Position numbers and translations under genes: made by a program
The notes under the pieces: model-generated
What the model saw: the letters and a program-made list of their open reading frames with translations, nothing else
Told to the model about the DNA's origin: nothing
Databases searched by the model: none
From: Mytilus galloprovincialis
Taxonomy: Eukaryota; Mollusca; Bivalvia; Mytilida; Mytilidae
Direction of reading: 5' to 3'
DNA: 64,000 nucleotides
Assembly (NCBI RefSeq): GCF_965363235.1
Contig: NC_134845.1
Span: 33,280,154-33,344,153 of the forward strand
In this document: positions 1 to 64,000 of the stretch, piece after piece
Layout of the letters: each line of letters starts with the position of its first letter
Numbering within the stretch: position 1 is the stretch's first letter

Positions 1-245
1 ATGTATTATCAATAACAACCAAAGGTACCCTATACCATAAGATAGAATATGTATTATCAATAACAAACAAAGGTACCATATACCATAAGGTAAAATATGT
101 ATTATCAATAACAACCAAAGGTATCCTATACCATAAGGTAGAATATGTATTATCATTAACAACCAAAGGTACCCTATACCATAAGGTAGAATATGTATTA
201 TCAATAACAACCAAAGGTACCCTATACCATAAGGTAGAATATGTT
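1..245. repeat. 48-bp minisatellite, about five copies
   Basis: Five head-to-tail copies of a 48-bp unit containing ATGTATTATCAATAACAACC and AAAGGTACC, differing by single bases. The array is cut by the left window edge, so its full length is unknown. It lies downstream of the last visible exon of the minus-strand TNF-receptor gene, probably in one of its introns. Confidence 0.9.
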
Positions 246-630
246 AAATAAAAACAATGATTATTTTCACAAAATAGTTAAATAAGGATGATTATCAAAA
301 TTTCTTCCAGTGAATCGCATGTATAACTTGTTTCGTTCACATACATAAATTGTGATGAACGCATAAAAATCATATGGCTATTCAGTTTTTTTCGCGTTTT
401 TTTTTCCAGATAACAATTATTACATTTTTGTAAGTAGGTGGTATGATTTTTTTCTAAGAATTACCGTTTTATTATACCCTGGATCTTATGTGAAACATCT
501 ATCATAAGAAATAATACACACTCATACAATCGACGTTTTATAAGTTATATATTTTTCTTTCTTTATATATCCAAGATATATTAAAAAAAAACAAATTCAA
601 ACATGTTTGTCTAGTTTGACAATAACTTAC

Positions 631-3600
631 TTCTGTGCAGATCCTGAATGGTTATTCATTGCAAAGTTTTCTGAAAAACGGAAAAATATATATACAACTG
701 TAACATATTTGTTATTTGAAAATTAAAAATAGATCCACATTCCCTCAAAATCTGAGAAACCCTTACATGCTACCTTACTACAAAAATATCTTAAAGATCT
801 AAATTGATGTTAAATATATTTTTGCATTTAGCTTTTACATTCTGTAAATTCTGAAATGATTGCGAAATGATGGGTGATAATCGCAGTACTGAGAACTCAA
901 ATGCAGACATCTGAGACATTTATGTATGCAGATTAAAAAAAATCAATAATAACTCTCGCATTTTAGTTGCTTCAAAAACCCCATAATGCATGCACGAAAT
1001 AATTAAGGAATTTACACTAACTTAGAATTGTACTTATTGTAAAATGTTCATATGTCAATTATACCATTAAAGCACCATCAAAAATGACATGTTAGTATAT
1101 AAACGGAATAGAATATATCATCATATTTATATATGTATTCAATCGATATGAATTTGAACGGATTGAAAAAATACCATTTGTGGTTTGTCAGATAATGATT
1201 GCATATATAGATACACTGATATATAAAACCTTCCCTTTTATAAGACAAGTCTTATATGAATAATTTATTAGAACACTTACTCTCAGACTGCTTCAACTTT
1301 TTTTGTAGGAGTAGCAAACATACAATGATTGCCAAAACTACCACAACAGAGCCAACGGCACCGACCACCCATGCAACCAAATACGAAGGCTCTGAAAGAA
1401 ATTACAAGAATGAATAAGACGATAAATCAGTGTTTCACAACCAAATTGAATTTTTTTTAATGCCATCATTAATTTGAATGTATAAGGTATCTCTGTCATT
1501 TTGCATACAACGAATTAGCTTATAAATGGTCGTTGCATTTGAATTGGCATTGCTGACTCACCATGATGAATTACACCTCCATTTTGGATTTTTCTATATT
1601 TCTGATAATTATTGTTTTATATTCTGCAATGACCTGATTGTTTTATTTTTTGTTTAAATCTGGAAACATTTCTTTTAAATGTTAAGGGTTTCTTAAATAA
1701 TATCCATTTCAAGAATAAAGAAATGTTCATGAAATCATAATTATTTGATGATAAAATAGCTTCTCACATAATGTGCGATTTACAAAACGCATAAGAACCT
1801 TTTGCATTTCATTTAACTTAGAAAAAACTTGAGACAATTATTAACTGACTTTAGTACGCTAAGCATAACAACATAATAATTGTTTCTCGAATACCTTGTG
1901 CCAAAAAATAAGATAAAAACAAATGTTATGCCCGACATGTTTTTGACTAAATATTTATAATACATGTACATTTTTAAGATACCAAGGCAGATTTCTTGAT
2001 CATTAAATATCATTTTATTTCAAACTTTAAGACATATACACAAAAACGTCTATATAAAGATTCAATTTGTACCTGAAGGGATGGATTCTCTTGTGCTGTA
2101 TGTTACAGGAACTTCCGTTCTGTCAAACATATTTAAAACACATGATTTAAATATTGGTTACAATTTGTAAATTTTTATTTTAATGCTCACATGGTAATAT
2201 AAGAACAGCTTCCTGCAACAAGAAACTTGATGAACCTTCTGTTTTTAAACGTTTGTAATCCATCGATCTTTCACTGCCGTGTTTTTCTTTGCACCAATAT
2301 ATCTGTATTTTCGGGGATTTTTTTTAGAAATCATGTTCGTTTTTTTCCGTCTGATAGCTATAATTCTTAATTTTAATTTAAACTGACTGCAACAATATTT
2401 ATCCAACAGTCAGATTGATATAATATTATTATTTTGTGTAACATTTAAGTCAATAGTACATCTGATTATTTCGTACGGTTATAGGGTTAATTTTCCAATT
2501 ATTGGAAATATTAGTAGACACAACCATGGCCAGAACCCCTCCCCAAAAATAAGCGAAACAAATCAGGACACACAATCACACACACATAACTACGTATGAA
2601 CAAACCAAGACCCTGAAACGAGTTTTTTTTCGAAACATCCCCAAAAGCTAAAAACATATTGTAGAGAAAGTTCTTAACTTTGGAGTAACCAATTATCTGC
2701 GATGATGAATGACATGATTTCAGAGAAAACACATTCTTTCAAAAATTGCATTTTACTGTGAAATCTACAATAAGGAAAATGAAATATGACCGTGATAATA
2801 TATTCTTGCAACCAATCCCATTCTGCTTTGTCACCATTCATAAAAAAAAATGCAAAAAATACTATTCAAAGTTAAAAACTTCCTGAAGTATACTACTATT
2901 GAAGTGTCAATGACCAGACGAACTTTAACTTCCTAGTGTGGGAGTGTTTACATATCAGTCTTTCACATTCAAGTTTTATCATTAAACAGGGGGAAAATAT
3001 ATCTGAATTAATTCATAAAGGCAACCGAAATATACTGAAATAGTATTGCTCTAATAATCAGGAATTGAAAACAGCGATGTTATTGAAATTGAAATAAAGC
3101 CTTAATATTACAGTTTTATGTATTATATCAATCATATGTCCAGTAACTTTATAATTCCACTGTACTGTTCTTTTTTGTAATCCATTTTAAGCGTTATATG
3201 CTGTATTGTATTAAATAATTTCAGTATTTGCAGTATACCTCATAGTAATGTATTTTTTTATTAATATTTTTTACTTATCTGGAGAGATTTCTCCATTATG
3301 CAGTATGCCTTCTGTTCATTTGAAAGTCAAATTACACTTGCCTAGTGTCATTGGATCAATGTGAATATGATATTAATTTTTTCATGATGAGTTGCTGTTT
3401 TTGTTCCGGCTGTCTATTGTCTAAATTGTTTTTAATATTGTTCTGCAAATGTTTGATATGATATATTTTTGCAAATATTTTATAGGATATTGTATTTGTG
3501 TTATACGCCCTAAAATAAATAAATAAAGGCAACAGTAGTATATCGCTGTTCAAAACTCGTAAATCGATGAAAAAAAATCGAGGTAACAAACTAAAACTGA

Positions 3601-6133
3601 GGGAAACGCATTAAATATAAGAGGAGAACAACGACACAACATTACAATGTAACACACACAGAAACGACATAAGCATTAGACAAAATCCGATGAGAATAAC
3701 AAATATAACATCAAAACCAAATACATGAATTTGGGATAGAGAAGTACCGTGACACGTCTTATAGTAATGTGAATTTACACTCAAATATAAGAGAAAACAA
3801 ACGACACAACAGAAACACAACGTTAAAATGTAACACACACAGAAACGAACTATAATATAACAATGGCCAAATTCCTGACGTGGTACAGGATATTTTTTTT
3901 TAAAGAAAAAAATGGTGGGTTGAACCAGGTTGAACCTGGTTGTGTGGCTTGCCAAACCTCCCGCTTTAATAGCAACGTTCAATATAAAATTAAAATGACA
4001 ACATGACATTACATGACTAAAAGAGGGACGAAAGATACCAAAGGGACAGTCAAACTCATAAATCTATAACCTACTGTTGCCAAAATCTGATAATATATCG
4101 CCAGTACAAAACTACTGTTCCAAAATCTGATATTTTATCAAAAGTACAAAGGTACATGATCATGGTTTACCTAACATATTTTTTTTAACTCACATAATGA
4201 AGTCTCCACAAACAGCGTCTCTTCTTTTTGTGCATGACAGCAATTCGTACCGATTCTCTTGTGAGCAGTTCTTGCATGGTTGGCAGTGGAATGCTCTTCG
4301 ATTGTTGTAGTATCCATTCGAACATGGAACACAAGGTGTACAAGTCAATGCTCCATGATTTTCATCCCATCTGATTTTTTTATTGACCTTTGAAAACAGA
4401 AATATTCATGCAAACATTTGAGATGTCAATACAGTAAAGTTATTCAGACAATGGTTGTGTTTGAGCTTTTGATTTTGCTATTCAATTAGGGACTTTCCTT
4501 TTTGAATTTTCAGAGGTTTTTTGGTGATTAAATTTTTCAAAAATGAGGTAAATATCAGTGCTTCGATAATGTCATAATATAATTATCAATTGACTTTTTG
4601 GACATATAATATAATATAATATATCTGCAAATCATTTTTAGATTAACACAAAATGGTGCTGTATATATCTATTTGTAATTGTATTTTATTCAAATTTTGA
4701 AAATTAGTGTATCCTTTTAAAATATGATATCTATTGTAATTTCAAAGTGTGTCATTGTTTTTAGAATTTTTTTCATTCAGTTAAGATTTTTTTTTTAATT
4801 TCCAAATATATCTTCGGGAAGGAATGCTACTAACATAAGGTATCATACTTTTTTGAAAGACACTTATTTACGGAAAATGAAGTGTACAGCTTAACATAGG
4901 ACAATTATGTGCAGCATTGTGAAACTATTAACAATACCTGCATAAAGGTTTCTTCCGTAATCTAATTTTAATCTATTTGATCAGAAATATATTGATGTTA
5001 AGTCATTATTACTTCAAAAATAACTATTTACGATAACATATCAACAACCATTATTAAGTGACTTACATTAACTGTATCCTTTCCCGCTCCACGCAGACAA
5101 CTGTCACATTTCTCGCAAGTCTCTAACTGTCTGTGGTAGTACACATTGTCGTCCGGCAAACACAATTCAGCAATAGATGATCCGAGACAAAGAACTATCC
5201 CAATAACATGAACTATGCTGCAAAACACAAATATGACAATGCAAATGGCTTTTCAAACATAATTTCATTTATCTTGACGGTCCCAATTAGCCATCCGTCA
5301 TCTTGGCCTTGTGGTCATAAAACTTTGGAGTACGACTTTTGTAGACAGACTTAGAAATCCATCAATGAAATCTCTTGCTTCAGTGTGTCGAGCACAAATG
5401 TTGAACTCTGAGATATACCTTGCAGAGCCTTTACCTTTTGTATTTATTATAAATTTGATACGTCCTAAAATGTATGAAATGAAAGTCACTGAACGTTTAC
5501 CTAGCTTCAATAAAATCATTCCATGTGTAATACTGCTGATATTTGTACTTCCTCAGTAAAACGAAAAACATGTATATATATTTTAACGCACTGTTATTAT
5601 TTGATGTGAATGTGGTCTGCGAATTTTAAATTTGAATATATACAAATATATATTTATCTAAGGTTTAGAAGCATGGAACCAAATATGATATTTCAAAAAC
5701 TGATGAACACTTATTACAAATGATGTTCACCTCCTCGTACTTTTGTAAAACAAAATTTAAAACATCCTTGAACATTGCACCGGTTTAGTTGATGAATCTC
5801 AAAAGTTTGTGTCTCTTTAGAAACAAAGATAATCATAACAGTAAACACCCTTGATATATAAGTTTAATATACATATTGTAAACCAGAATAAACATCTAAA
5901 TGTTTTACAAAGTATGCAATGTACCAATATCAGTTCCTATCCATTCAATATCAATTTATGTTCATATTATTGATGTTTAATGTCTACTTAATCACTGATA
6001 ATCTGTCGAACTGTATTTTAAAATTTTGCATATATGTTTTTTTTATTAAGTGTATATTATTATATTTTCATAATTTGAAGTAACTTGTTTTTAGATTAAA
6101 ATGTTAATCTGTTAAATGTGCTGACCTGAGCAT
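631..6133 (-). CDS. TNF receptor superfamily member, partial (3' end outside window)
   Basis: Predicted type I membrane receptor of the TNF-receptor family. Six exons on the minus strand keep one frame: 6133-6126 (ATG CTC AG), 5217-5067, 4387-4194, 2119-2073, 1391-1281, 670-631. All introns are GT..AG. The signal peptide (MLSIVHVIGIVLCLGSSIA) spans the first intron. Exon 2 holds a cysteine-rich start with spacing C-x14-C-x2-C-x2-C; exon 3 holds a second repeat with CTPCVPC, CQPCKNC and a final AVC. A 47-bp exon encodes the stalk. Exon 5 encodes a clear membrane helix (VAWVVGAVGSVVVVLAIIVC) followed by basic residues. Exon 6 starts the cytoplasmic tail (NFAMNNHSGSAQ) and ends in phase 2, so at least one more exon lies left of the window. 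No death domain is visible here; whether one exists is unknown. It is a divergent paralogue of the plus-strand gene at 13384. An in-frame GTG at 5228 is not the start: TTTTGCAG there is the acceptor of exon 2. Confidence 0.8.
3525..4075. repeat. Dispersed repeat family D, copy 1
   Basis: Begins with GGCAACAGTAGTATATCGCTG and runs through stretches rich in ACACAACA, ACACACAGAAACGA and AACCTGGTTG. Shorter relatives occur at 19118-19345 (same orientation) and 61250-61640 (opposite orientation). It contains an internal duplication: the ACAATGTAACACACACAGAA region recurs about 190 bp later. It sits in intron 3 of the minus-strand TNF-receptor gene. No coding capacity is recognised; the class is unknown. 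Confidence 0.7.
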
Positions 6134-6279
6134 GTTGTCGACTATGTTTGCACCACGACCGTCATCCGAATGTGCTTCAACGCGAATAAGCTTATTTAAT
6201 AAAATCACAACTTGAAATACTTTTGAATTGAACTTTCCGCTTATTTACGAAATAGGAAGAGATTTAATAAGTACAAGTA

Positions 6280-6300
6280 CATCACGTGACAACATTTTAT
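6280..6300 (-). promoter_or_regulatory. Candidate promoter element: TCACGTGAC palindrome
   Basis: TCACGTGAC (6282-6290), an E-box of the type bound by bHLH-zip factors such as the MITF/TFE family, sits about 150 bp upstream of the minus-strand TNF-receptor start codon. An ETS-like ACTTCCT lies next to it near 6302. The same nonamer occurs upstream of the divergent paralogue. Its role is inferred from position only. Confidence 0.4.
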
Positions 6301-6714
6301 CTACTTCCTATTAAACTATATACATGTATTGCTGTACAAAGCATTTAAATAGACCAATAAAAGCCGGTGATTATTTTTGATATTTATCGTGATAAAAGTT
6401 ATACAGGTGCATTGGTATCAATAAAGCCCCTTTTAATGTCAGATGATATATATGGCAACACAGATGTACTTATTATTACAAATAATATTTGTACTCAAAG
6501 GGTGTTTTAAATAATTTGTTCACATATCAGTATATGAATGGTTATGGATTTTCACGTTACAAACACATTTTCATTAGTAATGTTAATATCGTAAGTTTTC
6601 AAAATCGGACTAACGAGAGAATAGACGACAAAAGTTAAGAGCTCGCTGAATTATTCTTTCTATGTATCCTATAATTCTACAAAATTCTTCAGAATTCTAC
6701 AAAACATGAAGATA

Positions 6715-6960
6715 AAAAATAATATAACGAAAATACTAAACTCAAAAGAAAATTGTAAACGGAAAGTCCTTAAGCAAATGGCAAAGTCAAAAACACAAAC
6801 AGATCAAACGAATGGATAACAACTGTCATATTTCTGATTTGTTACAGAGATTTTCAAATGTTGAAAATGATGGATCAAACCTGGTTTTATAGCCAGCTAA
6901 ACCTCTCACTTGTTTGACAGTCGCATACAATTTTATCATATTGACAATGATGTATGAACA
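6715..6960 (-). repeat. Dispersed repeat family F fragment
   Basis: Reverse-oriented relative of 51735-51990. It contains the complements of the CAAACCAGG, TTTTGCCATTTGATT and GACTTTC blocks. Shorter pieces lie at 4465-4535, 9650-9715, 17690-17790 and 43170-43255. No protein is encoded here. It is probably the 3' tail of a retroposed element, by inference. Confidence 0.55.
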
Positions 6961-7129
6961 AAACAAACAGGCAGAATTGTCATTGATATGGTCATAATTA
7001 AAAATGGACTGTTTACAAAGAAATGCTTAGGCTTTTCTACCTCAGGAATATATTACCTCAGCTGTATTTTGCAAAATATTTGATCCTCAATGCTTTCCAA
7101 CTTCGTACTTTATTTGGCCTTTTTAAAAA

Positions 7130-7225
7130 TTTTAGATTCGAACGTCACTATTGAGTATGTTGTAGACGAATGCGCGTCTTGCGCAAATACAAAATTTCAA
7201 TCCTGTTATCTATCATGAGCTAATA
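7130..7225 (-). repeat. Dispersed repeat family A fragment
   Basis: Reverse copy of a family whose plus core reads CGCGTTTCGTCTACAAAAGA followed by CTCATCAGTGACGCTC. Other copies in this window: 9715-9800, 12300-12460, 44050-44170, 60365-60540, 61095-61235 and 62038-62216. It is short and non-coding. I recognise it as a very common mussel interspersed repeat; its class (SINE or MITE) is unresolved. Confidence 0.6.
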
Positions 7226-7439
7226 AACATAACAGGTAAAAATGTCAAACAAGTGATACAGTAGTCAACATTGTATTATTATAATAATCATTATAAAAAC
7301 AAGCAAATATGTCGACAAAGATAAGAAAAAAACATATAAACAAAGCATATTAGCAAAAACGAAATAAAAGAATACAATAAAATACCATAGCAAAATAGCA
7401 TAACGACGTGATGTATAAGTATAGATCCACTTCAAAAGG

Positions 7440-7525
7440 ATATTGCAAAAAATAGACTAATTGTCATTTTGGTCTCTTGTGGAGAGTTGTCTCATTGGCA
7501 ATCATACCATATCTTCTTTTTTATA
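7440..7525 (+). repeat. Dispersed repeat family B, 3' tail only
   Basis: Carries the conserved end TTGTCTCATTGGCAATCATA plus T-rich tail, preceded by TGTCATTTTGGTCTCTTGTG. Full relatives are at 36510-36830 and 52855-53115 (plus) and 25415-25735 and 28725-29035 (minus). Only about 85 bp of the 3' end is present, as expected for a 5'-truncated retroposed copy. Confidence 0.6.
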
Positions 7526-9649
7526 TAACCACTAAAAGTAATAATTTGCAACGACAACTAGAAGAATACCATTACACTTAATCAAAAATATTGACAACGT
7601 CAGTACTTATAATGATCAATCTATACTTCAAAGCCATCGTGTATTGTTTGTTAAGTTGATACGGATTTTTCATCTTAGTCTTGGTATCTTCTCATATAGA
7701 TTTTTAGAAAAAGGACGAGACGTTTTTTTTCGAATGAATCTGAAAATGGAAACATTAAGGCTTTTTTTAATTGTATCAACGTTTTTCATTGTGTCATAAC
7801 AACGTTAAAGGGAATATAGATATGTAATTGAATGTATCATAAATATAACGTCCATTAATCAGCTCATCGACTAGAAATAGTTTAAACCCCAACTACTTTT
7901 AGTGTGGCTATCAAAAATCCAGAACCTGGTTAGAAATATTAATTTTATTTATCTACATTTTCATATGTTTACCCTTTTAAAGATTAGAAATTGATCTCTG
8001 TTAGTAACAGCAAGACGACTTAGAGCTAAACATATGGACCCATACCATATGTTGGCTTCTAGATTCATTTTTGTGATATTGGGTTGTAATCTCATTGACG
8101 GACGACTAACATGTTCAATTGAAATACAAAATTTAAGTGACATTCCGTGATCACCTGTTTTTAGTGAATGTTAAACTGAGCGCTCAGTAGAGAATAAAGT
8201 GACTGCGTTGATGAACTAGCTATTTCATAACAAATATTACAATGTATTAGGCAGTGATGCTTTAGAAATGGCTATGTACTATCGTAAGATATATAATATA
8301 AGACGGCACAATGGGTAACGTTAAAGAATTTTAGTACTAAACTAAGAAAACAAATAATATGTCATTTTAGAGAAAAAAATAAAACAATACTTAATAAATA
8401 GCATGCGTTCTGGTTTAATCTGCAATAGGAGATGAACGCTCAAAACCGACAACGCTATTAAAAAATTATCAAAATTTCATGCATAGTATATTTTGTTCCA
8501 CATCTGGCTTTTTACACAACTTTCAGCTGCTGATATTTTCTCATTATAGATCATATTCTGGTCATTGTTTTCATTCCTCCTTATAGCATGATAAAAAATT
8601 GTTTGCGTTTTGTTGTCCAATAGGAGGTAAAAGATAAATTCTGCTTTAAAGTAACGTCAGGCATAATTTACTAACGTCTCCTATAATTTTGGGACGTCAC
8701 AATATACTTAGTTATATACTTTATAAATACAAACCAGGGCCTCCAGAGTTTGCAAAAACAGAGCCGGGGGATCCAAATAGTGTCACCGCCATTTTTACAT
8801 TTAAATACAACAAAATAAATATCTAGTATATTTTATCTATTTTTGATTGCTATATCATGAATTGTCTAAAACTGTAATTTTTTTTAACAAATAAAATTGC
8901 CTTTAAGTTCAACTTCATGTATTTATAGGTCAGGAAAAATTATCTCTTTAAAAGTAGTTTTGTTGGTACTCTGCGATGAAAATTTAAAAAGGTTAATGTT
9001 AAGTACTTGTGTTATGTATTGTTCAGGAAATACTTGAACTGCTTTGTTTAATTATACTTTAGTTGACTAAATATCGTTGTATGTATGTATCATACTTAAT
9101 CGTTGACCTATATCTGTTAAAATCTATGTCATTCGATTTGTGGTGGAAATCATATCTCAATTTTATATTGATCACATCGATTGGTTAGTGTTTGACTTAC
9201 GTAATATATGCAAACATTGTGACCTGGGCTACTTTGCAATGACAAAAGTGATATTAAAGAAGGACAACAAACTACTTTTCTGTTTTGCTTTTCTTTTGAT
9301 CTTCATTATCAGCAAATAAAATTAAAATCAATTCAATATACCACAAATATATAGGACGATGACATGTGCTATAATTTTTCATTCTCTCATAGCATAATTT
9401 AGAATATTTCATGGCATTACAGCAATCGTTTATCTTCTCTTGTAGTGAACCCCTTCTTGATAGGTAGGTTTTGACTTCGTCAGAAGACAAAATAATTCAA
9501 TGTTGATGTACGTTGAAGGCCTGCTACAAACGATTTCGATCACAAAAATATGCGTGTTTTACACATTAAATTTAGATTCATCAAATATCAGTATACTCAA
9601 CATCCATAAAAATTTAAGGGATTTAAAAAAAAAGCAGAATCACAAAAAT

Positions 9650-10020
9650 ACTTAACTCCGTGGAAAATTCAAAAAGGAAAGTCCCGAATCAAATGGCAAA
9701 ATCAAAAGCCAAAACAAATTTGTGTACGCCAGATGCGCGTCTTGCCAACAAAAGACTCATCATTGACGCTTGAATGAAAATAGTAAAACACGCAAAATAA
9801 AGTATGACATTGAACACATCAAATAACGAAAGATTTTACCAATAACGGCTAATTTTAAGTTTTTTAAAAGTGCATTTAAAATTAAGACCATATTATTGAT
9901 AATATTCGTCGGCATAGAAGTACTACTAGGCTGGTGATACCCTCTGGGTAAAAAACCCTACAGCAGTGGAATCGACATAGTTGTTAATAAAACTCATCAT
10001 AGATACCAGGGTTTAAAAAA
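9650..10020. repeat. Composite of repeat fragments (families F and A)
   Basis: 9650-9715 is a reversed family F fragment (GGAAAGTCCCGAATCAAATG). It is followed at 9715-9800 by a family A core (GCCAGATGCGCGTCTTGCC), and 9975-10015 carries the family A opening AAACTCATCATAGATACCAG. The pieces look like nested or rearranged insertions. Nothing coding is seen. Confidence 0.5.
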
Positions 10021-11184
10021 AAATTGTTAGATATGCGAGTTATGTACCTTGCGTTATATCAAGGTATACAGCTAGTCTTTTTTCATAGACAAGTGTCTGT
10101 GATCAGAGTGATTCGCCCCCTCCCCATCCCCCATCAATGACAAAACGTTAATTAATGCATGGAAAAGCATGGAAAAACAACTTATGCTACACATGAATAC
10201 ATGTATGTATTTGGATGGCAGAGAATGCATGAATAGCTGGACGCGGATATTATCGACGCATTGGATATCGCTGCTAGAGTTCAGATTATCTAAGTCTCTG
10301 TTTAATATCTTGATTGTTTTCTAAATCTATTGATTATATTTGAACATAGGTAAACTAATCTTGCTGTCATTTATTCTAAAACAATTAATAAAAAAACAAA
10401 TCTACTAGACAAAATTAACTACACCATGTACACGTCTGCAGCTGCATAATATTCATAATATCCTGTCGAAATGCACATCTGCATACTTAGTATGTCATCA
10501 CACATTTTCATCAATTATATTGTGTGGTTTCAGAGGTATTATGCTGACAAACTAATGAATGTATATAACATGTATAATGGTAAAATTATAAATCCAAAGG
10601 AATAGAACAAAAATTTGCTTTCGTAAATTTGCAGATTTAACATTGTTGTGCTGATATTAAGAGAAGTTCTGAATATAAATGTGCATTCAGCCGTGCATCA
10701 TATATTTTTCCTATACTAACAATGCATTCAAAACATGAAATTGTTAAACTATATTGCATGAATAAACGAAAAAACATAAAATAGATAAAATTAAATAAAA
10801 ACAAAGCTTCAAAATAATTTATTAATTACAGTTATAATAGTATGATAATGAAAATAAACCAGATATAAACTAAACAAGCAAATAAACAAGCAAACACAAC
10901 AAACATGCAAACAATATATAATATCACGCATTCAGCCCGTCCCGAATGTCAAGTCAATCCTATAGGATAAGTTATTTTTAGAAAAGGTTATTTCCAGTTT
11001 CTCTATTGTTGCCGGTAAGTCGAATAATTTCTCTTTCATTCCAATTATATTACATAGATTGCTGCTGCGTGTACCGAACAGTAAGAAATGGAAATATGAT
11101 TACATACATAATCTAGAATTAAGTATAAACGTTTACATTATGTTTTAATTGTCAGATTTTTAGCATGACATTTTTGCCATGTGA

Positions 11185-11334
11185 AGACGTCACGTGACCA
11201 ATTTTATGACGTAATACCTGATTCATACTTGCTGTACAATTTATAATTTTTGACCGCACTGTATTGTTTATAAAATCATTTTGTTTTGATGAGCGTTATC
11301 AATAATGTTTATGTAAAAATATCAAGATAATCAG
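11185..11334 (+). promoter_or_regulatory. Candidate promoter and 5' UTR exon of plus-strand TNF-receptor gene
   Basis: A compact cluster at 11187-11214 holds GACGTCACGTGACC (CRE-like half plus TCACGTGAC E-box at 11190-11198), an overlapping CCAAT (11198-11202) and TGACGTAA (11207-11214). About 120 bp downstream, ATCAG|GTACGT gives a good splice donor after 11334. The first coding exon of the gene begins with an acceptor (TTTACAG, ending 13368) 15 nt before its ATG, so a non-coding first exon is needed; this one fits. Transcript data are lacking, so it is inference. Confidence 0.4.
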
Positions 11335-12299
11335 GTACGTATCGGCTTTTATAAAGCCATTATGGGTTCATTCATTCGTACAAGTGACAGGATTAGAATT
11401 CCCCTTTTCTATTTTTAGTTATAGTCACACAAGTGCTGAACATGCAGAAGTGTGTTGATTTCAATTCTGTAATAACTAGCGAATATATATACATTTATAG
11501 TTTGCGCATGTTATATACAAGTCCTTTCGGAAATATTTTTTTATTTGATGTTGTTTAAACAAATCACATTTGAATGTTAACATCTTGATGGGGAGGGGGC
11601 ACTTCAATCTTTTTTTGTACGGGTGAGCAGTGAGACATCAAGTAGCCAACCGTTTCACTCATGTATTTTGTTTATCAAAAATATGTACCTAGTCATATAT
11701 CAATTAATAAAAAACAGACCTACAGATATATTTGGATATTTTTCATCTTCTGGTACATTTGTATAGAGATTGTTTTGGGGGTCCCGCACATCAACGCAAT
11801 CGTTATATTCACACCTTGCTTTTCCAATAATATTGTCTTAAACACTTTCCTCTATTTGCCCCTTTTATATCTTTCATTATGAAGCAAATTTCAACTTCAA
11901 TCGACAATCAAATGTGTTTGGTCAGGTGATTGTAGTTGAAAACATCGCGTTTGTCATACATTCTAGTCTGAGGACGTCCATTCATGTCAACGTCATTGTC
12001 AAGTCGATTATTCAAATACAAAACAGACCTTCTACTTTCGGTTGTATCCTTGGTATTAAGTTCGAAATCAGTATGATATATTTTCTTTGTGTTTTTTTAG
12101 AATGTTCTGTATGAATTCTGCTTGATATGAGTCTGAAAAGCCATCATTTTGGTGATATTATATCTGTGAAGGCGTAGTCAAACACACATGGAATTCTAAA
12201 ATTTTATTTGAAGACTATCTCAAATCGCTATAAATTACAATAAGCAATAAAGAAAAACAAATAATGGTTAAATGGTTATCAAAGAGACCAATATTATAA

Positions 12300-12460
12300 T
12301 TTAATACGCTATACGCGCGTTTCGTCTACATAAGACTCATCGGTGACGCTCAGATCAAAATATTTATAAAGACAACAAGTACAAAATTGAAGAGCATTGA
12401 GGGCCAAAAATTCCCCAAAGTTATGCCAAATATGGCTACGGTAATCTATTCCTTGGATAA
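12300..12460 (+). repeat. Dispersed repeat family A
   Basis: Contains ACGCGCGTTTCGTCTACATA, ACTCATCGGTGACGCTCA, and the downstream block TTGAAGAGCATTGAGGGCC, in the same order as the copies at 60365 and 62038. Non-coding, diverged. Confidence 0.65.
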
Positions 12461-13383
12461 AAAAAACGTAGTTTTTCGAAAAATTCAAAGTTTTGTAACA
12501 GGAAATCTATTAAAATGACAATATAATTGATATACACACTCACACACAAGCAAACATTCATAGCCATATAACTAATTATTAAAATATGTATAATGTACTA
12601 GGGAAGAAAGGACAAGAACAAAGAGGGATAACTCTATATTATAATTCTAATTTGTACCTCTATTATCATGGTCTCTTCTTGGTTATATTAGATATTCAAA
12701 TACAGACTAAATGTAACAAAATTTATCATTTTCTGATACAAGAAAGCCTTTATTATACGTTAAAAGGTCAAACATTTGAATAATGTTTGGTAAATCAAGA
12801 ACGCATACAAATTATAAAGTGATATATATATTTTTTATAGCATCTGATTGATACCATTGCTAGTCCCCAAATGTATCATTTGCTGAATAGTCTGACTTGG
12901 TTAATAACATGCAGTTCATAAATTGTCAGTTAATAATTAAGTAACTAAGGTTACGATTCCACCAGACAAATCTCACCTCAGATAGATTTGGCTTTTATTT
13001 TAGGTTCCTTTTGGTGAAAAAGCGCTTGAATATTTTGATTTATATGGGCCCTTGGCTTTGAACTGGTTTTGGTTTTGAGCATTAATGATAAAAGTAAATC
13101 CAACGAAGCGTTTCGGACGGAAAACAGAAACATAAAGTTTCATTATCATTTTTGTAGGAAATAATACATGAGTGATGATGAGTGATAACACTTAGAACAA
13201 AATCCATTTCATTTCTATCGAGTTAAGTGAAGTGTTAACATTCTTCTTTTTTTGTCATTTTACAAATGCAGTGCAAAATAACAGGTTAACAGAACAAGTG
13301 TTTGATCTAGATAGTTTTTTTTCATTGAAAATTAGAATGAACTTGTAATTTCTCTTTTATATTTACAGATATGAATCAGTAAC

Positions 13384-16300
13384 ATGCTGATTATCCAGAT
13401 AGTTTGTGTTGTGTGTTTAACAAGTTTTACCACAGTTGCCTCCATGACATTGCGCTGTGATCCTTTGGATAATGTTTCATATCATAAGCAACTTAACGAG
13501 TGTATCCAATGTGAAAAATGTCCTGTTGGCTTCGGGAAAATAACACTAGAGGTAATAAAATTCACCTGGAGAAATCTAGATACAGCAAATTCCAACAAAT
13601 AAACTATAAAAAATGTATAACCTAAAATTGCAACGGTGAATGAAATTTAAAGAAAAACTTGAGTAAATAATGACAATAAATTGATGTGAACAGGCATTCA
13701 TTTTGTGGCATTATTGTAGAATGGAACACTTTTGAATAGTGTGAGCTAAAATATACAACAAAAAAGTGTCCTATCAAACATAACGAGCAAATGAAAAACA
13801 TATGAATTGCATAAAAACTTTTCCATATCCAAATTTATATTGCTTTTTTCTTTTTTTTTTATAAAATTTAATAGTAATACCATATAGCTATAGTATACAT
13901 ATAAGTTAATTAAGATATGTCTGGCTTATGCACGCACAGATAAAATTAGTGTAATTATTGCAATATTTCTTCTTTTTATTGTCATTTGAAAAATTCGAAA
14001 GAATGTAATCGTAATTTATTTATTATTATTTATTAGACTGGACAAGATTTAAATGAACCAAAAAGGTAATGATTCAAACCACATATGTTTCTCTTCGTTT
14101 CAATATCGTCTTTCTAACTATAATGCTTCTTGTAAATCAAATGGATAGAGAAAACTAAATCGTTTCTATAGAAGTCTAGTACCATATAGGATTATATTGT
14201 TTTATGAATACCAATTCTCTGTAACAACCAACAAAGTTGATGCACGCATAGTCTCAGATTTTCTTAACATTTTGTTTTTTGTAAGCTATCAATAAACAAA
14301 CAAATACATTTTCCACGTTAAAAATATATAGGTTAAATTTATTTTAGCTATACATTTGGTTAATGTTAACAATATAAATATCTTTTTATTGAAGTTTTCA
14401 ATGACTTGTAAAATGAATTAATATTCCTCATGCGCCAGCATACATGGTCGGGAAACTTACTACCAAACAAATATATGTATATCCCCTATACAGGCGGGCA
14501 CACTTAATCATGTCCTTCAATTCATTTTGATAGTCTTTATCAATACGTTGGTATATAGTAGGTATATTACTTACTTACTTACTCTCTTCATCCCCAGTGC
14601 GACAATACCACAGTAGTTCTTAATCATTTACTTGTTGCGGTTAATTGGGCATCTTCAACAAAATGAGTAAGTAAAATGTCTCGAAAAAAGGATGAAAGGA
14701 CTTTGTAATACTAGTATATGATAAAGGAAGTTAGAGGTATATCTACAATTCAAATCCAGATCTTGAGGGATGAATTCAGTACAAAATCTCAAATTGACTT
14801 CAATGCAAACCTTTTTTATATACCATTAATTAAAGTAGAAATGAAGTCCATCTTTTCTAACAATCAAAGTAAAGGGTCATATGATTTTCTGGGGGCAATC
14901 CACATGGCCTTGTTTTCAAACTCTATAAATTCATACAACATTCGAGCTTGATCAATCTGATAATTCATTTCAATCATTATCTTTTAATCAGTGGTGCACA
15001 TGTTTTATTGTTATCCAGGAATATTATGACAGTACTAAATGAATTCATGTTAGGAAGTAAAAAATGCATTCAGCTACAACCTGGAAAACTCTGAGCAGTT
15101 AATCAAAGTTGGTGTCTAAGGGGAAACCTGCTCAAACAAAGCGAATCTTTTGCGTACATGTTTAATTTTTTATGATTGCAATATTTCTTCAATTGCGACA
15201 TAATCGAGAGAGACTCATAACCGGACTAACGACAAGAACCTCTGCATGGGCAACTCGTTATGCAGGATCTGCACACCTCTCTGGAACACTTGAGAGTAAC
15301 CTAACTTTTTGAGGGATGCATGCTGCTCAAACTTGATTTTTCTTTCCGCTGTTTCTAAATTGATTGTTGGTACACATATTTTCTACAATTGTACATTTGT
15401 TTATGTAATGAATTGAAAAAATTGTTTGCAGAGCTACATTTCTTTTGTTTTTGTCTAAATTGTGTTGCATGTATATAAATTGTTTACATGCAAAGCTGCA
15501 CATGGCTTTTGTGTGTAACTCACTAACTGATTTATTTTAGGTGTCATGAAGTGTTCTTTGTTTGACTCATTTTTGTTCTATTTTTGTAATGTTTAGGTAT
15601 TACTCTATGCATGATACATCCTGAATGTTTGACACAATCATCAGTCGCAAGCAACAAATACCTCAACATCTTGAAATTAAACATCTAAAAAAAAAATTTA
15701 AAACAAATAGATTAAAGAACTGTCATTTAGAAAAATAAGTAAACTTATAAAAAGTTATCTACTGACAACTGAACTTATGGAATTTGATGCTGTATCAACT
15801 ACATAACAATGCGTATTTGTCAAGTGTATGATTCACACTGTCATTATGTTATAAACATAAGTTATGCTGAAATTTCAATCGTATAATTTTTTTTATAATT
15901 ATATATATGCCATCAACATGATAGCATACAAATGAAAAAATAAAAAAATAAATATCAAATAATGACTACTAGTATGTTGCAATATATCAAACTGGCATAA
16001 CTGAATGTGCATAATATGATGAGTCGAATGTACAGTATCCCTCTATTTAAACTTGTATCTCCATTTTCGTATGATTTTTGGCTGTAATTAGGTCAATGAT
16101 TTTAAGACATATTTTGATCTCGGATCAATTACACCATAATCATTTTATCTTACTTTTTCCGTTTATGTTGTTCGTTACCAACAGGAATCTGACATTGTAG
16201 TAGATCCACCATATGGTTCATCCAGCTGTATACCATGCCGCCCGTGCAAACCAGGGTATTATAGTGATGTACATGCATACAAATGTAAACTATGTACCAA

Positions 16301-19300
16301 CTGTACAGAGTTAAACAAGTCTCAGCGCATGTATTGTACTTCAAAAGAGGACACAGTCTGTGGAGAACTGCAGTAAGTTAGTAGAAGTATAAATCATCCA
16401 GTATATTACGACAAACACTACAAACGGTTCTGGATCATATGTGTTTACTCATAATTGTATTTAAGGATATAGTTACTCAATCCTAATTTTTCTGTGTATT
16501 GTAGTATATTTGTTTCTTTTAAATGCTGTTTTTTTTCAATGCCCCAATTGATTTATTTTTACTTCAGCAAATTCAAAGCAGATTTGATGGCTCTACAAAC
16601 GTTCTCGAAGTTATGCGTTTCATAAAGTGATGAGGTTACTAAAAGACAAGTGCTTGATTGACCAGTTATTTAAAGAGAATTAACATACTTATAATAATTT
16701 ATGTACTAAAAATTGTTTAATTGTCACTTATTTGTAATATCTATTTTAAGGTTTATAGCTAAAAAAGACAAATCTAGGAGTACTGGTAAGTCTTACGTAT
16801 TAATTCAGAGGAGATTGGCATCTGACAAATAAATCTTTCGGCAAAAAAAAAATGTTTCCATTGCGAATAAAACTGAGATTAAGATATCAGAAAATCATCT
16901 TTTAACACCAATCAGAAAGAAAGATTTAAGATAAGTTTCGATTGTATATTTCAACTATAAAAAATGTAATGGCTAATTATATCGAAACAGTAAAATATTT
17001 ATAGCAAAAAACTTGGAGTAAACATAACGAAATTTCAGCTTTATGAAGTAAACATTTTATGTTTTTGATGAAAAATTACTTATTTGTTTAACTTGATTTA
17101 CGCAGGCATCTTTAAATATACAAATATTCATATGTTTTCTTGAACGTAATTATGTTTTTCAATAATTTCATTATAAATATGATTTTCAGATAAAAGTGAC
17201 GGAGATACGCATTCTGATGGATTACAATCAGGTATACCTACAATACTGTAAAACATTGTTCTTTGGTTTGCATTGCAAATTTTCATCTCAAAATAGTAGT
17301 GATTATGGTAACTTGTAATACTTACATGCAAGTAGGAGCTTTTACAAGTACTATAACTGCAAATCATCAATAGAATTTTTATCACTAGTATATAGAAATA
17401 AGAAGATGTGATAAGAGTTCCAAGGAGACAAATCTCCATCTAAGTAATTATGTTTAAAAAAAGAGTAAACAATGATAGGTCATGTGGTCTTTTTGTATGG
17501 TGATATTTTCATGTTTTGCCGATTGAATCTATTTATGAATCTTGGAATAACTTTTAGGCTAGCCAACTTCCAATTTATTATTTTACGGCTGTCATATAAT
17601 CGTTTAAAACTAATGGAATGCAATCATCCATATTATGATTTGAAGTGTTTTATATGTTTATGCTGTTTATGCGACTGTCATATTGGTGTAAGGTTTATCT
17701 AGCAATAACACCAGGTTTTATCAACCATTTTCTACATATCAAATGTATGTATAACGTTAGGAATTTGATGCGACTGTCATAAAAGTGAGAAACAAAATAA
17801 AAAATGGAGTGCCAGAAAACAAATATCACGACAACATACCGGAATGAACGGTATTTGATAAATATTTAAATAGGAGTAGACATATAAGTATATAAAACCT
17901 ACATGTAAGTGCAACTTTAACATTATCTTTACGAATATCAAGACAGAAAATTACAAATGTTTTCAAAAATATAAATTATGCTTTTTTTCTAGAAAGGAAT
18001 TGGATGTGATATATGATAGTTTCAATTTATTTTATTTTCTTTCCGTTTTTCTAGAAGCAATTGCAGGAATTGTGTTGGCATTGGTAATAATTATTATAAT
18101 TATTACTGTTGGTGTAATTAGATATAGATGGAAATCGAAAAAAGGTGAGTACTTAAAAACAATTGACAAAGTTAGGCGTTCAAGAATAGACCAGAAAGAA
18201 ACAGATAGCCGTATCAATATCGAATGGCAAGCCTCTGCACTTGTCCCGTTTCTAGAAAGAAACATGTTCGTATGTAGAAATTTTAACCCTTTGAAAGATT
18301 ATAAATATACGAGCATGTACAAAACAAATGGATGCAAGAAGTTTATAAATGCAACTTTCAGGGCTCTCAGATGATCAAATGTTGAAGTGTTTTTCTTTTC
18401 TTTTCTTCTAGCTCAGCGTAGACATGCTGTACAGGCAGAAGCTGGACAATATGGCTCTTATGACAATATGATTTGCAACTATAGTCCTCGCCGAGAGAGA
18501 GGAAAACAATGTACTTATGAGAAACTTGATGAACGAAATAATCACTGTGACTCAGAAGGTGAAGAAGATGATGAAACAAAAGCATTAATTCCACCATGTG
18601 GGCGCTTTCCGTTCAGACGAAAACGGACGAGACTTTTTACATATCCTTTCAGTGAATTAAAAGCTGATGATTCAGAATCTGATGAAAATATATGTGATAT
18701 TGAACAAGATTCAAGTTTAAGTCTTTCAAAGCGGTATTCGTATCCTGATGTGAGTTTTGCCAAAGTATCAATACAAAACAATATTCTAGATTCTGGTATA
18801 ACAGATTTTACATCACGACAAGAACCACACAAGATTCTTCTGTCTTTCAATGTTCCAGATAAAAACAGAGTGATAGAAAAAGTGCAAACATGGGATTGTA
18901 AATATAATTGGTCAGATAAGAACAATCACAGGCGTACTGTTTCAGCATATAACTTTCTAGAAACACATGCAAGTGGTCAAGAGACTGCTCTCAAGAAAGT
19001 TCGGGGATGGGAAAACAAAGGTAGTAATGGTATAATGTATACAGTTACTTTAGGTTTCGAGTCAACATTGATGGAATAAGACATTCGACATAATTTTAAA
19101 TTTAATGGGACCACATACAGGCAACAGTAGTATACCGCTGTTCCAAAGTCATAAATCGATTCAGAGAAAAATAAATTCGGATTACAAACTAAAACCAAGG
19201 GAAACACATAAACTTTAACAGGAAAACAACAAAATATGAGAAAAACTGAAGTGCAACAAAAACAAAAACGACAATGCAACATACAAAGAAAATAAAACAA

Positions 19301-20055
19301 TAAGATAACAACTGCCGTTTTCCTGACTTAGTACAGGACATTTAAAGAAAACATGAGGTGTTGATAAGCTGCATGCATGCAGACGAATGACATACAGCAG
19401 ACAAAATAGGCGTTATAATTTAGATAATAGGACCCCTGTTTTCCGATCGTATTCTTAGATACATTTCAATAAAAATCTTAATGTAATTGACCAAAGTCAT
19501 CCGTGATGAAAGTAACACGCATTTATTTTAACTGATTTACATGTTAGGTACATGCTTGACAAGTGTAAACAACCATGAAATAGAATAAATTCTCCTGAAA
19601 TAGATAGAATAAATAATATTAAAATATCAACAGGAACAATGATGGAGATTGGTTTAAATTTAAGAACATGTTTCTCTTTAAAAACACAAAAACGTACAGT
19701 TTGATCCTCTGCAAAATCATAACACCTGTGTTTACTCCAAAATATTATTTTTTTTATAGAAGAGCTGTCAACAATGTTTATGAGTAAAGTAGCCCGACAC
19801 CTTGGACCACGATACAAATTCCGTAGTTTTTCCAGAGAATTAGGATTGTCTGACACTGATCTAATGAATATTCAACAGAACTACAAGGATGATGTTGTAG
19901 AGCAAGGATACCAAGTTTTACTGAAATTAAAACAAAAAGAACTGATACAGACAGAAACTGACGTTATCAATAAAATTCAGGATTTAGGTTTTAATGAAAT
20001 AGTTGCCAAAATGAATAACCATGCAAATATTACGGTTAAAAGACTGTGTGCTTAG
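13384..20055 (+). CDS. TNF receptor superfamily member with C-terminal death domain
   Basis: Predicted death receptor of 475 aa. Seven coding exons join in one frame: 13384-13551, 16185-16372, 16751-16785, 17190-17231, 18055-18144, 18412-19020, 19760-20055. All introns are GT..AG and the total is 1428 bp. Order: signal peptide (MLIIQIVCVVCLTSFTTVAS); a first cysteine-rich block (CDPLDNVSYHKQLNECIQCEKC); a second (CIPCRPCKPGYYSDVHAYKC to TVCGE); a short acidic stalk from two tiny exons (35 and 42 bp); a membrane helix (IAGIVLALVIIIIIITVGVI) followed by RYRWKSKK. A ~200-aa cytoplasmic spacer has an acidic patch (DSEGEEDDE) and a basic patch (RRKRTRLF). The last exon encodes a death domain (KVARHLGPRYKFRSFSRELG, then LSDTDLMNIQ and a helix rich in LKLKQKEL). 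Such domains recruit adaptors for apoptosis or NF-kB signalling. The donor after 19020 (GTAGTA) is the weakest splice call. Ligand and orthologue are not assigned; the architecture recalls NGFR/EDAR-like receptors. Confidence 0.85.
13552..16184. other. Intron 1 of the death-receptor gene, nothing coding seen
   Basis: 2.6 kb, AT-rich. A short ACTT microsatellite lies near 14568-14585. The reading frame at 14718-14951 has no splice support and no recognisable domain. No other structure stands out. Confidence 0.5.
19118..19345 (+). repeat. Dispersed repeat family D, copy 2
   Basis: Starts CAGGCAACAGTAGTATACCG, then matches 3525-3620 (AAATCGATTCAGAG, AACTAAAACCAAGGGAAAC) before diverging. It lies in the last intron of the death-receptor gene. 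Non-coding. Confidence 0.65.
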
Positions 20056-21917
20056 TTATTGAGCATATCAATATTTTATAATATTTGTTTACAAATCGTC
20101 TTTGTTTTTGTTGAAGTTTCTGTTCATGTATATGTTTTTGTTGTTTTTGTCGTTTATTTGGGTTTTTTTATGCAAAAATCACAGATGATTGTTTTGAATA
20201 GATAGTTGCTCAAATTATATACCTTTTTATTATAATTGAAATTTACTTAATCGGATTATTTCCAAGAATTGGTTCACAAATGTTTGGAATTCTTTGTAAA
20301 TAGTGTATTCCAAAAGTTTGATTAATATTTCTCAGCTTTCTTTTGATTTATTTGTAATGTTGATCTACATGTTTTTACTTTTTATGGGCATTTCTTGTTT
20401 TACTCTCATTAAGTTCATATTAAAAGAAGTTTTTGAACAATGTGTTTTTCATATTCTCTAATGAATAATCAACAAATGTCCTATGAATGAACATGATATT
20501 GATGGGATCGCCATGTGATCGATGGTAGCCGCATAACCTATTGAAATAATTTATGAAAGTGTATTTTGCTGTCAACGATAGGAAGGCAGACAACTATATA
20601 GCTAGACCTAAATCTTAAAAGTTTACACTATTCATTAATTAATTTGAGTCTTATCTTCGAGTGTGTATTTGCACAGTACTGCTAAAAAATATGAAAAAAT
20701 CAACAGACAAACAATAGTCCTCCAAACACAACATAGAAAACTAACGATTGAACAACACGAACCCTACCATCAACTAGGGGTGATCTCGGACGCCTCGGAA
20801 GGGCATCATTTAGCCCTTTAAATCACTTTTGTGTTTTTGTAGATATGGTGGGCACCTTTCTTTTGACCAAATACCGCTTAAGTCCTTATTATTCTAATTT
20901 GCCTATGGAATATATTAAGAACTAAGTTACCATTAGTGAGTATATGTACTAGTTGATAGACACAATGTAAAGTTTGAAGCACACGAGATCCATGTTTTGT
21001 TGTGTTACAAAATGCAGTTCTTTCAAATACACCAGAATAGTCGTCTTTTTATTTCTATATATAATTTACCGTTGTTCTTTATACACTTTTCGTATTGAAT
21101 CTAGATTTACATTACGGTAGAGGTAAGAAAAGCAAAATAACCTTGTCTTGTTGAGGCACCCGACCTCACTCTATGTCAAATGCATGCAATTCTGGCATCA
21201 GCTTGTTGGAGAAGGTGTTAATAAGGGAAACACAAGGAATACTACGAGGGTTAATATCTAAACAGTCATTTAGTCTCTAGTAGTTAGTTGTCTTATTGGC
21301 AATCATACAAGGTGTCTTTATTTTATTTTTAGATTGTTCAGTATGATTCATAAAATTTCGTCTTATTGACTTATCATCATATAAAAGTACAGCGACCAAT
21401 AATAACGATTACCAAATCGATTTTTCTTGCGGTACTAATTATTCTATACATGAAAAATAAAGAGTAACTATGCTCGTTTATAATCGTAGAGACAAAAGAT
21501 ACCAAATGGATATTCGAATTTATAAGCAGAACTTATATATAATTAATTCGCACATACCCGCACATTTGTTGATCTCACATCGAACATGAACATACAACAG
21601 GACGGTGATACTCCCATGCATATAAAGGAAGAAAAATACACATGTAATTTTTTTTTTTGTAAGTATCATAATATATAAAAGGGGGGGAACCAAACGTCAA
21701 AAAGGAGGATATCCATCAAACTGACAAATTTAAACATATTAATCAGCAGAGACAGTGAAAACGACTGATCAGTTATTTATGACTTGTTCTGGCGTATATC
21801 AAAGAAAAACAAGAAATATCAAGATTCTTGGAAATTGTTTCATGTTAAAACTATCTGGTAACCATCTGTTGCCTTCTTGTATAACACTAGCATATCTGTT
21901 TACATGCATCCTGAAAG
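20056..21917. other. Intergenic region between death-receptor gene and FReD-A
   Basis: No coding gene seen. A canonical AATAAA close behind the receptor stop is not obvious; ATTAAA near 20422 is a possible variant poly(A) signal. A repeat resembling 46660-46840 (GAACAACACGAACCCTACCA, then CTAGGGGTGATCTCGG) lies at 20690-20815, and a family B tail at 21255-21330. A G-run (GGGGGGG) sits near 21681. Confidence 0.5.
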
Positions 21918-21924
21918 TATAAAA
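21918..21924 (+). promoter_or_regulatory. Candidate TATA box of FReD-A
   Basis: TATAAAA lies 37 bp before the FReD-A start codon. In FReD-B, TATAAAA occurs at 47082-47088, 39 bp before its ATG. The matched position in both paralogues supports a TATA-type core promoter with a very short 5' UTR. Confidence 0.5.
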
Positions 21925-21960
21925 TGGTATCGCATGTATAGTTCTCCATTTGGGGCTAAA

Positions 21961-24900
21961 ATGGCTTCCTGTCTATCTGTTTTTGTTGTTCTAACCACCC
22001 TGAATGTGTTGGTTGCATCGGATACTAAGTTAAACAGAAAAAGAGTTGTATCTACATCAGATTCTGGTAAGCATTAAATTCTTGATGGATGATAATCTAA
22101 GATAACACGTCGTTTTTTTTAAAAAAACATTCTCACCTACTGAGAGAAGAGAAAGTACAGGGAAACTCTAGTGACAAAATTGTCTTAATTTTAACAAAAT
22201 TTTAGAAATGAACAAAACGATAGTATGAGGTCAAAACTATTGGTCAATAAAATAATAAAAGCTATGTTCAAATTACATTTCTCGATTGTTGAAAGTTGTA
22301 TATAAAGAAATAATGTTTTGCAAAACTATTTATAATATCAAATATCAATATACTTTTTAGAAAGTATTTATGATTTAGTTGATACAACTTTGTATTTTTG
22401 CATTTTCATAAAATGTTCCAAATTGAGTCCTGGACATTTGTTATATTCCAGAACAACATGTTTTCCATTCATTCCGTTGGTCGATTAAGTCGGGTGTTTT
22501 GTTATATCAGGTTTAAGAGATTTTTTCCGCTTTTTAAAAATGACCTTTCATATCGTTCTTTGTTGTTGTTGATACTGTTTGATTATTTAGTCAATGCTTT
22601 TGTACACATTTATTATATCAGTTATATGTTAAGATATATGATTTAATATTTTTTTCTTTATACATTATAGGTGTTTGTTTCTATGGAGCTACCGCAGAAC
22701 GAGTTCTAAATGTCTTGGCATATAGAGATGAAAATTTATTTTTGCGTCCAGGTTTGACCACAATGATTTAACTTACATTTTGACAAAACATGATATTATT
22801 AACACACCAGTCTATTTAAAATATAGTTCTCTGATGTAGATATACTTCATACACGTATTTAAAAGGAAATTCTATTAAAACGTTTTTGATATAGTTTGCT
22901 GTATTTTAGTGTATTGTCTTTCCAACCAATATACTGTTCATTAAACTTAATGAATCAGTTTAAAGGCTACGTCGTGATACTTTGGAGTATTGATACTACA
23001 CAGGTCACTAGCACATTGTGAAAAGAATTTTTGTTACCAATGGTATTCAGACAAGTGAACTACTAAAGTGATCGGGCCATCAAAATAAACAACTTACTTT
23101 GATTGATCTATACAGACACAAAAGTACTGACAGTAACAGTTTGTAGACCTCTCCTGCATTTATTTTCGATCGTTAGAATCAATTTCCTCATCTGTGGTTT
23201 AAGCGATAGTATCGTTTCGATTTTTTTAGTAATCTTTAAGGGACGTAACACTGCTACTAACCCAAACTCAATGTACAGCGTTATTGTTCAGGTCACACCT
23301 ACTTTTCGCTACAAAAAGAGAAGCGTAGCTTCATATCACCAGTTTTGAGGAGCTTGCTGCTATAAACTGTGTGTTAAACTAATGAATGGACGTCAAGTTG
23401 GTTACCTATTCCCTATTCCCTATTCGTTACCTATTCCCTATTCCCTATTCGTTACCTATTCGTTACCTATTCCCTATTCCCTATTCGTTACCTATTCGTT
23501 ACCTATTCCCTATTCCCTATTCGTTACCTATTCGTTACCTATTCGTTACCTATTCCCTATTCCCTATTCGTTACCTATTCGTTACCTATTCCCTATTCCC
23601 TATTCGTTACCTATTCGTTACCTATTCCCTATTCCCTATTCGTTACCTATTCGTTACTTATTCCCTATTCCCTATCGTTACCTATGCGTTACTTATTCGA
23701 TTTTTAATATCCTTCCCCCTTTTTAATTAATTATTATTCTTCTTCTTCATCTTCTTCCTCTTCTTCTTCCGCCACTTTAAAAATGAACTTGTCCGCAGCA
23801 TTTCTCCAAAACTACTTGTCAGATTTACTTAGGGTTTCATAAAATGTTAGACTAATATGTCTAGGTGAGCCATCAATCGCTCATTCGTGCATTGGGGTCT
23901 ATAAAGGGGTATTTTGGGGGGCAGACAGAAGGGAGGGGTTTACTATAGAACCCTATGGGATTTTATTTTCTAAAATTTTCAAATGAATATAACTTGAAAA
24001 CTGTAAGTGATAGATACATGCAGTCTTCAGAAATGATTAAAGGACAATAAAACAAATCACATGAAATATAGGGGAGTCCCTGGGGGGTCATCCCTACCCC
24101 CTTCAATTCGAGAATATGCTTTTAACTTGTAAACGGTCCTGATCCCCACCCCTAAACCATATATATTCTTGTATGGGACAATAAAACTAATCAAATGAAA
24201 TTAAATAAAAGTTCCTGGGGGTCACCCCACCCCGTTCAATTTGAGAATGTACTATTATCTTGTAAACGGTCCAGATCCCCACCCCTAAACCATATATGTT
24301 CTTGAATAGGACGATAAAACAAATCAAATGAAATTAAATGGAAGTCCCCGGGGGTCATCCCCACCCCGTTCAATTTTAGAATGTGCTATTATCTTGTAAA
24401 CGGTCCAGATCATCACCCCAAAACCATATATATTCTTGTAGGGGACAATAAAACTAATCAAATGAAATTAAATGGAAAATCCTGGGGGTCACCCCCATCC
24501 CGTTCAATTTGAGAATGTACTATTATCTTGTAAATGGTCCAGATCCCCACCCCTAAACCATATATTTTCTTGTAAGGGACAATAAAACAAATGAAATGAA
24601 ATAAAAGGAAAGTCCCTAGGGGGTCACCCCGCCCACTCTTGTTTGAAAACTTATAAACGGTCAACATCCCCACCCCTAAACTATATATATTCTTGTAAGA
24701 GACAATAAAACTAATCAAATGAAATTAAATGGAAGTTCCTTGGGGTCACCCCCACCCCGTTCAATTTGAGAATGTACTATTATCTTGTAAATGGTCCAGA
24801 TCCCCACCCCTAAACCATATATAATCTTGTAGGGGACAATAAAACAAATAAAATGAGATAAAAGGGAAGTCCTGAGGGGGTCATCCCACCCCCTCTTGTT

Positions 24901-27900
24901 TGAAAACTTGTAAACGGTTAACATCCCCACCCCTAAACCATATATATTCTTGTAGGGGACAATAAAACAAATAAAATGAAATGTAGGTAAAGTCCCTGGG
25001 GGTCACCACCACCCCCTCCTGTTTGAATACTTGTAAATGGTGGAGATCCCCACCAGTAAGCCATATATATTCTTGTATGGGACGAAAAATCAAATCAAAT
25101 GAACATGGAACCATATGAATTGCGAGTTATGGGAGCTTTGTTTGGGAGACTTCGTAACAGCATCCTGTTACAATTACTTCTTGATGATTATACTCTTATA
25201 TCTTGTACTAGTTCTAAATTTGTTGAGGTAAAATGATCTTTTTATGACCTATTTATATGTGTTTGTGCTCAACCGATCCTTTTACTTTATGTTCGATACT
25301 CATTTGTTCCTTATTTGATTTTTATACGTTCTACCTTTTAACTGCTTTATGTCCGTATGTTTGAAGATGGATCTTGGTTCGAAGGGATGAAATCACCGTG
25401 TTAGCGCTTGCATAAAAACAAAGATGTGGTATAATTGCCAATGAGACAACAACCCACAATAGACCAAAATGACACAGAAACTATCAACTATAGGTCAATG
25501 TACGGCCTTCAACAATGAGCATAGCCCAAACCGTGCAGTCACCTATAAAAGGCCCAGATATGACAATTTCAAACAACTCAAACAACAAAACTAACGGCCA
25601 TATTTTATATACAAAAAAATAACGGAAAACAAATATGTAACACAAAAACAAACGATAACTACTTAATTTCAGGCTCTTGTCTAGAGAGAGGCACATACTA
25701 ACATAATGTGGTGGGGTTAAACATGTTAGCAGGGTGTACATCGTTTCGGAGCATGCTATTACCTTGTTTAATTCGTTCCATCACTCGCTTATAATTCGCT
25801 TATAATACGTGTATCATACGTTGCACCTTTTAAAACATGACTTTCAATTGTTTTGTTGTCTCTGGCGGTAGATTTGGGTTCTTAGAGGTGATATAACTCT
25901 ATAAGCGCATATGTACCCGTTCCAGCGCTCGGATAATACCCTGTTACTTATTCGTTCCTTATTCGCTTTTAATGCGCGGGGTAAGTATACGTTGCACCTT
26001 GAAATAAATCGTTTTTTAATTGTGTTCATGTCTCTGGTGGTAACAATGTGTTCTTAGAGAAGAAATGACCATATTAGAGCGCATGTACCCGTTCCAGCGC
26101 TCGGTTAATACCCTGTTACCTATTCGTTACCTATTCGTTACCTATTCACTTATAATACGTTTGTTGTACGTTGCACCTTTGAGAAAAGAATTTTCACTTG
26201 TGTTCATGTTTCTGGTGGTAACAATGTGTAATTAGAGATGAAATGACCCTATTAGCATGCATGTACCCGTTCCAGCGCTCGGTTAATACCCTGTTACCTA
26301 TTCGTTACCTATTCACTTATAATACATTTGTTGTACGTTGCACCTTTTAGAAAAGGATTTTCAATTCAATTTGTGTCCATGTCTCTGGTGGTAACAATGT
26401 GTAATTAGAGATGAAATGACCCTATTAGCGTGCATTTACCCGTTCCAGCGCTCGGTTATTACCCTGTTACCTATTCGTTACCTATTCACTTATAATACGT
26501 TTGTTGTACGTTGCACCTTTTAGAAAAGGATTTTCAATTGTGTCCATGTCTCTGGTGGTAACAATGTGTTCTTAGAGATGAAATGACACTATTAGCGTGC
26601 ATGTACCCGTTCCAGCGCTCGGTTAATACCCTGTTACCTATTCGTTACCTATTCGTTACCTATTCACTTATAATACGTTTGTTGTACGTTGCACCTTTTA
26701 GAAAAGGATTTTCAATTGTGTTCATGTCTCTGGTGGTAACAATGTGTTCTTAGAGATGAAATGACCCTATAAGCGCATATGTACCCGTTCCAGCGCTCGG
26801 TTAATATCTTGTTACCTATTCGTTACCTATTCGTTACTTATTCGCTTTAAATACGTTTGTTGTACGTTGCACCTTTTAGAAAAGGATTTTCAATTGTGTC
26901 CATGTCTCTGATGGTAACAATGTGTTCTTAGAGATTAAATGACGCTATTAGCGCGCATGTACCCGTTCCAGCGCTCGGTTATTACCCTGTTACCTATTCA
27001 TTACCTATTCACTTATAATACGTTTGTTGTACGTTGCACCTTTTAGAAAAGGCTTTTCAATTGTGTCCATGTCTCTGGTGGTAACAATGTGTTCTAAGAG
27101 ATGAAATGACCCTATTAGCGCATATGTACCCGTTCCAGCGCTCGGTTAATACCCTGTTACCTATTCGTTACCTATTCGTTACTTATTCGCTTTAAATACG
27201 TTTGTTGTACGTTGCACCTTTTAGAAACGGATTTTCACTTGTGTTCATGTCTCTGGTGGTAACAATGTGTAATAAGAGATGAAATGACACTATTAGCGCG
27301 CATGTACCCGTTCCAGCGCTCGGTTAATACCCTGTTACCTATTCGTTACCTATTCGTTACCTATTCACTTATAATACGTTTGTTGTACGTTGCACCTTTT
27401 AGAAAAGGATTTTCAATTGTGTTCATGTCTCTGGTGGTACATGTAACAATGTGTTCTTAGAGATGAAATGACCCTATAAGCGCATATGTACCCGTTCCAG
27501 CGCTCGGTTAATATCTTGTTACCTATTCGTTACCTATTCGTTACTTATTCGCTTTAAATACGTTTGTTGTACTTTGCACCTTTTAGAAAAGGATTTTCAC
27601 TTGTGTTCATGTCTCTGGTGGTAACAATGTGTAATTAGAGATGAAATGACCCTATTAGCGTGCATGTACCCGCTCCAGCGCTCGGTTAATACCCTGTTAC
27701 CTATTCGTTACCTTTTCGTTACCTATTCACTTATATATAGAGAAAACAACACAAGCGACATAAGTATCTACTTTATACATTAAATTTAACTTAACAATGG
27801 TATTTGTACGTATGAAGCGTCAACTTCATGTTATTCATACCTTTCAAGCGTCATTGTAACATGCATTGTACGTATGAAAGTGAAAATTATTAATTTGGAT

Positions 27901-30900
27901 TGTCTTTCTTTTCCCAAAATAATTTTTAGACCGTTAAAAAGGTGAAAACTTATGTATTACCAACTTAATCATTGACTGCATACGTAAGATGGTTGGTTTT
28001 TTTCAGATATATATCTTTTTTTGACAGTAAGCAAAAAATTTATCAGTATCTTTTAATTTAAGTTGACATATGTTATACATGTACATTTGTTTCCAAATTT
28101 ATTATTAAAGTTTTCGGTGAAGACGAAATTTGTATTTTTACAGTTGTTCCGTTAATGTGTAATGTCATTTGTCAACCGATCAACATTTATTTAGATTACT
28201 AAAGGATCTTTGTAGAGTTCCCTGTCATCAATTCCAATCTTTTAAAATGCGTTGCAGCACATACTACATGAAATCGAACAAGCTTAGAAGTTTTTGCAAG
28301 GAAATAAATCAAGATTTTATAATTATAAGGAGTCAAAACAGATAAAAGAAAATGTAGCTGAGGGTTGCAAATTTTTTTTTTTTTTGCTTTCTGAAAGTTT
28401 ATTCTCTTTCTTGCAGAAAGAGCAAGAGCCATTACAACATATGCAAAGTATTTGCAGAAATTTCAGTCAAACACTGGTACACGATTTCATATTACATTCA
28501 TTTTTTATAGTCTAAGAGTAAAGCCATTTTCAATTAATATTTTATAGTGCGTCTTTTCAATTGTAATGTTATACTGCTGTATCAGTTTTAGGGTGAAGGT
28601 TTGCGCTTGTTTAAACGTCCAAACACGCAGCATATATTATATGCACCTGTCCTAAGTCAGGAACAGTGCTTGTCGTTTGTTGGTATGTTTGATATATGTT
28701 TCTCGTTTAAAATAATAATTAAAAAAAAGATGAGGTGTGATTTCCAATGAGACAACTCTTCACAGGAGACCAAATGACACAGAAATTAATAAAAATGGTC
28801 ACAGTAGAGCCCATATTGAGCAAAGCCCATACCGTATAGTCAGCTATAGAAGGCCCCGAAATGACAAATGCAAAACGTTTTACAATTCAAACGAAAAAAC
28901 TAACGTCCTAATTAATGTACAAAAAAAATTAACGAGAAACAAATATGTAACACGGCAAAACGGCAACCACAGAATTACAGGCTCTAGACTTGAGACAGGC
29001 ACATATGTACGTAATGTGGCGGAATCCCACAAAATATATTTGCTCTTCTCTTTATTTCATAGCAACGTTATGTTACATATTTATATATGGCTTTTAAAGC
29101 CAAGACGCAAAGATATGCTGATTTAGTTTAAGTTTGGTTAAGTTTAATTGGTAATTAAACTAAATTGATTTGTGTGGAACTTGTGCCTAATTAGCTATAA
29201 AATATTTTGTTGATTGATATAGATCGTTAATCATCTAGTGTTAACTAGATATATAAGTCCCTGACCTGTGAAGTGGAGCTGTAGGAGACTTTATTATATT
29301 TGTTTGTCTGTCTGTCTTGTAGTCGTTTTTGTCTGTCTGTCTGGTGGTCTTGTTTGTCTTGACTGTCTAGTGGTCTCCTCTGTATATCTGTCTGGTGGTC
29401 TTGTCTGTCTGTCTGTTTATCTGGTGTTCTTGTCTGTCTGTCTGTTTATCTGGTATGTCTGTCTGTCTGGTGGTCTTGTCTGTCTGTCTGTATTGTCGTC
29501 TTTTCTGTCTGTCTGGTGGTCTTTTCTGTCTATCTGGTGTTCTGGGCTGGCTGTCTGTCTGTCTTGTTGTCTTGTCTGGCTTGTTGTCTGTCTGATTGTC
29601 TTGTCTGTCTGTGCCTGTTTGGTAGTCTTGTTTGAGTGTCTGTCTGGTGGTCTTTTTTGTGTGTCTGTCTTGTGGTCTTGTTTGTGTGACTGTCTGGGGG
29701 TCTTGTCTGTTGGTCTGTCTGTCTGATGGTCTTGTCGGTGTGGTGGTCTTATCTGTCTGTATATCTGTTTTTCTGGTGGTCTGATCGGTCTGTTTATCTG
29801 TCTTTCTGGTGGTCTATCTGGTAGTATCGTCTGGCTGGCAAATGTCCATGATAAAATCCAGATCAAGTTCGAATTTGTTTGGGTCTTATGAGTTTGACCG
29901 AGTAATTCTCTGATATGCTGGATACTGTCCACGCTAGTCTGTGTCCACACCTGTTTCATTCGATATTTCGTAAACGTATTTGCAAGAAATTCTTCCCAAA
30001 AAATAACTTCGTTATTTGTATGTTCAACCTTTATACTGTGTATACTCGTTGAAAGAGATGTAATATGGCAAGGAGATAGCAACTCAGATGTTCCGTTATT
30101 TTTCTTTCTAATGTTAACATCATAGAAGGAACGAACCATCTTTTTATGTGTTTAAATATTTGGTGCGGAGGGGCATTTTATTTCGTACAGACAATTTGAT
30201 GAAGTATATATATGAAGCCAAAAAAGAATTAAACTTTTAAAAATAATCCTTTGTTTAACCACAAAAGATGAATCGTCGATATCTAACAGTATTAACAATC
30301 AGATAGCTAACTATCAGGGGAAATGATGTTGATTTTAAGCAACTATTGGTTACCGTATGTTTAGCTTTAGTCCAGACCCAGGGCTCAATTTCAGATTGTC
30401 TTAATTATGTACTGACAACAATAAACAAACAAGAACTATCTTGATACAAGATATACGACACATTTATATGTTGGCGTGAAGTTTTGTATCAACCATAAAC
30501 ATTTATCTTTTGATTTTTTATAATTTCACACATATATTGATTCTGACTTGACTATAAGGTATATCTGAAGGTTTTTTTCCGGAGAAAAAAAACCGCCGTG
30601 AAAATACTAGTTATGATAACTGTACGACAAACACAATTTTAAATTAGAGATACAACCTATTTTGGTTTGAAAATCGTGGATTGACGGTCAACAAAGTGAG
30701 ATGATATTTGTATTTTGAGATTTTTTATTTCAATTATAATTGTTTAATGATAATGTGCTTTGACTTAATAATTAACCCTTGGCATTTTAAACAAAGTACA
30801 ACAGATGTATAGCAGTGTCTCCAGTTATTGAATCCTAAACTGGATATCAGCTCTTTATACCTTCCTTTGCTTCCATTAATTACGATTATTTTTCTTAAGG

Positions 30901-33900
30901 TTTAATGGTCAATAATTTTAAGTTACAAGAATCACTATAAATACTAAAAAATCGAAACTGCTTTTTCAAGTTGAAGACGTGCATGCACGCTTAAAGATCG
31001 ATTAATTATGCACTGACAAAATCTCTATTTTGGAAAGGGAAAGGCAAGGGAATTAAAACGAGAAAGCAAACATGTGCGAACCAAACACAAATATTATAAA
31101 CAGCAAGAAAGTCAAGCACTGAGTAGCATATGACTGAGCATAAATTATGGCGGTGGACAAACATGTTTACCGACTCAAAATGCTCTCCTAAATTTAGAAA
31201 GTGATGCAACAGCAGTAAGTAAAAATCAATTTAAAAAGACAGTTGCAACAATTCACACTAAACATAACTCGTAAGAAATAGTCTAAGGTAGGACATAGAT
31301 TAACGATCTGAGATATTAAAGCCCGGGATGACGAAGTATAAAAAAAATGAAAGACGAAAACATTCCAAAAAGACCACACCAGACCATAAAGCATAAAACA
31401 GTCCATTAATGGCATTGGGCTGTATCTGGTTTTTGATCGGTTTGTTTCTTATAAACAAAAAGACTTACACGTACAGTATCAAGATTGTTTTAATTGTCCA
31501 ATGTATTCATGATTCCATAACTGAAAATTAACGTTTTCCCTATGTACAACAATTTTGTCTTAATTCAAATATCCTAATTAGATTAAGAAAAATATGAAGA
31601 TAATGGCGAAATTATAGCTAAATGCATTTTGATATGGTTTTTTGTTTGTTTGGAAAAAGGGAGACAATTCAATCTCAAATATAGTCTTAATTGTGATTTC
31701 TTACGTATACTTTATGTATGACGTTAGTAAAGTCAGATATCGAGAGTTCTCTATAATACGTTTGTTGTACGTTGCACCTTTTAGAAAAGGATTTTCAATT
31801 GTGTCCATGTCTCTGATGGTAACAATGTGTTCTTAGAGATTAAATGACGCTATTAGCGCGCATGTACCCGTTCCAGCGCTCGGTTAATACCCTGTTACCT
31901 ATTCGTTATTTATTCGATTTTAATACGTTTGTTGTACGTTTCACCTTTTAGAAAAGGATTTTCAATTAAGTCCATGTCTCTGGTGGTAACAATGTCTTTT
32001 TAGAGATGAAATGACTCTATTAGCGTGCATGTACCCGTTCCAGCGCTCGGTTAATACCCTGTTACCTATTCGTTACCTATTCACTTATAATACGTTTGTT
32101 GTACGTTGCACCTTTCAGAAAAGAATTTTCAATTGTTTTCATGTCTCCGGTGGTAATAATGTGTTCTTATAGATAAAATACCCCTATTAGCGCGTGTGTA
32201 CCCGTTCCAGCGCTCGGATAATACCCGGTTACTTATTCGTTACTTATTTGCTTAAATGCGCAGGGTATATATACGTTGCACCTTGAAATAAATTGTTTTT
32301 TAATTGTGTTCATGTCTCTGGTGGTAACAATGTGTTCTTAGAGATGAAACGACCCTATTAGCGCGCATGTACCCGTTCCAGCGCTCTGTTAATACCCTGT
32401 TACCTATTCGTTACCTATTCGTTACTTTTTCGCTTATAATACGTTTGTTGTACGTTGCACCTTTTAGAAAAAGATTTTCATTTGTGTTCATGTCTCTGGT
32501 GGTAACAATGTGTTCTTAGAGGCAGCACTCGCACCCGAAAAGTGGAAAGGGGTAAATATAAGTTGCAAAACTTGTTTCCCAATCCACTATAAATAAATAT
32601 ATGTAAATTAAAAAATAAAACGTGTGTTATGCGTTTGCTCTTGAAAAAAAGAAATATGTTTGTGTCTTTGGTGGTAACTGTCGGTTTTTAGAGGTGAAAT
32701 AACCCTAATAGAACATATGTACCCGTTTCAGCGCTTGACTGATACCCTGTAACTTATTCGTTCCTTATTCGCTTTAAATACGCGTGGTATACGTTGCACC
32801 TTGAAATAAATCGATTATCGATTGCTTTCACGTCTCTGGTGGTAATTATGTGTTCTGTGATCTGAGTTGAAAAAACCCTATTAGCGCATATGTACCCATT
32901 TCACCGCTCAGTGATACCCTGTTACTTATTCGTTCCTTATTCGCTTTTAAAACGTGTGTAATGCGTTGCACTTTAAAAAGAAATATTTTTGTGTCTCTGG
33001 TGGTAACTGTCGGTTCTTAGAGGAGAAATAACCTTAATCGAACATATGTACCCGTTTCAGCGCTCGACTAATACCCTGTTACTTATTCGTTCCTTATTCG
33101 CTTTAAATACGCGTGCTATGCGTTGCACCTTGAAATAAGAAGTAACAAATAGGTAACAAGGTATAAGCCGAACGCTGGAACGGGTACATACGCGCTAAAA
33201 GGGTTATTTCATCTCTAAAAACACATTGTTACCACCAGAGACATGAACACAAACGAAAATCTTTTTCTAAAAGGTGCAACGTACAACAAACGTATTATAA
33301 GCAAATAAGTAACGAATAGGTCACGAATAGGTAATAGGGTATCAACCGAGCGCTGGAACGGGTACATGTGCGCTAATAGGGTCGTTTCATCTCTAAGAAC
33401 ACATTGTTACCACCAGAGACATGAACACAATTAAAAAACAATTTATATCAAGGTGCAACGTATATAAACCCTGCGCATTAAAAGCGAATAAGTAACGAAT
33501 AAGTAACCGGGTATTATCCGAGCGCTGGAACGGGTACACACGCGCTAATAGGGGTATTTTATCTATAAGAACACATTAATACCACCGGAGACATGAAAAC
33601 AATTGAAAATCCTTTTCTGAAAGGTTCAACGTACAACAAACGTATTATAAGTGAATAGGTAACGAATAGGTAACAGGGTATTAACCGAGCGCTGGAACGG
33701 GTACATGCACGCTAATAGGGTCATTTCATCTCTAATTACACATTGTTACCACCAGAGACATGAACACAAGTAAAAATCCTTTTCTAAAAGGTGCAACGTA
33801 CAACAAACGTATTATAAGTGAATAGGTAACGAATAGGTAACAGGGTATTAACCGAGCGCTGGAACGGGTACATGCGCGCTAATAGGGTCGTTTCATCTCT

Positions 33901-36900
33901 AAGAACACATTGTTACCACCAGAGACATGAACACAAGTGAAAATCCTTTTCTAAAAGGTGCAAAGTACAACAAACGTATTTAAAGCGACTAAGTAACGAA
34001 TAGGTAACGAATAGGTAACAGAATATTAACCGAGCGCTGGAACGAGTACATATGCGCTAATAGGGTCATTTCATCTCTATGAACACATTGTTACCACCAG
34101 AGACATGAACACAATTGAAAATTCTTTTCTAAAAGGTGCAAAGTACAACAAACGTATTATAAGTGAATAGGTAACGAATAGGTAACGAATAGGTAACAGG
34201 GTATTAACCGAGCGGTGGAACGGGTACATGCGCGCTAATAAGGGCATTTCATCTCTAAGAACACATTGTTACCACCAGAGACATGGACACAAATTGAATT
34301 GAAAATCCTTTTCTAAAAGGTGCAACGTATATCAAACGTATTATAAGTGAATAGGTAACGAATAGGTAACGAATAGGTAACAGGGTATTAACCGAGCGGT
34401 GGAACGGGTACATGCGCGCTAATAGGGTCATTTCATCTCTAAGAACACATTGTTACCACCAGAGACATGGACACAATTGAAAATCCTTTTCTAAAAGGTG
34501 CAACGTACAGCAAACGTATTATAAGTGAATAGGTAACGAATAGGTAACGAATAGGTAACAAGGTATTAACCGAGCGCTGGAACGGGTACATGCACGCTAA
34601 TAGGGTCATTTCATCTCTAATTACACATTGTTACCACCAGAGTCATGAACACAAGTAAAAATCCTTTTCTAAAAAGTGCAACGTACAACAAACGTATATA
34701 AAGCGAATAAGTAACGAATAGGTAACGAATAGATAACAGGGTATTAACCGAGCGCTGGAACGGGTACATATGCGCTAATAGGGTCATTTCATCTCTAAGA
34801 ACACATTGTTACCACCAGAGACATGAACACAATTAAAAAACGATTTATTTCAAGGTGCAACGTATACTTACCCCGCGCATTAAAAGCGAATAAGGAACGA
34901 ATAAGTAACAGGGTATTATCCGAGCGCTGGAACGGGTACATGCACGCTAATAGGGTCATTTCATCTCTAATTACACATTGTTACCACCAGAGACATGAAC
35001 ACAAGTGAAAATCTTTTTCTAAAAGGTGCAACGTACAACAAACGTATTTAAAGCGAATAAGTAACGAATAGGTAACGAATAGGTAACAGGGTATTAACCG
35101 AGCGCTGGAACGGGTACATGCACTCTAATAGGGTCATTTCGTCTCTAAGAACACATTGTTACCACCAGAGACATGAACACAATTAAAAAACGATTTATTT
35201 CAAGGTGTAACGTATACTTACCCCGCGCATTAAAAGCGAATAAGAAACGAATAAGTAACAGGGTATTATCCGAGCGCTGGAACGGGTACATGCACGCTTA
35301 TAGGGTTATTTCATCTCTAATTACACATTGTTACCTCCAGAGACATGAACACAAGTGGAAATCCTTTTCTAAAAGGTGCAACGTACAACAAATGTATTAT
35401 AAGTGAATAGGTAACGAATAGGTAACAGGGTATTAACCGAGCGCTGGAACGGGTACATGCGCGCTAATAAGGTCATTTCATCTCTAAAAACACATTGTTA
35501 CCACCAGAGACATGAACACAATTGAAAATCCTTTTCCAAAAGGTGCAACGTACAACAAATGTATTATAAGTGAATAGGTAACGAATAGGTAACGAATAGG
35601 TAACAGGGTATTAACCGAGCGCTGGAACGGGTACATGCGCGCTAATATAGTCATTTCATCTCTAAGAACACATTGTTACCACCAGAGACATGGACACAAT
35701 TGAAAATCCTTTTCTATAAGGTGCAACGTACAACAAACGTATTATAAGTGAAAAGGTAACGAATAGGTAACAGGGTAATAGCCGAGCGCTGGAACGGGTA
35801 AATGCACGCTAATATATCATTTCATCTCTAATTAGACATTGTTACCACCAGAGACATGAACACAAGTGAAAGTCCTTTTCTAAAAGGTGCAACGTACAAC
35901 AAATGTATTATAAGTGAATAGGTAACGAATAGGTAACGAATAGGTAACAGGGTATTAACCGAGCGCTGGAACGGGTACATGCATGCTAATAGGGTCATTT
36001 CATCTCTAATTACACATTGTTACCACCAGAGACATGAACACAAGTGAAAATCCTTTTCTCAAAGGTGCAACGTACAACAAACGTATTATAAGTGAATAGG
36101 TAACGAATAGGTAACGAATAGGTAACAGGGTATTAACCGAGCGCTGGAACGGGTACATGCGCTCTAATAGGGTCATTTCTTCTCTAAGAACACATTGTTA
36201 CCACCAGAGACATGCACACAATTAAAAAACGATTTATTTCAAGGTGCAACGTATACTTACCCCGCGCATTAAAAGCGAATAAGGAACGAATAAGTAACAG
36301 GGTATTATCCGAGCGCTGGAACGGGTACATATGCGCTTATAGAGTTATATCACCTCTAAGAACCCAAATCTACCGCCAGAGACAACAAAACAATTGAAAA
36401 TCATGTTTTAAAAGGTGCAACGTATGATACACGTATTATAAGCGAATTATAAGCGAGTGATGGAACGAATTAAACAAGGTAATAGCATGCTCCGAAACGA
36501 TGTACACCCTGCTAACATGTTTAACCCCACCACATTATGTTAGTATGTGCCTCTCCCTAGACAAGAGCCTGAAATTAAGTAGTTATCGTTTGTTTTTGTG
36601 TTACATATTTGTTTTCCGTTATTTTTTTGTATATAAAATACGGCCGTTAGTTTTGTTGTTTGAGTTGTTTGAAATTGTAATATCTGGGCCTTTTATAGGT
36701 GACTGCACGGTTTGGGCTATGCTCATTGTTGAAGGCCGTACATTGACCTATAGTTGATAGTTTCTGTGTCATTTTGGTCTATTGTGGGTTGTTGTCTCAT
36801 TGGCAATTATACCACATCTTTTTTTTTTTTATGCAAGCGCTAACACGGTGATTTCATCCCTTCGAACCAAGATCCATCTTCAAACATACGGACATAAAGC

Positions 36901-39900
36901 AGTTAAAAGGTAGAACGTATAAAAATCAAATAAGGAACAAATGAGTATCGAACATAAAGTAAAAGGATCGGTTGAGCACAAACACATATAAATAGGTCAT
37001 AAAAAGATCATTTTACCTCAACAAATTTAGAACTAGTACCAGATATAAGAGTATAATCAACAAGAAGTAATTGTAACAGGATGCTGTTACGAAGTCTCCC
37101 AAACAAAGCTCCCATAACTCGCAATTCATATGGTTCCATGTTCATTTGATTTGATTTTTCGTCCCATACAAGAATATATATGGCTTACTGGTGGGGATCT
37201 CCACCATTTACAAGTATTCAAACAGGAGGGGGTGGTGGTGACCCCCAGGGACTTTACCTACATTTCATTTTATTTGTTTTATTGTCCCCTACAAGAATAT
37301 ATATGGTTTAGGGGTGGGGATGTTAACCGTTTACAAGTTTTCAAACAAGAGGGGGTGGGATGACCCCCTCAGGACTTCCCTTTTATCTCATTTTATTTGT
37401 TTTATTGTCCCCTACAAGATTATATATGGTTTAGGGGTGGGGATCTGGACCATTTACAAGATAATAGTACATTCTCAAATTGAACGGGGTAGGGGTGACC
37501 CCAAGGAACTTCCATTTAATTTCATTTGATTAGTTTTATTGTCTCTTACAAGAATATATATAGTTTAGGGGTGGGGATGTTGACCGTTTACAAGTTTTCA
37601 AACAAGAGGGGGTGGGCTGACCCCCTAGGGACTTTCCTTTTATTTCATTTCATTTGTTTTATTGTCCCTTACAAGAATATATATGGATTAGGGGTGGGGA
37701 TCTGGACCATTTACAAGATAATAGTACATTCTCAAATTGAACGGGGTGGGGGTGACCCCCAGGAACTTCCATTTAATTTCATTTGATTAGTTTTATTGTC
37801 CCTTACAAGAATATATATAGTTTCGGCGTGGGGATGTTGACCGTTTATAAGTTTTCAAACAAGAAGGGGGTGGGGTGACCCCCTAGGGACTTTCCTTTTA
37901 TTTCATTTCATTTGTTTTATTGTCCCCTACAAGAAAATATATGGTTTAGGGGTGGGGATCTGGACCATTTACAAGATAATAGTACATTCTCAAATTGAAC
38001 GGGACGGGGGTGACCCCCAGGATTTTCCATTTAATTTCATTTGATTAGTTTTATTGTCCCCTACAAGAATATATATGGTTTTGAGGTGATGATCTGGACC
38101 GTTTACAAGATAATAGCACATTCTAAAATTGAACGGGGTGGGGATGACCCCCGGGGACTTCCATTTAATTTCATTTGATTTGTTTTATCGTCCTATTCAA
38201 GAACATATATGGTTTAGGGGTGGGGATCTGGACCGTTTACAAGATAATAGTACATTCTCAAATTGAACGGGGTGGGGTGACCCCCAGGAACTTTTATTTA
38301 ATTTCATTTGATTAGTTTTATTGTCCCATACAAGAATATATATGGTTTAGGGGTGGGGATCAGGACCGTTTACAAGTTAAAAGCATATTCTCGAATTGAA
38401 GGGGGTAGGGATGACCCCCCAGGGACTCCCCTATATTTCATGTGATTTGTTTTATTGTCCTTTAATCATTTCTGAAGACTGCATGTATCTATCACTTACA
38501 GTTTTCAAGTTATATTCATTTGAAAATTTTAGAAAATAAAATCCCATAGGGTTCTATAGTAAACCCCTCCCTTCTGTCTGCCCCCCAAAATACCCCTTTA
38601 TAGACCCCAATGCACAAATGAGCGATTGATGGCTCACCTAGACATATTAGTCTAACATTTTATGAAACCCTAAGTAAATCTGACAAGTAGTTTTGGAGAA
38701 ATGCTGCGGACAAGTTCATTTTTAAAGTGGCGGAAGAAGAAGAGGAAGAAGAGGAAGAAGAAGAATAACTAGAATTGCCATTGCAAGCAATAGCGGATGT
38801 CACCCTTCCCCCTATTGCCACTAAGCGGCAGCCATTTCAAACTTGTTTAACAGTAAATGCACAAATATGCATGGCTATTCATCTTTTTGTAAATGTTCAG
38901 TATATTCAGAGCATTTTAAAGTATTTCACATTTATACCGTTTCCATGGCAACGGCAGCCATTTTGAAAATTTCAAAGTCAAAAGTCTCATCTTAACCAAT
39001 AATATCAAATTTCATTAAGTTAAAACCATTTTGAGAATTTTTGACATTTTTGCAGTTTCCATGGCAACCATGGCCATTTTGGAAATTCCAACTTCAAAAG
39101 TCATATCTAGACTTGACAGTTAACAATCATATCAAGTTTCATCAATTTTGAAGCATTCTGAAATTTTTGCTCCTGTATCCATGGTAACATAGTAGTTCCA
39201 ATGATTATCAAAATCATTCAAAACCTGTATATAGTGGACAACTATATTGTATAAAAATTTGATGATTTTAAGTTCAAGCATACCAAAGTTATACACCAAA
39301 CCCGGAAGTTTTTGGAGCATTTTGACCTTTTTGCATTGTTTCCATGGAAATGGCAGACATTTTGGAAATTCCAACGCCAAATTCCACATCTACCAAAGTT
39401 GCTCATCGTTATGCTAAAGTTTCAAAAAAATTGGAGCATTTCCATATTTTTGAAATTTTTGGTGTAGTTTCCATGGCAACATAGCAGTTCCAAAATGTGC
39501 CAAAATCATCCAAAACCTGTATATAGTGGGCACCTACATTGTATTAAAATCTAAAGATTTTAAGCTTAAGCATTCTCAAATAATTCAAGGAACTCCAAAA
39601 TTTTATTTTTTCACCATTTTTCCGTTTCCATGGTGATGGCAGCCATTTTTTAGTTCCAATTTTGCACAGACTCTGGGGAGTCAGGGTTCCTTGTTATAGT
39701 GCACCATCATTCGGATTGGTACTTTTGGCTCTGAGAAAGCGGGCGGACAAAATTAGGTGGAAGTATAATAATAATAATACAGAAAAAGAAACAGAGGAAA
39801 AGCAATATGTCACCCGACATTGTCGATCGGATGACATAATAATTAATTAAAAAGGGTGAAGGATATTAAAAATCGAATAAGTAACGCATAGGTAACGATA

Positions 39901-42900
39901 GGGAATAGGGAATAAGTAACGAATACTAGGTAACGAATAGGGAATAGGGAATAGGTAACGAATAGGTAACGAATAGGGAATAGGGAATAGGTAACGAATA
40001 GGTAACGAATAGGGAATAGGGAATAGGTAACGAATAGGTAACGAATAGGGAATAGGGAATAGGGAATAGGTAACGAATAGGTAACGAATAGGGAATAGGG
40101 AATAGGTAACGAATAGGGAATAGGGAATAGGGAATAGGTAACGAATAGGGAATAGGGAATAGGTAACCAACTTGACGTCCATAACTAATGACCCAATGTC
40201 AAATCTTAGCGTCTCCACAACTTCGCTTTCAACCATTGATATTCATAGAATTATATAAGAAGGTAAGATACCGTCTGTCATCAAATTGTGTTGTCTTTGT
40301 AATTTAAATGGAATGATCAATATAAAAGATAAAAGACAAAAGCTATTTTTATTAATTTGTGTAAATAGTTAGGACTGTAATAAGTATATCGGGGCGATTA
40401 TATTCTTTAATAACTTTTTGTTGACGGTAAATCTAAATTAGTCTTTGAAATATTGGACATTTTATGTAGAGAAATATATGTGGTAGACGTTCCCTTCTGT
40501 TCATGATGTTTCTTTACCGTATTCTCTCCATATATCTTTTTTTTCTAAACTTATTAGCGTACTTGCCTTGCGAGAAGGTCGTGTGTTCGCTCGGCTCCGA
40601 CCAACTAAATGATATGCATAAGTATTATAACTTATCTTTATAAACAGTACGTAAACCGAAAGACTGTGCAGACTTGGACCCTAAACGTGACCCTAGTGGA
40701 GTGTATAGAATATATCCATATGCCGGAAGTGGATTCAAGGTTTATTGTGATATGAAGACCGATGGTGGGCGCTGGACAGTAAGTTATATAAATATTGCTT
40801 AAATATCTACTCAATTTACAAAAAAAACAACTTTATATGGGTAAAATTATGAACTGTTAGATTCGGTCTGTGGTGTTTACAACAAAAATAATACAATACT
40901 TATATAAGCGAAGGAAACACCAAAGTACGCTACCGATAAATACGTTCATATCTGGGATTAAAAACAAAATCTATGTTCTCGCTAAGAGTGTTGTGTTCGT
41001 ACCGGCCGACAAAGCAGCCAACAATGTTGTCTTAACTGGACATATTTAAACACGTATGTCCTTAAAATGAAATTATACAATCACCTACATACAATACCTT
41101 ACACTCCACTTTCATGTCAATACCACATCTTAACTTATGGCCTTCAGATTTTTAGATGTTTAAGGAAAATTACGTGCTTTTGATGGTCCTTTTATTCGGT
41201 CAACAAGTTTTGACTTTTTCACTCTTTATACTACACTTTTAAACAATCTTATCAAACAAAAAAGTTCTATTTAATGTCATGGTCATCTGCAAAATCTGAT
41301 TATAAACTTGTTTGTTGCAAGTCATAAAAAGGTTTGTTTTTACCTAATATACTAGTATATGCTATATAGACTTACTTAATGTGTGTGATGAGATCATTAA
41401 AACCGTAAATTTTCTTCTTGTTGAATTTATGTACGTTTCGGCTATAATGTGAATTGACATGTTGTTGGTTTTCCTATGATCACACATTTTTCTCCTTTAA
41501 TATCAGACTTTTACCTTTCCTGTTATGAATTATAAACTCAGTACAAACCGGAATAAATTCTAACTAATAACTTCAACAACACTTACCAACTAATAACTTC
41601 AACAACACTTACCGTTATTTTGGGGATATTGTTTTTTGTAAGATACTCAAGAAATCTCAAAACATACTGCCGAAATTTACATAAAAGAGCTTACTTCATA
41701 TACATCAAATATTACATGTAACAGCAACAACGTTAATATTCTAAACTAAGAAAAGTTTTACACGAGAAAATCTACACAAAATTTTACGAGAATTTTCCTT
41801 CTTTGGACGGTGTAACGGTGGTTTTTTATATCCTAAGACGTTTGCTATGCCCGTATCTGTAGTGATATCTTTTGGCATTTTCAATGAATAAGCGTTATCT
41901 ATGTAATTATGTCAACTTTGATGTAGGTGATTTGCACATTTACGGTACTACAATCTCTCAAATACCTATATATTGCCATTGCATAAGGTCATATTTTCTC
42001 TAACTGTTAGAGAGGTCTTTATCCAAAATCCATTGGATGTTGGATGTGTACTGAATGATATTTTAGTCGTCGATACAAGATTTTTCTGCTGTAGCTCAGT
42101 GGCTGGCGTTGGTTTACGTCTGTTCTTTTCGTTTTTTGTAAATTATTTGGTTTTAATCTAGGCCGTTAGTATTCTCAATTAAATTATTTCATGTCGGGGC
42201 CTTTTATAGCCTACAATACGGTATTGGTTTTGCATAATTGTTGAAGGCCGTATGGTTACCTAAGGTGCTTCCATCCACTATATTTGACCTGAAGTGGATA
42301 GTTGTCTCACTGGTAATCATACCACATCTTCTTGAATTGTATAGAGGACAATTTGAATTGATTATCATCCTTCATTTTCAAAATTGGCGATCTCACACAC
42401 TTATTTCTAATATTCACACTTGGCAATCATAAATGAATAAAATATATATAACGATAATTGGAAGTGTGGATAGGGTATATCATTTGCACAAGAAAACTGG
42501 TTTTACCCAAACAGTTTATATAGCCTATCCAATGGATGGAGGATCTGTCGCATAGGTGTCACTTAATAAATCGACGTATTTATCAAAATTATTATTTCTG
42601 TGACTTAATCATACGATCCTTTATGAAAGATATTGAGCTTATATTATATGCAGTCAATTCAATCTTCATGCCTAATATATCATGTTCTAGATTCAACTGG
42701 CGAGGAAAGGTAACACTAGGCAATTGAAAGCTGAGTTTTTTAGTTCAGTCTAGGGGGCCGAGTGTTCTAAATCGAAGGACATAGTGCATGCGGTTTTGTT
42801 TCGGTTTCCCTATAGCATGAGTTCCAATCCTGGCAATGGGAAGAACAAAAATTTGCTAAAAATTGTTACATAAGATATTCAATAATCGGCACAAAGTCAC

Positions 42901-45419
42901 AATTTATTACACTTCTTAAAATGTGCAACATCATATAACATTTTGTGTGTATACACGCAAGATTTGTTTATCTTTGAACTTATTTCACATTTTATCCTTT
43001 TATTCAACAAATTTTGCATTTCATTATTCTTTTAAGGTTCTTATCAGACGAATGGATGGTTCTGAAAATTTCAATAAAAATTGGATAGGATATGAACATG
43101 GTTTTGGAGACTTAAATCGGGAATTCTGGTTAGGTAAGTCTATCAATTTAATATGTGTATCCTTTTCATGTTGGTTTTGCCATTTGATTGCGGACTTTCC
43201 GTTTTGAATATTCCACGGAGTATTCTTGTGGTTTTACTTTTTTTCAAGATACGACCAAGATGAAGGGCTACAATACAAGCGCAGTTTCTATAATAAATTT
43301 CGGTAATATTCTAATATTTGTATTGTTCTATTTTAAATACATAATGTTTCCCTTTTTATTTAATATATGGGTTATTTTTTTTTCTAAATACGAATTTTGA
43401 AATTGCAAAATTGATTTAAAGTTTCTAATTCAAACATCCCTTGCCATAAGAAAATCCAAAAAACAGTACTTATAGAACAACATATAAAAACTGCAATATT
43501 GAATCTCTTTTTTTTTTTTTTGATAGGTGGTGCAATATTTTGTCTCTTCTGTTACCATGTTCAAATGAAAAATAAGGGTTTTCAGAAGAGGTCTGACTAT
43601 ATAAAATTGAAAGCTTGTTTTTTGTATACAATTTGCTGGCTTTCAAAAGTAAAATCTTCTATATATATTCAGTCTGTGATATGATAGATTTTTTGTCAAT
43701 TTTCCATGGCGAATGCCTCAAAAAAATTGTTTTCAAAGATTATAGAAATTCATCTCACATCTTCCATAAGAAATTAAAAACAATATGCATAGGCGGTCTG
43801 AAAATAACTACATTTTTTTAAGATGACCAATATGGCAGTTAAGAATATTAATATTTGTTATGAGATAATCGATTTTATGTTATTCGTACTCAATTGTCAT
43901 ATTTCAAGTTTAGCAAAGTTAGATTCTAGTAATATTTTGTACACAATCCGTCCCTTTAGATTTTTAAATCCATCTTACTAGTATTTGGTTTTACGAAGAA
44001 TTTGATTTATAACGTCTTTTAAACAATAAACTCAACTTACATTTTTGAACACCAGATGAGCATAACCAGTTGACGAGCATAGAGGACTCATAATTCAAAA
44101 AGGTTTTGCCAAATACAGCTATAATAATCAACTCCTTGTGTAGAAAATGCTTAGTATTTTGAAGAATTAAAATTTGTGTATGAAGTTAATTCCTAATTAA
44201 GACCATATAAATGTCTTAATTGCCGATTTACTCTAGAGCTTCAAACTATTGCTTTTAAATCAATACTGCTTTTCAATAATAAATTAACCAAGGCTTCACC
44301 AGATATGTAATACGAGAAATACTTCGGCTCATTGAGAGCTAGATTTTTTAATTAAAATATTACGATGCAGATACAAAATCTTATGCGTAAATATGTTTTG
44401 ATTAACATGTTAAAGAAATTAAAGATAACCGTAACAGAGATTTCAAATGTTGTAATGCCAGTGCTATCGATTGGTGAAGAGAATTAAATATATATATATT
44501 ACTTAGGTAGGTTTCCGCACGTAGGATATGTTTTTCAAGAGTTCTAATCAAGTGATTAAATACGAACTGTTACTCCTATGGTTATATAAGGTAATAATTA
44601 TCTAAAATTAAACATCAAATGAGAAAAAAGATTTCACTTTTGTAGGAAACAAGTACCTCAATTTACTGACTTCAATTGGGAAAACTGAAATGAGGGTTGA
44701 CATGCAAAATTTTAAAAGTGACAAGAGGTATGCCAAATACTCAACATTCAAGATTGGAGATGCTGGATGTAAATATAAACTAACAGTCGGTGGATTTTCT
44801 GGAAATGCTGGTACGTAGGTTTAACCAAATTCAACGAATCAAATTACTAGCAAGCCCGTTACAAGTCCGATCTACGTAACGGAACAATAAAGAAATCTAG
44901 CTGGCACAACATAAATTTGAAGCCTTATAAATATGCTAGTCGGTTAATATTTTTTATACAAATATCATTTATGCTTATGTTTAAATTAGTATGTATTCTA
45001 CAAGGAGACAATAACCCAAACCATCAAAAGACTAGGACAGATACCTGCCATGTTCATATCCCACAGTAGGCAATTATCGTTTACACAAGTCATGTTCAGC
45101 TAAAAGATTGCTCTCAATATATCACACAAATAATATCATCAACAACTAATTCATTTCAGGCAATGCTTTTGCATATCACAATGGAATGAAGTTCTCAACA
45201 CCCGACCAAGACAATGATAATTCGAGTGGAAATTGTGCAAACGGGGGTAACAGAGTTGGTGGCGGTTGGTGGTACAACTCATGCGATACTGTCTGCTTCA
45301 CATTTTCATATGCCAACAATAATAAAGGTCTGACTGGGGAAGCACTAATACAATGGGATACATGGTCAAGTTCTGCGTATTCCTTGAAGTATGCTTCAAT
45401 GATGATACGAAGAGTTTAA
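21961..45419 (+). CDS. FReD-A: secreted fibrinogen-related domain protein
   Basis: Predicted secreted lectin-like protein of 279 aa. Six exons: 21961-22066, 22671-22751, 40648-40778, 43037-43133, 44646-44810, 45160-45419 (840 bp, intron phases 1,1,0,1,1). A signal peptide (MASCLSVFVVLTTLNVLVAS) is followed by ~45 residues shared with FReD-B ([16 protein letters not shown]) with no collagen or obvious coiled coil. The fibrinogen domain runs from KDCADLDPKRDPSGVYRIYP through [40 protein letters not shown] to SLKYASMMIRRV. The calcium-site motif DQDND is kept. The loop after it is unusual: WWYNSCDTVCFTFSYANN in place of the canonical C-H-x-SNLNG-x-Y. Such proteins recognise microbial surface sugars in molluscs. 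Intron 2 is 17.9 kb because it carries the foldback element at 23386-40182; the donor at its start (GTTTGA) is weak. An upstream in-frame ATG at 21877 exists, but the start chosen matches exon 1 of FReD-B exactly in length (106 bp). Confidence 0.88.
23377..23385 (+). repeat. Left target-site duplication of foldback element
   Basis: AACTAATGA lies immediately left of the inverted terminus. The identical nonamer is at 40183-40191, immediately right of the other terminus. Confidence 0.85.
23404..23700 (+). repeat. Tip minisatellite of left foldback arm
   Basis: Alternating units CCCTATT and CGTTACCTATT, in higher-order blocks of about 25-36 bp. The 11-mer CGTTACCTATT also occurs one to three times inside each ~170-bp unit deep in the arm, so tip and core share a building block. 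Open frames here read as repeats of PIPYSL/RYLF and are not proteins. Confidence 0.9.
24070..25100 (+). repeat. ~130-bp tandem units, left arm
   Basis: Eight units, each with a CCTGGGGGTCACCCC-like block, CTTGTAAACGGTCC, GATCCCCACCCCTAAACC, an ATATATTCTTGTA block and GGGACAATAAAACAAATC. Spacing between successive CCTGG blocks is about 132-135 bp. Two alternating subtypes differ in the piece before CTTGTAAACGG. Confidence 0.85.
25415..25735 (-). repeat. Dispersed repeat family B inside left foldback arm
   Basis: Reverse-oriented full-length family B copy. The mirrored copy is at 36510-36830. Because both arms carry it at the matching place, it was present before the arms became inverted copies, or it was spread by arm-to-arm conversion. 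Confidence 0.7.
25746..27734 (+). repeat. ~170-bp tandem units, outer part of left arm
   Basis: Eleven units marked by CGTTCCAGCGCTCGG at roughly 25920, 26090, 26268, 26441, 26608, 26786, 26964, 27130, 27310, 27493 and 27671. Each also has ACCCTGTTACCTATTCG, ACGTTTGTTGTACGTTGCAC and TGTCTCTGGTGGTAACAATG. Unit length varies from 167 to 178 bp, mainly with the number of CGTTACCTATT repeats. Confidence 0.88.
28725..29035 (-). repeat. Dispersed repeat family B copy
   Basis: Reverse-oriented copy starting at the ATGAGACAACTCTTCACAGG end, followed by GACCAAATGACACAGAAAT and CCATACCGTATAGTCAGCTA. It lies inside the 4.0-kb insertion and is independent of the mirrored copies in the arms. Confidence 0.7.
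29290..29830 (+). repeat. TGTC/CTGG microsatellite-minisatellite
   Basis: Long run of TGTCTGTC interspersed with TGGTGGTCTTG units of about 20-50 bp. It generates open frames on both strands (152 codons plus, 240 codons minus) that are repeat artefacts of Leu-Ser-Val-Cys or Arg-Gln-Thr-Asp composition. Confidence 0.85.
29835..31740. other. AT-rich sequence inside the 4.0-kb insertion
   Basis: No coding or RNA gene recognised. Short open frames at 31006-31209 and 31194-31415 (minus) lack support. Confidence 0.4.
31755..33142 (+). repeat. ~170-bp tandem units, inner part of left arm
   Basis: Seven further units in plus orientation, with marker blocks near 31869, 32036, 32203, 32376, 32706, 32888 and 33053. 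The last three are a diverged subtype (CGTTTCAGCGCT, TGTCGGTTCTTAGAGG). At 32525-32640 the pattern is interrupted by a GCAGCACTCGCACCCG stretch not seen in other units. Confidence 0.85.
33143..36475 (-). repeat. ~170-bp tandem units, right arm
   Basis: Nineteen units in minus orientation, from GAACGCTGGAACGGG near 33170 to the last near 36310. The switch from plus to minus orientation falls around 33142 with essentially no spacer, so this is the centre of the palindrome. Several 61-codon frames (34823, 35173, 36212) are the same satellite subtype read in one frame. Confidence 0.88.
36510..36830 (+). repeat. Dispersed repeat family B inside right foldback arm
   Basis: Mirror image of 25415-25735: GTTTAACCCCACCACATTAT, GGCCGTTAGTTTTGTTG, GGGCCTTTTATAGGTGACTG, TTGTCTCATTGGCAATTATA then a T-rich tail. 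The two mirrored copies differ at very few bases, which is the clearest local gauge of how young the palindrome is. Confidence 0.75.
37130..38420 (-). repeat. ~130-bp tandem units, right arm
   Basis: Ten units in minus orientation, with GTTTACAAG-type blocks at roughly 130-bp intervals and GGTTTAGGGGTGGGGAT in most units. Mirror of 24070-25100, with two more units than the left arm. Confidence 0.85.
38769..39840. other. 1.07-kb segment present only in right foldback arm
   Basis: The left arm goes from a CTT-rich run straight into ATTAATTAAAAAGGG; the right arm has 1.07 kb in between. It contains a degenerate tandem motif TTTCCATGGCAAC with GGCAGCCATTTTG-type follow-up at about 38942, 39055, 39175, 39345, 39468 and 39626, an AATAAT run near 39765, and an imperfect palindrome at 39803-39840 (ATGTCACCCGACATTGTCG). 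Both junctions fall in AATAA, so a microhomology deletion in the left arm is as likely as an insertion on the right. No coding capacity. Confidence 0.6.
39868..40168 (-). repeat. Tip minisatellite of right foldback arm
   Basis: Mirror of 23404-23700 (AATAGGGAATAGGTAACG units). The copy order differs slightly from the left tip, as expected for an array that slips easily. Confidence 0.9.
40183..40191 (+). repeat. Right target-site duplication of foldback element
   Basis: AACTAATGA, identical to 23377-23385 and directly next to the ACGTCCAT terminus. Confidence 0.85.
40550..40610 (+). repeat. Possible tRNA-derived SINE fragment
   Basis: TTAGCGTACTTGCCTTGCGA followed by GAAGGTCGTGTGTTCGCTCG resembles the A-box to B-box spacing of a tRNA-derived SINE head. 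It is truncated and lies 40 bp before exon 3 of FReD-A. Weak call. Confidence 0.3.
42095..42340 (+). repeat. Dispersed repeat family B, diverged copy
   Basis: Order of blocks matches other copies: GTAGCTCAGTGGCTGGCGTT, GGCCGTTAGTATTCTC, CGGGGCCTTTTATAGCC, GAAGGCCGTATGG and GGTAATCATACCACATCTTC. It is more diverged than the copies in the foldback arms. In FReD-A intron 3. Confidence 0.65.
42752..42850 (+). repeat. Possible tRNA-like SINE head or tRNA pseudogene
   Basis: GGGGGCCGAGTGTTCTAAAT resembles an A box of a class II tRNA (Leu/Ser type), and GAGTTCCAATCCTGGC resembles a B box about 70 nt further on, a long variable-arm spacing. The bases at the B box are off consensus, and no clean acceptor stem is seen, so a working tRNA is unlikely. 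Confidence 0.3.
44050..44170 (+). repeat. Dispersed repeat family A, diverged fragment
   Basis: Contains GCATAGAGGACTCATAATTC, then AAAAGGTTTTGCCAAATACAGC and an AATCAACTCCTTG block, matching the distal half of family A. In FReD-A intron 4. Confidence 0.45.
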
Positions 45420-45636
45420 TGTATCGAGAGGACATATTAAAGATAAATCTATCCACTAACAATAATTTTATAATCTATAAGTTAAAACTTATATATATAT
45501 CAAGACATCCGGCACCCAATGTATAAATGTTTATTATATTATCTATGATTTAATATTCCAATGCAATTTTTGGATATACCACATCCTTATTTAAAAAAAA
45601 ATCATAGTGCTTACAATATCCAAAAACAAACACTTT

Positions 45637-45907
45637 TACAGCCGATTTCATTGAGTGTATAGGCAAAGATAATATCTTTGGTTAGTTTGCTTGCAAGCTA
45701 AACCTAGAAGTCATTATTAGGTTAGGTAAACTACCCTCCTTTAAGAGTAGGCTAGTCCGACAGATAACCAATCCATCTGTCAGTAGGATTAGGCTACTTC
45801 GGAAGGAGGGTAATATACTTTACCTAACAATGACTTAACGATTTAGCTGGCAAGCAAGCTAACCAAAGATATTACATTTAGCTACACACTCAATGAAATC
45901 GGCTGTA
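45637..45907. mobile_element. 271-bp hairpin MITE
   Basis: Termini TACAGCCGATTTCATTGAGT and its inverted partner ACTCAATGAAATCGGCTGTA pair over most of the element; inner arms also pair (CTTTGGTTAGTTTGCTTGC / GCAAGCAAGCTAACCAAAG), as do AGGTAAACTACCCTCC-type blocks. TA at each end is consistent with a TA duplication, as in Tc1/mariner-derived MITEs. It sits 220 bp downstream of the FReD-A stop. Confidence 0.75.
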
Positions 45908-46589
45908 ATATACTTGTGAATAAATAAACTCTTGCAAATTCCAAGTTCAAAACCTCCAATATCACTGGTTTAACTTGAATTCCTTTTTATAATTATGTAA
46001 ATCGTGTCACTACATTTATGTATTGAGGAAAAGAATTGCAAGTTATGGTTAGAATCTTCTATGGTGGGCTGATGCACCAGGCGTTTTCAGATGTGTTTCC
46101 ATTTGCTCCTTTATCTTGATCAACTAAATTGAACGGTTCTTTTAAATGCTGTTTGTTTTTAACCCAAACACTCGTATGCTTTCCAATAGTCATTGATTAT
46201 GTTTCTTCCAGGTTTTATATTGTTCCTAGTTAATTTCCGTACAACGTAGCTCGATTTTCCACTTTGGCAACACACACTTTACTTCTTGTCTTTTTCACTT
46301 CCGGCGAACACTTACTGCCTTCTAAATGACGGCTTTTTTATTTGGGGTATTTTTCCGTTGTTTTTTTTTAATAATAAATGAATTTATTAAGCAATAAACC
46401 ATGAAAATGAAAATTTTCAAAATTGAGGTATTCATTGGATAAACTATTTTATTGACCTCTCTTTATTTAAAGATCAAATCACTTTTTTTTATTTTTGTCG
46501 TTGCTTTGCTGTCCTGTCTTAATGAAGTTTCCCCCCAGACCTTCTTTTATTCATATTAAAAATGTTACTTATGTTTTTCTTTTTATTCT

Positions 46590-46845
46590 TGTAGTAATTG
46601 TTAACCACAAAAGAGAGACCAAAAATACCAATTACAGGGTATCAAACTCATAAGTCGAAACAAACTGACAATGGCATGCAAAAAAGCAACATGAAAAATG
46701 ACTCCAAGACTAACAACAGTATACAAAGCAAAACATAGAAAGTTTAAGACTGCACAACCCGAACACAACCAAAAACCGGTTTATCTCAGAATCCTTCAAG
46801 GTTAATCAGATCCTGCTCCAAATGTGGCACCTGTAGTGTTTCTCA
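46590..46845 (+). repeat. Dispersed repeat family C
   Basis: Contains GTATCAAACTCATAAGTCG, AGACTGCACAACCCGAACACA, and ATCCTGCTCCAAATGTGGCA. A related stretch is at 20690-20815. Typical mussel interspersed repeat by my recollection; class unknown. It directly precedes the promoter region shared by FReD-B and the broken copy at 62500. Confidence 0.5.
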
Positions 46846-47073
46846 TGAAAATACACATACGATGAGAAGTCTAATTCGAGGAAATAGAGGACAGAATTGT
46901 GGTTACGAAAATTTGAACATATCCGTTGTCATCTGTGAAACAGATCTTTCAAAACAGTCAACCAGTATGATTTTCGTAAAATTCCAAGAACTTCAGAAAA
47001 GATCGTGTCTATGCCAATACTTCCCTGTTACCATCTGTTGCATCAGTCGTGTCACGCAAGGATATCTATGTAT

Positions 47074-47088
47074 TATAAAAGTATAAAA
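47074..47088 (+). promoter_or_regulatory. Candidate TATA boxes of FReD-B
   Basis: Two overlapping-range TATAAAA motifs (47074-47080, 47082-47088) lie 39-53 bp before the ATG. The second matches the spacing of the FReD-A TATA box. Confidence 0.45.
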
Positions 47089-47126
47089 TAGTGCCACATA
47101 AACGTTTCTAAAGTTGACAGTAAACA

Positions 47127-50100
47127 ATGGCAAGACATATTACCGTTACGATTATTTTTACTGCCTTAATTGTGTTGGTTGCATCGGATAATATTTCAAA
47201 CAAACACATGGTCAAGTCATCATCTGATTCTGGTAAGTTTTTAGTTTTTATGTGAACAATTGCCAGACAAAATGAAGAGATCATTTTCAACAGATCTTTG
47301 ACAGGAAATACATGGTTGTTATTTGCTCATTTTATGCACTTACTGTTCGATTTCTTCAAATGAATGATTTTGAATATGCATTACTAATACAACACATGTA
47401 TTGTCATGTTAACGATGTTCTTCAACGTTTTATACTTTTGGCTTTGTAAACTTCTGGTCACATTCATTCGATGGAATAAATTCCAGCAAAACATGCTTTA
47501 TCCCAGTGTTTTATCACGGCCTAATTTATAAAATAAAATGGCAATTAAAGACACCAAATATAATCGTTGGAAACCAACAGGCCCCTGACATGGGGCAGGC
47601 ATATGTAGAATATGGTGGGTTAAACATGTTTGCGAGAGCCCTATTCTTTCTTTAGCAGGGACAGCGGCTTATCAGGATAATATGAGAACTCACCAAAAAA
47701 AATTAATTGAAAAAGTCTTAACTCCTCGGATTGACACAAGGTTAATAAAAAAGAACCGAGAAAATGAAAGAAAGTACAACGTTTCGATCGGCGATTACTC
47801 ACAGTTACCAAACGTCAGTTCATCGCCAATTACACATAAAACATAAATATTGTTTCCCAGATTGAAATATCAATCAGTACACATTCAATGTGTTTAGTGT
47901 AAAGACCAGCCTTAGTATCGACAGGATGTGTTGAATCGTAAGTGTTCATTTGAGAATTGAATGCTTCTTTTTGTAAATTCATTTGAGTGTAAAAGCGTTG
48001 ACCGAAGTACATTTTGTATGAAGCGTGGATGATCATGAAAACACGATAAATATAAAGTGATTTTTTTCTTTTATCTACCTGTGCACTTTATTGTGCAAAC
48101 GTTTGTCTCATGTATGTTACAGTTCATGCAATTCATATTGAAATGAAGAATGACGCAATATTGCTATAAGCCAATCACAATAACGTGTTATAATGAAAAA
48201 TGCATCTAATGTTATCATAACTGTATAATATTTAGAAAAACATGTTTAGTTATTTACTTGGTTACCGATGTGCAACTCCATTTATATTTCGTCATATCTT
48301 CCAGGTGTTTGTTTCTATGGAGCGACTGCTGAAAGAGTTCTCAATATCTTAGCGACTGGGAAATTCAGATCAGTTGAACCTTCAGGTTAGTACATAATAT
48401 CAAAAGTTAAATTCGCAGTTTCTTTTAACGTTCAATTTGCAAAAGTAGGCAAGACAATAGAACAGTCTAATACAATCAAAGCACACCCGTTCTACATCAT
48501 ATAAAACTTTTTATCTTTTAGATCGAACGTTTTCGTTTACTTAACATTGTCATATGTCTCTTTTGACGTATTTCCTTCATTTTCTTCAATTCATTCACAT
48601 GATGTATAATAACTTTCTCTTTCGTTTATCTTACAGAACGTAAGCCGAAAGACTGCTCAGACTTGGACCCCAAACATCACATCAGTGGTGTGTATGCAAT
48701 ATATCCCACTGCTGGAAGGGGATTCAAGGTTTATTGTGATATGAAGACCGACGGCGGGCGCTGGACTGTGAGTTATCTGTGAATTTAACTTTTTCATACT
48801 TTTAAAATTTGATGAAAATTCAAGAATTTAATTTAATACGACTGGTATTCAACATGATAATTTTCCATTCTTTCACTTGCATATAAAACTTGCAAGTAAG
48901 TCTTAGCATGAACCTATAACAGCAGTAACGTATCTATGATTTTCAGAAATCAGGATGAGGAAGAACCTTCCTAAAAATAACAAGCATTTGTTGTCAAAAA
49001 TCAGAAAATTGTTTGATTTTGTTTTGTCTACAAACCCTCGCCTCAGCCTTCTGGACCACCATCCAATAAAAAACTAGGTAGCACTGATACCATGAACAAT
49101 AAGGTATATACATATCTAACCATAATTAATATATATTATATATAATATGTAAAAAAAAAACTGTAAATATTAAAAGGGTCCATCTTTACAGATCAAAATG
49201 TGAAAGCATTCTTACAACAAAATCACATTTATATATTATTGTTTGGAACTTACACATGTGATACATAGAATCAAACAAAACACTAATTGAAATTAACACA
49301 TCTAATGTGGGTTTTTCGGGCAAGCAGTAACCTGATATATCTTTAACATTCCAAGGTTCTTATCAGACGAATGGATGGTTCTCAGAATTTCAATAAAAAT
49401 TGGATAGAATATGAAAATGGTTTTGGAGATTTAAAACGAGAATTTTGGTTAGGTAAGTCAAGCACTATATTTTCTTTTAGTCTAAACGTTTGTTAGTTGT
49501 TTTTAAAGGTTTAACATAAACTTGTGTGTCTTTTAATTTCGTACCATTTATTATACGGTTTACAACATCAATTTACCATTTTACACTTTATCTTATCTCG
49601 AGGTTCCACTGACATTTTTCTTAGAATCTGTTATACTCTGTGGGTTCCATTTAAAGCATGTGTATTTCATGAATTTGTGTGTATTTATCCGAAACTAGTT
49701 TGAAAAATGTAGGGAACAGTGTTTAACAAGTCACTATAATGCACATCAAGAATTAAACAAAACTTGTGTTATTCCATAACACCTTAGGATTGTCACTAAC
49801 TACATATTTATGGAATAGCTAGATATAACATCAAATTGAGAAAGGAAATTATTAACAAGCGTAACATCAGACACAAAGGAATAGTCAGTACGCAAAGAAA
49901 CAAATTCCTCGCTAAAATATCCAATGGTCGTATTCCATACTTGTATTAAAGTCGGCGCTGCCTCTTTGAATGTTTAACCGATACCTACTGAAATTTGTTT
50001 GACCGTTCTAAAATGCTGCACCTTGACACATCATAGATATATAGAATAAAGATAATAATGAAAAATGTTTTCCCCGTGTTTTCTAGGAAACAAATATCTT

Positions 50101-51013
50101 CATAAGCTGACTTCAGTAAAAAATACTGAAATGCGAGTGGACATAGAGAATTTTAAAGGTGAAAAGAGGTATGCCAAATACTCAAAATTCAGTATTGGAG
50201 GTGCTGCCTCGAAATATAAACTAACAGTTGGTGGATATTCTGGAAATGCAGGTAATTAGGTTAACCATACTATGCAAAATACTAATAAACTAGACTTCCT
50301 TCAAATCAAAAGTGCAAATTGATAAATGGCGTATACCAGTATATTTTATTTTTTATTTAGATACAGTAAGTTTCATAGTATTCAGCTTTTTAATCCAGAT
50401 GTTCGTCTAACTTTGATTTGTTTTCCTTTGTGTCATTCGTATTTTCTTTTGATTTGTTCATCCTAATTTCTCAAAACTTTTGTGAATTGACAAAACTTAA
50501 TATGAAAAGATTCCGTTGTTTTCATAATTTCATGTTTAAATATATTGGGTTCAGTAACAATGAGAAAGCAACTTACGACATAGTAAGACCAGGAAGAAGA
50601 TTAACTGTGTTCAATAAAAGAAAAGTTTATGCACTGTATGTAATATTCCAAAACATTTAGACACATTCTGAATACTTAGTATAGCATAAGATATGACTCA
50701 AACTTATGATTCAATCAAAACAAAATGTGTTCAATTTTATTTTCTAGGCGATGCGTTTGCAGCCTCTAATCACAACGGGAAGAAATTCACTACATCTGAC
50801 CAAGACAATGATGAATATAAAGCAAACTGTGCATTAATTCATCAAAGAGTTGGTGGCGGTTGGTGGTTCAATGCATGTGAATCTGTCTGTTTTACATTTC
50901 CATATGCAAACAATAAGAAAGGTATAACAAGAGGAAATCTTATACAATGGGAGCAATGGAAGGGTTCCGAATATTCTCTGAAATATGCTACGATGATGAT
51001 ACGGAGAGTTTAA
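47127..51013 (+). CDS. FReD-B: secreted fibrinogen-related domain protein
   Basis: Tandem paralogue of FReD-A, 281 aa. Six exons: 47127-47232, 48305-48385, 48637-48767, 49356-49452, 50087-50251, 50748-51013 (846 bp; phases 1,1,0,1,1). The first five exons equal FReD-A exon lengths exactly (106, 81, 131, 97, 165 bp); the last is two codons longer. A signal peptide ([20 protein letters not shown]) is followed by [16 protein letters not shown] and a complete fibrinogen domain: [60 protein letters not shown], a DQDND calcium motif and the C-terminus [11 protein letters not shown]. As in FReD-A, the loop after WWFN reads [14 protein letters not shown], not SNLNG. Intron 2 is only 251 bp. An AATAAA lies at 51028-51033, just after the stop. 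Role inferred: soluble pattern-recognition lectin. Confidence 0.9.
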
Positions 51014-51299
51014 TTCGAGGATGAAAAAATAAAAAAAAAATATCTGATTTTCCATTGTTCTTTTTTAGTTCACATTTATGTATTTTACTTATTATTTCGA
51101 ATTATGAAGTATATTAAATCTTTTTTTAAGCCATTACTTATCTTAACTAGTGCTGAAAAATTCAACATAACTTCAGTTGCATAATATAAAGAGCGCACTA
51201 AATTTCCTGAAGTTTGATAGTATAAAATAAGTCACTTCTGATCTGACCATCAGAGTAAAATGCCCTCCTTTCATAATTTCGTATATTTATTTTATTATC

Positions 51300-51990
51300 C
51301 AGAGTCTGAGAAACATGATGAACAAGGGGTATGCCAAAGAACGTCTCGTCGTTTTTCTAAACAAAAGTTTATCTGAAGGTACCAAGACCTTGTTGATATT
51401 ATTTTTACTGTTTAGTCTGTTTTGGTGATATTCTTTTGTCGTGTCTCTGTTATTATACATCCCGTCTTTCTGTTATTATTCTTTGATTTTTTTTGTATTC
51501 TTGTCGTTCATTGTTGCTGATATGCTTTGTCTGTATGCCTTTTTGTGTTTCTTTGTTACATATATCGTGGCTCTGTACTAAATCATTCTGTCATTGTGTT
51601 ATTGTACCATTGTTAATGTTTATTTATAAATTTGTTTCGTTTTTATAGTGATTAAGATAATAACACAATATTGACTGCTGTACTCCTATTTTTGACATTT
51701 TTACCTATTATGTCTATCTTGTTTTGTTCAAACATCGGTGTCAATATAATGGAATTTTATGCGACTTTCATGCAAGTAAGAGGTTAAGCTAGCTATCAAA
51801 CCAGGTTTAATCCCCCGTTTTCTACATACGAAATTTATCAAATATATCAAGTTAGGAATTATGACAGTTGTTGTTTGTTCGTTTGAGGTGTTTGAGATTT
51901 TGATTTTGCCATTTGATTAGCAACTTTTCATTTTTAATTTTCCTCGGAGTTCAGTATTTTTGTGATTTTACTTTTTTAGACATTTTCAAC
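51300..51990 (+). repeat. Retroposon-like 3' tail (families F and an RT-element tail)
   Basis: 51310-51410 reads like the end of a short protein (GYAKERLVVFLNKSL) and is followed by T-rich, stop-poor DNA and then family F (51735-51990: ATGGAATTTTATGCGACTTTC, AACCAGGTTTAATCCCCCG, TTTTGCCATTTGATTAGC). It is likely the decayed 3' end of a reverse-transcriptase element. The class is not resolved. Confidence 0.35.
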
Positions 51991-52854
51991 AAGTGTTCTA
52001 CAGTTATTCCAAGTATTGAAGCTTTCATTTACAAAAACAACCATATTTTTTTTACTTTTTGATAAAATTACGGATATGCATTGTAACTGTTTTGGTTAAA
52101 ATATGTTACATTTTCTTCATGACTGAGCCCGGATTAGAGGTTTTATTCCACATCGAATCAGTTTTAATACCCCTTGACAGTGTATTAGAAGATTTTGATT
52201 GCCTACTTCCTCCCAAACCATGGATTGAACTCGAACTTTATAACCTGAATTAATTGTCAGCATCGCTATTGTTTTTGTATATAAAAGTAATGTTGGTAGT
52301 TTTGGAAGTTGCGTTTTTAAAATACATGTGAAAAAGAAATAGATGACACTCAGGGTTTTAAGTGATGATTCGTTCATTTTAGACATGTATTTGGAGCTTG
52401 GATGTAGAAGAAAATGTTGGTCTAATATCAATAATATAATTATAAGTATATTGTTAATTTTCGTCGTGAACTTCTTAAGCAGAATGTTTTATCACTTTTA
52501 AACAAGTGTGGACACAGATGAGTGTGGATAGTATGTTTGGATGTTTGACAGTGTCTTATGACAAAAGGGAGTTCTATGTTTTTCTATATGGTGTTATAAA
52601 CTGTGTTGCACGATGACAACCAACCTGAGCATTAGGAGTATTGTTTATTTAATATTTATTTTTTATGTTCAAGACGGGCATGAAAGAGACAGTAATTACA
52701 TTAGTTACCGAATGAGTATGATAGAATATGTTCCACATCTTTGATTTTGGATACATTTTGTAGCCAGGAGAGCAACACATAATAGGTTCATTTTTTCATG
52801 TGTTTTTTTTTCTAAATGGGAGATGATATATAGATTTGATAGCATAATATAAGT

Positions 52855-53115
52855 AGCCTGTAATTCAGTGATTGTCGTTTGTTTGTGTGTTACATATTCG
52901 CTTTTCGTTTATTTTTTGTACATAAATAAGGCCGTTAGTTTTCTCGTTTGAATTGTTTTACATTGTCATTTCGGGGCCTTTTATAGCTGATAATAGGGTT
53001 ATTGGCTTCACTCATTGTTGATGGCCATATTGTGACCTGTAGTTGTTAATTTCTGTGTCATTTTAGTCTCTTGTGGAGAATTGTCTCATTGGCACTCATA
53101 CCGCAATTTTTTTAA
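52855..53115 (+). repeat. Dispersed repeat family B copy
   Basis: CCTGTAATTCAGTGATTGTC, AAGGCCGTTAGTTTTCTCG, TCGGGGCCTTTTATAGCTG, GGCCATATTGTGACCTG, TTGTCTCATTGGCACTCATA then T-rich. One of the more complete copies. Confidence 0.7.
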
Positions 53116-53199
53116 GTGTTTGCTTACTATTTGTATGGTTCTATTTATATTATTTTGTGGTGGATCATCAGTATCATTAGTAAATTTTTTGTTAAATTG

Positions 53200-54440
53200 T
53201 TCCTCAGATTAGAATACATTTATTAGTTTAATTTTTAGTAATGACAATACCTGACATGATGCTTGGGGCTAGATGATCTAGGAAGTAAACCTTTGTGCTG
53301 ATTTTTATCAATTCTTTGATAATATCTTCTCCAAATCTGTTTGAAGCAAAGAAAAATTTTGACCAATATGACAATGATTTCACCAAAAGAACCTTTGTGC
53401 GCATGCTTCAATGACTTACAATGTATAACTGCTCCAAAAGTAATCTGATAGAATTTCAAGTATGTCAAGTGGATATTATCAACAGCTACTTAATTAGTCT
53501 TAATATGTCTAAATATCTAAAAAGTTAATAGTATTCAAAAGGTTATGCAAAATAATTCTCTTTTCATTTTTTTTTTATTATATGGATACAAATATAAATG
53601 ATACATGTACCAATACAGTATCTGTTGTGGTATGAAAGTGTAGTAATTAACATTTACTGTAACAATGTTAATTCACACAAATTAAGAAATAAACAAATGA
53701 ATGAAAAATGTTGAACATGTACAATGAAACATAGTTTAAGAAATCGATTAGGCCAGATAGGCCTTATAGTTTTTTTTAAAAACATAATTGAAGGACCATT
53801 TACACTCAGGACCGGGTCATCATTAGGCAGTACAGATGTATTATAATAATCTAGCATCATATTGCTAGTATCGGGAGAAGCGTTGTCGGGTAAATTTGGT
53901 CTTTTTTTAAAATTTGGTCAATGGACATATAATGTTTGTTTCAAATCGAAACAGAATGCTTTTATCTCCCTATTACTTACATTGTACATAGAGGTGATAA
54001 ATCCTTGTACATGAGAGTTGTCTGTCAAATCTTTATTTCACAAAGAATGAATTGCATAACAATGAACTGAGCTGAAAGCAAAGTACTTTAATAGTACACT
54101 TAGACAAAGAGCTAAATCCAGTGATATACTTTGTACTACAGGTCCTTCATGAACATCCATCGACCAAAACCATATTCTCAATAACATGCCATACTACATG
54201 GTTGGGTCAGAAGTCCTTAAAAAGACATGATTTTTTTAATCGTATTTTTAAGTATATATGCACAGATTAAAACTTTCTTGTGGTATAATCATTCAGTATC
54301 TAGCAACTATCAATTTGCTTCATGCACAAATTGATATTATAGGTTGAGTGCCCCTCTGTTGGAAATAAGAACACACCTCCACCTAATTTTAGTCAACTGA
54401 TGAACAAACATTCAAAACTATAAAATGTTATCTAAGAATT
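53200..54440. other. Unassigned stretch with possible minus-strand exon-like pieces
   Basis: Minus-strand pieces look protein-like without identity: 53335-53250 after TTCAAACAG (FGEDIIKELIKISTKV in one frame), and 53915-53740 (NLPDNASPDTSNMM, LPNDDPVLSVNGPSIMF). AATAAAG appears on the minus strand near 54035. I could not join these to each other or to the candidate exon at 55764-55884 in a consistent phase, so they may be repeat remnants. Confidence 0.25.
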
Positions 54441-54879
54441 GTCAGTGTCTATTTACCATTGCCACTGAATCAGTGATATATGTACAGTACACATAATTAT
54501 ATACATGTAAGACTAAAATTTTAAAGTACATATATAAGACTAAAACTGACATTCTGTCTTTACTGACAACTTCATTCCCCAAGTCATTTTCAAATCTGAC
54601 TTTTTGATAAAATAAGATTCCATATCTACATGTACAACCAATGAAAATCAAATATCCCTCTAATAGACTAGCATTGAAATCCCTGTTTTCTAAAATGGTA
54701 GCTAGGTGGAACCTAAAACTAAAAAAAATTGAAACAATATATCTTAAATATTTCAAATGCATGTACATGTACATGTAATGATATAAATTTTCCAAAATTC
54801 GCTATATTTTTCTTTTGTTTGTCCTAGATGTCTTTTAATTACATTCAGTTTGGTGTGGGTTGATGTTTGACTGTTGTAC

Positions 54880-55640
54880 ATAACAGGGTGCAGCTTTATA
54901 CACAGCAGAGGTCGAACCCGGATCATTTGGGAAACCCCAAGAATTCAATTTTTGAATAAAATCTAATAAAGTTCAGTTTTGAACCCTTTAGACCTTAATG
55001 ACGTAGACCAATTTAAAAATAAATAGATATCAAGATTCTAAATACACGGTTAGATTCAGCATTTCAAGAAACACCAATAATTAAATTGTTAATGAAATCA
55101 AACAAAGTTTAATTTTGAACCTTTTGGCCTCTATTTCCTACACTGTTGGGACCAAAACTCCCAAAATCAATTCCAACCTTCCTTTTGAGGTTATTAACCT
55201 TGTGTTTAAATGTCATTGATTTCTATTCATTTGCAGTAAAGTTATTGAGCGAAAACCAAGAAAAATGCTTATTTGGGCCCTTTTAGTTTTAGGGCCCTTA
55301 ATTCCTTAACTGTTCGGACCAAAACTCCAAAAATCAATCCTAACCTTCCTATTGTGATCATTAAACTTGTGTTTAAATTTCATTGATTTCTATTCACTTA
55401 TACTTAAATTATTGTGCGAAAACCAAGAAAAATGCTTATTCGGGCCCTTTTTTGGCCCGTAATTCGTAAACTATTGGGACCCAGCCCTCAATATCAATCC
55501 CAACCTTCCTTTAGTGGTATTGAACTTTCTGTTTAAAATTTATAAAAATCCATTCACTAAAACTAAAGATATTGTCTTGAAACTAAATGCGTCTTCGGAA
55601 GAAGAGGCGACGACAACATAATACCATTGTAAAACAAATT
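54880..55640. repeat. ~167-bp degenerate tandem repeat
   Basis: Three to four diverged units carrying AACCAAGAAAAATGCTTATT (about 55252 and 55420), GGGCCCTTTT, GGGACCAAAACTCC-like and AATCCTAACCTTCCT blocks. Spacing between equivalent blocks is about 167 bp. The outer parts (54880-55090) are more diverged. Non-coding. Confidence 0.7.
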
Positions 55641-55763
55641 TTTGTCGTATAAAAATTGTCACTTGACCAACAGAAAAACCTAACATTTTGTGTATGTCCA
55701 ATGCATTATTGGAACCGATTTTAGCAAATGACCCTTAGATTCAAGTCACCTTATATCACTTAC

Positions 55764-55884
55764 TATTGTCAGCTGACCAGATAATCTGTCCCACTTCATA
55801 CAACAATCCCGTTTCCATTGTGGCATCAGTTATTTTGTATTGTGAAGTCAAAATTTTACAGGAACCTGGGTGATGTCCAGTCAT
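55764..55884 (-). CDS. Candidate first coding exon of an unidentified gene
   Basis: Not recognised. On the minus strand an exon 55990-55764 is bounded by TACTGTAACAG and a strong donor (AATA|GTAAGTG). From a good-context start (GCCATGA, ATG at 55884) it encodes 40 codons beginning MTGHHPGSCKILTSQYKI and ending IIWSADN. A possible non-coding first exon ends at 56361 with GAAG|GTAAGT, and a promoter-like cluster lies upstream at 56521-56583. The exon begins with two short upstream ATGs that stop quickly. No downstream exon could be joined in phase, so this may be a gene fragment. Confidence is low. Confidence 0.3.
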
Positions 55885-56099
55885 GGCAGACAAATAGCAA
55901 TAAGATGTAACTTGTTTAGGAAAACATGACCTAAAACCTCCTCCATATAAGACACAAATACATGGAAACCGAATCAAAATCACCAAACAGCTGTTACAGT
56001 AAATGGACTAAAGAGTATATGACTTTTAAACAAATGTAGAGGAAAATGACGAGGAAGGGGCCAAATAGAGTTCAAGGGGAGCAAATTAGAGGGAAATTT

Positions 56100-56330
56100 T
56101 AAAGTTGAGTCATCTTTTTAGACGCAAGTTAAATGAGAGGGGACAGGACCTTTTTCGGGACGTCGGGATCTGGTGTTTTTAAGTTTGGGATTTCGGGATT
56201 GACACTTTCGGGGTCAGTGATAACTTTTTTCGAATTTCGGGATGAAGGATTTGATATTTTTTAAATTCGGGACCTCAAGATTTCATGTTTGTAAGCCGGG
56301 GATCTCGGGATCAGGACCCCTCCGATCCCC
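56100..56330. repeat. CGGGA-rich degenerate repeat
   Basis: Diverged repeats of TCGGGATC / TTCGGGAC blocks (GGGACGTCGGGATC, GGGATCTCGGGATCAGGACC). Non-coding; it lies in the presumed first intron of the candidate gene. Confidence 0.5.
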
Positions 56331-56520
56331 CTTCCTAAATAATGACTTATTTAGACTTACCTTCTAATTCTATATGAAAAAAATCACAACTCAGAACAGG
56401 AATAATATGACACTATGTCTAATTTACTTCGACTACTGATATGCAACCCTAAAAACAGACACAAAAATATCATAAAATAGTGATTGAAAGATTGATTGCA
56501 CTTTGAATATATCCTTCAGA

Positions 56521-56583
56521 CACGTGTTACATGAGCCGGTTTGTTTACAAATAATAATGTCACGTGCTCGCGCATTGACGTCA
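56521..56583. promoter_or_regulatory. Promoter-like cluster: two CACGTG boxes and a CRE
   Basis: CACGTG at 56521-56526 and 56561-56566, and a perfect CRE palindrome TGACGTCA at 56576-56583, within 63 bp and in the most CpG-rich short stretch nearby (GTGCTCGCGCATTGACGTCA). Direction is undetermined; it could serve the candidate minus-strand gene or be bidirectional. Confidence 0.4.
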
Positions 56584-56929
56584 CAATTTGCATCGATCTT
56601 GCAATACACTACACAGTTCACTCATACAGAACCAGTTATCATGCAAACATGCAACGTGAATTTGATTGATTATCAAATAATACAGAAATAATGCATGTAC
56701 AGTTTTAGAAGAAATTAGTTCATCAAATAGATTAGATTTTCACTTTTTACACGAATAGGTCGGGTTGACATTTCTGTCATCGGGGATAATATTGAGATAT
56801 ATAAAATAAGACAGTCAAAAATGTTTAGAGAAGCACATCTCGAGAACCTTAACATCAATAAGCCATACTTACCAAAATTACTCTATATTAATAAAGGTCC
56901 GTGTAACACTTATCAATTCATAGTTTTAA

Positions 56930-57180
56930 AAAGTTTTGAAATTTTAGGTATTTGGAATTTTGATAAAAGTTTTAAAATATCAAAATTCCAAATTGTGTAA
57001 AAGTTTTGAAATTTTGAAATTTTAACCAAATAATTAAAATGTTGAAATTCTAAATATCGTTTTTAAATTTGATAGTTTAGAAATTTGATTAAACTATTGA
57101 AATACTAAACCTAGCGTGCAATTTTGATTATTTCACTTTTTGAAAGTTTGATTTTTAATTTTTTGATTAAGATATCAAGG
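56930..57180. repeat. AT-rich low-complexity tract
   Basis: Interleaved AAATTTTGAAATTTT-type words on both strands over about 250 bp, with no unit length. Nothing else is seen. Confidence 0.6.
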
Positions 57181-58281
57181 TTCAGATGACATAGCAATTA
57201 CAGGCAACCGTATATGCATACAGACTTCAAATATGAGGAAAACTGTCCCGACATGAAAAGTATCCCCGCTAAAAAAATGAGGGATATTTTGCTGCTTTAA
57301 AATAAGGGTAAAAAGATGTAGTCTTTTTAACTTAAATAAAGGGTGGGGTAGTCATTACCATAAGAACAACTTTTCTAAAAGATGATTCCACATATATTCA
57401 TTGTATTTTCAATTAATAATAAATATTGAAGTGTATCTCAGGCATCTGAGAACAGACTATTGAATTGAATCGGTACATCTATACATTTTTGTTCAGGGTC
57501 AATGACATCAATTTTTTGGCCTCTCTAATAGACGTCCAATTTTTAGCTTCTCGAATTGACGTCAGGTTTATGGCCATATGCAAAGATCCAAACGCCGAGA
57601 TATTTGGCCTGACATGCTACATTATATATGGAAATGTCCAAAACAAATGAACAACACTGAAAATTGGGACTGAAAAGATTTATACATGTTATACCAACTG
57701 AAACTTCGATTGTCTGAGAGAGATGTAAAGACAGTTCTATGTCAATATGTTCACAACAAAATAAAAATATAAATTTGTTGAAAAATGTCTAACAAAGTCC
57801 AAATTATAATACTCTCAAAACAGTTAGCTTTAGATCTTTATTTTGTCCATTGTTGAAGACTGATTGTTGCCCTCTATATGTTCTATATGTCGTTTTGTTT
57901 TCTTTGTCATTGGGTCCTCATTGACATATACTCGCATGTAATTTATCAATGTGAATATAAATGAAATTCGTCAAAGTAGAACCTTACCCCCCTCCCTATC
58001 CTTTTCTAGATAAAAATAAGGATGGGGTGGGAGTGTACCTTCGGGTGTACCTCCCTATTTCTTGATTCTACTGTGATAGTCGAGTTTGTCATATCTTTAC
58101 ACCGTCATTGCTAGAATTTCAAACTCTGTGACTATACATGTACATGTATATATTTGTTTTGTTATTGGTAATTTCGATATGGCAGTATGGTATTTGCGGA
58201 ATTCCCATGTAAATGCCATGAGTCAATTGGGATATAAAGTATCATAAAATTGAGCTGTGTTCATTAAGAAACAAATACAAA

Positions 58282-58415
58282 CATACGTTTATCATACAAC
58301 TCAAAATGTAAACAACCCCTAAAATACAATGTTATATGGAATTGTCCAACATATATTTATCATACGACTCAAAATGTAAACAACCCCTAAAATACAATGT
58401 TATAGAGAATCGTCC
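58282..58415 (+). repeat. Direct duplication of about 66 bp
   Basis: Two adjacent copies: ACATACGTTTATCATACAAC and ACATATATTTATCATACGAC, each followed by TCAAAATGTAAACAACCCC and TAAAATACAATGTTATA, then GGAATTGTCC or GAATCGTCC. A third GGAATTGTCCACACCG is near 58951. Confidence 0.7.
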
Positions 58416-58476
58416 ATAGCAGGTGAAAGACAGAGAATTCACGAATACACGGTTTCCGCTGATTTTGTCAGTTGGT

Positions 58477-58584
58477 TAGTCCAAATAATTATGACGTCTT
58501 GGAAGGCTATTTCTTCCTGTCGAAGTAAGGCGTCAAAGAAAAAAAATCTAATAGCCTTTCAACATGTCATTATTATTTGGACTA
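58477..58584. mobile_element. 108-bp hairpin MITE
   Basis: Termini TAGTCCAAATAATTATGAC and GTCATTATTATTTGGACTA are inverted repeats; GGCTATT / AATAGCC continue the stem inward. TA at both ends suits a TA duplication. CAGTTGG flanks the element on both sides. No coding capacity. Confidence 0.65.
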
Positions 58585-59339
58585 TCAGTTGGTATGACTG
58601 ACATTAGATGAAATAAAATAGATATGTCAGCTGATAAAATATTCAATAGTTTTTTGTTGGTTGAAATGTCCTGAAATGTGATGGGTTTATGCAGCACATG
58701 TATCCCTTTACCAGTTCACTGCCTTCAGTTTTGAAAAATAGACTACAGTAGAGACTAAATGGGAACTAAATGTGTACAAACCTGACATCTAACTATGTTG
58801 TAGAAAATGTGATCATCAATTTATCAAAAATATATACACAGAGAACAATATATTTCACAATACATATGCATTAATCCAAATTTACATCCATTCGTACGGT
58901 CTCAATAGAAGAATTTCCCGCGGAAATGTCATGTGATATATATATATATATGGAATTGTCCACACCGATACAGGTGAAATACGTAAAATAATAATTGTGG
59001 ACACAGCAATAAGATCAGATATAAGACCCTCATGAGCTCGGTGTAAAGTAAAAAAATGTAAAAATCAATTATTAAATAAATTTGTTCGATTAACCTTGAA
59101 GTGAAGACTAATAAAAATTTGCGTGTATAGAGTGAACCCCCTAAATAAAATAATACTGTGTTCTTGACGACTTCCCACCGCGATGATCGATAGAAATGAC
59201 ATTTTCCTATATAGTATGTTAACCATTACTGTTTCAAAGATAAGCACTAGATGTTTCAGCTTTAAAGTTTTGATATTGACCGATTAAATTTCAGGTTGTA
59301 GAATAATCGTCTATAACATTCATATTGTACAAATGTATT

Positions 59340-60350
59340 GATTCGCTCGTGCATGTAACAATGTTTTAGATTTTAACGAGAGTAATTTATGTATTACTGA
59401 AAAATTATTACACCAGGGTTTTCGATATCACAAACTAGTCAAAACATTTACTAAATTTTATTATCGGTAGAAGAACATCATTCGTAAATATAGCTCAACA
59501 TGCAGACTTCTTATACGTTCAGATATTTCACATCCAATTTTTTATGGAAATATTCTTTATAAAGCACAAAGGTGTCAGTATTCACCTCAAAAACTAATCA
59601 AACCTTTGAATAGACTTATTAAGAAGGAATATAGTTACAATACTGTTGTCAGGTCATCAAAGATTGCATATTTTGGCGTTAATATTGATTCACTTATAAG
59701 GTCTTTGCATCGGAACTAAACACATTTAATCAAAAACCAGTTGTTGGCATGACACGGGTTATGTTCTTCTCATATATGTTATGATAGTATGATACTAAAC
59801 CCCTAACGGGAAGAATTGCGCCTGATGTTCATATGATGAAATCATAATCTTTCAGTCAGTTTAATTGAAGTCTGGAGCTGGCATGTCAGTTAACTGCTAG
59901 TAGTCTGTTGTTATTTATGTATTATTGTCGTTTTGTTTATTTTCTTTGGTTACATCTTCTGACATCGGACTCGGACTTCTCTTGAACTGAATTCTAATGT
60001 GCGTATTGTTTTGCGTTTACTTTTCTACATTGGCTAGAGGTATAGAGGGAGGGTTGAGATCTCACAAACATGTTTAACCCCGTCGCATTTTTGCGCCAGT
60101 CCCAAGTCAGGAGCCTCTGGCCTTTGTTAGTCTTGTGTTATTTTAATTTTAGTTTCTTGTGTACAATTTGGAAATTAGTATGGCGTTCATTATCACTGAA
60201 CTAGTATATATTTGTTTAGGGGCCAGCTGAAGGACGCCTCCGGGTGCGGGAATTTCTCCCTACATTGAAGACCTATTGGTGACCTTCTTCTGTTGTTTTT
60301 TTTTTTCTATGGTCGGGTTGTTGTCTCTTTGGCACATTCCCCATTTCCAT
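59340..60350 (+). mobile_element. Decayed 3' end of a reverse-transcriptase retroelement
   Basis: 59368-59719 reads as a degraded protein with blocks GFRYHKLVKTFTKFYYR, SHPIFYGNILYKAQ, LIKPLNRLIKKEYSYNT and AYFGVNIDSLIRSL. I recognise these as the C-terminal part of a reverse-transcriptase-type protein common in bivalve genomes. It is followed by a long 3' tail (59720-60350) with GGACTCGGACTTCTCTTGAA, CCTCCGGGTGCGGG and GGGTTGTTGTCTCTTTGGCA. The copy is 5'-truncated and broken. The family (Penelope-like or LINE) is not settled. Confidence 0.5.
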
Positions 60351-60364
60351 TCTCAATTTTATTT

Positions 60365-60540
60365 CAATTAAACTCATCATAGATACCAGGACTAAATTTT
60401 GTATATACGCCAGACGCGCGTTTCGTCAACAAAAGACTCATCAGTGCACTCGAATCCAAAAAAAAAATAAAAATGCCAAATAAAGTACAAAGTTGAAGAG
60501 CATTATGATCCAAAACTCCTAAAAGTTCAACTGATCCGCT
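60365..60540 (+). repeat. Dispersed repeat family A copy
   Basis: AAACTCATCATAGATACCAG, GCCAGACGCGCGTTTCGTC, AAAAGACTCATCAGTG, GTACAAAGTTGAAGAGCATT and CCTAAAAGTT. It abuts the 3' tail of the retroelement, with the AAACTCATC opening directly after a T-rich run. Confidence 0.75.
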
Positions 60541-61094
60541 GGAGCTTACGTTTCAATTTGCATAAGGGCAGTCTATTCGAAGATGTGTGTGAACAGGATG
60601 ATTGCCGTTATAATTATTATTGATTTCCATTCATCTATCAGTGTCACCAAACGGATATACAAATGTATGTCTGTACACTTCATTGATGAGCTTATCCTAA
60701 AACACCTATCTATAGTTGGACTTGTTTATTATAAGCGAACCGGTAAAACCCCGCCCAGTCAAGTGAAATAAATCGAGTAATACAAACATGTATGTATTCA
60801 TCGATATAACTCTTGCAAAAACTTGATACAAACTAAACAAATTAATATATGGGGAACACGTTTTTATATGGGAAACACGTTTTTAGAGAAATAAAAAGAA
60901 CAAATTTATGTGACGTCACTTTGGGCGTTGCATTGAATATGGCTAACAGGGCTGTAATTTTGTAATGTATTCGTTTTTATTCTTTAGCTAGTCACCACTT
61001 AAGTTTAATCATGTATATTTATTATATAGTCATTTTATAAAATTTACTGTTTGCAAAACTATGAATTATTCTTGATAATAATGATGTTTTTGTC

Positions 61095-61235
61095 CGAGGC
61101 GGATAACCCTGGCCTCGCAACTTTTAGGAACGTTTGGTCCTCGGCGATCTTCAACTTTGTAGTTGTTATGGCTTTCAAACTTTTTACATCTGAGCATAGT
61201 TTTGTGTGGACGTAGCGCGCGTCTGGTGTATAAAA
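61095..61235 (-). repeat. Dispersed repeat family A, reverse copy
   Basis: Complement of the family: CTTTTAGGAACGTTTGGTCC, TCTTCAACTTTGTAG, GGACGTAGCGCGCGTCTGG. More diverged than 60365-60540. Confidence 0.6.
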
Positions 61236-61249
61236 CTATTTTTTTTTAA

Positions 61250-61640
61250 CCTGTTACCTTTTGATGGCTATTATTTGTTTGTTTCTCTGTCCTATATTTT
61301 CTCCCATTTATCTGTTTATTTATTGAAACTCTGTCGTGTAATGTTGTCATTTTAATGTTTTAATTAACACTGCCATTAAAGCGGGAGGTTTGACATGCCA
61401 CAAAACCAGGTTCAACCCATCATTCTTTCATAAAATGTCCTGTACCAAGTCAGAAAATGGCCATTGTTATATTATAGTTCGTTTCTGTGTGTGTTACATT
61501 TCGCTGTTGTGTCTCTGTTGTGTCGTAGTTCTCTTATATTTGATACGTTTCCCTTAGTTTTAGTTTGTTACCCGGATTTGTTTTTTCTCTATCGATTTAT
61601 GAATTTTAAACAGCGGTATATACTACTGTTGCCTTTATTT
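61250..61640 (-). repeat. Dispersed repeat family D, reverse copy
   Basis: Complement of the 3525-4075 element: AAGCGGGAGGTTTGACATGC, AACCAGGTTCAACCC, TCGTTTCTGTGTGTGTTACA, AACAGCGGTATATACTACTG. Non-coding. Confidence 0.7.
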
Positions 61641-61899
61641 AGAAGAAATGTTAAATGCTGATGTTGCAAGATGACCTAAGAAAAATCTATACTTGCATAA
61701 AATGTTTACAAGTAAGCATTGTAAGAGTAAAAAATTATGACGAGAAAAATTTAACATAAACATATGAACTAAAAATTCGAATTTTGAATCAATATTCTTG
61801 AAATTGACACTTGTTTGAAATAAACATAGTTATGAATGAAAACAACACATAACAAGGGAAAATTATTAATGCTTCATATTACCAGGGGAAAATGTTAAT

Positions 61900-62460
61900 G
61901 TCGATATCGACAATGGTTTAAGATGCATACAACATATAAGATTCAAAGTAACATTAAACGAGCGAAATTGAAATGTCGATATCGATGATATCGAGGATGT
62001 CGACAAAATGAACAAAGGAATAATCAAAAATTAGAAAATAAACTCATCATAGATAACAGGATTAAATTTTGTATTTACGACAGACACGTGTTTCGTGTAC
62101 AAAAGACTCATCAGGGACGCTCGAATCCAAAAAAGTTAAAAAGGATAAATAAAGTACGAAGTTGAAGAGCATTGAGGACCAAAATTCCTAAAAGTTTTGC
62201 CAAATACATGTTAAAGTAAATTTAATAAATTGTCTATATTGACACCTTCATATGATTCAGGACAACTTACTGTTATTCATGAAGTAGACAAATGGGGATT
62301 TAAAGTAATTATGTGAACATCGATATTGACACGATATCGTCGATATCGACGGATACAGATGAACCAGGGCAACTGGTGAAGTCGATACGGGTCATATAGT
62401 GATTAAGTAAATATCGATAACGATACGATATCGATGATATTGTCGATATCGTAACTACAT
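61900..62460. repeat. Cluster of GATATC-centred palindromes, split by a family A repeat
   Basis: Seven GATATC sites in 561 bp (61903, 61978, 61987, 62333, 62342, 62427, 62445), most extended to CGATATCG or the 12-mer palindrome GTCGATATCGAC (61900-61911). A TATCGATA, the core bound by DREF/BEAF-type factors in flies, is at 62412-62419. A family A copy at 62038-62216 divides the cluster. The cluster ends just before the broken FReD copy. Confidence 0.6.
62038..62216 (+). repeat. Dispersed repeat family A copy
   Basis: AAACTCATCATAGATAACAG, CAGACACGTGTTTCGTGTAC, AAAAGACTCATCAGGGACGC, GAAGTTGAAGAGCATTGAGG, AGTTTTGCCAAATAC. One of the two most complete copies. Confidence 0.75.
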
Positions 62461-62499
62461 CGTATCTTGGACATATCTCTTATGGTTTGGGGAATTGGT

Positions 62500-63722
62500 A
62501 CATATCCGTTGTCAACTGTGAAACAGATATTTCATAACGATCAACCGATTTGTAATGTCGATTGTCAAATCCAAGAACTTCCGAATATCGTTCCTATACA
62601 GATACTTCCTCGTTACCACCTGTTGCATAAGTCGTATTACGCAAGCATATATATTAATCAAAAAAAATATAAAAAAATAGTGCCAAATCAACGTTCCTAC
62701 GTGTGTTGAATGCATCGGATACAATTTCAAACAAACACATGGTGAAGACATCATCTGATTTAGGTAAGTTTACAGTTTTTATGAGAGAAATTATCAAACA
62801 AAATTAAGTTATCTTATTCAACAGAACTATGACTTGAATATACAAGTAATGATTATTTCATTTGCATATTGTGGAAACTTATTGTGCGGTTTATTGCAAT
62901 GAATGATTATGAATATGCATCACTGATAAAACAAATGTACGGTCATATCTGCCATGTTCTTCAATGTTTTATACTTTTGGCTTTGCAAACTTCTGGTCGC
63001 AATATATTCGATGAAATAGATTCCATCAGATTATCCTGTGTGGACGGACTTCAGACCAAAAGATTTTATCACAGTCGAATTTCTGCAAAATGACAATAAA
63101 CGAAAAACAAATATAATCGTTGGAAACAAACAGACCCATGACATAGGGGAGGTATATACAGATTACGATTGGTTAAACATGTTTGCAAGCGCCCTACCCT
63201 TCCTCTACCGTGGACAACAGTTTATCAGCATAACATGAGAATTCACCGTAAAAATTAGTTACAAAAGTCTTGCATCCTCGGATTGATACTAGGTTGAAAA
63301 AGAACCAAGAAAAAGAAATAAGTAGTTCAAAGCCAATTGCAATTAAAACATAAATCATATCATGTTTCCTGATTTAAATGTCCATCAGTACTCATTCAAT
63401 GTGCTTAATGTAAAGACCAACATAAATATCAACAGGATGTAGGATCTTAAGTATTCATAACTTATAATGTTTCGGAAACATGTTTTGTGATTCACTTTGT
63501 AACCGATGTGCAACTCCACTTAGATTTCGTCATATCTTCTAGGTGTTTGTTTCTATGGCGCGACTGCTGAAAGAGTTCTCAATATTTGAGCAACTTAATC
63601 AAAAATTAAATTCACAGTTTCTCTTGACGTTCAATTTGCACAAGTAGTCAAGACAATATAACAGTATATTATAATCAAATCATGCCCTTTCCTCCTCCAT
63701 AATATAAAACGTCTTATCTTAA
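62500..63722 (+). pseudogene. Broken third FReD copy (5' half only)
   Basis: Matches the FReD-B 5' region from ACATATCCGTTGTC (46908 there) through the promoter, exon 1, intron 1, exon 2 and the start of intron 2 (AATATAAAACGTCTTATCTT). Exon 1 remnant ends at 62763 (GATTTAG|GTAAGT) but has lost the start codon and nearly all of the signal peptide. The exon 2 remnant starts at 63543 ([15 protein letters not shown]) and then meets an in-frame TGA. The TATA motif region is degraded. No fibrinogen-domain exon is seen before the window ends; homology stops near 63722. It shows the FReD cluster extends or extended rightward. Confidence 0.75.
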
Positions 63723-64000
63723 CTCATTCGCCCCCAAGAGATTTTTGAAAAATCAGACAGTTTCGAAAAACTGCAATCATATGAGAATTATATGCAAACT
63801 AGCAGTCTCCTGGTACTGATGCTCATCTATTTAACTATGTTATGAGATTTGGGGGCGGATGGCATGGGTGGAGGATGGGTTGGGTGGTGGAACATTTTTT
63901 CGTGGGTTAGAACCCACCCCCACTGAAAAAATGGTCATTTTCAGTGTATTTTCCGATTTTAAAAAGACCTTGAGAGGTGAAAATTTACCAGTCTGAGTTT
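63723..64000. other. Unassigned right edge
   Basis: Starts AACTCATTCGCCCCCAAGAG and includes a G-rich stretch (GGGGGCGGATGGCATGGGTG). No gene is recognised. The abrupt end of homology to FReD-B intron 2 here marks an insertion or rearrangement junction. Confidence 0.4.

What the first reader, a model, noticed from the sequence alone, without database searches (positions are those of the whole stretch)
23377..40191. A ~16.8-kb foldback transposon with 9-bp target duplication inside a lectin intron
The sequence shows perfect inverted termini (ATGGACGTCAAGTTGG), a perfect 9-bp flanking duplication (AACTAATGA) and arms made of three nested classes of tandem repeat. Drosophila FB elements share this plan and the 9-bp duplication; foldback elements are usually a few kb. 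Near identity of the arms suggests recent arrival or strong arm-to-arm conversion. I know of no described bivalve element with this exact layout, but cannot search.
Basis: partly seen in the sequence, partly recalled or inferred. Interest (0 to 1): 0.88.

Follow-up and report, generated by a model that had tools for sequence, protein, structure and literature searches.

The report
Giant foldback transposon in a mussel
A long, nearly mirror-symmetrical stretch inside a lectin-type gene of a mussel is one of about a hundred mapped copies of an unusually large jumping DNA element, built like known "foldback" elements of flies and nematodes but much bigger and with no enzyme gene of its own yet found.

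Summary
Window 23386-40182 has perfect 16-bp inverted ends and a 9-bp target duplication. It is one copy of a real transposon family in a 1.385-Gb genome, very probably Mytilus galloprovincialis. The 16-mer occurs 361 times, a reversed control 9 times. The 338 mapped ends give 94 converging neighbour pairs; about 1 is expected at random. Of 45 pairs whose flanks I read, 28 have a perfect 9-bp duplication; 0 of 1028 mismatched pairings do. Most of the 28 copies read share one layout: tip minisatellite, spacers, a 134-bp array in 12, 178-bp array, off-centre core, mirror image. Corrections: the apparent 4-kb loop (27736-31751) is a later insertion in the left arm; the palindrome centre is near 33134; the element proper is about 12.8 kb; arms are 93-99% alike. 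No transposase of the family was found: an OTU/DUF7869 protein inside one copy belongs to a nested, different transposon, and no listed MULE domain lies in a mapped pair. A new, very large, apparently non-autonomous member of the foldback kind; Mutator membership likely, unproven.

The parts
23377..23385 (+). left target-site duplication AACTAATGA
40183..40191 (+). right target-site duplication AACTAATGA
23386..23401 (+). left terminus ATGGACGTCAAGTTGG; in 56 ends of 28 copies bases 1-31 are the same save position 21 (T in 31 of 56) and position 22 (T in 55 of 56); the first 16 are fixed by the way copies were chosen
40167..40182 (-). right terminus
23402..23699 (+). tip minisatellite (T), 11-bp GTTACCTATTC and variants, left
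39875..40166 (-). tip minisatellite, right (tip 96.5% identical to left, no mismatch, 11 gap positions)
23700..24040 (+). outer spacer (U), left
38462..38768 (-). outer spacer (U), right, main piece; a 38-bp remainder lies at 39836-39873
38769..39870 (-). about 1.1 kb present in the right arm only; related sequence in L018, L025, L029 and a short piece in L021
24041..25103 (+). 134/257-bp tandem array (M), left; found in 12 of 28 copies
37141..38461 (-). 134/257-bp tandem array (M), right
25104..25793 (+). inner spacer (V), left, including a dispersed repeat at 25417-25675
36448..37140 (-). inner spacer (V), right; 98.7% identical to left
25794..27735 (+). 178/350-bp array (R), left arm, outer part
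27736..31751 (.). nested insertion of about 4.0 kb within the left-arm array (same array orientation on both sides, TATA repeated at the joints); no Pfam match in six frames; holds a (TGTC)n tract at 29300-29820
31752..33133 (+). 178-bp array (R), left arm, inner part, ending in diverged central units (about 32640-33139)
33134..33141 (.). point where array orientation switches: palindrome centre
33142..36447 (-). 178/350-bp array (R), right arm
22005..22071 (+). host gene: exon coding a signal-peptide-like start (by eye), aligned with the paralogue at 47171-47237
22653..22719 (+). host gene: putative second exon, aligned with the paralogue at 48287-48353
40644..40787 (+). host gene: putative third exon, aligned with the paralogue at 48633-48776; Fibrinogen_C matches in the frames read from 40501 to 45423

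Best explanation
The stretch is an apparently non-autonomous cut-and-paste DNA transposon of foldback build. A transposase supplied from elsewhere is inferred to recognise the constant tip (about 31 bp) and perhaps the repeated 11-bp tip motif that fills the end minisatellite and recurs through the 178-bp arrays of the arms; it brings the two ends together and inserts the element with a 9-bp staggered cut (the 9-bp duplication is shown; the rest is inferred). The long arms grew by gain and loss of tandem units and are partly homogenised with each other. The copy in this window landed in an intron of a fibrinogen-related lectin gene and was later hit by a separate 4-kb insertion. By analogy with Tetris and Tm1, and from the 9-bp duplication, the missing enzyme is most likely of the Mutator (MULE) superfamily.
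For: Constant ends, 361 against 9 control; 94 converging neighbour pairs within 45 kb against 14 neighbours of other orientation and a random mean of 1.0; perfect 9-bp duplications in 28 of 45 pairs read and 7-8 of 9 bases in 8 more, 0 of 1028 cross-pairings perfect and 3 with 7 or more; among the first 28 no abutting perfect duplication of 8 or 10 bp; related unoccupied sites, best for L011 (83.8% over 185 columns at window 12271-12454) and L027 (93% over 274 columns in L043 and L047); a shared layout; 11-bp motif 41+41 exact copies, always in arm orientation; inner spacers of one copy more alike (98.65%, 24 pairs) than those of different copies (97.28%, 1152 pairs), partner the best match for 18 of 48 arms. 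A paralogue of the host gene has 279 bp between the exons that here are 17.9 kb apart.
Against: No transposase of the family was found. Among open frames of 160 aa or more in 28 copies the only enzyme-like ones are in L033 and L043, both in blocks shared with no other of the 28 copies and lying within an arm array; a gene split by introns would have been missed, and Pfam was run only on the middle of this copy and of L033. No listed MULE match lies inside any of the 94 pairs. 9 of 45 pairs lack a recognisable duplication, two of them with mirror-image flanks. Binding of the 11-bp motif by any protein is untested. 30 of 48 arms have another copy's arm as best match, so conversion between arms is weak, old or mixed with exchange among copies.
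Confidence: 0.9

Rival explanations
1. The family is moved by an OTU-plus-DUF7869 protein, a copy of which lies inside L033; its 97% relative on C9 has an open frame of 1067 aa.
For: It sits inside a copy with a perfect 9-bp duplication; the C9 relative has no stop in that frame.
Against: In L033 it lies inside the right-arm array, with the same array orientation on both sides, its own inverted ends (CGAGGGTT...) and a repeated ACAA at the joints. The match between L050 (C9) and L033 stops at the right-hand joint (the left one lies outside L050). The three closest other copies (C9, two on C11) have no foldback end within 45 kb among 338 of 361 mapped ends.
Confidence: 0.03
2. The palindrome is an assembly artefact or a recent inverted duplication.
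For: Two other large 'pairs' (33.3 kb on C5, 24.0 kb on C12) have outer flanks that are reverse complements of each other.
Against: Here the flanks carry a direct 9-bp repeat and are not mirror images; arms differ in sequence and in length; other copies share ends and layout.
Confidence: 0.02
3. The mover is a transposase of another superfamily that also makes about 9-bp duplications, or an undescribed one.
For: Foldback build is known from more than one superfamily (Galileo is placed with P elements; PMC3688188, passages). No listed MULE match lies in a mapped pair.
Against: Foldback-like elements with 8-10-bp duplications have been assigned to Mutator by their authors (Tetris; Tm1). The genome holds at least 140 MULE matches (150 of 324 candidates scored), one of them 15.4 kb inside a lone right end on C13 (about 0.5 such expected by chance, my arithmetic).
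Confidence: 0.25
4. It is a Helentron-type element with satellite-like repeats, as described in oysters and mussels.
For: Bivalve elements compared with Helentrons carry tandem repeats, MgE of this mussel among them (PMC7492417, passages).
Against: Helitrons are rolling-circle elements and, as I recall, leave no such duplication; here inverted ends and 9-bp duplications are clear.
Confidence: 0.01

Closest known systems
Tetris (Drosophila virilis; PMC4079207: abstract and three sections read)
   Same: Long inverted arms with about 220-bp tandem units that share 37 bp with the outer domain; 8-10-bp duplications; no transposase in the copies found; short derivative (DAIBAM)
   Different: Arms up to 1.7 kb against about 5.7 and 7.0 kb here; three structurally complete copies reported; no 11-bp tip minisatellite mentioned in what I read
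Tm1 (root-knot nematodes; PMC3169594: abstract and passages)
   Same: Ends made of short (about 14-bp) tandem repeats of variable number, 8-10-bp and mostly 9-bp duplications (45 of 53 there), MITE-like short forms, arms on average 93% alike
   Different: Amplified copies of about 0.9 and 2.3 kb; a Phantom/MULE-type transposase copy is known; asymmetric 7-bp outermost motifs
Drosophila FB/NOF (recalled; no paper on it read)
   Same: Arms of several tandem repeat classes, 9-bp duplication
   Different: Recalled as a few kb; NOF-type protein in some copies, none found here; no sequence compared
Galileo (Drosophila; PMC3688188 and PMC3573991: passages)
   Same: Long internally repeated arms; repeats hold extra transposase binding sites
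   Different: P-superfamily enzyme; arms about 0.3-1.3 kb
MgE / pearl-type elements of bivalves (PMC7492417: passages)
   Same: Bivalve mobile elements with tandem repeats
   Different: Said there to carry a short central repeat array; arms and duplications not checked, sequences not compared

Membership tests
Foldback elements (structural group) | Long inverted arms with internal tandem repeats | tested here: met
Foldback elements (structural group) | Several constant-ended copies with target duplications | tested here: met
   28 of 45 pairs read are perfect, 8 more match at 7-8 of 9; 94 pairs mapped
Mutator (MULE) superfamily | Target duplication of about 9 bp | tested here: met
   not unique to Mutator
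Mutator (MULE) superfamily | MULE/DDE transposase in autonomous copies with the same ends | tested here: inconclusive
   None of 140 listed MULE matches lies in any of 94 pairs, but 23 of 361 ends were not listed, 174 of 324 MULE candidates were not scored, and ends with changes in the 16-mer were not sought
Drosophila FB/NOF | NOF-type protein or sequence likeness of ends | not tested
   No FB or NOF sequence was compared
Helitron/Helentron | No target duplication of this kind (recalled) | tested here: not met
   9-bp duplications
OTU+DUF7869 transposon | Its ends and protein form part of the element | tested here: not met
   Nested with its own ends in L033

The most novel reading that the evidence does not exclude
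A very large foldback family, with a pair of ends 39 kb apart still carrying a perfect 9-bp duplication, whose arms are arrays of dozens of reiterated recognition sites that let a transposase with a short binding site find and pair ends many kilobases apart; the enzyme may belong to a superfamily not yet described.
Probability: 0.12. Interest if true: 0.75.

Novelty: new member of a known kind. Interest (0 to 1): 0.5.

Why it matters
The family puts many very long, nearly palindromic, satellite-bearing elements into a bivalve genome, one of them inside a lectin-type gene. It offers many natural copies with which to test whether reiterated binding sites in foldback arms drive transposition, how arms grow and convert, and whether such elements seed satellite DNA or structural variation in mussels. 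My literature searches listed, by title and start of abstract, no described bivalve foldback element; subscription papers are mostly not in that library.

Tried and rejected
Protein inside L033 (OTU 23.0 bits, just under its cut-off of 23.3; DUF7869 30.9 bits, over its cut-off of 26): looked like the autonomous partner until the joints showed a nested element. Long open frame in L043 (780 aa, reads like a reverse transcriptase by eye; not searched) lies in a block shared with no other of the 28 copies, within the right-arm array. Other open frames of 160 aa or more, in L009, L013, L047 and the window copy, read through tip repeat or the (TGTC)n tract. A central stretch shared by about eight copies is a tandem repeat of about 140 bp; no frame over about 130 aa was listed, and it was not run through Pfam. 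Pfam on the six frames of 27740-31752: nothing. Rfam and tRNA on the window: nothing. PDB search of the DUF7869 frame and NCBIfam search of three frames of L034: nothing. Middle pieces of three 23-kb pairs: L053 is array, L052 ends in the dispersed repeat, L051 had no match to the eight reference pieces; none had an open frame of 100 aa. MULE map: no listed match inside a pair; nearest leads C13:45383668 (15.4 kb inside a lone right end), C10:13562978 (38.6 kb inside a lone right end), C5:31465469 (4.7 kb outside a pair). Not reached: genome count of the 178-bp unit, copies of the 4-kb nested insertion, empty site of this copy by genome search (never sent).
Full report
OBSERVATION. Tandem Repeats Finder gives an 11-bp family at both tips, a 134/257-bp family and a 178/350-bp family in both arms. 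A reverse-strand self-comparison aligns 24041-27735 with 38194-34520 at 93.5% over 3722 columns; pieces compared one by one give 96.5% (tips), 95.4% (outer spacer plus 134-bp array) and 98.7% (inner spacer).

FAMILY. The window lies on contig C8 of a 1.385-Gb genome. A 353-aa frame from contig C1 of that genome is 100% identical to a named Mytilus galloprovincialis protein whose contig is 133,122,103 bases long; C1 here is 133,120,143. The species is very probably that mussel. The 16-base end occurs 361 times (179 forward, 182 reverse) against 9 for the reversed control. I mapped 338 of the 361 ends (23 ends preceded by T, after C12:1083353, were not listed). Within 45 kb, 94 neighbours converge and 14 do not (8, 4 and 2 of the other kinds); random placement gives 1.0 converging pair on average, at most 5 in 200 trials. 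Spacings run from 350 bp to 39.4 kb, median 11.6 kb; 33 are under 10 kb. The 94 include two mirror structures described below. 150 of the 338 mapped ends are unpaired; I did not find out why (a partner with a changed 16-mer, a truncated copy, or an unlisted end are possible).

TARGET DUPLICATION. I read both flanks of 45 of the 94 pairs. The first 28 are the window copy and 27 of the 33 pairs in the first listing: 20 are perfect over 9 bases, 4 match at 8, 1 at 7, and 3 (L014, L018, L037) at 2, 5 and 1. The next 17 are the other six of those 33 and eleven from C5, C10 and C12: 8 are perfect, 3 match at 7-8, and 6 at 2-6; two of these six, on C5 and C12, have flanks that are reverse complements of each other and look like mirror duplications rather than elements. 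Pairing each left flank with the wrong right flank gave 0 perfect matches in 1028 trials, and 3 with 7 or more. No abutting 8- or 10-base duplication was perfect in the first 28. The 20 perfect duplications have no strong motif; A is commonest at the middle position (13 of 20), and they are about as AT-rich (70%) as the flanks (68.5%).

UNOCCUPIED SITES. Joined flanks of the 28 copies were compared with the window and the fetched sequence. Unbroken relatives across the insertion point were found for L011 (window 12271-12454, 83.8%) and L027 (L043 and L047 at 93%, many others near 83%). L016 lies in a tandem repeat with relatives near 70%; L015, L020, L033 and L039 lie in locally repeated flanks with an unbroken neighbour. 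Short or weak hits for L009, L025 and L029 are not counted; the other 18 copies, the window's among them, had none. The window copy's direct genome search was not sent. Indirectly, the paralogue 3' of the host gene has 279 bp between the exons that are 17.9 kb apart here.

ANATOMY. Painting the 28 copies with pieces of this one shows a common layout: tip minisatellite, outer spacer, 134-bp array (12 of 28 copies), inner spacer, 178-bp array, a block of diverged central units often lying to one side of the switch of orientation, then the mirror image. Some small copies depart from it: L012 (350 bp) is tip only, L009 and L016 lack most of one arm. The switch in this copy is at about 33134-33141. 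The 4.0-kb block at 27736-31751 has the array in the same orientation on both sides and TATA repeated at its joints, and no match among the other copies apart from a dispersed repeat inside it, so it is a later insertion. The element proper is thus about 12.8 kb, with arms of about 5.7 and 7.0 kb. The first 31 bases are nearly invariant in 56 ends. The 11-base tip motif occurs 41 times in each orientation, always following the arm, and not once exactly in the rest of the window.

CODING CAPACITY. Open frames of 160 aa or more occur in 6 of 28 copies; in four they read through tip repeats or the (TGTC)n tract. L033 holds an OTU match (just under its cut-off) and a DUF7869 match (over it), and the best relative elsewhere, on C9, has an open frame of 1067 aa. 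This first looked like the autonomous partner. The joints show instead a nested element with its own inverted ends and a repeated ACAA within the right-arm array; the match to the C9 copy ends at the right-hand joint, and the three closest other copies have no mapped foldback end within 45 kb. The genome holds at least 140 MULE matches (150 of 324 candidates scored), none inside a mapped pair. One lies 15.4 kb inside a lone right end on C13; its left end, if it follows a T, would be among the unlisted ones. About 0.5 such cases are expected by chance (my arithmetic), so it is a lead only. Genes split by introns would escape the frame search.

MECHANISM. Shown: discrete ends, 9-bp duplication, dispersal, a shared layout, variable unit numbers. 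Inferred: movement in trans by a transposase that binds the tip and perhaps the reiterated motif. In Galileo, extra binding sites for the transposase were found in the arm repeats and were proposed to add specificity and to offset length (PMC3688188, passages). In Tetris the outer domain and the 220-bp units share 37 bp, and a similar role was proposed (PMC4079207, section read). Here the shared motif is plainer. Inner spacers of one copy are more alike (98.65%) than those of different copies (97.28%), but only 18 of 48 arms have their own partner as best match; for the 341-bp outer spacer the figures are 97.89% and 96.66%, and 6 of 20. Exchange among copies or incomplete conversion must be added.

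HOST GENE. Exons of a fibrinogen-type domain lie downstream of the element (Fibrinogen_C), and three putative exons on both sides of it match those of a paralogue. The element therefore sits in an intron that would be about 1.1 kb without it. No transcript was seen. To the left is a TNFR/death-domain-like gene; both of its Pfam matches are under their cut-offs.

NOVELTY. The build is that of foldback elements; Tm1 and Tetris are the nearest described among what I read. What is unusual is size: arms of 5-7 kb here, and end pairs 20.3, 22.6, 27.6 and 39.4 kb apart with perfect duplications; the insides of those long ones were not read save 1.6 kb of the 22.6-kb one, and nested insertions may account for much of their length. 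Arabidopsis FARE elements are recalled as long too; that paper is not held. Searches for foldback elements in bivalves or Mytilus listed none by title and abstract.

Noticed in passing
L033/L034 (C1:16.73 Mb), L050 (C9:41503917-41504966), C11:62055614: A separate transposon with inverted ends CGAGGGTT..AGTGCC and an apparent 4-bp duplication (ACAA) in L033, and a protein with OTU-like and DUF7869 matches; the C9 copy has an open frame of 1067 aa without stops. 167 related proteins were found, among them named ones from molluscs and insects.
   Followed up: partly
C5:24767109-24800397 and C12:11073-35055: Two pairs of foldback ends whose outer flanks are reverse complements of each other: large mirror duplications or assembly palindromes.
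   Followed up: no
window 27736-31751: 4.0-kb insertion in the left arm with a (TGTC)n tract, repeated TATA at the joints, no Pfam match; kind unknown.
   Followed up: partly
window 25417-25675, 28723-28983, 36566-36824, 52855-53113, 42089-42340: A dispersed repeat of about 260 bp, present both inside the arms and elsewhere; copy L027 is inserted in one.
   Followed up: partly
window 16245-20055: A TNFR-like gene: cysteine-rich repeat and death-domain matches, both under the Pfam cut-off, and a membrane helix by eye.
   Followed up: partly
L043, element coordinates 7187-11204: Long minus-strand frames that read by eye like a non-LTR reverse transcriptase, in a block of the right arm shared with no other of the 28 copies.
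   Followed up: no
L012 (C1:101170104-101170453): A 350-bp copy made of ends and tip repeat, with a perfect 9-bp duplication: a MITE-like form.
   Followed up: partly
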